A stretch of 64,000 nt of DNA from Aspidiotus rigidus (lineage: Eukaryota; Arthropoda; Insecta; Hemiptera; Diaspididae), in the NCBI GenBank assembly GCA_035079385.1, contig JAVHKY010000028.1:8804001-8868000 (forward strand), in the 5' to 3' direction. How positions within the stretch are numbered: the stretch's first letter is position 1; each line of letters starts with the position of its first letter. This document shows positions 1-64,000 of this stretch, one piece after another. Under the pieces are notes generated by a model, which saw only the letters and a program-made list of their open reading frames with translations, was not told the origin of the DNA and made no database searches. The position numbers were made by a program, and so were the translations under genes.

Positions 1-129
1 CGCTCTCATAAGATTGGTATTGTGGTCGAATGTTGCAGAAAAGCGTGCTCTTTACAGCAGTTGTTTGGCTACTGTGCACAACTATCGGAGGTGCCGGACT
101 ATCTGAAGATTATAAGCATAGATGGTTGA
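1..129 (+). CDS. ILP: Insulin-like peptide, A-chain part of last exon (partial, 5' end outside window)
   Basis: The frame starting at base 1 is open for 42 codons and ends in TGA at 127-129. It contains GIVVECCRKACSLQQLFGYC, which fits the insulin A-chain signature CC-x3-C-x8-C with the usual GIV start. In the insulin family such a peptide is cut from a secreted prohormone and binds an insulin-type receptor tyrosine kinase. The residues before it (RSHK) are basic and may belong to the C-peptide/A-chain processing site, but the full site is not seen. After the last cysteine there is a 17-residue extension ending in IISIDG. This resembles the extension of the second ILP gene here (VP.PRYIKAL against VP.DYLKII), which suggests paralogues. 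The B-chain exon must lie upstream of the window. Confidence 0.88.
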   Translation, partial: RSHKIGIVVECCRKACSLQQLFGYCAQLSEVPDYLKIISIDG

Positions 130-179
130 TCCAGAAACGTTATACTTACTTTGTGTAAAATTGTCGATAATTTCTGGAA

Positions 180-185
180 AATAAA
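180..185 (+). promoter_or_regulatory. Polyadenylation signal of the first ILP gene
   Basis: AATAAA lies 51 bases after the stop codon of the A-chain exon, with a T-rich and AT-rich stretch following. It is the first canonical signal downstream. Its use is inferred from position only. Confidence 0.5.
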
Positions 186-2289
186 TAACTAGAAATAATA
201 TTTATAAAATGAATGAATATCAATGAATGTACGTAGAACATTTTTATTGAAAAACCAAAAAAAAAAAGTTTTTTGAGAGTTTAATCGAAACTGCCTTTAT
301 AACTGTAAATGAATGGGTTACAAAACTTGAAGATAGAAAGGAAAAACATTAGAAAAGTTGTACTTTTTACTGTCATTGTTTACAAAAGTCCGTCGATTTC
401 CGTGCTTAATGGGAACAATTTCATCAAGTATTTGTAAGATTGAATTCGTCCAATTGTATATCATTACAGGGACGCGTCATTGTCAGCTCTATCTTAAAAT
501 CATACCTACTTAATTTTTATGTATCGACCATTATCATATTTTATCGGCGATATTGCGAATTTCTGATGAATTATAATTTTTACATGGCAATTTCTCTTTC
601 ATATTCGGTTACTTTGACCAGGCTTTGTTCGTCAATGAGGTAAGTACATCATGGATTAAATAACTTCATAACATTTTCTACCACCGCTGACCGCTCCCAA
701 ATGCAATGAGTCATAATCAAGGCAAGAAACGTGATAATGTCTTTGTCTCAGAATCAACTCCCAAACTACATTGTCCTCCTACCTATACTTTAGACTTCCT
801 GACTGAGAGAGAATGAAAAATGAGGTGGGTGCATGAAGTGTTGGGTTATTTGTATGGGAATTTTATGAAGACAAAGTAAGCAACGTTATACATATAACTT
901 GAATAATTATTGGTTCATCAATACTGTACATCAAGATCGCATCACAAGAGAGAGGATGACTAGGAGATTGATTGAAGTATGGCACTGATAAACTCTATGG
1001 CAAAAAAATGATAATACATCAGCCAAACTGATGCACCACCCATATAAGTGTATCTTCGAACTTCTCACGACCATTTACAAATTACTAAAAAGTCTCCTCC
1101 ACTAAGCTACTAAACACAACAAAAGATCATAATTAAAAAATTCATCTGAAAATTCCAATCAATGACATAGATAAACCCTATGGCAAGAAAATCATCATAC
1201 ACTATGCAAACTGATGCACCATCCATATACAGTACATAAACGTGAGATAGAAGAATAATAGATTTATTTAAATCAAGGGAAGACTTGGTAGATACAAAAA
1301 GAAAATAGGTAGTGTATGTGTAAATATACAAACAGAAATGACTTGTACAATTTTGAAAAATCTATTTCCGTCACAGAAGCAGAGTCTAGAAGGGGAGCAG
1401 TATTTGTAAGGGTTTGGAATGAAATTAACCTAACGCGTTTCAAGTCTCATTTGGTTTTGATAAGACATTTGTGAACTCTTCACTTGTATGATAATAATAA
1501 AGCAAGCTTCTTGGTGGTGTAAGTAGCTAAGAAAAGTACCATTTAAGAAGGAAAAAGAGGATTTATTCTGAGAGGTTCATCAGAATAAGTTCCCAGAGAG
1601 AATTGGGTGAACGAAGTATAGAAAAAGAGCGGTTTGCAATGTACACAATACTCAACTGCTAGAATGCTAGAGAATAAGTATCACTAAGAAGTAACTAATA
1701 TACAAGGGCCAAGAACTCTTTGCAAAAAATATAATGAAATCCAATTCTCGAGTCCTTGTTAGGACACACTAAGGGATCCGATGCTCCTCTTTGATGAATG
1801 TCAAATCCACAACTTATCTTTCCTTGATAGCTCTACATGAAGAAGAGTAGAAGCTATGTGCTCTGTTTTGCATGTAATAACTATCAACCCCAGACTTCAA
1901 GCAGACTATGGTTATTTGAGATCTGAATTGCATACCTCTACCAACAAATTGAAATTTACCAGCACAAATAGGAATCTGGGGATGGAGTTCTCAACAAAGT
2001 TCTCGTTGAACAAAGCCCTATTCTTCCATATTTTAGTGTTCAACCTTGCGGTAATCAGGGCCAAGACTTCTTCCAGTCTATCAAGTCATTTGTACCTCAT
2101 TATTGGAAACTGTATTCCGCCAATGACATCTCTTGTGATGGTCATTCTTTTCCTGCAATTCTCAATATGTCAATTTCAACAAATAACAGACAAAGGTGGG
2201 TGATATTGCGTTGATGCATTGTTGAAACCAATTGTACTCCCACACAGTGTAAGGACTTGTTTTTCTGAATTTCCTAAAATGGACTGCTA
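186..2289. other. Intergenic stretch with no gene seen
   Basis: AT-rich DNA between the first ILP gene and the first duplication unit. Open frames are short and show no family resemblance. A roughly 75-bp segment near 968-1045 recurs in diverged form near 1163-1240 (both hold a run like 'aaactgatgcaccaccca'), a small local duplication. Confidence 0.5.
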
Positions 2290-3008
2290 GGTTTTGCCGA
2301 TTAACAATCAATTTGTAGTGTTTCTGGAATGACATGTTAACTAGAAATTTTAACACATCTGAATGACAGAATAGTTTTGACAACTGAACTATACCTACAC
2401 AAAAAGTCCAACTTTACCAAATAGAAGCAGAAATTTGTTTCATTTTTATTGCTTTATAGTTTATATAAACATTCCTCTACCTACAACATATATCTTGTTA
2501 CAGTCATGTACAACACTAAGATCATATCAAATATTACAAATAAAATGTACAGTTACTGATTAAAGACTGAATAATTATATTTTTAGAACTGAAAATAAAA
2601 CTTATTAAAAAAATTTCTCTTCCATTACTTGAATTTACTTAAGTAGTCTATATTCTAATTGGATTATTCTTCCAAATTTATTCATAAGTACATACTTAGT
2701 TGCTGTCTATATAAGAATCCATAGTCACATATACCCAAATATAAAATAAAATATTGAAAAACAATGATAAAAAGTTTGATTTACAATGACGAGTTTCTAT
2801 ACAAATTGTACACTTTCAAGTACCTACCATCTGTAAATATTTTTGAAAAAATTTCTCCGATCTGGCCTCTTAATCAAATATGCCTACCTATGTACACTGA
2901 ACATACGATTTATTTTCATATTGGACTTCTGGACAAGTGATTTCTTACTTATCTTGCACTACAATTGGTTTCTCTGACTTGTGAGTCAAATACCATTTGA
3001 ATTGATAT

Positions 3009-6000
3009 TCAATGTAGATGACATTTATGAGTCATCACATGTCTTTTAATGTTCCATTTCCGCATAAATCTTCTTCCACAAACACATTTGAATTGATATT
3101 TGAGGTCGGGATTAGATTCATGAGTCAACATATGTCTCTTTAGATGGTGTTTCCATATGTACGCCTTCATGCAAAGATCACATTGGAATTGATATTTGAG
3201 GTCTGGATTCGGTTCATGAGTCAACATATGTCTCTTTAGATGGTGTTTGCATATGTACGCCTTCATGCAAATGTCACATTTAAATCTATATCTAAGGTCT
3301 GGATTAGATTCATGAGTCAACATATGTCTCTTTAGATGGTGTTTGCATATGTACGCCTTCATGCAAAGATCACATTTGAATCGATATTTGAGGTCGGGAT
3401 TAGACTCATGAGTCAACATATGCTTCTTCAGATCATCCTTCCCTATACATTTATATATGCAAACATCACATTTGAACCTATATTTCAGGTCTGGATTAGA
3501 CTCATGAGTCAATATATGTTTCTTCAGATTCCCTTTCCATGAGAATTGTTTTCCGCAACTATCAAATTTGGATTGGTTTTTTAGATCTGGATTAGACTCA
3601 TGTGTCAATATATGCTTCTTCAGAGAATCCTTCTGTGTAAATTCATATCCACAAATATAACATTTAAATCTATATTTGAGGTCTGGATTAGGCTCATGGA
3701 TCAATATATGTCTCTTCAGAGTACTCTTATATGTAGATTTATATCCACAAATATAACATTTAAATCTATATTTGAGGTCTGGATTAGGCTCATGGATCAA
3801 TATATGTCTCTTCAGAGCACTCTTATATGTAGATTTATATCCGCAAATATCACATTTGAATTGATATTTAAGGTCTGGATTAGATTCATGAGTCAATGTA
3901 TGTCTCTTCAGAGCACTCTTATATGTAGATTTATATCCGCAAATATCACATTTGAATTGATATTTAAGGTCTGGATTAGATTCATGAGTCAACATATGTC
4001 TCTTTAGAGTACTCTTCTGTATAAATTTATGTTCGCAAATATCACATATGAATAGATATTTGACGCCTAGATTAGACTCATGAGTCAACATATTATGTTT
4101 GTTTAGATGGTATTTGGATGTAAATCCCATCATGCAAATATAACATTTGAATCTACATCTGAGGTCCGGATCAGACTCATGACTCAGAATGTGTTTCTTT
4201 AGATTATTTTTCCATATACAGTTATATCCACAAGTATCACATTTGAACCTATATTTGAGGTCAGGATTAGACTCATGAGTCAACATATGCTTCTTCAGAT
4301 CAGCCTTCCATATACATTTATATATGCAAATATCACATTTGAACCTATATTTTGGGTCTGGATTAGACTCATGAGTCAATATATTTTTCTTCAGATTCCC
4401 TTTCCATGAGAATTGTTTTCCGCAACTATCAAATTTGCATTGGTTTTTTAGATCTGGATTAGACTCATGTGTCAATGTATGCTTCTTCAGAGAATCCTTC
4501 CGTGTAAATTTATATCCACAAATATAACATTTAAATCTATATTTGAGGTCTGGATTAGGCTCATGGATCAATATATGTCTCTTCAGACTACTCTTATATG
4601 TAGATTTATATCCACAAGTATCACATTTGAACCTATATTTGAGGTCGGGATTAGACTCATGAGTCAACATATGCTTCTTCAGATCACCCTTCCCTATACA
4701 TTTATATATGCAAATATCACATTTGAACCTATATTTTGGGTCTGGATTAGACTCATGAGTTAATATATGTTTCTTCAGATTCCATTTCCATGAGAATTGT
4801 TTTCCACAACTATCAAATTTGCATTGGTTTTTTAGTGTATGCTTCTTCAGAGAATCCTTCCGTGTAAATTTATATCCACAAATATAACATTTAAATCTAT
4901 ATTTGAGGTCTGGATTAGGCTCATGGATCAATATATGTCTCTTCAGAGTACTCTTATATGTAGATTTATATCCACAAGTATCACATTTGAACCTATATTT
5001 GAGGTCTAGATTATACTCATGTCTCAACATGTGTTTCTTCAGATCACATCTCCATATAGATTTATATCCACAAATATCACATTTGAATCTATATTTGAGG
5101 TCTCGATTAGAGTCATGGGTCACCATATGTCTCTTAAGATTGTCTTTGCTTGTAAATTGTTTTCCACAACTATCACATTTGGGTTGGTTTTTGAGATCTG
5201 GATTAGACTCATGAGTCGACATATGTCTTTTTAGATTAGATTTATGCACAGATTTATAACCACAAATGTCACATTTGAATCTATATTTGAGGTCTTGTTC
5301 AGAGTCATGTGTCACCATATGTCTCTTAAGATTGCCTTTGCATGTAAATTGTTTTCCACAACTATCACATTTGGGTTGGTTTTTGAGATCTGGATTAGAC
5401 TCATGAGTCAACATATGTCTTCTTAGATTAGATTTATGCACAGATTTATAACCACAAATGTCACATTTGAATCTATATTTGAGTTCTCGTTTAGAGTCAT
5501 GTGTCACCATATGTCTCTTAAGATTGTCTTTGCATGTAAATTGTTTTCCACAACTATCACATTTGGATTGGTTTTTGAGATCTGGATTAGACTCATGTGT
5601 CAATGTATGCTCCTTTAGAGTATCCTTCCATGTAAATTTAAGTCCACAAATATCACATTTAAATCTATATTTGAGGTTTGGATTTAGCTCATGGATCAAC
5701 ATATGTCTCTTCAGTTTACTCTTACATGTAGATTTATTTCCGCAAATATCACATTTGAATTGATATTTAATGTCTGGATTAGACTCATGAGTCAACATAT
5801 GTTTCCTTAGATAATCTTTGCTTATATACGCCTTCATGCAAAGATCACATTTAAATCTGTATCTGAGATCTGGGTTAGACTCATGTGTCAATGTATGCTC
5901 CTTCAGAGAATCCTTCCGTGTAAATTTATGTCCACAAATATCACATGTAAATCTACATTTGAGATCTGGATTAGGCTCATGGATCAATATATGTCTCTTC

Positions 6001-6560
6001 AGAAGACTCTTATATTTACATTTATATCCGCAAATAGCACATTCGAATCTATATCTAAGGTCTGGATTAGACTCATGTGTCAATGTATGCTCCTTCAGAG
6101 AATCCTTCCGTGTAAATTTATGTCCACAAATATCACATTTAAATCTATATTTTAGATCTGGATTAGGCTCATGGATCAATATATGTCTCTTCAGAAGACT
6201 CTTATATTTACATTTATATCCGCAAATAGCACATTCGAATCTATATCTAAGGTCTGGATTAGACTCATGAGTCAACATATGTTCCTTTAGATAGTATTTG
6301 GATTTCAACACCATCATGCAAATATCACATTTAAATCTATATTTGACATCGAGATTAGACCTATGTGTCCACATATGTGTCTTCAGATTCTCTTTGCATG
6401 TACATTTACAACTGCAAATATGACATTTGGAAATATATTTTAGGTCTCGATTAGACTCATAGTCAACATATTTCTTCATACATTGTGTGCTCGTACATTT
6501 TTCCCCAGAAAGACCACATATGAATTGATATTTGAGATCTAGATTACACTCATGACTCAA
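3009..6560 (-). CDS. Long C2H2 zinc-finger array protein (about 36 fingers)
   Basis: An 1183-codon open frame made almost wholly of C2H2 fingers, C-x2-C-x12-H-x3-H, each joined by an 11-residue linker of the type ESNPDLKYRFK. The unit is 32 residues, or 96 bp. The linker is longer than the TGEKP linker of Kruppel-type proteins. No BTB, KRAB, ZAD or other effector domain is visible, so nucleic-acid binding is inferred from the fingers alone. Most fingers keep all four ligands; about four lost one or two (units near residues 590, 715 and 1020 have Phe for the first Cys, and the last finger is C-x-C). The frame begins at a TTG after an in-frame stop; the first ATG is codon 28 (6477-6479), so either translation starts there or an upstream exon supplies the start. 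It is a paralogue of the array at 18408-21339. It may be a real gene or a recently silenced one. Confidence 0.72.
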   Translation of the reverse strand: MSHECNLDLKYQFICGLSGEKCTSTQCMKKYVDYESNRDLKYISKCHICSCKCTCKENLKTHMWTHRSNLDVKYRFKCDICMMVLKSKYYLKEHMLTHESNPDLRYRFECAICGYKCKYKSLLKRHILIHEPNPDLKYRFKCDICGHKFTRKDSLKEHTLTHESNPDLRYRFECAICGYKCKYKSLLKRHILIHEPNPDLKCRFTCDICGHKFTRKDSLKEHTLTHESNPDLRYRFKCDLCMKAYISKDYLRKHMLTHESNPDIKYQFKCDICGNKSTCKSKLKRHMLIHELNPNLKYRFKCDICGLKFTWKDTLKEHTLTHESNPDLKNQSKCDSCGKQFTCKDNLKRHMVTHDSKRELKYRFKCDICGYKSVHKSNLRRHMLTHESNPDLKNQPKCDSCGKQFTCKGNLKRHMVTHDSEQDLKYRFKCDICGYKSVHKSNLKRHMSTHESNPDLKNQPKCDSCGKQFTSKDNLKRHMVTHDSNRDLKYRFKCDICGYKSIWRCDLKKHMLRHEYNLDLKYRFKCDTCGYKSTYKSTLKRHILIHEPNPDLKYRFKCYICGYKFTRKDSLKKHTLKNQCKFDSCGKQFSWKWNLKKHILTHESNPDPKYRFKCDICIYKCIGKGDLKKHMLTHESNPDLKYRFKCDTCGYKSTYKSSLKRHILIHEPNPDLKYRFKCYICGYKFTRKDSLKKHTLTHESNPDLKNQCKFDSCGKQFSWKGNLKKNILTHESNPDPKYRFKCDICIYKCIWKADLKKHMLTHESNPDLKYRFKCDTCGYNCIWKNNLKKHILSHESDPDLRCRFKCYICMMGFTSKYHLNKHNMLTHESNLGVKYLFICDICEHKFIQKSTLKRHMLTHESNPDLKYQFKCDICGYKSTYKSALKRHTLTHESNPDLKYQFKCDICGYKSTYKSALKRHILIHEPNPDLKYRFKCYICGYKSTYKSTLKRHILIHEPNPDLKYRFKCYICGYEFTQKDSLKKHILTHESNPDLKNQSKFDSCGKQFSWKGNLKKHILTHESNPDLKYRFKCDVCIYKCIGKDDLKKHMLTHESNPDLKYRFKCDLCMKAYICKHHLKRHMLTHESNPDLRYRFKCDICMKAYICKHHLKRHMLTHEPNPDLKYQFQCDLCMKAYIWKHHLKRHMLTHESNPDLKYQFKCVCGRRFMRKWNIKRHVMTHKCHLH

Positions 6561-6561
6561 T

Positions 6562-6875
6562 ATCTTTCTTCAGATTTCCTTTGCATGTGAATTGTTTTCC
6601 ACAACTATCACATTTGGATTGGTTTTTGAGGTCTGGATTAGACTCGTAGTACAAAATACGTCTCTTTAGACGCCCTTTGCGTTTTATTACTATTTTGCAA
6701 TTTTCACACTGAAATTGACATTTGAGATTTGGATCAGATTAATGAGTCTTGATGATATGTGTCTCCAAGAATGACTTTGAAATGTAACTCCTTCCACATG
6801 TATTACGTATGAATGGACATCTCATATGTGGATTAAGTTCATTTGTTGACGGACTTGAATCAATAAAATGAACCG
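6562..6875 (-). pseudogene. Decayed zinc fingers upstream of array A
   Basis: Reading the minus strand upstream of the array gives two to three more finger-like units (for example KCDSCGKQFTCKGNLKK and a CGRSYISKSFLETHI unit). They are broken by a stop codon after a His and by a two-base loss at the junction with the main frame. The same two-base lesion is present at the matching place in array B, so it predates the duplication. Confidence 0.6.
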
Positions 6876-6899
6876 GAGAATTTAGTTGCAATGTGTCTA

Positions 6900-7650
6900 T
6901 AGGTAATCTATCTCAGGTTAGGATGGTTTCCAACGCCTATCTCTGTAGTAAATACTTGATGGTATAATGTGGATGTATTGAAATGAAATAGCGTTAACTC
7001 TCAATTATATTCACTTTATTTCTCACCAAAACGAAATAGCCTGAAATCAGTACAAGAATGAGAAAAAATTAAGGAATCCGCTACTCTTTAGCACAGCCCT
7101 TCCATATGGTACAGTGGCAGACTGCAACAAAGAAGCGATTGATGATAGAAGTATGAAAATGTACACAGACGAATAGTACAGAAAGAAGATTTGAGTGATG
7201 AGGAGCTTTTCAAAATTCGCCATAGGAAGGGACGTTTTGAGATTCCGTCCCCCTCCGTGAAAGTAGGGTGAGCAATTTCAATGTTATTACAGTCGAATTT
7301 ACATATTTTGTCTCTCCTGAATACAAATATTGCATAGCTTTCAAGATCCGACTTTAAGAAAAGCCCCAAGTTTTGATTTGAAAATTTTCATATTTTCCAA
7401 TTACCTATTGCGAAAAATGTTATGTAAAAAAATAGCCGTGTTTCTTCTCTAGACCAAATACACTTTTAAGAATTGAATGTTCAGTACGATATTCGAGTAA
7501 TGGAAGTCTATATAATACATAAGATTTTAAGGTATATTTGAGCTCTATCTGTAGACGTGGAAGGAAACTACCACAAGTTGCCAAGATTTGAGGATATCCC
7601 ATGTTGTATTTTTCCATCTTCGTACAAAATGTGTGGAATTTTAAAGCATT
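6900..7650. other. Conserved flank of the zinc-finger unit, no gene seen
   Basis: Non-coding DNA that is clearly similar to 21700-22440. It includes a shared stretch near 6998-7060 and another near 7430-7470. If the finger genes are expressed, their 5' exon or promoter should lie here, but no convincing exon was found. Confidence 0.45.
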
Positions 7651-7655
7651 AAAAA

Positions 7656-8290
7656 TTGCAGAAACGGTGGCTAGAAACTCCAAACAATAAATCGTTTGAC
7701 CAATTTGGAAGGGGCGGATATTTTCTTGAACCATCTACTGGGAAACAAAAAGAGATGATATACAACATTGAAAAGGCACAAAAAATCCCAAACGGAAAGG
7801 AAAGTGTGCTCATAGTATATGCCATGAGTGGTTGCGACACTATGTCAACCTTGTAGCGGAGAAGCAAGGGAAAATTCTTTGTAAAGAAGAACTAGACTCT
7901 GTCCGATCTTGTTTTACAAATTCGAAGGCTGCAACTACTGAAATTTTCGCGGAAGGTTGCAAATATCTTTTGCGGATTTATGGCAGTACAAAAGATAGGC
8001 CATGGGCAATCGCGAAAAAAGTCCACTGGAAAGTAGACTTGGCCTCTCTACCTCCCACTGAAGACGCTGCGTTGCACGGTTTCATCTATACAGAGTGTAC
8101 CACAAAGTACAATTGTGGCGTGGTCACGAAAAAGATCCATTAGAATGGGGATGTAAACAAATCGATGGAATATTGGAGCCTTCTACAAAGAAGAAAGCCT
8201 CAACGCCAGACCACCTCCTACAACTTATTTATCGTGGGTGCCCCCAAGGACGTAGAAATGCATGAAGCTGCCGAAAAGCAGGTGAACAAT
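7656..8290 (+). pseudogene. Broken coding fragment with an SGCDT motif
   Basis: Two overlapping frames (7656-7856 and 7832-8143) join into one diverged protein fragment if a frameshift near 7853 is allowed. Readable landmarks in order are VYAMSGCDTMSTL, a GKIL stretch, LPPTEDAALHGFIYTE, then in continuing sequence LEWGCKQIDGILEPSTKKK and a Cys-rich SCRK tail. This order (GCDT, LPPT, xLxWGWKx..LxP, Cys-rich end) matches my memory of a widespread uncharacterised animal protein family whose copies often look transposon-linked. A stop and at least one frameshift show that it is dead. Function is unknown. Confidence 0.4.
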
Positions 8291-8469
8291 AAATATAATT
8301 ACCATAGATAAAAGAGGATAATTTGGCGCTTTCATCGAAGAAGAAACGTGTCATTCCGACGTCCATGATGAAGGGGTATTGTTCGAAACGTTGGTCAGTT
8401 TTTCATCGACGGAAGAGCCAAATTCACCTCTCTTATTCTTTTTTTATAATATTGTTTAACAGTCTAACG

Positions 8470-9240
8470 CACTTTTTTCATAGACTAACTACTCTATTCT
8501 GATCGCTGAATAGCTCATTTGATAGGAAATTTGACGAAGAATCACTTTTAGTTGAAATATTTTTTGATAAGATTTCAATTGTGATAGATATATTGATGCA
8601 AAAAACTGATTTTGAGCTTCTTTTGAACGGCATGTGCAGGCTTTGCAGGGACACTAGTTGGTCTAGGCTGAAAGTTAAATACATTATTTGGCAAAACATT
8701 TAACGAGGAACAACTTTTGTCTCAACCATTTTTAAATAAAATACCAATGTCGCGAGATATAAGCAGAAAACTAATTCTTTTTTCTTTTTTTTTCTTTTTT
8801 TTTGGGGGGGGGGGATTTGGACCCCTTTAAAAGGAGAACTCCTGAAGGCTGAATAGCTCATTTTAGAGTAAATTTAACGAGGAACAACTTTTGTTGGAAA
8901 TATTTTTAAATAAAATTTAATTTCCATTTTGTGAGATATATGGAACAACTAATTTTGGGATTCTACTCAACGGCCTTTGCAAAGACGCTAATTGGTATAG
9001 GCTGAAAGTTGAAGACGTTATTTGGTAGAAAATTCAACGAGGAACAACTTTTGTGTATTTTTTTATTAAAATTTCAATTTCGGTCGATATAGGCGAAAAA
9101 CTAACTTTAAAGAAGTTCTCAGGACAAAGCACTGTATTTTTAGTAGGCCTATGTTGTTCAAAACCATATCCTGAACCATTTTCAGCGGAGAAACGTATGC
9201 TCCAGCCAAAATGTACCTTTTTCTCTCATTTGCCTTTACT
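8470..9240. repeat. Satellite-like tandem repeat, about 170-bp units
   Basis: Four diverged units, each recognised by 'gaggaacaacttttgt' (near 8704, 8878 and 9038, plus a weaker one near 8530), then an AT-rich block and 'gctaattggtataggctga'. The same units form both arms of the foldback at 25670-26960. A homopolymer G run lies near 8803-8813. Confidence 0.6.
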
Positions 9241-9999
9241 ATCATAATACTGAAACTACAATCATGAACAATGTACTTGCCTAGAGAAGAAAATCCGCAA
9301 TCTTTACATATTTTTCACAAAAATTAGAAAATGGGGAAATTTTCACTTTAAAATTTGGGGCACTTCTCGCAGTTGGATCTTGAAAGTAATGACGTATTTG
9401 TGATCAGCAGGGTTGAAATATGTAAACTCGACCCCAACCACACCAAAATCGTTCATTCCAATTCTAAAGAAGGGGACGAATCCTAAAAAATTAGGCCTCC
9501 GCCCCTACCATGGCGAATTTTGAGAAGCTCCCGATCTCTGAAGTTTCCTCTTACTATCATATTTCCATACTTCTACAATTAATATAGCCACTTTTTCTTC
9601 AAGATCAACTATTTGCCACTATATTGACCATGTAGGTAGGTACCGTATTCCTCACTTTTTTAAAATGAAAAATGAAAGGATTTGGACCGAGCATTTTATA
9701 AATTCGCTAGCGTCACCCGTGTAAAATTCTTGGACAGTACTGATAAGCGAACAGTGATGACGACTCAAAACTAAAGGTAATTTTTTAGTAGTGAATTTAG
9801 GTGTGTACTTGTGAGGAACGAAACTGAAATTCTCTTTCAGATGAAAGTATTTTTGAGACACTTGAAAAAAAATCGAAAATTTTGCGCGATGCTACCGCAG
9901 TCCGGTCCTAGTAGGTGACGATTTGATACGTAGGCACATCAGTGGTATCATGTACTTGAATGATAGATTATCCTCGTACGTTCAAGCCGTGATAATACG
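9241..9999. other. Duplicated non-coding flank of PLE-C locus 1
   Basis: Similar to 26960-27715 along most of its length. No open frame of interest and no gene seen. Confidence 0.5.
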
Positions 10000-10299
10000 T
10001 AAGAGAGAGGAAAATACACACGACACGTAACTCAATTTTTATATCGGACAAAGAGAGATCACAATAGGTCAGATTAAGAAAATTCATAAAAAAGATAAAA
10101 TTAAATAAATAAAATTAATTTTAGTTCGAAAAAATACGCAACATATTTTGAAATCACTTGGCGTTTCATGCTCAGGCGGCGTACTGAAGTAAAGCTAACG
10201 CGATGACGAGGCAATAATGAAAGTCAGAGTAGCAAGCATGTTGGTTCACGTGGGTTGAAATTCAAGATAATTGAAAGATTGTTTGAGATTGTTTAAACG

Positions 10300-10600
10300 T
10301 TTCTGGCATTTTCGATGAAATTATTGATTATCTCTATCTCTTCAAGACGGTCTAGTAGTGGACCATTCTGGCAGGAGTGAAGTAGCTTCACTTTGACGTT
10401 GCCGTCGAAATCGTGACTGTTTCTGACGCAGTGATTAGCTATGGCGGAGCAGGTGGCGGGTTTTGAGGTTCCTTCGCGGTAAGCTAATCTATGTTCGTAG
10501 ATTTGATGTCGAAGAGAACGACCGGATTGTCCGACATAGGAGCAATCACAGGCCTTGCATGTTAGCTTGTAGACACCGGAGCTGTCAGGTGTGGAAATGG
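10300..10600 (-). pseudogene. PLE-C GIY-YIG endonuclease fragment (inverted arm)
   Basis: On the minus strand the sequence reads SGVYKLTCKAC, SYVGQSGRSLRHQIYEHRL and then LEEIEIINNFIE. These are the GVY, YVG and R..IYEH marks of the GIY-YIG nuclease domain at the C-terminus of canonical Penelope proteins. Here it stands alone, with no RT domain in the same orientation. Confidence 0.6.
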
Positions 10601-10809
10601 GATCCTTGAGAGCAGATATTTTGGAGATTTTAAACAGACTGCAGAAACCCGTGCAATATCCTATGCTGTAAGCTCGTAAAATTGCTGAGCTCCTGATTCA
10701 CTACCTGGAGCGGATTCTCAGCCTCTCATGCAGTTAAAAATTCTATCAATACAGCCAAACAGCTCCCCCCTCCACCTCGCTCCAACCGCGTGACTCGTAT
10801 AACTGGATG

Positions 10810-11850
10810 TTTCCTCTATGTACACGTCAATTCGTGTTGCCAAGACCATCACAATCGTGGTGGAGTTATTAAAGGAAGCTGGATTAAACTCCCGCACCAT
10901 TGAGGAATTCAGACGTCTAATCTCTCTCTGTCTACACAAGAAAATTTGCCTCTACAACGGAAAAACTTTCCAATTCTCTGACGGGCTGCCTATGGGAGGC
11001 CGTCTACCCTCGGTAGTGGCGAACGTTTTTCTGGATCATCTAGAGTGCAATGCGTTGGTTGGAGATTTGGTTGTAGAACACGCGATTTCTTGGAAAATGC
11101 ACTGATGACGTGCTGTGCATTTGGGATGGTCCAGACGAGCAGCTGAACGAATCCGTTGTAGAGCTAAATTCCTTCGGCGAACAAATCAATTTTGTACCCG
11201 AGATGTGTGGACTGGAGGTGAATTTCCTGGACCTAACCATTTCTCTCACTCAAGGAAACGATACACTTCTCCCCAGCCAACATATACCGGAGTATCAACA
11301 CATAACTCCTCCTCACATCCACGGTCGTAGAAGGTAGCAGTCATTCGCTCCCACTATTAACAGGATGGTCGACCACACCCTTAAAGAAGTAGAGGTCAAG
11401 GAAGTATATCGAGAATATTGCTGCAGTCAACAACATTTGATCCAACATGCCGTTAATGATAAAATGCGAGTGGCTCCGAAAAATGCTCCTCTCCACAAAC
11501 AATATCGACAAGCCCATACCTACCATTTTTAATTCATACTCTGCGGACAGGAAGTGGGTCCAATTGCCTTGTCTAGGCCGTCCCTCGGACTTATTAGCTA
11601 AAGAGTTACGCCGCATAGGATACCGCACGGATTTCTACTGTCTGTTTAAAATCGCAAAACTACCCGCTCTCAAAGATTTCATTCCTCACTTGACACCTCC
11701 GGTGACAACAAGCTGACATGCAAGGCCTGCCATTGCACCTATGCGGGACAATCCGGCCGTTCCTTTCGACAGCGAATCTACGAACATAAATTAGGTTACC
11801 GCGAAGGAACCTCAAAACCCGCCGCCTCCTCCTCCTCCTCCCCCTCCACG
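10810..11850 (+). pseudogene. PLE-C reverse transcriptase plus GIY-YIG, broken
   Basis: Successive frames give VVELLKEAGLNSRTIEEF, then CLYNGKTFQFSDGLPMGG (RT block before the catalytic site), then DDVLCIWDG (remnant of the YxDD box; the preceding codons are disrupted by stops near 11100), then GLEVNFLDLTISLTQGN, then a connector (11447-11716, WLRKMLLSTNNIDKP), and finally a GIY-YIG part with YAGQSGRSFRQRIYEHKLGY near 11730-11800. At least three frame breaks are present. Parallel pieces exist in unit 2 at 28546-29003 and 31174-31760. Confidence 0.7.
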
Positions 11851-11910
11851 GCCGTGGCTGAAGACTTCGTCAGGAACAACCACAATTTCGACGGCAACGT
11901 CCTAGTGCGT

Positions 11911-12086
11911 GTTATCGAGCTATCGAATTTTGCCAGTATGAGAACATACGCTACGCTTTGCAACGATTCGCGGGAACTTGATACGATCTTCCTCGACAAT
12001 CAGTGCCAATTTTGAAAAGGCGTGATCAGCGTCAAAAATACTTCTAGAGTCGTATAATTTCGTTCATACATCAATTGGTTTCTTCT

Positions 12087-12121
<35 letters not shown>

Positions 12122-13321
12122 TAGTGTAAAAAGATTCAACAGTTGATAACACAAGAATGTAACAGGTAGTCAAAGTATTAAAAAACGATTCGCAAATAAC
12201 TACTTTCGAAAATAAAGGGGAGGGGAAGGGAGATTTTTGGGTAAATGGTCAAAAAATAAGGTAAATTTGCTAAATTTTCTCTATTTGTCAAGTTCCGAAT
12301 CTTATAATCTTGACCACCCACCTCTTCCCGCTTCTATAATACGTGTATTTTTCAGGATTTTTTTTCGACTATTTGCCTGAAGTCTCCTCTTTTCAAAATC
12401 AGTTATTTGTAAATCATTTTTAAATATTTTTGAAAGCTTTTTACTCTGTGTTTTCTGTTGTTTAATCTCAACAGTATGAAAATTTGTAAGGTGTCTATAT
12501 GCTACCCGCATCACACAGGCACCTACATCTACCCTACAGGCCTTCTAACGTATATAATACTTTTGATTACCTGTTCGCACAGTTTTTGAACTCTTTTCAA
12601 CAGTTTCCAATCACAAAAAAATAAACGACGGTGAGCTTTTTTTCTTAAAACCAAAATCAATAACTGCCTTCGACTGTCAGTGTACAAAATGCTTTTCACG
12701 CCGACCTTCACCAGCTAACGTATGACAATTCTTCTTCCCCTCAAACAGGGAACTCACAAGACCACTTCAGCTCACTATTAGTGCGACCTCAAATGAGCAA
12801 CGAATCCCCGAGCACGGGCATGGAGCCTAAATGCTACCGTACTGTCCAATGAACAGGAAGAGCCATCACACTACCATCTTATCTGAGGAACCGGTATCCC
12901 ACCTGTCTATTGACACCTGCCTCCTGGACGATAGCAATGATCTAGATCTGCGGGCCCACTTTCTATATCTGACCAGATAGCATCAACAAGGTCATTCTCT
13001 AAAGGCAGCACCGCGAACACACTGGTTCCCAGCACCCCACTGAGAACTGTTCCAAGAAACACCATCGAGAGATTTTAGGTAATGTAGAGAAAATAATATA
13101 CTTCCCCCGGTAACCAATACCCCCTCTGGGGAACCCTGACTCAACCCTAAGACAAGACTCGTTCTCCACTCCAACTCAATCTACGGGTGCGTACACTACG
13201 CCCAAAGGTCCACTACATTGTCATCAAGAATGCGCTCACGACATTCCAATAATAATAATTCATTGTATTCTAAATCAACACCCGATAACAATTTGTTCTC
13301 TCATTGGCGACACCTACTCGA
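11911..13321. other. Non-coding tail of duplication unit 1
   Basis: From about 12120 it matches 32460-33650. The block 11911-12085 has no match in unit 2 and ends in a T tract (12085-12120), so it may be a private insertion. No gene seen. Confidence 0.45.
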
Positions 13322-13497
13322 CGCTTTACTACATCATGAAATTAAAGAAATTTTCCTCCAAGAATACAGACATTACAGGCCAACTTCAGCGAAAAAGGAA
13401 GAAAAGAGACGAAAACTAATACAGGCACGTAAAATATTATGTGCCTGTATTGGTTTTTGTCTCTGTCTTTTTTTTTTTTCGCTTTACTACATCATGA
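13322..13497. mobile_element. Short retroposon-like insertion with 18-bp target duplication
   Basis: The 18 bases cgctttactacatcatga occur at 13322-13339 and again at 13480-13497. Between them lie 140 bp that end in a T tract (13467-13479) and contain a hairpin centred near 13435, with arms around 'actaatacaggcac' and 'gtgcctgtattggt'. The homologous place in unit 2 (near 33655-33675) has the target only once, which confirms insertion. Length, target duplication and tract resemble a SINE, but I do not recognise its source RNA. The open frame 13218-13634 running through it is chance. Confidence 0.65.
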
Positions 13498-13729
13498 TAA
13501 TTACAATTAATAATACGAGAAATAGAGTCAGCGACTACTCACCAAAGACCAAAACCAACTCAACGAGTGTAAAACAATCAATCATACAATCAATAATCGG
13601 ACACACCGCACCGGACACACCGACAAGAATATAACGGGTCACAATACTGTGTGCTAAATACGTTTTGATACAGTCGAAAATGAAGAGAACGTATCCACCC
13701 TCCACACATAGCTATTGTGTTCGCGATTT

Positions 13730-14480
13730 CATCCCCACTAACTCGTCTACAGGATTCATTTCTTGGCTTTCTTCCCCGACAATATAGTGCATAATAGTGA
13801 AAAAGATACGGTGTACTACATGCGACGGCGAAATCGGAACTAGTTTCCTGTGGTTCGAGCAGGTGGTACGCGTTGTCTGAATATTGTGACTTTCTAAAAA
13901 CAACACGCGTGAGGTCCTTCTTGATAGGCGTTTCTGGACTGCTAATACGAGTTCATGCGCAGCTACGATGGGAAACTGTAACTTACCCTTCGAAAATATC
14001 ATTTCTTGGCTTTCTCCCTTTACAATATAGTTTGTTCAGATAATATCCGTGAAGAAAATGCTGTGTATTACATCCAGTGTATTTGCGACAGCAAACTCGA
14101 AACTAGTTTCCTGTAGTTCAAGCAGGTTGTATTGTCTGAATATTGTTACAAATACACTATACAAACAATACCGGAAACTTCCGTGTCGTTTTTGAACCAT
14201 TTAGACTAGTGGACGGGATTGGTACTACCATAGTAATCAAACGGGATTTTCGACTAGCGGCTAGGATTGTTACTAATCTCCTTTGTGTTTCGTGGGTCAA
14301 CAGCGCTCAATGTATTTCTAATGGGAGTTTCCGGTATTGTTCGTATAGTGTATTTGATTGTTACTTACTAAAGGTTACACGTGTGAGGTCCTAATAAACC
14401 TTGCCACACTAGCCACACTGGACTGCTCTCATAGCTAGTACAAGTTCATGGAGTTCATGCGTACCTTTAATACAAAACTG
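13730..14480. repeat. Diverged tandem duplication of about 280 bp, second copy split by a MITE
   Basis: The sequence 'atttcttggctttct' followed by 'aactagtttcctgt' and 'gttgtctgaatattg' occurs from 13757 and again from 14001. The second copy is interrupted at 14150-14355 and resumes with 'acgtgtgaggtcc' near 14380. Unit 2 has one matching copy near 33925-34110. Confidence 0.55.
14150..14355. mobile_element. MITE with 29-bp terminal inverted repeats
   Basis: The left end (14150-14178, starting aaatacactatac) and right end (14327-14355) are reverse complements with one mismatch. The flanks attgttac at 14142-14149 and 14357-14364 look like an 8-bp target duplication; one extra G at 14356 leaves the exact border open by one base. 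The first copy of the local tandem duplication shows the uninterrupted site. An 8-bp duplication would suit a hAT-like source, but the family is not certain. Internal 'caatgtatttctaatggga' resembles the loop of the short hairpin repeats at 14765, 41600 and 46040. Confidence 0.65.
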
Positions 14481-14764
14481 TAACTTACCTTTCGAAAATG
14501 TATCCAATTAGATTGACAATATTTCTCTCATGTTGATAGATTCTCATCTTGAATAATTGAGATGTCGGTCCCACACAGACACTGCGTCAGGCTTGACAAG
14601 GAATTTTAGGAAATCAAATAGAACAAAAGTATAAATACCTGAGATGCCAACCTCATTAATTTATGTGTAGATACGGCCTACTTTGAAAACCTTCCTCCCA
14701 ACTTAGAATTCTGTAACCCCAAACCGTAAAAAAAAAAATGAAAAAATTAGAGCCAAGATTTCCT

Positions 14765-14848
14765 AATTGAGGACGTATCTGGAAAAGGGTGTCCGCACAA
14801 TGTATTTCTCATGGGACGGACGCCCTTCTGCCAGAACCCTCCTCAATT
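14765..14848. repeat. Short hairpin repeat, copy 1
   Basis: Outer arms aattgagg and cctcaatt and inner arms ctggaaaagggtgtcc and ggacgcccttctgccag can fold into a long hairpin around 'gcacaatgtatttctcatgg'. Related hairpins lie at 41600-41672 and 46040-46120. Confidence 0.55.
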
Positions 14849-15199
14849 GTGTTATTTTTTGCAGAGGTAGGTGGATTCAGACTGACTTGTATAAAGCAAA
14901 TTTTCACAAAAGATTACTAATCCGCAATTTATCATTTTTTTTTCTTTTTTATTAATTAGAGATTTGAGCGATATCTACTCTCAGTACTTTCCTTATGTAC
15001 AAGGCAAACTCAAGAATGTGACCGAACAGTTGCCAAAAGGTGGGAAGCGGAGATTAATTTTTTTTGCGAGTTATTTTTGGTTGCCCTGTCGTGATCGATT
15101 CTTGTACTAAATTTTTCTCGCCAGAGTAAACTGTGGTTGTAGCGCCTTGAAAATGTTTCTCAGATGCAAGAACACTCGAAAATTACGTCCACAATGTCT

Positions 15200-15350
15200 T
15201 GGGTCAATGGAAAGGTACCATCCTCAACTCCAGGAGTTTCTTCTTTTCATCAACAACCTCTATCTCTCTATTAAATTCACGCTCGCGATCGGCGGTTCCA
15301 AAATCAATTTCTCAGATCTCTCCATTGCAATCAAAAATACACGAATCTAA
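15200..15350 (+). pseudogene. PLE reverse transcriptase fragment
   Basis: One frame reads QEFLLFINNLYLSIKFTL followed by AIGGSKINFSDLSIAI. This matches the block just after the YVDD box in PLE-B (LYPSIKFTLEVGGSSINFLD). Nothing of the rest of the protein is nearby. Confidence 0.6.
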
Positions 15351-15419
15351 TATTGTATAAGATAGAATGTTTGTCTGTATGTATGTATATAATTCGATAA
15401 CTTTTGAACACTTTATTCA

Positions 15420-15955
15420 TCTAGCCACTTGGAATTTTTTTTGAAAAATTTTTTTTTATTTGGGTAAGGTTTTGGAATACATTTCGACTAAAAATAAATA
15501 AAATAAAGTAATTGAAATTGGTATAACTTTTAAATAATCATCAGTTGAAAGAAAAATCATTTATTAAAATTTTCAAGCAAAATTTTAAATAAATAAATGG
15601 ATATAATAAATTTAACAAATGAATTTATTATTAATAATTCAATTACTAATCATCATTAAATATGATTTATAAATAATGATTATTTAATTTTTAAATTTAA
15701 AAATTAATCTAAACATTGTTTTTAAATAATAAAACTAATTTTAATTGATTATTTCCAAAAAATTTATTTAATAATTTAAAATTAATTATAATTATTATTG
15801 TAAATATTTTATTAATAAAATCATTAAATCATTGTAAAATTAATTAAATAAATAATATTAAATTTATTATAATAAGAATTTAAAAATTCAATTCAATATT
15901 TTACTATTTAATTGTTTTATATCAATTCCGTTTTTATCAATATTTAATTTCAAAT
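15420..15955. repeat. Extremely AT-rich low-complexity stretch
   Basis: Almost only A and T in short words such as 'attaattaaataaataat'. No coding potential. It may be a remnant of an expanded AT repeat. Confidence 0.6.
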
Positions 15956-16018
15956 GATTGGCTCCCTCGGGGTGGAGTACTGGGCGAAAAAATTGGTAGA
16001 AAAAGCGAGGATTATTGA

Positions 16019-16440
16019 CCTAGTAGAACTGCTTCTCACTATGTATGTGTTACGCTCAATTCACGTAATTGCTCATTACAAGTAGTCAAAAATATTTTTC
16101 TGCCTATTACGCATTACGCGTGTTGAGCATCCAAATTGGTTCGGCTTGGTTCAGTGGGGACTGGAAGGGATATTGTCAGTGCGTCAAAGCAATCGGTAAA
16201 CATGCGTAAGAATGACAGTATGCAATTCTCCGTGCCATGCAGGCCGAATAGACAGGTGGACTTTTTCTTGAAATGTATCTCTATTCTTGAGACATTTTGG
16301 CAACCATTGTTTATAAGGGTGAAAACACTCGCTGAATCCGAATTTTGTGGTTGCCAAGTCGATTTTGCCTCCTAATGACCTAAATCCAAGATGGCGGCCA
16401 AACTCATTTCATTTCCATTTCAAGGTAAAACAGAAGGTTA

Positions 16441-16495
<55 letters not shown>

Positions 16496-17295
16496 TTTTT
16501 TTTTTTTTATTTTTTTTTTTTGGGGGGTGGGGTGGGGTTGCTGGTGTACAGAATTGGATCTCCAAACTCTACTTCAGATATTGGGATCACATACAACCGA
16601 GATGAGAACCCAAATTTGGGTCAAATTAAGGCCATATAATGCTAGAGTGTGGGGTACCGTTCCTATGGTTTTTGACCCGGGAAAATCAAAAACGACCACC
16701 ATGAGCTTGCCTGGGAATCAAAAGCCGAGATACTTGGGTCCTGTGGTCATGTTCTCACAAACATGCTTGTCTGTTATTAGTTCTTTTTCCTTTTTTCTTT
16801 TAAGAAATATGATTTTTTATCAACAAAGTTATTTGAGCTACAATTTTAAATAATCTTCCTTATTTTACACTTCATCTTATTCCTACGGACTAATTTTGAG
16901 ATACACATGCTTTGTTTTGATTGTATGTAATGCAGTTGAGAGAAAGCTCTGTGATTTTAACCTGACCAATTTCCAATATCTCAAGTACAGTTCGAAGATC
17001 CAATTCTGCATACCAGCAACCCCCACCCTCCCCAAAAAAAAAAAAAAATACAACCTTCTATTTTACCTTGAAAAAGAAATGAAATGAGTTTCCCCTCCAT
17101 CTCGGATGTGGGCCATAAGGAGACAAAATTCGACTTGGCAATCATGAAATTTGGATTCAGGGAGTGTTTTTACCCTCATAACCGATGGTTGCCCAAATAA
17201 TTAATACGTGTAATGAGCAGTGCGTCTACTTATTACGCGTAATGAGCAATTATGTACATGCATTGAGCGTAACAGTGTAAGCAGCTAGGCCAATT
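16019..17295. mobile_element. Foldback element with long inverted arms
   Basis: The left arm (about 16019-16590) and right arm (about 16940-17295, reversed) share in order: tgttacgctcaat, attgctcattacgcg, 'gaaaacactcgctgaatcc', 'ctcatttcatttccattt', a T or TTA tract, then gggttgctggt and 'cagaattggatc'. Both outer ends lie at a cctag motif. No transposase is visible in the 350-bp middle, so it is non-autonomous. Confidence 0.6.
16443..16525. repeat. (TTA)n microsatellite and T tract
   Basis: A run of TTA repeats (about 16 units) followed by T tracts and a G run, inside the left arm of the foldback element. The right arm has only a homopolymer at this place, so the TTA run expanded after the arms formed. 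Confidence 0.9.
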
Positions 17296-18009
17296 GTACA
17301 TCCACACTGGTGTCAGGGCTATGTCCTAATATTGACTTATTTTTCACGTCAATTTCTCTGAATTTCTCATCAAGCTGTCTTTTGCCGATTAACAATCAAT
17401 TTGTAGTGTTCTCGAATGATATGCCAGTTGACTAGAAATTTTAGCACATCTGAATGACAGAATAGTTTTGACAACCAAACCATACCTACACAAAAAGTCC
17501 TAGACCCAAACTCCACTAAATAGGAGCAGACATTTTTGTTGTTTTATATAAACATTCCGCTACCTACAACATTCATCTTGTTATGGCCAATGTACAACAC
17601 TAAGGTCATATCAAATATTACAAATATGTACAGTTACTGATTAGTTGAAATACTGAATAATTATATTTTTAGAACTGAAAAGAAAACTTATTTAAAAAAA
17701 TGTCTCTTACATTGCTTGAATTTAATGAAGTAGTCCACATACTGATTGGACCATCTTCAAAACTCATTCAATATTTAGTTACCTACTATCATATCTAAAT
17801 ACAAATCCACAGTCACGTAGATATAAATCAAATACTTAAAAAGAATGATAAAGAGTTTGATTTACAATGACAAGTTTCTATACAAATTGTACACTTTTAA
17901 GTAAGTGCCATCTGTAAAATAATATTCTTGAAAAAATTCTTCTTATCTGGCCTTTTAATCAAATATATGTACATTGAACATTATGATGCTTTTGGACAAG
18001 TACAAGTAT

Positions 18010-18407
18010 CAAGCACTACAATTAGTTTCTCTGACTTGTGAGTCAACATATTATGTTTCTTCAATTTACCTTTCAGCCCACATTTTTTCAATAAGTACAT
18101 TTGAATTGATTTGGGATCTGGATTAGATTTGTGAGTCGACACAAGTCTTGTGAGGCTCTCTTTCTATGTCCCTATTAACAGTGAAACAGAGGATCCTACA
18201 GCGTTTTGGCCGCGTAAGAACAGTGCTTTCTTCAGAAAGTGGCAATTACACGCCACGTGGCCAAGACTGTTGTTAGTAGGGGTAAATACTCTACTCCAAA
18301 TAACATATTTGCATTGATCTTTGATGGGGGTTACATTCATGAGTCAAAACATATCTTGTAATGCTCTCTTTCTGTGTAAATCTCCTTTTACAAATATCAT
18401 ATTTGAA
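18010..18407 (-). pseudogene. Decayed 3' end of zinc-finger array B
   Basis: Beyond the stop at 18408 the same frame goes on with finger remains (FKYDICKRRFTQKESITRYV), so the stop looks like a mutated Arg codon. Then a 110-bp block without counterpart in array A interrupts (about 18172-18285; its ends carry cctattaacagtg and a similar inverted sequence), then further remains (KKHNMLTHKSEK) run to a stop near 18010. Confidence 0.6.
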
Positions 18408-21098
18408 TCAATATTTGAGGTCTGGATTAGACTCATGAGACAACATATGTTTCTTTAGATAGTATTTAGATGTAAACGCAATTGTGCAAGTATCACATTC
18501 AAATTTATCTTCAAGGTGTGCCTTAGACTTATGAGTCAACACATGGTTCTTCAGATTCCCTTTCCGTATGAATTGTTTTCCGCAAATACCACATGTGAAT
18601 TGATATTTGAGATCTGGATTACATTCATGAGTCAACATATGTCTCTTCAGATACCTCTTCTGTGTACAATTATACATGCAAAAATCACAATTGAATCTAT
18701 ATTTGAGGTCTGGATTAGACTCATGAGTTAACATATGTACCTTTAGACCCCCTTTTTTTATAAATTGTTTTCCGCAATTATCACATTTGAATTGATATTT
18801 GAGATCTGGATTAGAATTATGAGTCAACATATGTCTCTTTAGATGGTTTTTGCTTATATACACCTTCATACAAATATCACATTTGAATCGATATTTGAGG
18901 TCTGGATTGGACTCATGAGTCAACATATGCTTCTTCAGATCACCCTTCTGTATACATTTATATATGCAAATATCACATTTGAACCTATATTTCAGGTCTG
19001 GATTAGACTCATGAGTCAATATATGTCTCTTCAGATTCCCTTTCCATGAGAAGTGTTTTCCGCAAATATCACATTTGGATTGGTTTTTGAGATCTGGATT
19101 AGACTCATGAGTCAACATATGTCTCCGTAGACTAGATCGGTCTGTAGAAATAAACATATAAGCACAAATATCACATTGGAATCTATATCTAAGGTCTGGA
19201 TTAGATTCATGAGTCAACATATGTCTCTTTAGATTGTTCTTGCTTATATACGCCTTCATGCAAAGATCACATTTGAATCGATATTTGAGGTCTGGATTGG
19301 ACTCATGAGTCAACATATGCTTCTTCAGAGCACCCTTCCATATACATTTATATATGCAAATATCACATTTGAACCTATATTTGAGGTCTGGATTAGACTC
19401 ATGAATCAACATGTGTTCCTTCAGAGCCCATTTCCATGTACATTTATAACTGCATATATCACACATAAATCTATATTTGAGATCTGGGAGATCTGTATTA
19501 GACTCATGACTCAGAATGTGTTTCTTCAGATTACTTCTCCACGTAGATTTATATCCACAAATATCACATTTGAATCTGTATCTGAGGTCTGGATTAGACT
19601 CATGAATGCATATATGGTCCTTCAGACTCCCTTTTTGTGTGAATTGTTTTCCGCAAATATTACATATGAATTGATATTTGAGGTCTCGATTGGACTCATG
19701 AGTCAACATATGCTTCTTCAGATCACCCTTCACTATACATTTATATATGCAAATATCACATTTGAACCTATATTTCAGGTCTGGATTAGACTCATGAGTC
19801 AACACATGGTTCTTCAGATTCCCTTTCTGCATGAATTGTTTTCCACAAATGTCACATTTGAATCTGTATCTGAGGTCTGGATTAGACTCATGAATCCATG
19901 TATGGCCCTTCAGACCCCCTTTATGTATAAATTGTTTTCCGCAATCATCACATTTGTATTGATATTTGAGATCTGGATTAGACTCATGTGTCAACATATG
20001 TTTCTTCAGACTCTCTTTGTATGTACATTTATAATGGCAAATGTTACATTCAAATTGATTTTTGAGTTCTGGATTAGACTCATGAGTCAAGATATGGTTC
20101 TTCAGATTACTTTTCTTTACAAATTTATATCCACAAATATCACATTTGAATTGATATTTGAGGTCTGGATTAGACTCATGAGTCAACATATGTCTCTGTA
20201 GCCTAGATCGGTCTGTAGAAATAACCATATAAGCACAAATATCACATTGGAATCTATATCTAAGGTCTGGATTAGATTCATGAGTCAACATATGTCTCTT
20301 GAGATGGGGTTTGCATGTGTACACCTTCACACAAAGATCACATTTGAATCGATATTTCAGGTCGGGATTAGACTCATGACTCAACATATGCTTCTTCAGA
20401 GCATTTTGCCCCATACATTTATATATGCAAATATCACATTTGAACCTATATTTGAGGTCTGGATTAGACTCATGAATCAACATATGTTTCTTCAGATTCC
20501 ATTTCCATGAGAATTGTTTTCCGCAAATACCACATGTGGATTGGTTTTTGAGATCTGGATTAGACTCATGTGTCAATGTATGCTCCTTTAGAGTATCCTT
20601 CCGTGTAAATTTATGTCCACAAATATCACATTTAAATCTATATTTGAGGTCTGGATTTAGCTCATGGATCAACATATGTCTCCTCAGTTTACTCTTACAT
20701 GTAGATTTATTTCCGCAAATATCACATTTGAATGGATATTTAAGGTCTGGATTAGACTCATGAGTCAACATATGTTTCCTTAGATAATCTTTGTGTTTAT
20801 ACGCCTTCATGCAAAGATCACATTTAAATCTGTATCTGAGATCTGGGTTAGACTCATGTGTCAATGTATGCTCCTTCAGAGAATCCTTCCGTGTAAATTT
20901 ATGTCCACAAATATCACATTTAAATCTACATTTCAGATCTGGATTAGGCTCATGGATCAATATATGTCTCTCCAGAAGACTCTTATATTTACATTTATAT
21001 CCGCAAATAGCACATTCGAATCTATATCTAAGGTCTGGATTAGACTCATGAGTCAACATATGTTCCTTTGGATAGTATTTAGATTTCAACACCATCAT
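18408..21098 (-). pseudogene. C2H2 zinc-finger array B, main frame (27 complete fingers)
   Basis: An 896-codon frame of C2H2 fingers in the same 32-residue unit and ESNPDLKYRFK linker as array A. It starts with a genuine ATG (MMVLKSKYY), but in array A the matching residues lie inside a finger, so this start is only what is left after a one-base loss near 21145. Two fingers have a two-residue-longer spacing (ISTDRS inserted, near residues 310 and 660), one linker is extended (ESNTDLPDLKY), and nearly all keep four ligands. The order of finger types near the 5' end matches array A, while the middle and 3' parts do not align simply, which points to separate loss and gain of units. Such an open frame could still be translated, so 'pseudogene' is a cautious label. 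Confidence 0.6.
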
Positions 21099-21135
21099 GC
21101 AAATATCACATTTAAATCGATATTTGACATCGAGA

Positions 21136-21339
21136 TTAGACCTGTGTCCACATATGTGTCTTCAGATTCCCTTTGCGTGTACATTTACAACTGCAAATAT
21201 CACATTTGAAAAGATATTTTAGGTCTGGATTAGACTCATAGTCAACACATTTCTTTATACATTGTGTGCTCGTACATTTTTCCCTACAAAGACCACATAT
21301 GAATTGATATTTGAGATCTAGATTACACTCATGACTCAA
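21136..21339 (-). pseudogene. 5' fingers of array B, shifted out of frame
   Basis: It reads LSHECNLDLKYQFICGLC and CDICSCKCTRKGNLKTHMWT, matching the first units of array A, then ends after TQV because of a single-base deletion (array A has the intact THRSNLDVKYRFK). As in array A, the frame opens at a TTG with a stop just upstream. Confidence 0.65.
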
Positions 21340-21640
21340 TATGTTTCTTCAGATTTCCTTTGCATGTGAATTGTTTTCCACAACTATCACATTTGGATTG
21401 GTTTTTGAGGTCTGGATTAGACTCGTAGTACAAAATACGTCTCTTCAGACGCCCTTTGTGTTTTATTACTATTTTGCAATTATCACACTGAAATTGATAT
21501 TTGAGATTTGGATCAGATTAATGAGTCTTGATGATATGTGTCTCCAAGAATGACTTTGAAATGTAACTCCTGCCACATGTATTACACATAAATACGGTAG
21601 ATATTTTACATCTGGATCAGTTTCATTTGTCGACAGATTT
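21340..21640 (-). pseudogene. Decayed zinc fingers upstream of array B
   Basis: Counterpart of 6562-6875, with the same stop and the same two-base loss at the junction. It reads KCDSCGKQFTCKGNLKKH and earlier degenerate units. Confidence 0.55.
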
Positions 21641-21649
21641 GAATCAATA

Positions 21650-24600
21650 AAATGAACTGGAGACTTTAGTAGCAATGTATCTACGTTATATTAGATCGCT
21701 ATCTTAGCTTAGGATGGTTTCCAACGACTATCTCTGTAGTGAATACTTGATGGTGTACAATAATATGGATGTATTGAAATGAAATAGCGTTAACTACCAA
21801 TTATATTCACTTGATTTCTAACCCAAACGAAATAGCCTGAAATCAGTACAAGAATGAGACAAAATTAAGGAATCCTTCCGCTACTCTTCAGCACAGTTTT
21901 TTTGTATTATACAAGGTACAGGCAATGGATCATAGAAGTATGAAATTTGTACAGAGGCAAATAATACCGTAAGAAGATTTGTGTGATGGGGAGCCCCTAA
22001 AAATTTGCCATAGGAGGGGCAGCGCGTTAAGTTTTGAGGTTCCGTCCCCCTCCGTGAAAGTAATGTGAGCAATTTCAATGTTATTGGGGTCGAATTTACA
22101 TATTTCAACCCTTCTGAATACAAATATTTCATAACTTTCATGATCCGACCATGAGGAAAGCCCCGAATTTTAATTTGAAAATTTTCATATTTTCCAATTT
22201 TTGTGGAAAATATGTAAAAATAGCGGTGTTTCTTCTCTAGACAAAATACACTTTTAAGGGTTGAGTGATGGAAGTTTAATATATAAGATTTTAAGATAAT
22301 TAATATATGAGATTTCAAGATATACTTGAGCTTTATCTGTAGACGTGGAAGGAAACTACTGTAAGCAGCAAGTATTGAGGTTATTCCAAGTTTATTACAC
22401 ATTTTTGGATTTTCTCATCTCGGTACAAACTTTGAAGCATTAAAAATTGCAGAAACGATGGCTAGAAACCACAAACAATAAACCGTTTGACCAATATGTA
22501 AGGGGGCGTGACCCTTTGTTTCGGCTCCACCGTTTGGCCGCCAACGTTTGGGCGCGAATCCTTTCAGCTCTGTATACCTTTCGCCGCCGAAATAATTCTG
22601 ACGGTTCAATTATTTTGAAATATAATTTTGAATAAAAAAGATGGATATTTAAAGAATGACTTGGAGTAAAAAATGAAAATAACTTATAAAACTCATGATA
22701 CAGTTTAAATAATACCAGCAATTACAAGTTATGTGCAATCGCTCTGAGGTATTTGATCGCGCTCCTATTTTCATAATCGCGGACGATTCGAAGGATTCTT
22801 TGATCTTTTGTTACATATTTTCTTCGTTTTTGTGGCTGGGTAGCACCGATTTCCGAATGTGTATAGTGTACATCTCAACCATTTTGCGCTGCGCGCTTCT
22901 TCACGAAGCGCTACAGACTGGGATGCGATTACCCAAAATGCTGTTGCAGGCGATGATGGCCCGCTTCAGCACTGTTATTGGTTTGGGCACTGCTTTCTGC
23001 GGTTCGTGAATGCACATTCCACGAGACGTCTTTGGCAGGCGAATCGTTTCTTTTTTTTTTATCGACGGAATTTTTCGCTATCGGAAAAAAAATCGTCCGC
23101 ATCGAAATGAATCGCGCCGAATCATTCGCGCTGAAATGATACGTCACCGTAAGGGGCGGATGCCGAGGATAATTTTTGGGTTAGAATTTAAAGTTTTTAA
23201 TAGACAAAAAATTATTTCTCTTCGATTTTTTTTCTAGGTGTGGGGAGATACAGAAGTGTATTCAAATTCATTCCCCTCTCCTTTTACAAAATTGTCTCCT
23301 GCGAGCATCTCCAACTTTCAAAACTTCCCATTTATGTGTAGAACATCGTCTCAGAATGAAATGAACGCACGAGTATTTCTTTTCTTTACAGTTGATAAAT
23401 TTGAATTTCATCGCAATCGGTGACCCCTCAAAGTACCAAGCTACAATAGAGACAGCTACTTTGCCGCTTGTTGCAAGGATATTACGGAATGCCTATAAAA
23501 TGATTTTCGCTGACGATTGGGTAGAAACTTTTTTCTATATTACCCTGCAAATTCTGAGTCCTGAAATTTCTACCAGCCCAAGCATTATTTGTACAACTTT
23601 TTTAGCATTAACGGGCGTTTATTTCTCGCCAATACCATCAAAAATGTTCAACAAATGGATCTGGTTGTGCCCAAAATAATCTTCATTTTACTACCCTGCG
23701 CAAAATTTGCCATACAAACTGCAGAAATCTCGGAATCGTAGCTCAAAATGATTTCTGTACTACAAAATCAAGTTATAGGCTTCATGCCAGAGGGGTGTAT
23801 GCATCAAACTTTCAGGAGGGATCATCGAAAGTTTTCAAATAATTCATTATCCTTTCCTATAGTATAAAATTTTTCTAGGCTTTGAGAATGTGGTGAACTA
23901 ATATAAAAATGTATGCTCTTTCTAATGCTCCAAATCAATTTTTGAAAAATGATCTATTTGTTAGAGATTTGGATCATACGCTTTTTTGAAATCAATAATT
24001 AAATTTGGCGGATACGCCTTTCCCTCAGTTACTATTGGGATGCATCTGTGTAGAAGGACGTATCGACACCGCTTACCTCTTTCGTCATCAAGCACAAAGA
24101 CGTAAGTACTGGCACGTATGCTCTTTGTCTGACCAAGATTCATTGTCATTTTGATTTTTGGCGGTTACGTCTAAGTGGAATTAGTCGATGAAATATACTC
24201 TCTTATTTTTCAAATAAGTAGAAAATATCAATATCTCAATTTTGGCGCATACGCCCCTTTGGCGTGAAGCCAACGAAGTATGTTTCAGAACTATATTCGT
24301 ATTTTTTCATACGTATACGTGTACTGAAGAAGATTACATTTGAAGAGGTAAGAAGGGGGAGGAGGGGTGACGTATGAGCTCCATTCCAACACTTTGATTA
24401 GTCGTTACTTACTCGAAATATTACTGTGTTCAGAGACTTCATTTCTAAGACGATATCTCAAGCTTGTAAATGGGAAGTTTCGAAGTTGGGTATGGATGCA
24501 GGGGTCAACTTCCTAAAAGGAGGGAAGAATGAATTCAAATGCATGTTTGTATCTCATCATTAAAAGAAAGAAGAATAAAAAAGAGGTCATAATTTAAAAG

Positions 24601-25669
24601 AAAGAAGTCATTTTTTCCATTGAGAAAACTCAGAATTTAACCCCCAAAATTTTCCCCCGGACCTGCCCAGAAAGGTAGTATTATACCTCCACCATAGGCC
24701 ATTGTTTCCAGAACACATTAGGGAACGTACCCAAAGTACTACCCAAACTACGTGACCGAATTTTTTTCGACTTCTTACCTCCCTCCGTCGTGACCATCCG
24801 TAGTATATACTGGACCCCTCCTTCACACGCACACACTAATTTTCACGTTTTCCTTTTTTTTCTCTACATATTACCCTACAGAAGAACACTTTGATATTAG
24901 AAACAGAATACGGACCTTTCAAAAGGAAAATTTTTATTCTTGTGACGTTAGTTGAAAGTTGAAAAAGTCAATTTTGGACATGTCTACTTGGTTTCGAAGG
25001 TTATATTCACAAAAAAAAAATACGTTTTCTAGTTGCAAGATTTCAAAGAAATTTAATTTTACTGCTCTAAAAATACTAAATGTTCCAGACAATTAAACCA
25101 CGTGACCAAACCCTAAAGCCTCTTCTCCCCACAGTGACCCGGTGTGGTATTTTGACAACCCCACTAAAATGGTCACTTAGTTTGGGTACGTTCTCATATC
25201 ATGATGAAAATTTTGAAATCTATCTCAATGCTGAAGATTTGTCAAATATTCTTTAAAAACTTATTATGTGACTCCTTAAGGGTCTAAATCACTCGTAAAA
25301 TTGAGCATCAATAAAATGGTACCGGAAAAAAATTTGTTCTTTGGACAGGTTCAATTAGAGACCGGTAGACCAAACCTTGCAGGATATTTGGGGATGTATG
25401 TGCAACCTATCGTACACGGCTCAGAGTTCCCCGACGGGCGATGCACAACCTTAAATGCTAACTAAGGAGGAGCAGAAGGCTCAGTGACGTACACAATCAT
25501 ATAGCTTCATTAGTTGAGGTTTCTGCAATTTTTAATGCTTCAAAATGCCTCACGTTCTGAACAGAGATTGAAACATTCAAAAAACGTATATAAAACATGA
25601 AAACTCCTCGAAACTAAGTAAGTTGCGGTAACCACTTGCCCCCCCCCCACACATAAATATTCGTTAAAA
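21650..25669. other. Gene-less stretch after array B
   Basis: 21650-22500 is the duplicated flank of the finger array. 22500-25669 has no match in unit 1 and no recognisable protein. Three near-palindromic words of the type tttggcg..tacgcc lie near 24004, 24161 and 24241. No RNA gene seen. Confidence 0.45.
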
Positions 25670-26960
25670 TATCATATTTTACCTCCACAACTACTGGAAT
25701 ATCATAGTCTTAGGCAAATTAGAGCAATATTGGAGAAAAAATCATTCCACTGGAACAAACGTTTCTCTGCTAAAAATGGTTCAGGATGTGGACCTGAACA
25801 ACATACTCCTGGAGCTTCTTCAAAATTAGTTATTCGCCTGCATCGCACGAAATTGAAATTTTATTAAAAAATGTTTCAAACAAATGTTGTTCCTCGTCGA
25901 ATTTCCTACCAAATAACATAACGTATTCAACTGTCAGCCTATACCAATTAGTGCCTTTGCCAAGGCCGTTCAAAGGAATCCCGAAATAAGTTTTTCCATA
26001 CATCTCACAAAATTGAAATTTTGTAAAAATGTTTCAAACAAAAGTTGTTCCTCGTTAAATTTGCTATAAAATGAGCTATTCAGGCTTCAGGATTTCTTCT
26101 TTCATAGGGGTCCAACTCCTCACCCCAAATATAGTCTTCCGTTTACATCTCGCGAAATTTTATTTTAAAATGTTTAAAACAAAAGTTGTTCCTCGTTACA
26201 TTTCCTACCAAAAACGCGTACAACTTCTAGCGTGGGTCAATTCGTGCCCCTGCAGAGCCTATAAAGACCGTCCAAAAGAGGCTCAAAATCAGTTTTTCGC
26301 ATCTATGTATCAATCAAAATTGAAATTTTACGAAATTATGTTTCAAATAAAAGTTATTCGTCGTCAAATTTCCTATCGAAAAACGTAGTTCATTTTCAGC
26401 CCAGGTCAATTTGTGTCCCTGCAAAGCCTGCAAAGGCCGTTCAAAAGACGCTTAAGATCAGTTTCTTCATAATATCTCCAACTTTTGTTTGAAAATTTGT
26501 AATAAAATTTCAATTTCACAAGATATAAGCAAAGGACTAATTTTGGGTGGTTTGGACCCCTACAGAAAAAGAACCTCTTGTAAGCTGAATAGCTCATTTT
26601 GTAGTAAATTTACCAAGGAACAACTTTTGTTCGAAATATTTTTCAATAAAATTTCAATTAGTGAGATGTAATATGGAACAGCCGATTCTGGGACTCTTTT
26701 AAATGGCGTTTGCAATGGCGCTAATTGGTATAGCCTGAAAGTTTAATACATTATTTGGTAGGAAATTTTGGTTGAAACATTTTTTTATAATTTCAATTTC
26801 GCGTGATCTCGTAGGCGAAAAACTAATTTTAAAGAAGCTCCGGGGAGAAAATGCGGTATGTTTAATGTTGTTCAGGACCACGTCCAGAACCATTTTCAGG
26901 AAAGAAACGTTTGCTCCAGCAAAATGTTCCTTTTTTTCCCTCTCAATTGCCTCCACTATC
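25670..26960. mobile_element. Foldback cluster of about 165-bp repeats
   Basis: Four units in reverse orientation (each with 'aaaagttgttcctcgt' or close, near 25881, 26045, 26190 and 26352) are followed from about 26490 by units in forward orientation ('aaggaacaacttttgt' near 26615, then a partial one). The outer edges also match in inverted form ('ctcctggagcttcttcaaaa' against 'ttaaagaagctccgggg'). The arms could form a long imperfect hairpin. No coding capacity. Confidence 0.6.
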
Positions 26961-27714
26961 ATGTACTGAAACTTCAATCCTGAACAATGCACTTGCCTGA
27001 AGAAGAGAATACGTAATCTTTAAATATTTTTCAGAAAAACTGGAGAATGAAATTTGGGTTACTTCTCGCGGTCGGATCTTGAAAGTAATGACGTATTTCT
27101 AATCAGTAGGGTTGAAATATGTAAACTCGACCCGAATCACTCCAATTCTACAGAGGGGAACGAAACCCCAAAAATTGGTCCCCGTTACTACTATGGCGAA
27201 TTTTGAGAAGCTCCCGATCTCTGAAGTTTTCTCTTGGTATCATTGTCCATCATTATCAAAACAATTATCAGCCACTTTTTCTTTAAGATTCACTGTTTGT
27301 CACTATACTGAGAAGAATTATCGTGCATCATGTAGGTAGGTATTCATTACTTTTTTAAAATGAAAAATGAAAAGATTCGGACCGAGCATTATGTAAATTC
27401 ACCAGCGTTGCCTGTGTAGAATACATAGACAATACTGATAAGCAAACAGTGATGTCTAAACTAAGGGTAATTTTTTTAGTTTTTCTTCAAAAAATAGTGA
27501 ATTTCGGTGTGTACATGTGAGGAACAAAACTGAAGTGCGGACAATTTTCTTTCAGATGAAAGTATTTTTGAGAGATTTAAAAAAAAAATCGGAAATTTTG
27601 CGCGATGCTACCGTTGCCCGGTCCTTATAGCTGAAGTTTTGATACGCAGGTATATCAGTGGTATCATGTACTTAAATGATATATTATCCTCCTATGTTCG
27701 AGCCGTGATAATTC
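26961..27714. other. Duplicated non-coding flank of PLE-C locus 2
   Basis: Counterpart of 9241-9999. No gene seen. Confidence 0.5.
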
Positions 27715-27950
27715 GTAAGAGAGAGGAAAGCACTTATGACCTGTAAATCAATTTTTATACATTGGACAGAGAGATCACAATAGGTTAATAAAGCAAAATA
27801 AAATAAATAGAGTTAATTTTGGTCCACAACATGTTCCGAAACGACTCGGGGTTTCATCCTCAGCGGTGTACTGAAGTAAAGCTAACGCAATAACAGGGCA
27901 ATAATGAAAGAGTCAGAGTAGCGATCATGTTGATTCATGTAGGTTGAAAT

Positions 27951-28304
27951 TCAAGAAGTACTTAACTTTCGTTCGAGATTGTTCAAACATTTCTGGTCAC
28001 TTTCGATGAAGTTATTGATTATCTCTATCTCTTCAAGACGGTCAGACGGTCTAGTAGTAGACCATTTTGACACGAGTGAAGCAGCTTCACGTGGCAGTTG
28101 CCGTTGAAATCGTGGCTGTTCCTGAGCTATGACGGAAAAGGAGGAGGCGAGTTTTGAGGTTCCTTCGCGGTAACCTAATTTATGTTCGTAGATTCGATGT
28201 CGAAGAGAATGACCAGATTGTCCCACATAGGAGCAACCGCAGGCCTTGCATGTCAGCATGTAGACACCGGAGCGTGGAAATGGGATCTTTGAAAGCAGAT
28301 ACAA
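27951..28304 (-). pseudogene. PLE-C GIY-YIG endonuclease fragment (117 codons)
   Basis: It reads RSGVYMLTCKACGCSYVGQ, then SLRHRIYEHKLGYREGTSK and later LEEIEIINNFIESD. This is the GIY-YIG fold in order, with the YVG, the Arg of R.RIYEH and the Glu of EEIEI in place. It is the C-terminal part of a PLE protein only; the RT is absent in this orientation. Confidence 0.65.
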
Positions 28305-28545
28305 GTAATTTTGATATTTTAAACTAACTAAAGAAACCCGTACGATACCCTATGCTGCAAGCTCGCAAGATTGCTGAGCTCCTGGTTCCCTACCTGGAGC
28401 GGATTCTCAGCCTCTCTTGTAGTTAAAAATTCTATCGATACAGCCGAACAGCTCCCCCCTCCACCTCCCTCCAACCACGTGACTCGTAAAACTAGTTGTT
28501 CCGCCTATTTACACGCTGATCCCTGTTGCCAAGGCCATCACAATC

Positions 28546-29003
28546 ATGGTGGAGTTATTAAAGGAAGCTGGACTAAACTCCCGCACCATTGAGAAATTCA
28601 GACTTCCAATCTCTCTCTGTCTACACGAGAACATTTGTCTCTACAATGGAAGAACCTTCCAATTCTCTGACGGGCTCCCTACGGGAGGCTGGTTACCCTT
28701 GGTAGTGGCGAACGTTTTTCTGGGTCATCTAGAGTGCAATGCGTTGGGAGGAGATTTGGCCGTCAAACACGCGATTTCTTGGAAAAGGTACGAATGAAGT
28801 GGTCCGGATGAGCAGCTGAACAAATCCGTTGTAGAGCTTAATTCCTTCGGCGAACAAATCAGCTTTGTACTTGAGATGTGTGGACTGGAGGTGAAATTCC
28901 TGGACCTAACCATTTCTCTCACTCAAGGAAACGATACACTTCTCCCCTCATTTGCCGGGTACCGGAAGCCGACATATACCGGAGTATCAACACATAACTC
29001 CTC
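28546..29003 (+). pseudogene. PLE-C reverse transcriptase, 5' part before the nested insertion
   Basis: The frames read VELLKEAGLNSRTIEKF, LYNGRTFQFSDGLPTGG and, after a break near 28797 where the YxDD box should be, GLEVKFLDLTISLTQGND. The Asp-Asp segment kept in locus 1 is deleted here. Confidence 0.65.
28992..29003. repeat. 12-bp target duplication of PLE-A1, left
   Basis: acataactcctc, repeated at 31089-31100. Unit 1 has it once at the same place (near 11300). Confidence 0.85.
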
Positions 29004-29139
29004 TATACGCGAAAAAGACGAATACTCCGAATGGAGAGTAAACCTTGCAAACCGCAGAAAATACAAAACGACGAGCGCTTTCGGTTAATAAACAATCTTC
29101 AAGCCTGAAATGAAAGCAACTGACGAACGGAGGAGAAGA

Positions 29140-29487
29140 ACAAACATTCCTCACAATGAGCTTCAGGAATTTTTCGATCTTCTGAATACTTGCTGGTCCC
29201 CTAACTACTGTAAATTTGAAGGGAAATTTTTCGAGTTCCCTGATGAAGTAGGGATCCCTATTGGATCACCTTTAGGCCTTCTTATCTCCGAAGTTTTCAT
29301 GTCTAAGTTTGAACTTGACCTTTTTTCTTCGAACCAGGTGTTACTTAATCATATTCACTATTGGCACAGGTACGTTGATGACGTTCTATGTACCTGGACT
29401 GGTCACCCAGATCTCCTTGGTGAGTTTCTGAGGTATCTCAATTCCTCGTACCCTTCCATCAAATTTACGTTGGAAATAGGGGTATTA
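29140..29487 (+). pseudogene. PLE-A1 reverse transcriptase part
   Basis: It reads FFDLLNTCWSPNYCKFEGK, VGIPIGSPLGLLISEVFMSK (RT block B), YWHRYVDDVLCTW (catalytic YVDD) and YPSIKFTLEIG. The fingers and the first catalytic Asp block (FDVVGLFPN) are missing, so this copy cannot encode an active RT. Confidence 0.8.
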
Positions 29488-30070
29488 ACAGGGAACCTGT
29501 TTTATGGGGGGCTATTTGAGAAATCTGGCGTCCGCCGTCCGCCGTCCAGCGAAAAACTTAGAAAAATTTCGACCCTCGAGCCATATATGATAGGAGAGGG
29601 ACTTACAAAAATTTCGACTCTCGAGCTATATATGACAGAAGGGGGACTTGGAAAAATTTCGACTCTCGAGCTATATATGATCGAAGGGGGACTTGGAAAA
29701 ATGTCGACCCTCGAGCCATATATGATAGGAGAGGAACTTAGAAAAATTTCGACTCTCGAGCTATATATGATAGAAGGGGGACTTGGAAAAATTTCGACTC
29801 TCGAGCCATATATGGTAGGAGGGGGACTTAGGAAAATTTCGACTCTCGAGCCATGATAGGAGAGGAACTTGGAAAAATTTCGTCTCTCGAGCAAGAAAAA
29901 TTTAGATTCTCAAACTATATTATGATAGGCTTATAGTAGGTCTAGGCCTTCTTTATACTATCTTTATCTAGGTCTAGGCTTCCTTGAATTTTCAATACCA
30001 AATCCCATTCGACTCATAAAACAGGTTCCCTGCGTTCCTCGTTTAACTTCGTTAAGGAAGCCGTCGTTTT
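29488..30070. mobile_element. Insertion with 17-bp terminal repeats carrying a 54-bp minisatellite
   Basis: The sequence cagggaacctgttttat at 29489-29505 and its perfect reverse complement at 30016-30032 bound the core; PLE-A3 shows the uninterrupted site near 39900. Inside, 29560-29890 holds about six units of 54 bp, with a ctcgag word and 'atatatgatag' in each. On the + strand the array is in frame with the RT, giving 18-residue repeats of the type KISTLELYMIEGGLG. No transposase. The exact right border (30033-30070) is uncertain. Confidence 0.65.
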
Positions 30071-30119
30071 TTCCATTAACTTTTTGGATTTATCGATCTC
30101 TATTCAGACGGTATCCATG

Positions 30120-30634
30120 AGTTTGGAATTTACAGGAAAGATACTACGACCGATGTTTTAGTCCACGGTGGTTCGTTCGGTCCTGTTGCTCACAAGATGG
30201 CTGCATTTCATGGCCTAGTTCACAGACTGACTCGTATTCCGTTGAGTCAGTCTGCTTTTAAGAAAGAAGTACTCACAATAAAACACCTGGCTAGAGTGAA
30301 TGGGGTCAATGTCGACGTTGACGTGATGGTTTGGAGAAAAGTTACAAGGAGCATTCTTGATTCCACCACCTCCCTCCCCCGAGACATGATCCGTGATCGC
30401 CGGTTGCGTTGGATCAGTCTCCCTTTTCTGGGGAAGTTCTTCCTTCAATTGGATCGGGCCCTCCACCCGTTTGGCTTCAGACCCGCGTTCTACAATCCTA
30501 CAACAGTTAAGGGGTTGTTTGTGAGACTGAAGGACCCCATACCCATTGATGAGAGGAGTGGTGTTTATAAGTTGGAATGTGGGGATTGTGGAGGCTTTTA
30601 TATTGGTGAGACCAGCCGCCAAATGTTAGAGTAG
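30120..30634 (+). pseudogene. PLE-A1 connector and start of GIY-YIG domain
   Basis: It reads HEFGIYRKDTTTDVLVHGGS and onward to FVRLKDPIPIDERSGVYKL and FYIGETSRQM. A one-base deletion at about 30105 (ctctattcagacggt) separates it from the RT frame; the same deletion is in A2 and A3. After SRQM four bases are lost, breaking the frame again. Confidence 0.75.
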
Positions 30635-30906
30635 CTGAGCACCTGAAGTCTTGGGAGAAGGGACGCTTGGGGGAGTCAGCTTTTGCGGATCATTTGATAA
30701 ACAGTGGCCACAGCTTCCGTGAGGGATCCGAAAAGCTCCTCCATGAGGAGAATTCGTACCAAAAGCGCATCGCCCTCGAGTATATAGAGATAATGCGTCA
30801 TCGCAAAACTGACGGTACCACTGTACTCAACTCGTTCATTCCGGAGGATGGCCTGATCGAACTGGTCTATGATTCACACCGTGATTTCTCGTTTAGCCAA
30901 TCTTAA
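30635..30906 (+). pseudogene. PLE-A1 end of GIY-YIG domain
   Basis: It reads GESAFADHLINSGHSF, then EYIEIMRHRKTDGTTVLNSF and ends at SFSQS. It carries the conserved His and Glu positions of the PLE-type GIY-YIG C-terminus, matching PLE-B residues 718-799. Confidence 0.75.
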
Positions 30907-30950
30907 TACATTGTTCTTCTCCTCCGTTCGTCAGTTGCTTTCATTTCAGG

Positions 30951-30981
30951 CTTGAAGATGGTTTATTAACCGAAAGCGCTC
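30951..30981 (+). ncRNA. Hammerhead-like motif of PLE-A (degenerate)
   Basis: cttgaaga is followed by a short stem (tggttt, aacc) and gaaagcgctc. PLE termini are known to carry hammerhead ribozymes with a CUGANGA core, a stem II hairpin and GAAA. Here the first core has an extra base, so activity is doubtful. The same segment lies near 40788 and, inverted, near 35525. Confidence 0.35.
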
Positions 30982-31088
30982 GTCGTTTTGTATTTTCTGC
31001 GGTTTGCAAGGTTTATTCTCCATTCGAGTATTCGTCTTTTTCGCGTATATTATGGATAGCCGTAACTTAGAGGAACGGATTCGTTCAA

Positions 31089-31100
31089 CATAACTCCTCC
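31089..31100. repeat. 12-bp target duplication of PLE-A1, right
   Basis: acataactcctc, matching 28992-29003. Confidence 0.85.
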
Positions 31101-31173
31101 TTACATGCACGGTTGCAGAAGCTAGCAGTCATACCCTCCCGCTATTAACCTCTCAAAGAAATGAAGATCAACG

Positions 31174-31760
31174 GTGTACATCGAGAATATTGCTGCGGTC
31201 AATAACATTCGAGCCGACGTGCTGTTAATGATAAATTGCGAGTGGCTTCGAAAAATGCTCCTCTCCACGAACAATATTGACAAACCCTTACCTACCATTT
31301 CTAATTCATACTCTGCGTACAGGAAGTGGGTCCAGTTGCCTTATCTAGGCCGTCCCTCGGACTTATTAGCTAAAGAGCTACGCCGCATAGGATATCGCAC
31401 GGATTTTTACTGTCTGTTTAAAATCTCAAATCTACCCATCTGAAAGATTTCATTTCCTCACTTGACGCTTCCGATGTCTACAAGTTGACATGCAAGGCCT
31501 GCGATTGCTCCTATGTGAGATAATCCGTCCGTTCTCTTTGCCGGCAAATCTATGAACATAGATTAGCTTACCCCGAAGAAACCTCAAAACCCGCCTCCTC
31601 CTTTTCCGTCATTGCACGATTTCGACGGCAACGTCCAAGTGAAGCTGCTTCACTCCTGCCAGAATGGTCCACTTCTAGACCGTCTTGAAGATATAGAGAT
31701 AATCATTAACTTCATCGAAAGTGACCAAAAAATGTTCAAACAACCTCGAACAAAAGTTAA
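31174..31760 (+). pseudogene. PLE-C connector and GIY-YIG domain, 3' part
   Basis: It reads IENIAAVNNI, CEWLRKMLLSTNNIDKPLPT and LGRPSDLLAKELRRIGYRTD, then after a stop near 31441 a diverged GIY-YIG with TCKACDCSYV. It ends with LLDRLEDIEIIINFIESDQ. It continues the arm broken by PLE-A1. Confidence 0.65.
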
Positions 31761-31860
31761 GTTGTTCTTGAATTTCAACTTACAATGTACCAACATGATC
31801 GCTACTCTCACTCTTTCATTATTGCCTTGTTATCGCGTTAGCTTTACTTCAGTACACCGC

Positions 31861-31896
31861 CTGAGGATGAAACGATAAGTCGTTTCGAAACATGTT
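31861..31896 (+). ncRNA. Hammerhead-like ribozyme motif of PLE-C
   Basis: ctgagga (31861-31867, fits CUGANGA) is followed by a seven-base-pair stem (gaaacga, loop taag, tcgtttc; 31869-31886) and gaaa (31887-31890), then catgtt. This is the core layout known for hammerhead ribozymes in PLE terminal repeats. The inverted copy at 27836-27868 keeps ctgagga but has ggaa instead of gaaa; that of locus 1 (near 10145-10180) is more decayed. Cleavage is not shown. Confidence 0.5.
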
Positions 31897-32035
31897 GCGT
31901 GTTTTTTTGGACCAAAATTAACTAGGTATCTATTTTATTTATTTTAACCTTAATCTAACCTATTGTGATCTCTCTTTGTCCGATATATAAAAATTGAGTT
32001 ACGTGTCGTGTGTACTTTTCTCTCTGTACTTGAGC

Positions 32036-35000
32036 GATAACTGAAATTAGGTTATAAATATTTGTAGTGCGAATAAAAAAGAAAAAAAAAAAAACAAACT
32101 GAACAAGAAGAAGTAAATCAAAACGAGGGTATACATACAAGAAGACAGGCATTGTCAGATTTAGGCATAGGCAACATGGGCACGTTCCTAGAGTGGCAAA
32201 ATTGCGAAGGGAATTTTTTTTTTTTTCAATTCTGATAACATGCTTTCTGCGTTTACATGAGGTCGCCCGGACGTTCTTTGCCTAGGGTGGCCAATGAGTT
32301 AAATTCGGCACTGCACACAGGGCAGGAGTAAAATAAATTGTATTGACTCAATGAGACCAGAATCCATGAATACCAACCACACAAAAAAAAAAAAAACAAA
32401 TTGAAAAATTTATGAACAAAATTATACGGTTCTAGATGTATTTTCAACGGTCATCATGATTCCGTTGACCGTTACAGTTGAAAACACAAAAATGTAACAG
32501 ATAGTCAAAATACGGGTAGTAAAAAACGATTCGCAAATAACTAGTTTTGAAAATAAAGGGAGCGGAGGAAGATTTCCAGGTAAATAGTCGAAAAAACACG
32601 GAAAAATACCCAGAAAATAAAGTAAATTGACTAAATTTTCTCTATTTGTAAAGTTACAAATTTATAATCCAACTCTTCCCCATTCTATTATAGGTGTATT
32701 TTATCCTTCTCTCTTCAAAATTAGTTATTTGTAAATCATTTTTAAATATTTTCGCCTACTTTCTACGTTTCTGTATTTTCTGTTGTTTAATCTCAACAGT
32801 ATGAAAATTTGTAAGATGTCGATATGCTACCCGCATCACACAGGCACCTACATCTACCCTACAGGCCTTTTAACGTACATAATCCTACTTTTGATTACAT
32901 GTTTGTACCTTCTTGTCAACAATTTCCAATCACAAAGAAAATGAATGAGGGTGAGATTTTTTTCTTAAATCCAAAATCAATAACTGGCTTTGACTATCAG
33001 TGTACAAAATGCTTCTGACGCCGACCTTCACCAGCTAACGTATGACAATTCTCCTTCTCCTCAAACAGGGAACTCACAAGACCACTTTAGCTCGCTACTA
33101 GTGCGACCTCAGATGAGCAACGAGTCATCGAGCACGGGCACGGAGCCAAAATGCTACTGCACTGTCCTAAAAATAGTAAGAGCCTTCACACTACATCCTT
33201 ATCTGACGTTGGCTGGCTCTAGAATCAGATTTTTTGGGCCTTGGTCTTTTCCGAACCGGTATCCAACCTGTCTATAAGCAGCACCGCGAAGACCCTTGTT
33301 CCTAGCATCCCAGTGAGACCTGTTCCAAGAAACACCATCGAGATTTTACTCAGTGAATGTTATGTAATGTGGAGGAAATCACACACTTTCCCGATAACCA
33401 ATACCCGCTCTGGGAAACCCTAACTCAACCCTAAGGCAAGACTCGTTCTCCACTCGAACTCAATCTATGGGTGCGTAGACTACGCCCAAAGGTCCACCGC
33501 ACATTGCCATCAAGTACGCTCTCACGGCGTCCCGATAACATTAATTCATTGTATTCTAAATCATCACTCAACTGCATTGAGTTCCCGAATTTGGAATCAA
33601 CACGGATAACAATTCGTTCACAGTTTTCATTATAGACGACACCTACCTACACGACGCTATCCTACATCATGATAATTACAATTAATAATCAGAGAAAAAG
33701 AGTCAGCGACTACTCACCAAATACCAAATCAACTCAACGAGTGTAAAACAATCAAACATACAATCAATAATACGCGTATGCACTCCGGACACATCGACAA
33801 GAATATACCGTGTCACAATACTGTGTGCTGTCGTTTTGATACAGTCGAAAATGAAGAGAACGTATCCACCTTCCACACAGATATTGTGTTCGCGATTTCA
33901 TCCCCGCTAACTCGTCTACAGGATTCTAAGTTTTCTTCCCCTACAATATAGTGGCATAATAGTGAAAAAGATACGGTGTACTACATGCGACCGTGTACTA
34001 CATGCGACGGCAAAATCGGAACTAGTTTCCTGTAGGTCGAGCAGGTTGTACGCGTTGTCTGAATATCGTGACTTTCTAAAAACAACACGCGTGAGGTCCT
34101 TCTTGATAGGTGTTGCCACACTGGACTGCTAATACGAGTTCATGCGTAGCTACGATGGGAAACTGTAACTTACCCTTCGAAAATATATCCAAATTAGATT
34201 GTCTATATTTCCCGCATATTGATAGATTCTCGAATAATTGAGATGTCTCTCCTACATAGATACTGCGTCAGACTTGACAGGGAATTTTAGGAAATCAAGT
34301 AGAACAGAAATACAAATACATAAGAAGCCAACCTCTTTAATTTATGTAGGTACAACGTGACTTCAAAAACTTTTCTCTCAACTTAGAATTCTTTAACCCT
34401 AAACTGTAAGAAAAATTGAAAGAGTAAAATGGAATGAAAAAATTCGAGCCAAGATTACCTAATTGTGATATATTTTCGCATAGGTAGGAGGATCCAAAGT
34501 GACTTATATAAGGCAAATTTTTATAATTTATAGAGAAAAAGCACCAAACACGTCATGAGCTCCTACTGGTCTGATAATTTATTTATTTATTTAAAAAAAA
34601 TAACAAAAGATTACTAAATCCGCAATTTATTATTATTTTTTTTTTCTTTTTCATTAATTAGGGATATGCCCGACGTCTACTTACCTACTCTCAATACTGG
34701 ACGAACTCCACATTTCTTGTCAAAACTATGATCAGTTGCGAAAAGGTGGGAAGCGAAAGCTGATTTTTTCTGGCGTGTTAATTTGGCTGCGCTGTCGTGT
34801 TTGATTCAGAAATTCTCATCGTGCTACAGGAGACAATGTAAATTTATAAAGTTTCTTCTTCTGTACTGAACTCGTGGCAAGAAATCAGCTTCGCCCCGGT
34901 GGGGTGAATCTAGAGAGGCGTCGGAAAATTCACTTTTCTCGCCTAGTATAACAAGAATTTCTACAAATTTGCTTTCTTTGAGATAAACCGGAAACGAAGC

Positions 35001-35394
35001 TAATTTGTTGCTGTAAATTCACGATGGAAGAGAATTCCTTGGTATTCTCCTGCTACCACAACTACTACAATATTTGGGCTCTAGTGATCTTCAATCTCGA
35101 GGTAAGTATGTTGCAGGAGACAGGCGTCTTAGTTAATTCAAATACGTGCTGTTGCCACGCCCAACGAGAATTTTCGCATATTTACTGGCTCTGACAAGAT
35201 ACAGGACCTAGACCAATCTCTTACCGCGAGCTTTCAATAGAAGACGACGATAGAAGGGAAAGGGTATCAAACTTAGCATAAACGATTCCATTGATTTTGA
35301 TCACAATAATTTCGTGATGGTCCAGATTGGATCTTTCATGTCTTCACCTTCTCTGATCTACGAGCACTTTGTTCAGTGTCCATGTACGAAAAAT
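32036..35394. other. Non-coding tail of unit 2 and following spacer
   Basis: 32460-34815 matches the tail of unit 1. 34816-35394 is unique. A-rich tracts followed by a caaa word occur near 32083 and 32381. A 58-codon frame from ATG 35024 meets a good donor-like gaggtaagtat near 35098, but there is no family match. No gene called. Confidence 0.4.
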
Positions 35395-35407
35395 TTTCAT
35401 ATTTGTT
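35395..35407. repeat. Target duplication of the PLE-A2/A3 pair, left
   Basis: tttcatatttgtt; the right partner tttcatatctgtc at 40881-40893 differs at two of 13 bases. Confidence 0.55.
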
Positions 35408-35586
35408 AAACGAATCCGTTCCTCTAAGTTACGGCTATCCATAATAAACGCGAAAAAGACGATACTCCGAAGGGAGAGTAAACCTTGCAAACCGCAGAAA
35501 ATACAAAACGACAAGCGCTTTCGGTTAATAAACCATCTCCAAGCCAGAAATGAAAGCACTGACGAACGGAGGAGAAGAACAATGTA

Positions 35587-35868
35587 TTAAGATTGGCTAA
35601 ACGAGAAATCACGGTGTGAATCATAGACCAGTTCGATCAGGCCATCCTCCGGAATGAACGAGTTGAGTACAGTGATACCGTCAATGTTGCGATGACGCAT
35701 TATCTCTATATACTCGAGGGCGATGCGCTTTCGGTACGAATTCTCCTGATGGAGGAGCTTTTCGGATCCCCCACGGAAGCTGTGGCCACTGTTTATCAAA
35801 TGATCAGCAAAAGCTGACTCCATTAAGCGTCCCTTCTCCCAAGACTTCAGGTGCTCAGCTACTCTAAC
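35587..35868 (-). pseudogene. PLE-A2 end of GIY-YIG domain
   Basis: The minus strand reads VRVAEHLKSWEKG, then ESAFADHLINSGHSFRGGSE and ends SFSQS. Just upstream lies the TAA that also follows SRQM in A3, so the stop is inherited. Confidence 0.75.
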
Positions 35869-35880
35869 TTACATTTGGCG
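35869..35880. repeat. 12-bp target duplication of PLE-B, one side
   Basis: ttacatttggcg, repeated at 38466-38477. PLE-A3 has it once (inverted, near 40448-40459), proving the insertion. Confidence 0.88.
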
Positions 35881-38465
35881 TAGAGAAATATACTCAAAGA
35901 GAGTAACGAAACAATACAAGAACCGCACAATATTATAAACAGACCGAGCGCTTTCGACTAAACAGTCATTCTCACGGTATAGAAAGCGACTGAACCCAAC
36001 ACCAACGAGAACAAGAACAACGAACGAGGAGGTCATGACTGAACCAGCGAGTCATCGAAATGTGAATCATTCTCATAGACTAATTCAATCAATCCCTCCT
36101 CAGGAACGTACCTGTTCACCACGGTAATGTCTTTAATATTTCGGTGACGATGAATTTCAATTTCTTCCAAAGCCAAGCGCCTAAAATAAGATCTTTCCCT
36201 GTGGAGGAGAACTTCGGATCCCTCTTTGAGGCTATGACCGCATTCGATTAAGTGGTCAGCAAACGCCGACTCCCCTACTTTTCTTTTTTCCCATGCTTTT
36301 CTATGTTCATCAACTCTAATTTTGAATTGACGGCTAGTCATCCCTATGTACACACTCGGGCAATCACCACAGGCCACCCTATAAACACCCTCCCTCTCGG
36401 CCATCGGAATCGGATCCTTTAACTTGACCAAGAGGCTCTTCACCGTATTGGTACTATAAAACGCCGGTCGGAAATCAAAGGGACGGAGGACACGGCTCAC
36501 CTCCGAAGAAAACTTCCCCAAAAACGGCATCCTAATCCACCGTTTACGCCTATCAAGATGCAACTGGCGGGGGAGGGAGGTAGTTGAGTCGAGACTTTTT
36601 CTTGTAAGTCTCCTACGGACCATGAGGTCAATGTCCACTTTCACCTGATTCACTCTAGCCAAGTGCTTTATCGTCACGAGTTCCTTATTAAACACTACCT
36701 CACTCAAGGGGATCTGAGTGAGGCGATGTATTAAACTATTAAATGTGGCAACTTTATGGGCAAAAGGTACGAAAGACGACCCGTGGATAGTAATATCGGT
36801 CGAAGTACTTTTCCGGTAAATACCGAAATCATGGACACCGTCAATGACGGATATGGTTATGTCCAAAAAATTTATTGATGAGCCGCCAACTTCAAGAGTG
36901 AACTTAATGGACGGGTATAAACTATTTAAATATGCTAGAAACTCACTAAGGAGCTCCGCGGGACCGGTCCACGCACACAATATGTCATCTACGTACCTAT
37001 GCCAATAGAAAACGTGATTCAAAAACACCTGGCCCGAGGAAAACAGGTCGGCCTCAAATTTAGACATAAAGACCTCCGAAATAAGAGAGCCTAAAGGGGA
37101 ACCAATAGGGATCCCTACCTCCTCAGGGAACTCGAAATATTTATCATCGAACTTACAAAAATTAGGTGACCAACAGGCGTTTAAATGGTCAAAGAATTCA
37201 CCGAATTCACTATGAGGAGTACCACGGTCTACGAGCAGTTTGCCTATTTGTTGCATAGTGGTAGCCTTGGGAATGTTAGGAAAAAGCCCAACGACATCAA
37301 ACGAGCACAGAATTGAACCCGGAGGAAGGATTGTGTCCTTCAATTTTTCAGCCAGGGCGCTCGAATTCTTTACTGAATAGGGAGACTCAGCCTCCACACG
37401 AGCTTTGAACCAACCATCGAGGAACTTAGCGAGGGAGTATGTAGGGGAGGAAACGAAGGAAACAACCGGCCGCATCGGCACATTTTCTTTGTGTACCTTC
37501 GGCAGCCCGTAAAGGAGGGGAGGAGCGGGATTCGGCTCCAAGATAGCTTTCTTTAGAGATGAGCTCTTAATGATTACCTCACTACCATTAATAAGTTTTC
37601 TAGCCTCTTTAACGAATTTTGGAAAATCGAAGAGGGGGGCCTCCTTAGCCCCACATTGGCCAAGTACCTCGTAAACCTTAGAGACGTAGGAAGCCTTATT
37701 CATCACTACGACGGCATTCCCTTTGTCAGCTTTGGTAATAACTAGCTTTTCCTCCTTAATCTTCCTCCTCAGACCCACTATCAATTCACTCCCAGCTTCA
37801 CTTATGCGGGGGAGGGGGGTGTTACGAACAATTTCCGCACATTTTTTCTGGGTATTTACACCAGGGCCGATTTTTATAGCTAAATCAGCTACAACATTTG
37901 CCAACGTCTCCTGATTTTTTAGAGGGGGGAGCCCGAACTTCAATCCCTTCTCTAGGAGTGTCATCTCATCACGGTTGAACTCAGTGTTACTATGATTTAT
38001 GACACGGGGCTGAAACTGTTGGATAATTCCATCGTCACCTAGATCTAATTCGTCATCCCTCATCTTAGAACTTAGGAGGGAGGTAAGCTTCCGATTTTTC
38101 GTTTCTTTTAGTTTCAACTCAAATTCACGACAAACCTCATTTATGGAATGAATAAATGGATCGAACTCACCGTGGTGGAGTAGGCTAGACAGCCGCGAAT
38201 GCACAAGGAGGTTGAGTCTGGTGGTAACGTTGAGTAAACTATGCCACCTCCTCAACTCAGTACGAATCCATTTCTTTGTCATGAAGTTTTCCAATTTCTT
38301 GGTGGTTAAAGCACTATCGGAATAAAATTGAAATTTCACAAAATTTGGCCTCAGATCGAGTTGGAGGCATTTACGAAGGAACCAAATATGAGACGAATAA
38401 GATACCCGTTGGGTTCTGAACTTTCTGAACAAAAACGTTAAATATGCCGTATGTATTGATTCTAT
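35881..38465 (-). mobile_element. Penelope-like element family B, inserted in PLE-A2
   Basis: A 2585-bp insertion with a perfect 12-bp target duplication. It carries one long open frame and about 150 bp of 3' non-coding sequence (35881-36032), which holds a gaaagcgctc word like that of PLE-A. Its 5' end is truncated at 38465, and no inverted terminal copy is present, unlike PLE-A and PLE-C. Confidence 0.85.
36033..38432 (-). CDS. Penelope-like reverse transcriptase with C-terminal GIY-YIG endonuclease
   Basis: A 799-codon open frame. The RT spans about residues 230-530: KADKGNAVVVM (about 234), MRPVVSFVSSPTYSLAKFL (about 320), the first catalytic Asp in CSFDVVGLFPN (about 376-386), VGIPIGSPLGSLISEVF (about 439-455), and the YVDD box at 480-483. 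The GIY-YIG nuclease covers about 682-770, with GVY, VYIG (694-697), IRVDEHRKAW and EEIEI. In this family the two activities carry out target-primed insertion. The frame begins at a TTG; the first ATG is codon 51, and the open frame runs back toward the truncated 5' edge, so the natural N-terminus is missing. All RT and nuclease key residues look intact, so it is the best-preserved transposon protein here. Whether it can be made without its start is unknown. Confidence 0.85.
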   Translation of the reverse strand: MFRKFRTQRVSYSSHIWFLRKCLQLDLRPNFVKFQFYSDSALTTKKLENFMTKKWIRTELRRWHSLLNVTTRLNLLVHSRLSSLLHHGEFDPFIHSINEVCREFELKLKETKNRKLTSLLSSKMRDDELDLGDDGIIQQFQPRVINHSNTEFNRDEMTLLEKGLKFGLPPLKNQETLANVVADLAIKIGPGVNTQKKCAEIVRNTPLPRISEAGSELIVGLRRKIKEEKLVITKADKGNAVVVMNKASYVSKVYEVLGQCGAKEAPLFDFPKFVKEARKLINGSEVIIKSSSLKKAILEPNPAPPLLYGLPKVHKENVPMRPVVSFVSSPTYSLAKFLDGWFKARVEAESPYSVKNSSALAEKLKDTILPPGSILCSFDVVGLFPNIPKATTMQQIGKLLVDRGTPHSEFGEFFDHLNACWSPNFCKFDDKYFEFPEEVGIPIGSPLGSLISEVFMSKFEADLFSSGQVFLNHVFYWHRYVDDILCAWTGPAELLSEFLAYLNSLYPSIKFTLEVGGSSINFLDITISVIDGVHDFGIYRKSTSTDITIHGSSFVPFAHKVATFNSLIHRLTQIPLSEVVFNKELVTIKHLARVNQVKVDIDLMVRRRLTRKSLDSTTSLPRQLHLDRRKRWIRMPFLGKFSSEVSRVLRPFDFRPAFYSTNTVKSLLVKLKDPIPMAEREGVYRVACGDCPSVYIGMTSRQFKIRVDEHRKAWEKRKVGESAFADHLIECGHSLKEGSEVLLHRERSYFRRLALEEIEIHRHRNIKDITVVNRYVPEEGLIELVYENDSHFDDSLVQS

Positions 38466-38477
38466 TTACATTTGGCG
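38466..38477. repeat. 12-bp target duplication of PLE-B, other side
   Basis: ttacatttggcg, matching 35869-35880. Confidence 0.88.
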
Positions 38478-39274
38478 GCTGGTCTCACCAATATAAAAGC
38501 CTCCACAATCCCCACATTCTCTCATCAATGGGTATGGGGTCCTTCAGTCTCACAAACAACCCCTTAACTGTTGTAGGGTTGTAGAACGCGGGTCTGAAGC
38601 CAAACGGGCGGAGGTCCCGATCCAATTGGAGGAAGAACTTCCCCAGAAAAGGGAGACTGATCCAACGCAACCGGCGACCACGGATCATGTCTCGGGAGAG
38701 GGAGGTGGTGGAATCAAGAATGCTCCTTGTAACTTTCCTCCGAACCATCACGTCAACGTCGACATTGACCCCATTCACTCTAGCCAGGTGTTTTATTGTG
38801 AGTACTTCTTTCTTAAAAGCAGACTGACTCAACGGAATACGAGTCAGTCTGTGAACTAGGCTATGAAATGCAGCCATCTTGTGAGCATCAGGACCGAACG
38901 AACCACCGTGGACTAAAACATCGGTCGTAGTATCTTTCCTGTAAATTCCAAACTCATGGATACCGTCTGAATAGAGATCGATAAATCCAAAAAGTTAATG
39001 GAAAATACCCCTATTTCCAACGTAAATTTGATGGAAGGGTACCAGGAATTGAGATACCTCAGAAACTCACCAAGGAGATCTGGGTGACCAGTCCAGGTAC
39101 ATAGAACGTCATCAACGTACCTGTGCCAATAGTGAATTAATTATGATTAAGTAATACCTGGTTCGAGGAAAAAAGGTCAAGTTCAAACTTAGACATGAAA
39201 ACTTCGGAGATAAGAGAGCCTAAAGGTGATCCAATAGGGATCCCTACTTCATGGGGGAACTCGAACAATTTCCC
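38478..39274 (-). pseudogene. PLE-A2 reverse transcriptase and connector, broken
   Basis: The minus strand reads VGIPIGSPLGSLISEVFMSK (39137-39403 frame), then a disrupted YVDD region near 39120-39145, then after the shared one-base deletion (about 38970) the connector MAAFHSLVHRLTRIPLSQ to KDPIPIDER. A deletion of about 30 bases near 38523 removes the SGVYKLEC part of the nuclease seen in A1 and A3. Confidence 0.7.
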
Positions 39275-39299
39275 GAGTCGCATCGGGGTATTGTTCTTA

Positions 39300-39945
39300 C
39301 CCCAATGCGACCCGTTGTTTCTTTCGTCTCCTCCCCCACTTACCTCCTCGCCAAATTCCTTGACCGATGGTTCAAAAATCGCATTGATTTTGAATCTCCT
39401 CATTCGGTTTTGAATTCGGCCTCTTTAACTGATGTCCTGAAAAGTGTAAGTCTTCCCCTGGGAACGACCATCTGCCCTTTTGATGTTGTTGGTTTGTTCC
39501 CGAATATTCCCAAGGCTGCTACTATCCAGCGAATGGGTGAGCTACTCGTCAGAGCCAACATTCCTCACAATGAGCTTCAAGAATTTTTCGATCTTCTGAA
39601 TACCTGCTGGTCCCCTAACTACTGTAAATTTGAAGGGAAATTTTTCGAGTTCCCTGATGAAGTAGGGATCCCTATTGGATCACCTTTAGGCTCTCTTATC
39701 TCCGAAGTTTTCATGTCTAAGTTTGAACTTGACCTTTTTTCCTCGAACCAGGTGTTACTCAATCATATTCACTATTGGCACAGGTACGTTGATGACGTTC
39801 TATGTACCTGGACTGGTCACCCAGATCTCCTTGGTGAGTTTCTGGGGTATCTCAATTCCTGGTACGCTTCCATCAAATTTACGTTGGAAATAGGGGTATT
39901 TTCCATTAGCTTTTTGGATTTATCGATCTCTATTCAGACGGTATC
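39300..39945 (+). pseudogene. PLE-A3 reverse transcriptase
   Basis: It reads MRPVVSFVSSPTYLLAKFLD, CPFDVVGLFPNIPKA (first Asp block), VGIPIGSPLGSLISEVFMSK and HRYVDDVLCTW. This is the most complete RT of family A here. The frame leaves the RT at the shared one-base deletion near 39935, and the protein start is absent. Confidence 0.78.
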
Positions 39946-40740
39946 CATGAGTTTGGAATTTACAGGAAAGATACTACGACCGATGTTTTAGTCCACGGTG
40001 GTTCGTTCGGTCCTGTTGCTCACAAGATGGCTGCATTTCATAGCCTAGTTCACAGATTGACTCGTATTCCGTTGAGTCAGTCTGCTTTTAAGAAAGAAGT
40101 ACTCACAATAAAACACCTGGCTAGAGTGAATGGGGTCAATGTCGACGTTGACGTGATGGTTTGGAGGAAAGTTACAAGGAGCATTCTTGATTCCACCACC
40201 TCCCTCCCCCGAGACATGACCCGTGATCGCCGGTTGCGTTGGATCAGTCTCCCTTTTCTGGGGAAGTTCTTCCTCCAATTGGATCGGGACCTCCGCCCGT
40301 TTGGCTTCAGACCCACGTTCTACAACCCTACAACAGTTAAGGGGTTGTTTGTGAGACTGAAGGACCCCATACCCATTGATGAGAGAAGTGGTGTTTATAA
40401 GTTGGAATGTGGGGATTGTGGAGGCTTTTATATTGGTGAGACCAGCCGCCAAATGTAAGTTAGAGTAGCTGAGCACCTGAAGTCTTGGGAGAAGGGACGC
40501 TTGGGGGAGTCAGCTTTTGCTGATCATTTGATAAACAGTGGCCACAGCTTCCGTGGGGGATCCGAACAGCTCCTCCGTAAGGAGAATTCGTACCGAAAGC
40601 GCATCACCCTCGAGTATATAGAGATAATGCGTCATCGCAACACTGACGGTATCACTGTACTCAACTCGTTCATTCCGGAGGATGGCCTGATCGAACTGGT
40701 CTATGATTCACACCGTGATTTCTCGTTTAGCCAATCTTAA
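39946..40740 (+). pseudogene. PLE-A3 connector and GIY-YIG domain
   Basis: Two in-frame pieces, 39946-40458 (to GVYKLECGDCGGFYIGETSR) and 40459-40740 (to SFSQS), are separated only by a TAA where PLE-B has a Lys codon (SRQM-stop-VRVAEH against SRQFKIRVDEH). If the stop were read through, the domain would be whole. Confidence 0.75.
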
Positions 40741-40880
40741 TACATTGTTCTTCTCTTCCATTTGTCAGTTGCTTTCATTTCAGGCTTGAAGATGGTTTAT
40801 TCACCGAAAGCGCTCGTCGTTTTGTATTTTCTGCGGTTTGCAAGGTTTACTCTCCCTTCGGAGTATTCGTCTTTTTCGCG

Positions 40881-40893
40881 TTTCATATCTGTC
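40881..40893. repeat. Target duplication of the PLE-A2/A3 pair, right
   Basis: tttcatatctgtc; the partner of 35395-35407 with two mismatches. Confidence 0.55.
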
Positions 40894-42077
40894 TTTTAAT
40901 CGCGCCCTTTCTCCTGAATTTCTCTAGTTTTTGTGAAGAGCTTAATTTCTTCCTAATACATTCGCTTTTTCAAGTATAGGATTGTTTTTGTCCGAAGACC
41001 TGTTGAAAATTGTGTACTACGACGGTGCAAAGTGGTATCTCTAATGTCATCAAAGTGACTCTCCTGAGCAAATAATATCTCTTCTGAACATGGTCCTATT
41101 TCACAGCGTTGTTCACGACAAAACAACTCACAGGGAAAAAAGTGATTTTTAATGGAATTCATTATCAATTTTATTTCCTGGTTTACTACTCGAAAGTTAA
41201 TCTTCGAGTACTCTGGATATTGTGCCAGCAGCCAAGCTTCATAAAAAGAAAAATCACCATAAAGATATCGCAACCAAAGACGAGGTTTCCAGCGTCCTGA
41301 GCAGAACTTTTTTCACACTCAATTTTCGTTTTCGTATTATTGCAACGCCTGTGCCTCAAGCGCCCTTGATAGTTGTTTGATTTGACCTCATCATGGCCTT
41401 GCACTAAGGACTGAAGATATTTTTCCTGAATTAAAAGAACAAAAAAAAAAAAAAAAACAAATTGTATTATTAATCCCCAAAAATTGAACGTAAGCACGTA
41501 ACACGTAATGTTCAAAATATCCTCACGCTTTCCCGCCTTCAGCAGCTAGTAAATCAAATGTTAAGATGAGTAATCCTAATTATTATATCAAAAGCAAGTG
41601 AGGACGTATCTGGAGAAAGAACGTCCCTTCAATGCATTTCTTATAAGACAAACGCTCTTTTTCCACAAACGATAGCACATAATTCTTAAGGCGTGTAAAG
41701 GCTAGACATTGTGCCGGCATTTACGTCAGTGTTGTTGTTCGTACGAAAAACTAATAAACGATGCAAAATTTTCGCGTTACGCCACAATTAACAGATTTTC
41801 AAATTCAAAACATGAAAAACACCGAACGCCTTCGGGCAATAGCAAATGCTCACTGAGGTTGGAAGACATCGTTGGCCACACATCATCCTCGAAGGTGTCG
41901 GAATGCCCTAATGTTAAAATATTGTGGCATTAATTAAAATTTAGTCTGTTGTCGATAGACCGATACAAATTAGCTACGACATGCGAATGCCCGTTGTTCC
42001 TGAACACGGTTGACAATTCGATTATCAAGATTTCACCACCTCTGCTAATTTGTTCGGGTGGAAAGGCTGACATTCTC
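40894..42077. other. Upstream region of the second ILP gene
   Basis: No gene seen. It holds an A tract followed by caaattg near 41440-41465 and the hairpin repeat at 41600-41672. Regulatory elements of the ILP gene would be expected here. Confidence 0.4.
41600..41672. repeat. Short hairpin repeat, copy 2 (diverged)
   Basis: 'gaggacgtatctggagaaag' and the later 'gctctttttccac' form weak arms around 'caatgcatttcttataag'. It is related to 14765-14848 and 46040-46120. Confidence 0.45.
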
Positions 42078-42114
42078 TTTAAATATAGAACGTGTCGTTC
42101 TATTCGGTCTCATT
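42078..42114 (+). promoter_or_regulatory. Core promoter of the second ILP gene (TATA and initiator)
   Basis: A TATA-like tttaaatata (42078-42087) lies about 32 bases before an initiator-like tctcatt (42108-42114). The spacing is that expected of a TATA promoter, and the predicted start lies 75 bases before a good splice donor. This is inference from motif and distance. Confidence 0.4.
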
Positions 42115-42186
42115 TATCGTCTCTCTTTTCTTGCAATAAAAACACAAGAAAAAGAGATTAATCGAGCGAAATATCTTGATTCAAAG
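42112..42186 (+). other. 5' UTR exon of the second ILP gene
   Basis: The exon ends at a near-perfect donor, caaag/gtaagtact at 42186/42187. The 79-bp intron that follows ends in a pyrimidine-rich ctttttcag just before the ATG at 42266. The exon start is set by the predicted initiator. Confidence 0.5.
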
Positions 42187-42265
42187 GTAAGTACTGGTCA
42201 ATTTTAAGACCTTCGTATTTTCCTCTAACCTCTATACGTAGGCTAGCGAGTATATACTTTTTCAG

Positions 42266-42428
42266 ATGAACCCAATTATCCAGTTTACGGGCACCTCGAT
42301 ATTAATGAGCTTGATCCAAACGTGCTGGATGCTTCATCCTTTAACTCCTATAAAATCATGCGGACAGCAATTAACGTCGGCATTGGAAGAGGTGTGTCGA
42401 CAGGGATATGTCGAGAAAAGAACCGAAC
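42266..42428 (+). CDS. ILP: Insulin-like peptide, exon with signal peptide and B chain
   Basis: The ATG follows the acceptor directly. Residues 1-31 form a moderately hydrophobic leader (ILMSLIQTCWML), read as the signal peptide. Residues 32-44 are CGQQLTSALEEVC, the insulin B-chain pattern C-G-x2-L-x3-L-x2-V-C with 11 residues between cysteines. A dibasic KR at 51-52 would end the B chain. The exon closes at 42428 on gaac/gtaaga, after codon 54 plus one base, so the intron is phase 1, as in other insulin genes. It joins the A-chain exon at 58801, whose first two bases complete the codon (c+at). The spliced precursor would have 135 residues. Family knowledge: secreted hormone acting through an insulin-type receptor. 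The 16.4-kb distance between the exons rests on phase and motif agreement, not on transcript data. Confidence 0.85.
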
Positions 42429-43623
42429 GTAAGATTTTATTCCAGTTTTTATTTTTTCCGAAATTCCGTATGGTTTGATTTAGAATTATGCTTCATATCT
42501 ACTGACGACAATTATCTCTCGAGCTTCTGAGTTATAATTTTTCTTGAAAAATTTTCGTAAGCATTTTCAAGAGTAGCTTACATCAAAATTAGATGAAACA
42601 GTTTGAAATGAGTCAAATAGCTTACGAAATGTTCCATTTTGCTTATGAAACAAGAGACGTTTGAAACACTTTCAACCAGGGTTATTATTTAATATAAAAG
42701 GTTCAAAATCGAGAGCTCCTATGAGAAAGGAAAAATCTCAAATTGTCAATCCCTATAGAGGGTAACTTGAATAAATTTTACCGAAGAGAAACTGATTGGA
42801 TCGATTATCTCTCAAAATCCAACAATAAATTAGCGAAATTGCAAAGTTGATTAACTTTTTTGCTCGATTTTTATGAGCTAGTCGGTGTTTTGTATCCTCA
42901 CGATAACCCTGAGATTTGAGAAAATTCCTTCTTTCGAGCTAGACCAGTTGGAAATTTTTCGACTTTCAAACACTACTTATGTACGAATTTCGAACTCTCT
43001 TAACCTCTAAGGCTTGAAAAATTTCGCAGATGGGCTAAAAGGGAAAGGAAAGGAGGGTCGAGCCACCATGAAGAGAGGGAAAAAGGTGAAAAAATGTTCA
43101 AAAGTTGTACTTGCCTACTTTTCGTATTATACCAAGTTATCTCATCAATTGAATTTTTCGAGTCCTACTAAATTGAAATTTAGGTCCATAATTGTTCTAA
43201 CATTTCGAAAATCTGAAATATTCCAAGTCACATTATTCCATGATTTTGCAAAGTTCCGCTTAGAATTGTAAAAATGTCGATCTTCAAGTTATAATAATTA
43301 TGAGGACGGGCAGTTGGGAACTACGTTTCTTGTCCTTGAGACTTTGCGACTTGTAAAAATAATATTGAATACATATCAAATCATTGGAGATTTGTAGAAT
43401 GGAAGTTACCTTTATTAGGCAGAAGAGAAAAGATTATTTTTCGATTTTGGTTTGTCATATGTTCTCTAATCCCTCTTACTATGCAGCTGATCTCACATAA
43501 TATGGACAAATCATACAAAAAGTACAGATCTTTCGAGTACCTAAACCTTCTGATATTCACACTAATTTTTAAGTACACTTCAATGTCTTCACAGATCGCC
43601 ATTTTCCTAACTAAACTTTCATT

Positions 43624-44290
43624 TTTACAGATGGTTCAAAAGACGATAAGGGAGTAAATTCTGTGATCTGGATCCTCTCTCTTTCCACCGAAATTACCAT
43701 GTTTCTACCCACTTTCACATCTATCTTCCATGCCGAACAAATGACTAGATATACCAAGGTCGCATCTAAAATTTTTCTACTGGTCGTTTCCCTATCATTT
43801 CAGACTCCCTTTCAGCTTTACAATCCATTTCAAGGTGACCGAAAAGCTCCAAATCCTCACTAGCGTTTACGATCATATCATTAAATCACTTTCTAAACCC
43901 TGTTCATACTAAATTTCTATGGATACTAAGTCATAGTGGAATTATAGTAAACAACAAAGCTAAAACAAGTCGCTCCTCCCCCTTCAATATCAAATTTCTA
44001 CCTCAAGATAAACTATTCTCCGTTATTCGTAGTCCCACCCGGGACGATTGGTGCTATCAATACTCCTTATCATTTAATAACCAAGCATCTCAATTTCTTC
44101 GAATACAACCTCATCTCCCATCCACTTCATGGTATCATCATTTTAACAATTTACAACGAGCTCTCATCATCAAACTCAGTCGTCTGTATTACCGCTCCAC
44201 CTCAGAAGAACAAATTTATCAGATTCCGATTTAAATACCTTCTACATCCCCACCTTAGCTTCTCGTAATCATATTTTTCTTCAATGCTCT
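43624..44290 (+). pseudogene. LINE ORF2 remnant, RNase H domain
   Basis: It starts with FTDGSKDDKGVNSVIW, the first catalytic block of RNase H in LINEs of the R1, I or Jockey-like groups, then EITMFLPTFTSIFHAEQ. After the stop at 43861 further frames resemble the continuing domain (a LWILSHSGI-like stretch near 43910-43960) and then FNNQASQFLRIQPH. Many stops and shifts; long dead. Confidence 0.5.
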
Positions 44291-44599
44291 CAAAGAATTG
44301 AGAAACGCATCACTCAGAGTAAACAACAACCCTTTGTTTGACGCAGACACTTTATTATCTTCAGACCATATTGAAAACTTCCCTGAAAATTGCAAATTCA
44401 TCTCTCTACTCCTTCCTTTATTCATTATATAAATCTTTCCCCCTCCTGCTATGATACACCGCCAACCTATTTTTTTTCCCCTTTTCCTCTCCTTATTTGT
44501 TTACGTATATAATGTACACATACTTTTATATAGATACTCAGTAGTATTGTATTTTTTTTTTCAAATTAATATTTTTCACTCGAAACTATATTGGTTGGT

Positions 44600-45270
44600 T
44601 TAAATGGGGGAAGGGGGGGGGGAATCTCCTTGTTCGGGGAAGAATTCAGCATCTTTGGTTGATAAGCTCAAGGATGTAAATCTCCCCCTTGAATCAATTT
44701 TATGTTCCTTTGATGTTGTTGGCTTATCCCCCAACATCTCTAAGGCTTCTGGGCGAACCAAATATCGATTCCTCACAAAGAATTTAAGGAATTTTTGGAT
44801 CTACTGAATATCTGTTGGTCCCGAACTTTTGTAAATTTGACGGGAAATGTTTTGAGTTTCTTGAGGAGGTAAGAATCCTTAACGATTACCCTCTGTGCTC
44901 TCTCATTTCAGAGGTTTTCATATCTAAATTTGAACTTGATCTCTCTTCTTCGAGGTATGTATTTTTAAATATCGCGTCTAGTATTGGCACAGGTACGTTA
45001 AGGACGTTTTGTGTGCATGAAAAGGCCTTCTCTGAAGCGAGTTATTTTAACAAACAATACTCTAAACAAGAAAGAGGAATACTCCGACGTGGAGTATTCC
45101 TCTTTCTTGTTTAGTATGGATAGCCGTAACTTAAAGGAACGGATTCGTTTAAACAATACTCTTTCATAAAATTCACGTTGAGAGTCGGTGGTTCCTCCGT
45201 AAATGTTTTGGATTTGACTATCTCGGTTAGAGACGGCATTTATGAGTTCGGTAAAATGCTTGGACCGTGG
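44600..45270 (+). pseudogene. PLE reverse transcriptase remnant
   Basis: Successive frames read NSASLVDKLKDVNLPLESIL with CSFDVVGLSPNISKA, then VPNFCKFDGKCFEFLEEV, CSLISEVFISKFELDL, a degraded HRYVDD region (IGTGTLRTFCVH) and RVGGSSVNVLDLTISV. It is closest to PLE-B. Between the last two pieces lies the 87-bp mini-PLE. Confidence 0.65.
45064..45150 (+). mobile_element. 87-bp mini Penelope-like element
   Basis: A perfect hairpin with 22-bp arms and a five-base loop (45064-45112) is followed by a tail beginning agtatggatagccgtaac and ending cggattcgttt. The tail matches the terminal tail of PLE-A1 (31046-31087) and of PLE-A2, and the arms resemble the outer inverted ends of PLE-A (ggagtattcgtcttt). 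It is flanked by 12-bp duplications aaacaatactct (45052-45063 and 45151-45162), the same length as for PLE-A1 and PLE-B. It therefore seems to consist of only the two ends of a PLE-A-like element. Confidence 0.7.
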
Positions 45271-46030
45271 GTCGATGACGTCACAGGCAAAACCAAGCTG
45301 ATGACCTTACGAGCTAATAACGTCACGCACGTTGATGTCGTCACAAGTAGATTTGACGGATGATGGTGATGACGTCACAATCTTTACTGTGCCTTTATAC
45401 TCGCAAGTTTGGGAATGGGTTTCCTCTTTTCAATGTCTTTACCAGAACCCTAGCCGTCCATCAAAAACCTTTGAGTCCAAGTCCGAGTTGATTTTCCCCG
45501 CACTCCAGAGCGAGGAATCCTTGAATTGATATAGAATAGTTAGCTTATTATACTACACCAAGCATGAGGGCGAACGAGCGGAGTGAGTGAGTCCCCGAAA
45601 TTCAGCCACTTAACATACAGTATACAAAGACTTACGTAGATTAAAAATGGGGACAAACATAGTATACAATCGATATATCGATACAATCAAGATCGATATA
45701 TTAATAAAACGCCCAAAGACATGTACACAATTCAATGATTTTCCATAGAGCAAAGAAATTTACTATTAGCTTTAAATTAGGCCTAACTGAATTATACTAA
45801 TGCTAGGTTATACTCGGCCTAAATTAGGCTTAGCTGTGTACAATCTACTGGATTGTACTAGGCTTCTGCCTTCTTCCCGTTGATGGACCTAATCCAGAAA
45901 GAGAGAGAAAAAATAGTAAGTTACTAATTTGGTGACGTCACAGGTAGGTCCAAGCTAAAGACGTCACAAATCTTGATGACGTCACAAAGAGGTTTGAGCT
46001 GGTTGATGTCTCTACTGTGCCTTTATCAGC
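45270..46030. repeat. Two copies of a repeat with TGACGTCA palindromes
   Basis: TGACGTCA occurs at 45276-45283, 45370-45377, 45933-45940 and 45977-45984, with near matches between. The surroundings repeat as well (tgacgtcacagg..ccaagct, and ctgtgccttta downstream in both). TGACGTCA is the palindromic CREB/ATF site; here it may simply be part of the repeat. The spacer 45400-45930 has no gene. Confidence 0.5.
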
Positions 46031-46039
46031 TATCGAAAG

Positions 46040-46120
46040 TTGAGGACCTTTCTGTCAAAAGGGCGTCCACTCAATTTATTTCTTATGGGACGGACGCCCT
46101 TTTGACAGAAAGGTCTTCAA
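46040..46120. repeat. Short hairpin repeat, copy 3 (nearly perfect)
   Basis: 29-bp arms (46040-46068 and 46092-46120) match at 28 of 29 positions around a 23-base loop containing 'caatttatttcttatggga'. The inner arms hold aaagggcgtcc and its complement. It is the youngest of three related hairpins. Confidence 0.65.
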
Positions 46121-46235
46121 TTATTCTGTCTTATGTAGCTGGATCGAGCAACTATAAAAAGATATTAAAAATGATTTTCATTTGTTTGGATTTGCCAGAA
46201 CACTCTTTTAATTAAAATTATTATTTTCACTTACC

Positions 46236-46240
46236 CACTG
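46236..46240. repeat. Target duplication of the BEL/Pao element, left
   Basis: cactg, repeated at 54051-54055 directly after the other LTR. A 5-bp duplication is normal for the superfamily. Confidence 0.85.
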
Positions 46241-46747
46241 TGTTCGAAATTCTCTATCTTTATGCTATCGGTACTTACCCACACTTACTCGAACTTACCT
46301 GTAGGCTGTTTTCTTCAAAGTTTTAAGGTTATGTAGTCTCTAACGAATAGAGACTTGGTTTTGTTTTCTTTTCATCTTCTAGTCCAAGACACTAGATTCC
46401 CATAAATAGGTCATGTAACATTTCTTCTTATCGCAATGCACTCCTTTGGGCTACTGGGGATACGAAGTATCCCGACGACAAGAAAAAGAGAGAGAAACCT
46501 TTTGTATGCGATGCACTCCTGTGGGCTACTGGGACCGCGGTCCGACGCATACTGAAAAACTATGTTGGGTTACCTCTCAGGCCACCTGATTTGGAAAAAA
46601 GGTTAAGTTGGTTTCGGATGCTCCGAAAAGGGTCAGGGGCTAACAATTCAGCCTATTGGCTGCCCCTCCATTCTTTCTCATTAATCATACTCATAGCAGT
46701 TTCACTGATGACGGGAGGAGTTCTAAATATTGGAAGATTTTCTTTCA
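46241..46747 (-). repeat. 3' LTR of the BEL/Pao element
   Basis: 507 bp, nearly identical to 53544-54050. Internal: two copies of an 'atgcactcct..gggctactggg' word about 75 bases apart, each beside a small palindrome (gggatacgaagtatccc and ggaccgcggtcc). Confidence 0.92.
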
Positions 46748-46763
46748 TCCTCCCCCCTTTGAG
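46748..46763 (-). promoter_or_regulatory. Polypurine tract of the BEL/Pao element
   Basis: On the minus strand ctcaaaggggggagga abuts the 3' LTR; it is the usual plus-strand primer of LTR elements. Confidence 0.8.
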
Positions 46764-47374
46764 ACTAGGTCTCAAATATCTGTATGAGTAGATTACTGGA
46801 CTTCATACAATTCAGCATGAGTTGGTTAGGATTGCTCCAAGGATTTAGAACATCGAGACTCTTTGCGATCAAGAACATCACAAATATGGATTATTTGTGC
46901 TATTCCTTTTCTAACAGGTTTTCTTTTCAATATACGTACGTACTATGTGGGTTTGGAACAACACTAACATTGGACATGGCGAGTATGTCCTGCTCCATTG
47001 GTACTGATGAAGCAAAGATCTATTGTAAGATCCACCTGTCTAAACTGTTGTATTATGGTTCCGTCTTCCAGGGGAAGGGCTGAGTATAATGCGTACCAAA
47101 CATTATTTACTTGATGATCATCTTTCTTCTCGCCTCTCAGCACTTCTAACAGAAATAATTGACATATGAATTTACAATGAATTATGTAATAGATATAAAT
47201 CATGGATTTATATGACACTTATTCGAGGATTTTCATACATATATATATATATTTTATTTATTTCTGGTCTTCGCTGTTGTTCTTCCTTTCTGCGTATATG
47301 AAAAAAAATACAATCGCGTTAATAGGTTCACTATTAACAAGCCTCAACAAATACTTGATTAGCAGTAAAACTCG

Positions 47375-48352
47375 TTAATCAGTGGGCAGATACACTAATT
47401 TTGTAACTGGCCGTTTAAATGACCCTGCCTCAGTTCTTACAGTGACTACCCGATTCAAACCATCTTTACCGGGATGTAGTTCCTGTATTCGTCCCTTTCT
47501 CCAGGTCATTGGAGGAGCATTGTCTTCTTTGAGCAAGACAAAATCGTGAATTTTGAATTCATTTTTAACAGCTCGCCATTTACTTCTCTGTTGGAGAGTA
47601 TTGAGATATTCCTCAGACCACCTTTTCCAGAATAACTGCATAGTTCGTTCACGCCTTAGGTATAACTTTACCCTGTTTTCTGGAATATCGGTTAATGGTT
47701 CACTAGGCAAAGCTGTTAGAGGGCCTTCAACTAAAAAATGACCTGGAGTCAAGGCACATAAGTCTTGAGGGTCAGACGTTAGAGGTGTCAAAGGACGAGA
47801 ATTGAGGCATGCTTCAATCTGAGTGAGCAGAGTAGTCAACTCTTCAAAGGTGAAAACCTTGTCCCATAAGACAGTTTTTAAATGAGCTTTCATTGACTTC
47901 ACTGCAGCTTCCCACAAACCACCGAAATGAGGCCCGCTTGGTGGAATAAACTGCCAGTCAATGCCCTTTGAAATTGCAAAATCATTAATCTCCACTCTTT
48001 TCTCCTTGAGGAACAGATAGAGACGTTGTAGTTCGTTGTTTGCACCTGTGAATGCGGTTCCATTATCTGAATGAATTTCAGCTGGAATACCTCTACGACT
48101 AACAAAACGAGTTAAGGTTGCAATAAAGGCTTGACTTGTTAAGTCAGAAACAACTTCAAGGTGGACGGCCTTTGTCTTGAAACAAACAAATATTGCCACA
48201 TAGGCCTTAATCATTACTTTATGCCGACCACCTTTACCAATGATTGTGTAAGGTCCTGCATAATCAATGCCAGTAACTTCAAAGACTTTGCTTGAAACTA
48301 CTCTCTGTCTAGGAAGATTCGCCATCATTTCACTGGAAACTTTGGCTTTCAA
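47375..48352 (-). pseudogene. BEL/Pao integrase with C-terminal DUF5641-like region
   Basis: The DDE residues appear as IDYAGP (about residue 30), HSDNGTAF (about 96) and GGLWEAAVKS (Glu about 148). The C-terminal part (about 200-325: TPGHFLVEGPL, WRKGRIQELHPG, RPVTKLVYLP) is the domain typical of BEL/Pao integrases. The frame opens with TTG-AAA; a frameshift near 48365 cuts it from the upstream RNase H frame, and the HTCITLKAK stretch of the integrase zinc-binding region spans the break. Confidence 0.88.
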
Positions 48353-48365
48353 TGTGATGCAAGTA

Positions 48366-50483
48366 TGACATTAAATGATACATTTCTTCACTAGATTGTT
48401 TATATTTTCTCTGAATTACTGCTTTCAGTAATCGAGGACCAGCGTGTAGATGAATCAAATGTTCATGCCAGACAATCAATATTGATAATTTGTGATGAGA
48501 GTGGAGAATGATAGGATGCTTTTCATCATATGAAAGTTCAGAATTATCCAGCCTTCCTCCCACTCTCAGTATACCTTCTGAATCCACAAATGGACTGTAA
48601 CTTATCAATTTGCTTGTTTGAGGCAAAACCTTATTATTTCCTAAGCATTTGATTTCTTGAGAGAAGTATTCCCTTTGAGCGAGCTTGATCAAAGTATTTA
48701 GAGCACCTTTGAATTCTTGAAGGGTCACCACATTCCCTTTTGCAAGCTCCTTCAAATCAGATTTGTTCAAATTTTGAATTAAAGGACAATTTCTAAAGGA
48801 ATGTTCTGAATCACACTTTGGGCAAGACTTCACAGTTGTTTGTGAATTTGAGGTAGTCTGTGGTCTACAGAGTTTTAAAAACCTTTGGATCCTTGCTGTC
48901 AGTCTTACTAATTTAGTCAATCCTTGATTCAATCCAAATACTGTAGACCACTTTCCCGACATAGGTTCATTTACATAGGAAAATAAATTACTATGTAACA
49001 TCTGAATAGGGTATGAAAATTGTACCACCTTTCTCTCAAGAGTCTCATTTTGGTTAGATACATTAACAACTGAACTAGACCACGGCCTAGCATGTTCAGA
49101 AAGCCAGTCTGGTCCATTGAACCATAATTTTGAGCGCAGTAACTCTTGAGGTAGAGCAGAACGCGACAAAATATCTGCAGGATTTGAAGCTGACTCAACG
49201 TAGTCCCAGATACAATCACCCGTCAGAGACTGAATTTTACTAACCCGGTGTGCAACAAATATGTTCCACTTTAGTGACTCAGATCCAATCCAAGCTAATG
49301 TTACTTTTGAGTCAGACCATAACCGAATTAGATCAATTTTCACATTTAGTGACAAAGCAACTCTTACCTTTGAGACTAGTTCTGCTAATAACAGTGCTGC
49401 GCACAGCTCTAAGCGGGCAATGGATAGCTGTTTGAGGGGAGCTACTCTGGATTTAGAGCACAACAAGTGTACCTCTACTTCACCTAAATCATTTACAGTT
49501 CTACTATAAATAACTGCTCCAAATGCTTTAGCACTAGCATCTGAAAATCCATGTAGTTCAAAGAACGGACTAGCTTTCGTGTGAGAAATGTAACGAGGAA
49601 TGCTGATATCATTTAAACAGTGTAAATTTTGAGAAAATTTTTCCCACCTTTCTAAGATCTCCGTTGGTAATTTCTCATCCCAATGAGAAACTTTGTTTTT
49701 CTTTGATTTAGCTGTCAATTCCAACTGAGTATTATCTTGTTTGTCGCGAGTCAAAATCCAGATTGATTGCATTAAACATTTTGCAAAAACTATGACGGGC
49801 CCAGAAAGACCTAAAACATCATAGAATCCAGAAATCGCGGACAAAATTTGTCGTTTGGTGGTAATTTCTGTAGTCAATGTATCAGCAAACCGACACTCTA
49901 ATGTATCATTTGAAGGCAACCATAGAGTACCTAAAGTTTTTACAGTTTTAGTTTCATCTAAGCTAAGAGAGAATTCACTAATTATGTGCTCGTCACCTAT
50001 CCCAGACAAAATTTCAGGTACATTTGCACACCACTTGGTTAATTCAAAACCTGCCTTTCCTAACAGCTCTCTCAATTGTCTTTGAATTGTCTGAGCCGAG
50101 CATAAATCGTCAGCTCCACTCAAGCAATCATCAACATAAAAATCATTCAACAATGCTTTTCTAGCTGCAGGAAAAGGTGCTCCATACCGATCTGCCAATT
50201 CTTTCAAACAACTTGTGGCAAGATAAGGAGCCGGCTTGGTGCTGAATGTAACTGTCCTAAGTTGAAAAACCTTCAAATCTTTGTCTGGAGAATCACGCCA
50301 AAATATGCGCTGAAGGGGGGCACAAGTAGAATTCATTTCAACCATTCGATACATCTTTGTAACGTCTGTTACAAAACTGTACTTATGTAGTCTAAAACGT
50401 ATCGTGGTTGAAAAAAGCTCTGGTAGAATAACTGGTCCTTTCATTAAAATATCATTCAGAGATACACCTGAAGTTGTTTTCAT
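48366..50483 (-). pseudogene. BEL/Pao reverse transcriptase (rest), RNase H and integrase N-terminus
   Basis: It follows the frameshift after VKESSTSSKCRV. It reads TSGVSLNDILMKGPVI, the catalytic LLNDFYVDDCLSG (YVDD at about residues 116-119), the A17/connection region (LSAISGFYDVLGLSGPVIVF), RNase H marks (LHGFSDASAKAFGAV, RLELCAALLLAELV, LWSDSKVTLAWIG) and the region before the integrase (GILRVGGRLDNSEL, HPIILHSHHKLSILIV). Active-site residues look intact. Confidence 0.88.
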
Positions 50484-52842
50484 ACTGGCATTGAAGACTA
50501 CCTACTCTACATTTTGAAGAAGTGGAACTTTCCTTTATTACAGCATGGTGTGGTATGTAATAAGTAGGCCCTACATCAACTCTTTCGTCAACTTCAGTCA
50601 TATGGTTGAGTGAGATATACTCACCCATGCAAGACACATATTGTTCTCTAAGTGAAGGTTTAGCAGCTAAACGTTTTTCTAGATAATTAAATTGTTGTAA
50701 AGCCTGAGAACGTGAATTTCCTAACGCATTAGCCGAAGTTTTGAAGGGTAATGTTACTACAAATCTCCCATCAGCTTTCTGAAAAGTTGTTTCAGTAAAA
50801 ATGCGTTCACATTCTCTTTCCTCTCTGCTTAAGGGAGGAGTGAGCTCGTCAAATGATTCAGCTATCCAGAATCGTTCAAGAGATTTCAATAGAGCGCTAT
50901 CGTCATGAACACAATAAACAAATTTGTTTTTACCTTGAGTTGTCAATTTTAAACTGCCTGCTACAATCCACCCAAACGCTGACTCATGTAAATGAGGTAA
51001 ATTTACACCTAAATGTAATTTTTTGTCTCCAATTACCTTCCAAAATATGTCAAGATTCAATAACAAATCAATAGAAGCAGGTACATTGAAAAATGGGTCT
51101 GCTAAATGTACATGAGACGGCATGTTCCAGCGTTTTATATCGAAATATTCAGAGGGGATTAAGGCATCTAAAATAGAATCTACAACATAGGCATTTATTT
51201 CTATTTTGAAATTTGTGTTACAAGACTGAATCAACAAGGTCGTGCATTTAGCTACTGAACCTGCTTCACCAAAAATTCCTGTGATTGAACATGTTGTTTC
51301 AAACACCATCGCGCAAAGTCTTTCAACTACTGCTGAAGTTACAAAATTTATTTGACTTCCATTGTCGATAAATGCGCGAAATTCTAAGGGGTTTTGAAAA
51401 GTGCTTGATGAAAGCTTCACTAATATTGTTGACAATAAAGAGTGACTAGTGTCATGTAGATGTAAATTGCTGGCAACTACATAATTAACTTGACAAAGAG
51501 AAGACAACAAATTCTCGGAAATAGCAATAGCTTTTGTCTTTTCATCATCAGAACTGCCACTGTTAACTTTACTACTAACCATAATAGTTTCAAGCAACTC
51601 ACCAGTATTTGTGTTTCGTTCAGCGGTATTGCGAATACCGGTATGCAAAGTTGAATGGTGAAGACCATTGCACGGGCATATGAAAAACCTTTTCGGGCAG
51701 GCCTTCGGATCCTCAGCACCATTACACTTTTGGGTCAAACAAATTCGGCAGAGCGACTTCTCCACGACGAATGCTGCACGCTCGGATTTGTTGAGAGCTC
51801 GGTACTGCGGACACGAATTGAGGAAGTGAAGCTCTTCGCACTTGGGGCACTTGGCTGAGCCCTTTGGCTTCGACGGTTTCCTTGTGCCTGAAGATTGCTT
51901 CACCACCCCACCGACAAAGCCTCGTTTTCCACCATTAGAGCTTGTAATTGGTCGGGACGGAGCTGAATGTGAGCGAGGGGCTCTTCCAGCTCGCTCCAAA
52001 GCTCCGCATTCTCGTTCAATGAAAGAATAGAAGTTCTTCAATGAACAATGTTTTGTTCCTTTCTCGCCTACTTCTTTCTCCCATGATAGACGCACTGCGG
52101 GGGAGACCCGATTGAGAAATGTTGTAATGGCCAACATTTCGTATGCATCTATCTTCAGCAGAGGTTGGTCATATGTGTCACATACGACCTTCCAGCAGTC
52201 TTTGTAGCTCGAATCCTTCATGTTTTCAATGATCTCATGAGCAGTACCTTTCAATGCCATTTTTAAGTACCGACGTTTCGCATTTTCGCTGTTTGTCACT
52301 CGCAAATCCGAAATTAAATGGAGAAAATCGGTCTTAAAAGCAGCCCACTTTTCTAATTTACCATCAAAGGTCGGAACATCAAAATGCGGAAGCTTAAATG
52401 GTGTTTCATTTTGCGACCGTGCAGTAGCGCTTCCAAAATTTTGCAAGGTGTTTGGAACTTCACCAATTACGCTAATGAGTTTATTTTTCGTATCCCGAAA
52501 ATTTGAGAGAAATTCCTTTCGTCTCACATAAAACCCACTAGCTTCTCCTTGCAAAAAGATATCATTGTATTTGCGCTTTAATGACATCAAGTCATTAAAT
52601 TCCGCGATCGCAACAGGCTTAGAATCGATTTCGTTAGCACCTTCCAAAATAAAATTCATTTCAAATTCGAGCTCAAACAATTTCTTACTCGCGATATCTT
52701 CGGAGGTTTCAAGGTTCTGACTTGAATTGTGTTCAGCATCCAGGGATGTGTTTCTTTCTTCTTCAAAATCCATAACGTCGTAATCTTGATTCTCGGCATC
52801 ATTTTGCAATGGCTGCGAAACGGATTCGTCTGCATTCAGCAA
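50484..52842 (-). pseudogene. BEL/Pao Gag, zinc knuckles, protease and start of RT
   Basis: The Gag core (DUF1759-like) is marked by LPHFDVPTFDGKLEKWAAFK (about residues 151-170). Cys/His knuckles run from CPKCEELHFLNSC (about 332) to CPCNGLHH (about 389). The aspartic protease has FIDNGSQINF (Asp about 493). The RT begins near LTPPLSREERE (about 668). The frame leaves the RT at about 50488, where gtag is duplicated (gtaggtag), a 4-bp gain. The first listed codon is TTG; the first in-frame ATG is codon 24 (52771-52773). Confidence 0.85.
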
Positions 52843-53205
52843 AACATTTTTTATAATACATGAAGCGAAAGTGCTGCGTATAGTGTTCGTTTTTCGTAGC
52901 GAAACATGCCGTTATCAGAACCGTGGCGAAAATGTTTTCCAGTGGCGAAAATCAAGTCAGTAGTGCCATTCGAAAAATTCGTAAACATTCTTTTTGAACG
53001 ATAACCAATTTAAATTGTAGGCCTAAGTGTTTCTTTCACTACATGTATTATAAAAAGTACTGTTTGTAATTCGTGTCAAAAACAAACGATATTGGAACTC
53101 ACTTATCCACACTCGCTTTGCTCGTGTGGCTACACTGCGCTCGTTCCAATATCGTTCATTTTCGCCACTTATTACAAAATGTACTATTCTGACGCCATCG
53201 TATAA

Positions 53206-53345
53206 CTTCGAATGGCTCACGAAAATTATCAACAAAAGACAGCGCGTCTTATAACTTCGAATGGCACACGAAAATTGTCAACGAAAAAGACAGCACGTCT
53301 ATATATCTTCAAATTGCGCACAAATTTATCAACGAAAAAATAATT
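53206..53345. repeat. About 62-bp tandem repeat in the BEL/Pao leader
   Basis: 'tataacttcgaatggctcac' with 'gaaaattatcaac' recurs near 53206, 53251 and, more diverged, near 53305. It lies between the primer-binding site and Gag, where packaging signals are expected in LTR elements. Confidence 0.5.
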
Positions 53346-53524
53346 GAACGCAATAATTCAAATCAAATTAAAATTCAGATTCGCTGTAACTTCAACGAAA
53401 ATATTTTTGCGGATAATCTTACGCACAAAACACTACAAATCAGCACGTACAGGGCTTGCTATATGGGGCTACAAGTCTATTGCAGTAGTACCGATAAGCA
53501 TAATTCCATTCCATTCATGTTTTA

Positions 53525-53541
53525 TCCGGATCGGAGGACCA
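53525..53541 (-). promoter_or_regulatory. Primer-binding site of the BEL/Pao element
   Basis: On the minus strand, two bases after the 5' LTR, stands tggtcctccgatccgga. Its complement ends in CCA and closely resembles the 3' end of tRNA-Tyr as I remember it; the tRNA identity is tentative. Confidence 0.7.
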
Positions 53542-53543
53542 TA

Positions 53544-54050
53544 TGTTCGAAATTCTCTATCTTTATGCTATCGGTACTTACCCACACTTACTCGAACTTA
53601 CCTTTAGGCTGTTTTCTTCAAAGTTTTAAGGTTATGTAGTCTCTAACGAATAGAGACTTGGTTTTGTTTTCTTTTCATCTTCTAGTCCAAGACACTAGAT
53701 TCCCATAAATAGGTCATGTAACATTTCTTCTTATCGCAATGCACTCCTTTGGGCTACTGGGGATACGAAGTATCCCGACGACAAGAAAAAGAGAGAGAAA
53801 CCTTTTGTATGCGACGCACTCCTGTGGGCTACTGGGACCGCGGTCCGACGCATACTGAAAAACTATGTTGGGTTACCTCTCAGGCTACCTGATTTGGAAA
53901 AAAGGTTAAGTTGGTTTCGGATGCTCCGAAAAGGGTCAGGGGCTAACAATTCAGCCTATTGGCTGCCCCTCCATTCTTTCTCATTAATCATACTCATAGT
54001 AGTTTCACTGATGACGGGAGGAGTTCTAAATATTGGAAGATTTTCTTTCA
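53544..54050 (-). repeat. 5' LTR of the BEL/Pao element
   Basis: 507 bp, partner of 46241-46747 with four visible differences. It should carry the element's promoter on the minus strand. Confidence 0.92.
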
Positions 54051-55774
54051 CACTGAACATTTTTTCAGCGATGGTACTGTTAGATATTTTTTCTTTGTGA
54101 TAAGGTGTGTCGGTGAAAAACCGTTTTTAGTAAAGTGTGCTCGCTTCGGAGGCTGGTGAAGGATTGATATTTCTTTTTTCATGTGATTACCAAATCACTT
54201 CCCTTATGAGTAATAGGAAGTTTTTCGGATTTGTTATCTATTGTGTCTCATTTTAAGATAAGGTGACGTCATTTCATAATTGTATTGCATGCTTAACAGG
54301 TACTTCCCCCTCTTCTCCCTTCTGAGAGAATGAATGCCAGTTCTATGTCTGTGTTTCCTTTTTAATTGTGGCATAAACTCACATATACTCCTTAGCTAAT
54401 AGTCGGCATCTTGTCAGTTCACTTGATTTTTGTTCTTGGTTAGATATTTGTCTATGGTACGGTAAATTTGAGTCCCTCGTAATGCCCTTTTCTCATCTAT
54501 CTTAATCTAACATAAACGTGTACACTTTAATGCCTATGTAAATCAGAAGATTAGAGAGAGGCTTCAAGAGATGTTTACTGTTCATGATCATAATTGTACC
54601 GACTACCGTATAGAAGGTATAGATACTACAGATTGCTAAGCACAATAATAATCTCATGGGCTTTCGAGTCGATGATTATGTTTCATAGTTTACACTAGCA
54701 AGTCCGGCGCGCCTACGGCGCGCCTCTTAGTTTTTTGTTTTTTCATTTTTATCTTATTCGAGAGCGCTATATAAACAGGAATAATTTTTAAAAATCTCGG
54801 TAAATTATCTAGATATTTCTACTTTGGATATTGAAAAAGAAAAAGTAGAAATTCTCCAGACAACTTTTTTTTGGACCTGTATTCAAAATTTTTATGCAAA
54901 CACAAAGTTCTCATGGCTACTTTTAATTCTGTTATTTAGGGTTTTGGGTAAGGTCGATACATGAAACAAAGGGAGTAACTCTGGGGTTTAAGATTATTTG
55001 GAATTTCTTAGTTAGATACACTATTTTTTTTGTATCTTTTCATCTCATAGTTCAATTCAATCTGCTTAGTTTTCTTTTCAAGCTTTTCTTCTTTCTTAAT
55101 TTCATTCAATTTTGCACTCTTTCATTCTTTACTTGTTCTTCCATACAACCTTTTTTTTTCTTTCTTTCTTTATCGTTTCCTGAGTCTTCCGAATTGTTCT
55201 TTGCCTCAGTATCACACTCTTCCAGTTTTCCCTCTCTTCCTCTTCTTTTTCAGTCCTCTGCATCCATCTCCTCCAATTATCCGTATTGTGATAATTGATT
55301 CTACGTGTCATCCTCTAATCTACAAATTTATGGAAGAAAAACGTTTTGATTCTAAGATTAGTTCATTCATTTCCCTTTTTCTCTTTCACTTTTTTTCTAC
55401 ATAAGATTTTTTTTGAAATCTTGTGTGTATTATATGTTGACAGTATAATTTGTTACTACAGTCGTTCCAATTTTCAGCGATGATTATTTCTTTGACCTCA
55501 CTTTTTTACATGCAAATAATGTAACTCCTCCTATTTTTGAGTTGATTTAGTTGAGACTTTGAAAATCCCTTCCTTCATTTACGTTAATTAGAAAAAAATT
55601 TCTCAAGGCCCTCAATTTATTCCTTCGAGTCCACCCACCTCCAACTAACAGTTATTCTTGACATCGAGTCCTATTTTTGTAATTCACTATTCTCTAGGGA
55701 TTCTTCTTTTAAATCCTGATGATGCTAAGAGCATCTCCAGTTTTTTATGATGTCAACTACCTAACCTAAATCGA
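54051..55774. other. Intronic stretch with no gene seen
   Basis: Starts with the right-hand cactg duplication. Pyrimidine-rich from about 55020 to 55400. Contains the GC palindrome at 54706-54724. No protein resemblance. Confidence 0.45.
54706..54724. repeat. GC palindrome
   Basis: ggcgcgcctacggcgcgcc: two 8-bp arms, each itself palindromic, around tac. Conspicuous in AT-rich surroundings; it may be the end hairpin of an unrecognised element. Confidence 0.55.
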
Positions 55775-56310
55775 GGTTCAATAGGAAACCTATTCCATAG
55801 GGGGAGGGATTTTTGAAAATTTTGGTGTCTCGCCATCATTTACCTAGAACGATGGTTGATATTTTTCCAAGTCCTTTTCCTGTCATATATATCTTGGAAG
55901 TTGAAATTCTTCCATGTTCCTCTCTTAAAAAATATAGCTTGGAAGTTGAAAGTTTTTAAAGTTATCCACTTGTCATAATTGCATAGGTCGATGTACAAAA
56001 TGCGTTTTCAATTTCAACTCCTCTGATGGTTCAATTTTTTCCAAGTTCCTCTCCTGTCATATATAGCTCAATTCCCAATATTAGAAATCTTTTCAAATCT
56101 GACTCCTTTGATATTGAAAATTTTTCCTATCCCTTATCTATCATAATAGAGCTCAAATGTCTCAATTTTTCCGAGTCCCTCCTGCTATAGTTGGCTTAAT
56201 TTTCAAAATTTTATCAAATCTAATTCCTCTTTTTGGAACCCCTCCAATTTTGAATTCAATTCTCAATATCAAAACCAATCCGTCCCATAGAAGAGGGTGT
56301 GGGAATTCCT
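55775..56310 (-). mobile_element. Old copy of the minisatellite-bearing insertion
   Basis: Starts near 'ggaaacctattccatagggg', similar to the 17-bp terminal repeat at 29489. Then several diverged units with 'ttttccaagt' and 'tgtcatatata' words follow, the reverse complement of the 54-bp unit. An edge like 'cgtcccatagaagag' closes it near 56290. Confidence 0.45.
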
Positions 56311-56379
56311 TATTCAACTTTATTAAACATGTGATTGTTTTCTATTACAGCCTTCAATTGAACTTCTTTTGGTTGAATC

Positions 56380-56800
56380 CTAGAAATCTGATTGGAAGCT
56401 TCATTACAATCCTTACTACCTTATTATACAGATAATCTGAGAATCTTGAGAATCTATCACCTTTTTTCCTGTTCTACTCTTCAAAATCAACATACTTCCT
56501 ACAAAGTATTTTCTCAATTATCCTCTGACCTGTGTAATCATTTCCAACACAGTTTCCAACTCTCGCAACTACCTGTGTTAGTCAGTTCCATTTTCCAAAT
56601 ATTTCAGTTGCTTTTCTTCTTCTACTTCTTACAATGGAAGTGATTTTTGATTCAAAAAGTTGATATTGATAAGGGATCATCATATTTTGGTGACTACTAT
56701 TTTCTATTTTGCCTATTAGCTCTCCTTCATTAGATACTTTCCATCATTATGTGGACATTTTGTCGTCATTAGAACTTTTTGCCAAATTAATTATCCTTCA
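56380..56800 (+). pseudogene. LINE ORF2 C-terminal fragment, copy 1
   Basis: It reads YYTDNLRILRIYHLFSCSTL and QNQHTSYKV, the C-terminal region behind RNase H where a Cys/His cluster closes many insect LINE proteins (compare CPTLQNQRTSHN in copy 2). The 3' tail near 56600-56800 also matches copy 2. Confidence 0.5.
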
Positions 56801-57429
56801 ATTTGCGAAGTGCTAAATTGTATCGGATAAAATGAGGTATGAAGTGCAAAGAGAAGATCGTTACCGTTATAATATTAGGCTTTAGCTATTTTTTAGCCTA
56901 ATTGTATCGGGTAAATTAGGTATGTGATGGATTTCGTCTGAAGCCTTCCTCAAGGGAACTGAGGTATGTTTTATGCGCTACTTTTATTCCATTCTTCAGG
57001 GTTTTCCGAAACTCTTTATACTTGTTGATATTATTTATGGTAATATTCTTTTTCAACTTTTGTTGTGCCCTTTTCTTAGAATCGTACCCCCTACTTTTCC
57101 TGAATACATCCCTCTCAATTTCTCACATGATGTGTCTATAGTTGGAATTCTGATTAGGTTTAAGCTCACACTTTTCTACGCTCATCTGTACAAAACGTAT
57201 CTTTTATTTGATTCTCAGTTCACATCGGTTGCCCTCAATATGATCAAACTGATTGCGCGCCTAAAAACTGCACCCTTTCACCCAAAATTAAGGACCCCAC
57301 CTTGTAACTACGTACTTACGACCATAAAAACTTTCATTATTTCTTAATCCTAGCTTAATTCTTGTATCACTCACATAAAAAAAAAACCTGCAACAAACTC
57401 GGAATCATTAAAAGTTAACCTATCCTCAG

Positions 57430-58080
57430 TCTTCATTGAACAGAAATTCCCACCATAAAGAGGTTATTTTCGCTCGATATAGAATCGGTCACTCTCAACT
57501 TGAACATTCTCATCTCCTCCTGGGTTTCCATACTCTACCTTCATGTAAATCTTATTATGCAGATAATCTGACGATCTATCATCCTTCTTCCTGTCCTACT
57601 CTCCAAAATCAACGTACTTCCCACAATATAATCTCAGTCTCATCCTCTGTCCCATGTAATCATTCCCAACACGGTTTCCAACTCCCGCAACTACCTATGG
57701 TACTCAATTACTCCAACTTATACATATCCATTTTCTTTCTCCTGCCTTCAAATTTGAGTACCACCATCTGACTCGATTGCTACCTCTTCTTCCAATCATC
57801 TTCCCTATCCTCACGTTCTTTTTGTTTGTTTCTCACTCCACTCCAGTTATTCTTATTTTCAGAATACAACCATAATACCATTTTACAAATCATTCTTTTA
57901 CTTCTTACAATTGAATAGTGATTTCTATTCAAAAAGTTGACACTGATAAGGGATTCTCATATTTTTATGACTACTATTTTCTATTTTACCTGTTGGCTCT
58001 CCTTCATTAGATACTTATATTATCATTATAATTATATGGACATTGTGACATCATTAAAACTTTTTGTCGAATTCATTTTT
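57430..58080 (+). pseudogene. LINE ORF2 C-terminal fragment, copy 2
   Basis: It reads ARYRIGHSQLEHSHLLLGF, then CKSYYADNLTIYHPSSCPTL and QNQRTSHN. 'RIGH..L.HSHLL' followed by a Cys cluster and 'HxxxxCP' is typical of LINEs with RNase H. The tail 57890-58080 is shared with copy 1. It may be the 3' end of the same LINE family as 43624-44290. Confidence 0.55.
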
Positions 58081-58800
58081 CTTGTCTCACGTCCAAGAAA
58101 GTAAGCTACCTTTTATCGAGACTTTGGACATCTAACCTGAGGTGAGGTTGTTTAAAGAGGCGAGGTAATCGATGTAAGGTTGAATCGTTGTTACGTTTTA
58201 TTTTGCTAGGCAATTCATTTTTTGTTTTTTTTTTTTCTTCCTCCAAATTTGCTAGGTAATTCATTTTACTCTTATAAATAATAATTATAATCTTGTCACA
58301 GTATGATAATTGACGTCGGATGCGATAACAGGAAAATGGAGAACTTTTACACGCACGTTTGTGATAATGAATCGTTGCACTTAAATAACCAATAATTAAT
58401 TTTCTATTTTCTATTTTGCCTGTTAACCTTCAGTTTCATCTAATTCAAACATTATCGCTGCGACGTCATTAGAATTTCACGAATATTTTTTCTTATAATT
58501 TGCTAGGCAATTCATATATATAGTAATAGAATACACGCGTTAGCTATTTTTTAGCTAAATTGTATCGGGCAAATCAGGAATGAGAGGCAAAGGGTCATTT
58601 AGCTTTTTAGTATATTAGATTTATGTACGAAACAATATTTTTTCAAGTCCCTAAGATGGGTCAAGGTCACTCATAACATCGACAGCTTGAGACGTTATTT
58701 TCGTCCAAATTTCAAATGGACGCCTGTCCCCAAAACGTATCCATGTTAAATGATCTGATAAAAATACTCGATTGAAACCATTTTCCTTTTTTTTGCACAG

Positions 58801-59045
58801 ATATGTCAGAAATGTCGGATTTCGACGCGCCCGATTACGATTACAATTACGAAAGCGACCCGAACTACGACGACATGGTCGCGCGTTACGCTTTCAGAGC
58901 TAAACGAGATCTGCTTCTTCAGGCATACGATAAGGGTCTAGTGGATGGATGTTGTAAGAAAGACTGTACAGTACAGGATTTGGTTAACTATTGCGGATAC
59001 AGTGTACCCATACCGCGATACATAAAAGCTTTAAATCTGTATTAA
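58801..59045 (+). CDS. ILP: Insulin-like peptide, exon with C-peptide and A chain
   Basis: Follows a pyrimidine-rich acceptor (ctttttttttgcacag). The first two bases end a codon split by a phase-1 intron, matching the B-chain exon at 42266-42428. The C-peptide is very acidic and tyrosine-rich (DFDAPDYDYNYESDPNYDD). RAKR (exon residues 32-35) is a furin-type cleavage site. The A chain then runs from DLLLQAYDKGLVDG into CCKKDCTVQDLVNYC, a full CC-x3-C-x8-C insulin signature, and ends with a 16-residue extension (GYSVPIPRYIKALNLY) before TAA. With the B-chain cysteines all six insulin cysteines are present. The extension resembles that of the ILP at 1-129. Confidence 0.93.
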
Positions 59046-59202
59046 TTCGCTAGAAATGATTGTCGTTTGTTGAATACATCCAAGGTTTTTATTGATTATT
59101 TTGATTCTTGAGGTACCAGCGATATCTACTAACGAAAACGTGCTCAACCGTCTACATATTAGGTCTTAAAGGCTGTGTATATGGACATTTAAAAATGTAT
59201 AA

Positions 59203-59213
59203 AATAAAATAAA
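59203..59213 (+). promoter_or_regulatory. Polyadenylation signals of the second ILP gene
   Basis: Two overlapping AATAAA hexamers (59203-59208 and 59208-59213), about 160 bases after the stop codon. Confidence 0.6.
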
Positions 59214-59329
59214 TTACAACTACATAAGCGAATTTTGTCGAGTGAATTTCGTTGATATTTAAGCATCGCACATCACTTGAATTGTCGGAAAGTGGCAAGT
59301 CTTCTGACATAAAGTAGTTTTACCGTCGC

Positions 59330-60720
59330 ACCATAGTCTGATCTTATCTATTTGAACACACTCTGTGTAACCTTCTTGTCTTCATCTACCAGTTCTGCCA
59401 GTAAGACGGCTCCACATATCTCGAGCCGTGGAAGGAACTACTCTCCTTTTAGGACGTGAGAGTCGTACTAGAATTCCATTTTTCGAGAAAGAACGATTGG
59501 AAGATTAGGCTCAAAAATAAGAGTAAATGGAAATACAGTGGACGCTCGGTTATTCGACACAATTGGGGAATGAAGTGTGTCGGATAACCGAAAGTGTCGA
59601 ATAATCCGAAGGTTCAATTTTTCAAGGTTTAAATGGCGTTAACGCATGTGTCGGGGGGGAGGCAGGGAATTGATGTAGGATAAGTAATAAGGTAGAATAA
59701 GCGTGATGTAGTTACGAATGTGAAAATTTTTATTTTTGATATTCAACAAAAGTGAACCTACATACTGTACAAACTTTATTTTTGAAAAAAGTTTTCAATT
59801 GACGTTTGCCTAACCTCCGTCACTCGCCTTTTAGCCGCATAATCTCGCCATTTTCGAAGCAATATTCCGTCTGCAGCAGTATAGATCTCTTGTTGTTCAA
59901 TGTAAGAAATCAAGAGTGATAAAAAACACAACTCTATTACATAGCCCACTTAAATCATGTTTTCTCTTGCTGCATGTTTTATCGCTAATAGTTTCTCTCT
60001 TTTCATCAATCAATTTGGCAAAAAGGGATTTGAAAACCTAATCTGCCTGGGCTACTATAATCTTTTAAGTAGCTGTCACAAAAACCATGTAGTTCAAAAT
60101 GGTGAGGTCTCAGGCACCGCAAAAAAGTGACAAGGAATAGAATCATTTTGAGCGCATGTAGTTGAGATGAAAATGTTGACCATCTCTTTTGTACATGCTC
60201 GGGTACAGCTTCATCCCAACCAAGACTTTTTGGTTCTCATCCTTTATGCTCCATACGGCCTGCATGATCAACTTTCCTAGCACTGAAACTGGCCCGAGGA
60301 AATAACCGAATGGGCCAAAAATTCGTGCAATGGCAGACACAAAATTCGCCCTTCAGAGGAAGCGACTATCTCCTATTCTTGAATGAGAAATTTGAAATTG
60401 TCCTCGACAGGAAACTAGAATACTCTCAAAGGTTTGAGTACGAGCTCGTCTCCAGAATATAAGAAGTAGCATTTCTCGTGTGAATTTCCTGGAACTCCTT
60501 CCAATAATTGCTCGCTATTGGAAAAGTCTAGCAGAACAGCGTCTTGATATGAGTTTGCTCCAATTAGAACGACATCAACATAAAAATCTTCTAATAAGAC
60601 GTTCTTTGCAGCAGAAAATTTACGTCCTTCGGCTAATTTTTATCTCACCACAATAATGTTTTGGAAGGAAAGAAAATGAGTACGCGCTAAATAAGTTGCG
60701 TAGCGTATACCTTTTTATAC
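59330..60720 (-). pseudogene. Decayed BEL/Pao Pol remnant
   Basis: In minus-strand order: KNVLLEDFYVDVVLIGAN (RT catalytic region, with YVDV in place of YVDD, near 60560-60610), SAIARIFGPFGYFLGPVSVL and GKLIMQAVWSIKD (A17 region, 60143-60340), HGFCDSY (near 60090), and beyond a pogo fragment RLEICGAVLLAELVDEDKKV (59370-59430). Many stops. A different lineage from the intact element at 46241-54050. Confidence 0.65.
59534..60010 (-). mobile_element. pogo-like DNA transposon fragment
   Basis: The right terminus reads cagtggacgctcggttattc directly after TA, like pogo/Tigger terminal repeats. On the minus strand near 59790-59950 one frame reads ELCFLSLLISYIEQQEIYTA, then LLRKWRDYAAKRR and TSIENFFQK-stop, like the C-terminus of pogo-type transposases. 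The other end is missing. It splits the Pao remnant. Confidence 0.55.
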
Positions 60721-61899
60721 ATTGGAAAAACTAGTTGGGCCTTGATTACGATAAACGTGTATTTTCGAAACACTCTGAAAGTCATTACCTTTCACGAAAT
60801 TTTTTATAATTTTTTAGCGTATTGCGAAAACCAATAGAGGTAGATGAATTTTTTGAATGAATAAACGCCACCAAATTCGTTTCGATGACGTTTTTCCGTA
60901 AGATAAATTGTTAAAATATTCGAATTCTTACGAATTTTGTTTGACCGCAGAGGTGAGATTTTTTGTACCATATTAAAAGTACAGTGTACGAAACATTTTC
61001 ATTTCGTGAGAAACAGAGCTTTCTTAAAAGGTCATTGGCCTCCTATTTAAAGCATGTTCTTAATTCAATTTCAGTTTTTATCGCCCGCTGATGTGGAGTC
61101 TTGAATTTCGTCGAACGGTCGATAGACGCGATAAATGTACGCTGAACAGAATGATTTATTAATATCGCCTTGATTGAGTCGTTTTACATGTCGATTGAAA
61201 ATTTTCTTTGCGACAGAAGAAAACGATTTTATTGATTGTTTAGCGACCCCTTTCATAAAAGAATCTTTTAAAAATAAGTATGAACTTATTGACCGATAAT
61301 GATATTCACTCTTCCAAACGTATCCACTAACGTTTTTTTTTTTTTTCTTTATTAACCTACAAAAAATGAAAATAAACAAATCTGCGACTACAAATTCTGT
61401 TTGTATCTCGCAATAAAATATTTGGGAAGATTAGAATAGAAGAGAAAAAGAGACTCTCTCTTTCCAACATCAACGCCGTAATTCAAGTTCAAAAATTTTA
61501 TTTCCTATTATTTATATTTATGTTTTTAGTTTTATAATTAACCTCGTTCTTAAATGGGACAACAATAACAAACAATTTAATAATATCGTTCTTTGTGCTG
61601 TAAATAAAACCTCTATATTTTTAGATCGTTAATAGACTGTACTACACTGGCCTGATAGTACAATATGTTATCAAATTTTATATTTTCGCCTACATATAAA
61701 AGACATCTACAGACGCGAACATGCTCGCGAGTTTGCTTTCATCGATTATGAAAGTGAAATAGAAAGGCGACGCGCGAGCTCAAGAATTAATCCAATTGAT
61801 TCTCTACTTCTGATACGAAACTATTCTATAATCACAGTCTTTGATCTATAGAAAGCCTTCCCCGGAATATGGCGTCCTGACCCTCAGCTTCTCATATTC
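60721..61899. other. Stretch with no gene called
   Basis: A minus-strand frame of 102 codons (61071-61379) begins at TTG and has no family match. A TATA-like atataaaag lies near 61694-61702 but no exon could be tied to it. Confidence 0.35.
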
Positions 61900-62570
61900 G
61901 ACACCACTATTCCCCCTCCTGAACTTACTGGCGGTTCCGAGTTGAGTAGAATCGAGTTCCGAGGTGTCGGGAGTACGGTAAAATAATATCCGAATTGAGT
62001 TCCATAGTTTCGAGGCAAAAAACTTCGATGTCCGAATTGAGTCCCGGGGTCAGGAGTGATCCTAATTTCTTTTCTCGCTCCAACAGACTTAGGGCTGTCC
62101 ATGTATGTATCGCATGGGTACCGTCGGTGCGATTAAAAATTGGAGTCAGCACGTGACTATTAACACTCAAGCAAGGTATCGGGTTTAGAAATGTTCCACA
62201 ATACGAGTACTTTTTGGAAGAAGAAATTGAGCAGATGCGATTGACAAATTCAACTTCGATAACTCACCACGATCGCGTCGAGTCATAGTTTGTCATATAT
62301 GTGCGATTGTTGAGAATTATTTTGCTTATACACCGAAGGACGAAAAAAAAATTATCGAATTAACCCATCTTTTTTTCAGGCTTAGTACCGCCGACACTCC
62401 ATGACTCGATTCGAACATTATATTTTTCTGCTCCCGACATTACGGGACTCAATTTTGTTGTGTGCCCCTGATACTTGGAGACTCATTTCGGCTACTAAAA
62501 ACAAGTAACCTCGCTCATGGGACTCAATTTGGGTACGCCCGTATTTTCCGACACTATAATTATCCAAAAC
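61900..62570. repeat. Diverged minisatellite in inverted arrangement
   Basis: Units with cgaattgagtcc or gagttcc and a cgaggtgtcgg-like word lie on the minus sense at about 61930-62070 and in the opposite sense (gggactcaatt) at about 62385-62570, with units of roughly 45 bp. No coding. Confidence 0.5.
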
Positions 62571-62939
62571 CGAATCGCCACATATACCGAGCACAAATAT
62601 TTTACTGAATACATCAAATTCAAGCTACTTTATATCTGAAGAATATTGGCGTAGGATAAGAGGTTCGTAGGTTGACCCACTTCGAAGGTATCATCAGAAA
62701 AGGAAATTGTTGTCTTCTGTCATGTATTCTTATTTCATAGGTTTGAACGTATGACCCCTTCTCTCCAAGATTGAGATCTTCTCGCATCCATGCTTTTCTT
62801 CTCGTTCTCTCATGTACCTTATCCCACTCTCACCCTACTAAAAACACTTGCCTTATGCACACTACCTCCTCAATAAAACTTTCTGACGATTCTCAACGTA
62901 GACCAAAAACACCAAAAATTTACTTCTTACAGAGCCCTG

Positions 62940-63520
62940 GTCGAAATTGCGTCGATATATTGGCAAGACCAACCCCACATGAATTCGACAAATGTCGACT
63001 CCGTATATCACCTCATTTTCCACGTCGATTTCTGGTCGAGTTCGAACCGACCTATCCAAATATTTGATCGACCTCAAATCAACTCCTCTGTTGGGTCGAT
63101 TTTTAATCAGTAATGTACACTGCTCAATTTTAAATTGACATCGACTTAGAGTCGATACAGACGCGTTCTGCATATTTGGTGCGACTTCACTACTCACAGA
63201 CAGCTCACGTCGTCATAATCATGTAATCAGGGTAATTGAAAGTTTTTACCACGTGGGGAGTTTCTTCCACCAATCACCATTTCCTCCTCCCAGAGATTGT
63301 GCACTTGAAATCGACGCTATGTCGTACCTTTCATCCATGATAACGCTCATTTTGCATCTACATCAATCTAGTCGATTCATTTTAACGTCGACGATGCAAT
63401 GAGTCGATGGTAAGATGGAACGATCGATTTTGAGCCATTTATTGGGTCGATTTGTAGTCGACATTTGATTGAACTAAATTGACGTCAATTTTGAGTCGAA
63501 TTTTGGTTTTTTAGACTCCT
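62940..63520. repeat. TCGA-rich low-complexity region
   Basis: Many words of the type gggtcgattt, agtcgac and gagtcga at irregular spacing (for example near 63095, 63150, 63385, 63450 and 63495). It looks like decayed short tandem repeats. No gene seen. Confidence 0.5.
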
Positions 63521-64000
63521 CCTCGCCTCTCTACAAGAGTTTCGAACTCGATTTTTTTTCAAGTCCCTGTCCTCAGAATTACTCGCATGTAAAGCGCGAT
63601 TTTTCCAATCTCAAAGTCACGGTCGTATCGCCTTCTTAGCCTAATACAGCCTCGTACAATCACTTTTGTGAGAAAATACTATTTTCTTAGGCTAATGTAA
63701 TCGAGTATAAGTCGATATCCTAGTTTATGTAACTTAGGCCTACCTTAACGTAGAACATAAAAAGCTGGTTTTCATTTTCTCGAGGAAAAAAGGTTACATT
63801 AATTACGTTCAACCAATCTTGCCGGGTACTATACCCTCCTAGAAGACATATTCACGTCAAATTAAAAAAATTTGATATTGAGCTTATCCAAAAGCAGGGC
63901 TGCGATGTTTCAAACGAATAATTTTATTGTTTTAAACAGTGTTTTAAACATTAGAATTTGAGGAAAAGACGTTTCAAACGTGGATGGCGCGTCATGAATT
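63521..64000. other. End of window, no gene seen
   Basis: AT-rich; no frame or repeat of note. Confidence 0.4.

Follow-up and report, generated by a model that had tools for sequence, protein, structure and literature searches.

The locus examined here raises the question of whether two short coding exons separated by 16.4 kb can belong to a single insulin-like peptide gene. We addressed it within the window, a stretch of 64,000 nucleotides, and in the sequence on either side of it. Our analysis makes it highly probable that the locus is a protein-coding insulin-like peptide gene with a single UTR exon and a coding region split over two exons, a confidence that applies to the gene model and the family and not to the class of receptor.

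Coding exon 1 (42266-42428, + strand, 163 nt) begins with an ATG placed directly after the acceptor TTTTTCAG and encodes a hydrophobic N terminus, judged by eye to be a signal peptide, followed by the B chain CGQQLTSALEEVC and a KR site; it ends in phase 1 at the boundary AAC/GTAAGA. Coding exon 2 (58801-59045, + strand), preceded by the acceptor TTTTTTTTGCACAG, supplies the rest of the C peptide, a RAKR site, the A chain CCKKDCTVQDLVNYC, a 16-residue tail and a TAA stop codon (59043-59045). Joined in phase 1, the two exons form a single open frame of 408 nt for a 135-aa insulin precursor, with no stops or frameshifts and with the GT/AG sites kept. The precursor contains six cysteines, spaced C-x11-C in the B chain and CC-x3-C-x8-C in the A chain, and basic sites for predicted cleavage between the B, C and A segments (GYVEKR and FRAKR). 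A phase-1 intron within the C peptide is typical of the insulin/IGF/relaxin superfamily. The joined protein matches the Pfam Insulin family (PF00049) with 33.8 bits against a cut-off of 23; the A exon alone scores 26.5 bits, and the B exon on its own gives no Pfam match. Two AATAAA signals follow at 59203 and 59208 (59203-59213, + strand). The exon positions, shared strand, abutting splice sites, common phase, full set of cysteines, KR and RAKR sites and AATAAA signals were all found as the original prediction had described them. The gene is a further member of a well-known hormone type, with an intron that is unusually long and recently invaded.

The assignment of two such distant exons to one gene draws on the surrounding sequence, in which two further insulin-like genes lie on the same strand. 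Gene 1 starts 44.5 kb upstream, the 3' end of its last, A-chain exon occupying positions 1-129 of the window (+ strand), and gene 3 lies about 36 kb downstream; the gene described above (gene 2) would lie between them in a cluster of three insulin-like genes. Mitochondrial COX1 indicates that the host is probably a scale insect, and hence a sap-sucker. In all three genes the predicted splice sites place an acceptor immediately ahead of the ATG and a phase-1 intron between the B- and A-chain exons. Over the 108.9 kb that contain the cluster, the A-chain pattern CCx3Cx8C occurs three times, compared with a mean of 0.04 and a maximum of 1 in 200 same-length first-order Markov stretches. The B-chain pattern CGxxLxxxLxx[VI]C also occurs three times, against a mean of 0.01 and a maximum of 1 in 200 such stretches, a chance figure that is too favourable because the pattern was composed after these genes had been seen. 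All three members match PF00049 at E<=1, gene 3 with 43.8 bits and over the cut-off; the genome-wide PF00049 scan returned gene 3 only, although single exons of genes 2 and 1 exist. Genome searches with genes 1 and 3, in which distant insulin genes may escape detection, returned only the three cluster loci.

The 16.4 kb between the exons could suggest that they derive from different genes, leaving a B exon without a partner and an A exon without a B exon of its own, but this reading is extremely improbable. Pairing with a different partner is rejected on the motif order, which across the 108.9 kb is only B-A, B-A, B-A on a single strand: downstream of the gene 2 B exon, the A-chain motif at 58950 comes first, the following A motif comes after gene 3's own B exon, and the other A exon in the window lies upstream of the gene 2 B exon, after gene 1's own B exon. 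Each gene 2 exon is, moreover, similar to the corresponding exon of gene 1. The two genes are only 35% identical, and the separate exon comparisons gave scores of 98 (shuffle maximum 38) and 88 (shuffle maximum 43; 2000 shuffles each), with coding exon 1 being 43% identical to its counterpart (E 2.7e-4). Conservation by codon position was 0.49/0.63/0.43, highest at second positions; third positions are near first, and therefore selection on the coding exons is suggested rather than proved. We consider the exons at 42266-42428 and 58801-59045 to be supported as one gene, joined by predicted splicing. The proposed pairing is backed by evidence that the original prediction lacked: the architecture of the neighbours, the motif order and a shared promoter and 5' UTR region.

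This shared region (41918-42240, + strand) comprises the proximal promoter, the 5' UTR exon and the start of the UTR intron, and its approximately 320 bp align locally with gene 1 DNA with a score of 79.5, the best of 300 dinucleotide shuffles reaching 28.0. The 5' UTR exon anticipated by the original prediction is supported by this similarity and by a donor, AAG/GTAAGT, after 42186, from which a predicted UTR intron (42187-42265, + strand, GTAAGT...TTTTTCAG) extends exactly to the ATG; both paralogues have an acceptor at the same place. The TATA/initiator pair fared less uniformly. Both elements are present where they had been reported (42078-42115, + strand), as a TATA-like TTTAAATATA from 42078, where TTTAAATA is found, and an initiator-like TCATTT at 42110-42115. 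They are consensus matches only, and in the DNA alignment gene 1 shows no clear equivalent of the TATA-like box.

The predicted phase-1 intron (42429-58800, + strand, 16,372 bp, GTAAGA...TTTGCACAG) had been described as transposon-filled, correctly so, since two young insertions account for 72% of it and therefore for most of its length. The first is a BEL/Pao-type LTR retrotransposon on the - strand (46241-54050), whose paired 507-bp LTRs (46241-46747 and 53544-54050) differ by 4 mismatches in 507. It has TG...CA ends and is flanked on both sides by a 5-bp target duplication, CACTG (exact ends and duplication read by eye). Pfam domains Peptidase_A17, rve, DUF5641 and DUF1759 were recognized within it, and a scan of three frames detected no RVT domain at E<=0.001.

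The second insertion is a 3,925-bp Helitron on the - strand (54695-58619), with a 5' TC end (TCTAATATACTA) and a 3' hairpin followed by CTAG, in keeping with CTRR; it sits between an A and a T and has no target duplication. Elsewhere in the genome it is represented by at least 17 near-full-length copies, 95-98% alike (29 of 2588 candidates scored). In five other copies checked, the 5' end was found in all five and the 3' end in four; at the 3' end the exceptions among the copies are L027, without a probe match, and L021, without half of the hairpin. No Rep/helicase gene was found in the element, whose open frames do not exceed 139 aa; it is therefore a non-autonomous copy, and three of its four frames of at least 110 aa, when scanned, gave no Pfam match.

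The stretch from 43349 to 46202 holds older repeats that share 66-88% identity with sites elsewhere in the genome. As 40 of 5366 first-look candidates were scored, counts of their copies are minimum values; since the genome DNA searches scored only part of the candidates, single-copy status cannot be claimed for the remaining intron. Across the window, Rfam gave nothing above gathering scores, and the Pfam scan covered 20 of the 42 open frames of at least 110 aa. The equivalent intron of gene 1 measures 1,953 bp and has no DNA similarity to that of gene 2 at E<=1e-3 (BLAST). From a presumably smaller ancestral size, close to the roughly 2 kb seen in gene 1, the C-peptide intron of gene 2 has probably grown to 16.4 kb, mainly by insertion of the BEL/Pao element and the Helitron, both documented by their ends and copies, beside the older repeats.

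An intron of this length would presumably still be spliced normally. The young insertions could nevertheless have harmed gene 2 expression, an effect that is directly testable. In the extreme case, gene 2 would be a recently silenced gene in which intact coding exons persist while the insertions block productive splicing or expression, and genes 1 and 3 do the work. The few LTR mismatches and the closeness of the Helitron copies would fit such recent silencing, as the insertions are young and there may have been too little time for decay, and a related gene is at hand 44.5 kb upstream. We consider silencing highly unlikely, given the intact reading frames and splice sites of both coding exons, the common splicing of introns of this size in insects, and the very large introns reported in insect aIGF genes (PMC7357564). 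There is a slim chance that recent transposon insertion has made the two duplicates, which share one type of promoter, diverge in the length of their transcription units (introns of about 2 versus 16 kb), delaying expression of the longer gene or restricting it to a narrower set of tissues or a single sex. If true, intron length would here act as a switch on an insulin hormone, in a group of insects marked by extreme sexual dimorphism.

The 135-aa precursor would be secreted, and cleavage at its KR and RAKR sites would release a B chain and an A chain, which by analogy with the family would be joined by three disulphides; the peptide would act as a hormone, most likely via an insulin-type receptor. 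Gene 2 shares with the insulin/IGF/relaxin family (PF00049) the six-cysteine spacing, the B-C-A order, the basic sites and the phase-1 C-peptide intron, and differs in having 14 residues between RAKR and the CC pair and its tail beyond the last cysteine. A search of approximately 5.8 billion proteins with the gene 2 product yielded no close relative, none of three candidates reaching E<=0.001, and neither this search nor one with a profile of the three genes brought up a named relative. The low similarity to known insulins and the 14 residues before the CC pair leave some room for a gonadulin/relaxin-type peptide rather than insulin proper, as gonadulins are very variable and in some arthropods lie beside relaxin and aIGF genes (PMC7357564). 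That reading, which bears on the receptor step only and not on the gene model, is rather unlikely, since among the relatives found the closest is gene 1, its neighbour, and the A chain of gene 1, GIVVECCRKACSLQQLFGYC, resembles common insulin by eye. Comparison of the C peptides with the pea-aphid ILP4 C-peptide antigen (PMC13302288) gave a similarity too weak to be used, the gene 2 score being reached by a fraction of 0.041 of 5000 shuffles and those of the gene 1 and gene 3 C peptides by 0.24 and 0.23.

Arthropod aIGF, relaxin and gonadulin genes are locally clustered in some species (PMC7357564), a feature shared with the gene 2 locus, as are the large introns in the case of aIGF. In contrast, aIGF carries extra exons for a C-terminal extension; in gene 2 the predicted frame stops at 59043-59045, and inspection by eye showed no GTRAG donor from the codon of the last cysteine up to the poly(A) signals. 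The insulin-related peptides of aphids, such as the AgosIRPs of Aphis gossypii, are likewise encoded by a family of several genes, two of them arranged in tandem, with two to four coding exons and with transposons (piggyBac and SINE2) reported within two of the genes (PMC10349280). Their coding regions span 0.5-3.4 kb (PMC10349280), compared with 16.8 kb for gene 2, where the insertions are BEL/Pao and Helitron.

These results add a three-gene insulin-like cluster for a probable scale insect; on insulin-like peptides of scale insects no title appeared among the matches listed in the open-access literature. In our judgement, annotation easily misses or splits short hormone genes with transposon-expanded introns, and the present case offers a complete gene model backed without RNA by neighbouring paralogues of the same architecture. 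A profile built from the three genes recovered one of 130 candidates at E<=10, the Insulin-like protein P0123 from a metagenome contig (E 5.7e-12), which by sequence is like gene 3, not gene 2.

The original prediction joined a B-chain exon (42266-42428) to an A-chain exon (58801-59045) as one insulin-like gene, here called gene 2. Both exons lie on the + strand and both are phase 1; the ATG of the first stands immediately 3' of a splice acceptor and its donor reads AAC|GTAAGA, while the second follows a pyrimidine-rich acceptor ending in CACAG and is terminated by TAA. Joined, they form 408 nt encoding a 135-aa protein with no internal stops, which scores 33.8 bits against Pfam Insulin (cut-off 23); exon 2 by itself scores 26.5 bits and exon 1 by itself has no Pfam match. 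The best matches of the protein among solved structures, both weak, are insulin (E 0.0069) and IGF-I (E 0.013), and a profile of the three-gene cluster described below matches IGF-I at E 1.1e-7. By family, the product would be a secreted hormone precursor consisting of B chain, C peptide and A chain, for which we infer cleavage, disulphide pairing and a receptor. The C peptide is acidic and rich in tyrosine, and the 16-residue A-chain tail contains IPRYIK, akin to VPDYLK of gene 1.

Each gene 2 exon was searched against the 441-Mb genome (102 contigs) in which the window occupies C28:8804001-8868000. This revealed one additional locus per exon, both on the same contig (C28) and on the + strand: a B-like locus at C28:8801757-8801921 (43% identity to exon 1, E 2.7e-4) and an A-like locus at C28:8803926-8804117 (33% identity to exon 2, E 7.8e-4). 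Together they make up a complete gene, gene 1, with a predicted phase-1 intron of 1,953 bp; its first coding exon lies ~2 kb upstream of the window start and its stop codon ends at window position 129, positions 1-129 being its 3' end. A Pfam search of the genome added gene 3 (predicted exons within C28:8899363-8899806, + strand; 5363-5806 of the extracted piece L007), a compact gene ~36 kb past the end of gene 2 with a predicted phase-1 intron of 75 bp. A splice acceptor immediately 5' of the ATG is found in all three genes, and a UTR donor in genes 1 and 2, the two examined for one. The contiguous 108,900 bp of C28:8795001-8903900 contain three A motifs and three B motifs, all on the + strand and each A motif preceded by a B motif, against means of 0.04 (A) and 0.01 (B) and a maximum of 1 each in 200 random stretches, a comparison to be read bearing in mind that the B pattern was defined post hoc, after genes 1-3 were known. 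The predicted pairing of the gene 2 exons is strongly supported by neighbouring genes 1 and 3, which have matching architecture (predicted phase-1 intron, acceptor before the ATG) and B-A order.

To judge from their sequences, genes 1 and 2 are duplicates. Their proteins align at 35% identity with a score of 175, against a maximum of 41 in 2000 shuffles (gene 2 versus gene 3: 96, shuffle maximum 41), and their exons are similar separately (98 versus a shuffle maximum of 38; 88 versus 43). Upstream, window 41918-42240 aligns to 1143-1456 of L002, the piece carrying the gene 1 upstream region (score 79.5, maximum of 300 shuffles 28), over the promoter, UTR exon and UTR donor. Of the TATA/initiator pair proposed for gene 2, the initiator-like TCA[TG]T is read from the upstream alignment at an equivalent position in both genes, while the TATA-like box has no clear gene 1 counterpart there. 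Identity by codon position (0.49/0.63/0.43) is compatible with selection on the protein, of which it is weak proof.

The gene 2 intron measures 16,372 bp and is transposon-filled as proposed, an LTR element and a Helitron together occupying 71.7%. The former, a BEL/Pao element at 46241-54050 (- strand, 7,810 bp), is bounded by LTRs of 507 bp that differ at 4 positions; its ends read TG...CA, with CACTG on either flank. A script counted the mismatches over 504 bp, and inspection by eye supplied the final 3 bases, the termini and the target duplication. Its three frames, each scanned separately, yielded Pao peptidase, integrase core, DUF5641 and DUF1759 domains and no reverse-transcriptase match at E<=0.001. 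The Helitron at 54695-58619 (- strand, 3,925 bp) starts with TCTAATATACTA, carries a 3' hairpin and CTAG, and sits in an A|T target. At least 17 other genomic copies cover at least 3.7 kb of it at 95-98% identity, a lower bound because only 29 of 2588 candidates were scored. When the flanks of five other copies were inspected, the 5' end was found in all five and the 3' end in four, one of which lacks half of the hairpin. Three of the four Helitron frames of at least 110 aa were scanned, with no Pfam match. Some copies elsewhere (C1, C19, C35, C44) apparently lie head to tail, and the two strands of the window copy differ strongly in composition (GC skew -0.32 over 56001-58000). Stretches inside 43349-46202 match other genomic loci at 66-88%. 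Subtraction leaves ~1.8 kb, near the length of the gene 1 intron, which may represent the ancestral intron size; no similarity was found between the intron DNA of the two genes.

An insulin-like cluster and a transposon in an insulin-like gene are both already known, since the cotton aphid is reported to have multiple insulin-related genes (PMC10349280). Their coding regions span 0.5-3.4 kb, two of the genes form a tandem pair, and in one biotype two contain transposons. Certain insect aIGF introns are reported as very large (PMC7357564). The size and composition of the gene 2 intron are notable. No title on scale-insect insulin-like peptides appeared among the matches listed from the open-access literature. 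A database relative of the gene 2 protein was not found, and the three-gene profile had a single database match, P0123, an insulin-like protein from an unnamed metagenome contig that resembles gene 3 and by eye is close to it. Candidate subfamilies for gene 2 are insulin, aIGF, gonadulin and relaxin.

Elsewhere in the window, two C2H2 zinc-finger frames on the - strand (3012-6569, 1186 aa; 18411-21161, 917 aa) share a 96-bp repeat period. Their region is apparently duplicated, 3556-7714 being 78% alike to 18297-22505 and 8810-11311 79% alike to 26545-29003. Among the reverse-transcriptase-like frames, 39230-39988 (+) reaches 30.5 bits against RVT_1, just above the cut-off of 29.6, and 36036-38465 (-) and 29092-29853 (+) fall under it.

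The mitochondrial COX1 (L011) makes a scale insect (Coccomorpha) the likely host: among the best 120 of 7996 matches, the nearest named sequences, at 67-68%, are from soft scales and an aclerdid scale (Didesmococcus koreanus, Coccus hesperidum, Ceroplastes japonicus, Aclerda takahashii), and metagenome sequences are nearer, at up to 87%. The mitochondrial contigs C70, C87, C89 and C97 carry COX1 twice at a 13.38-kb spacing, with an ND4-like frame (by eye) close to it on the opposite strand; COX1 fragments are numerous on further contigs, giving 65 matches in all.
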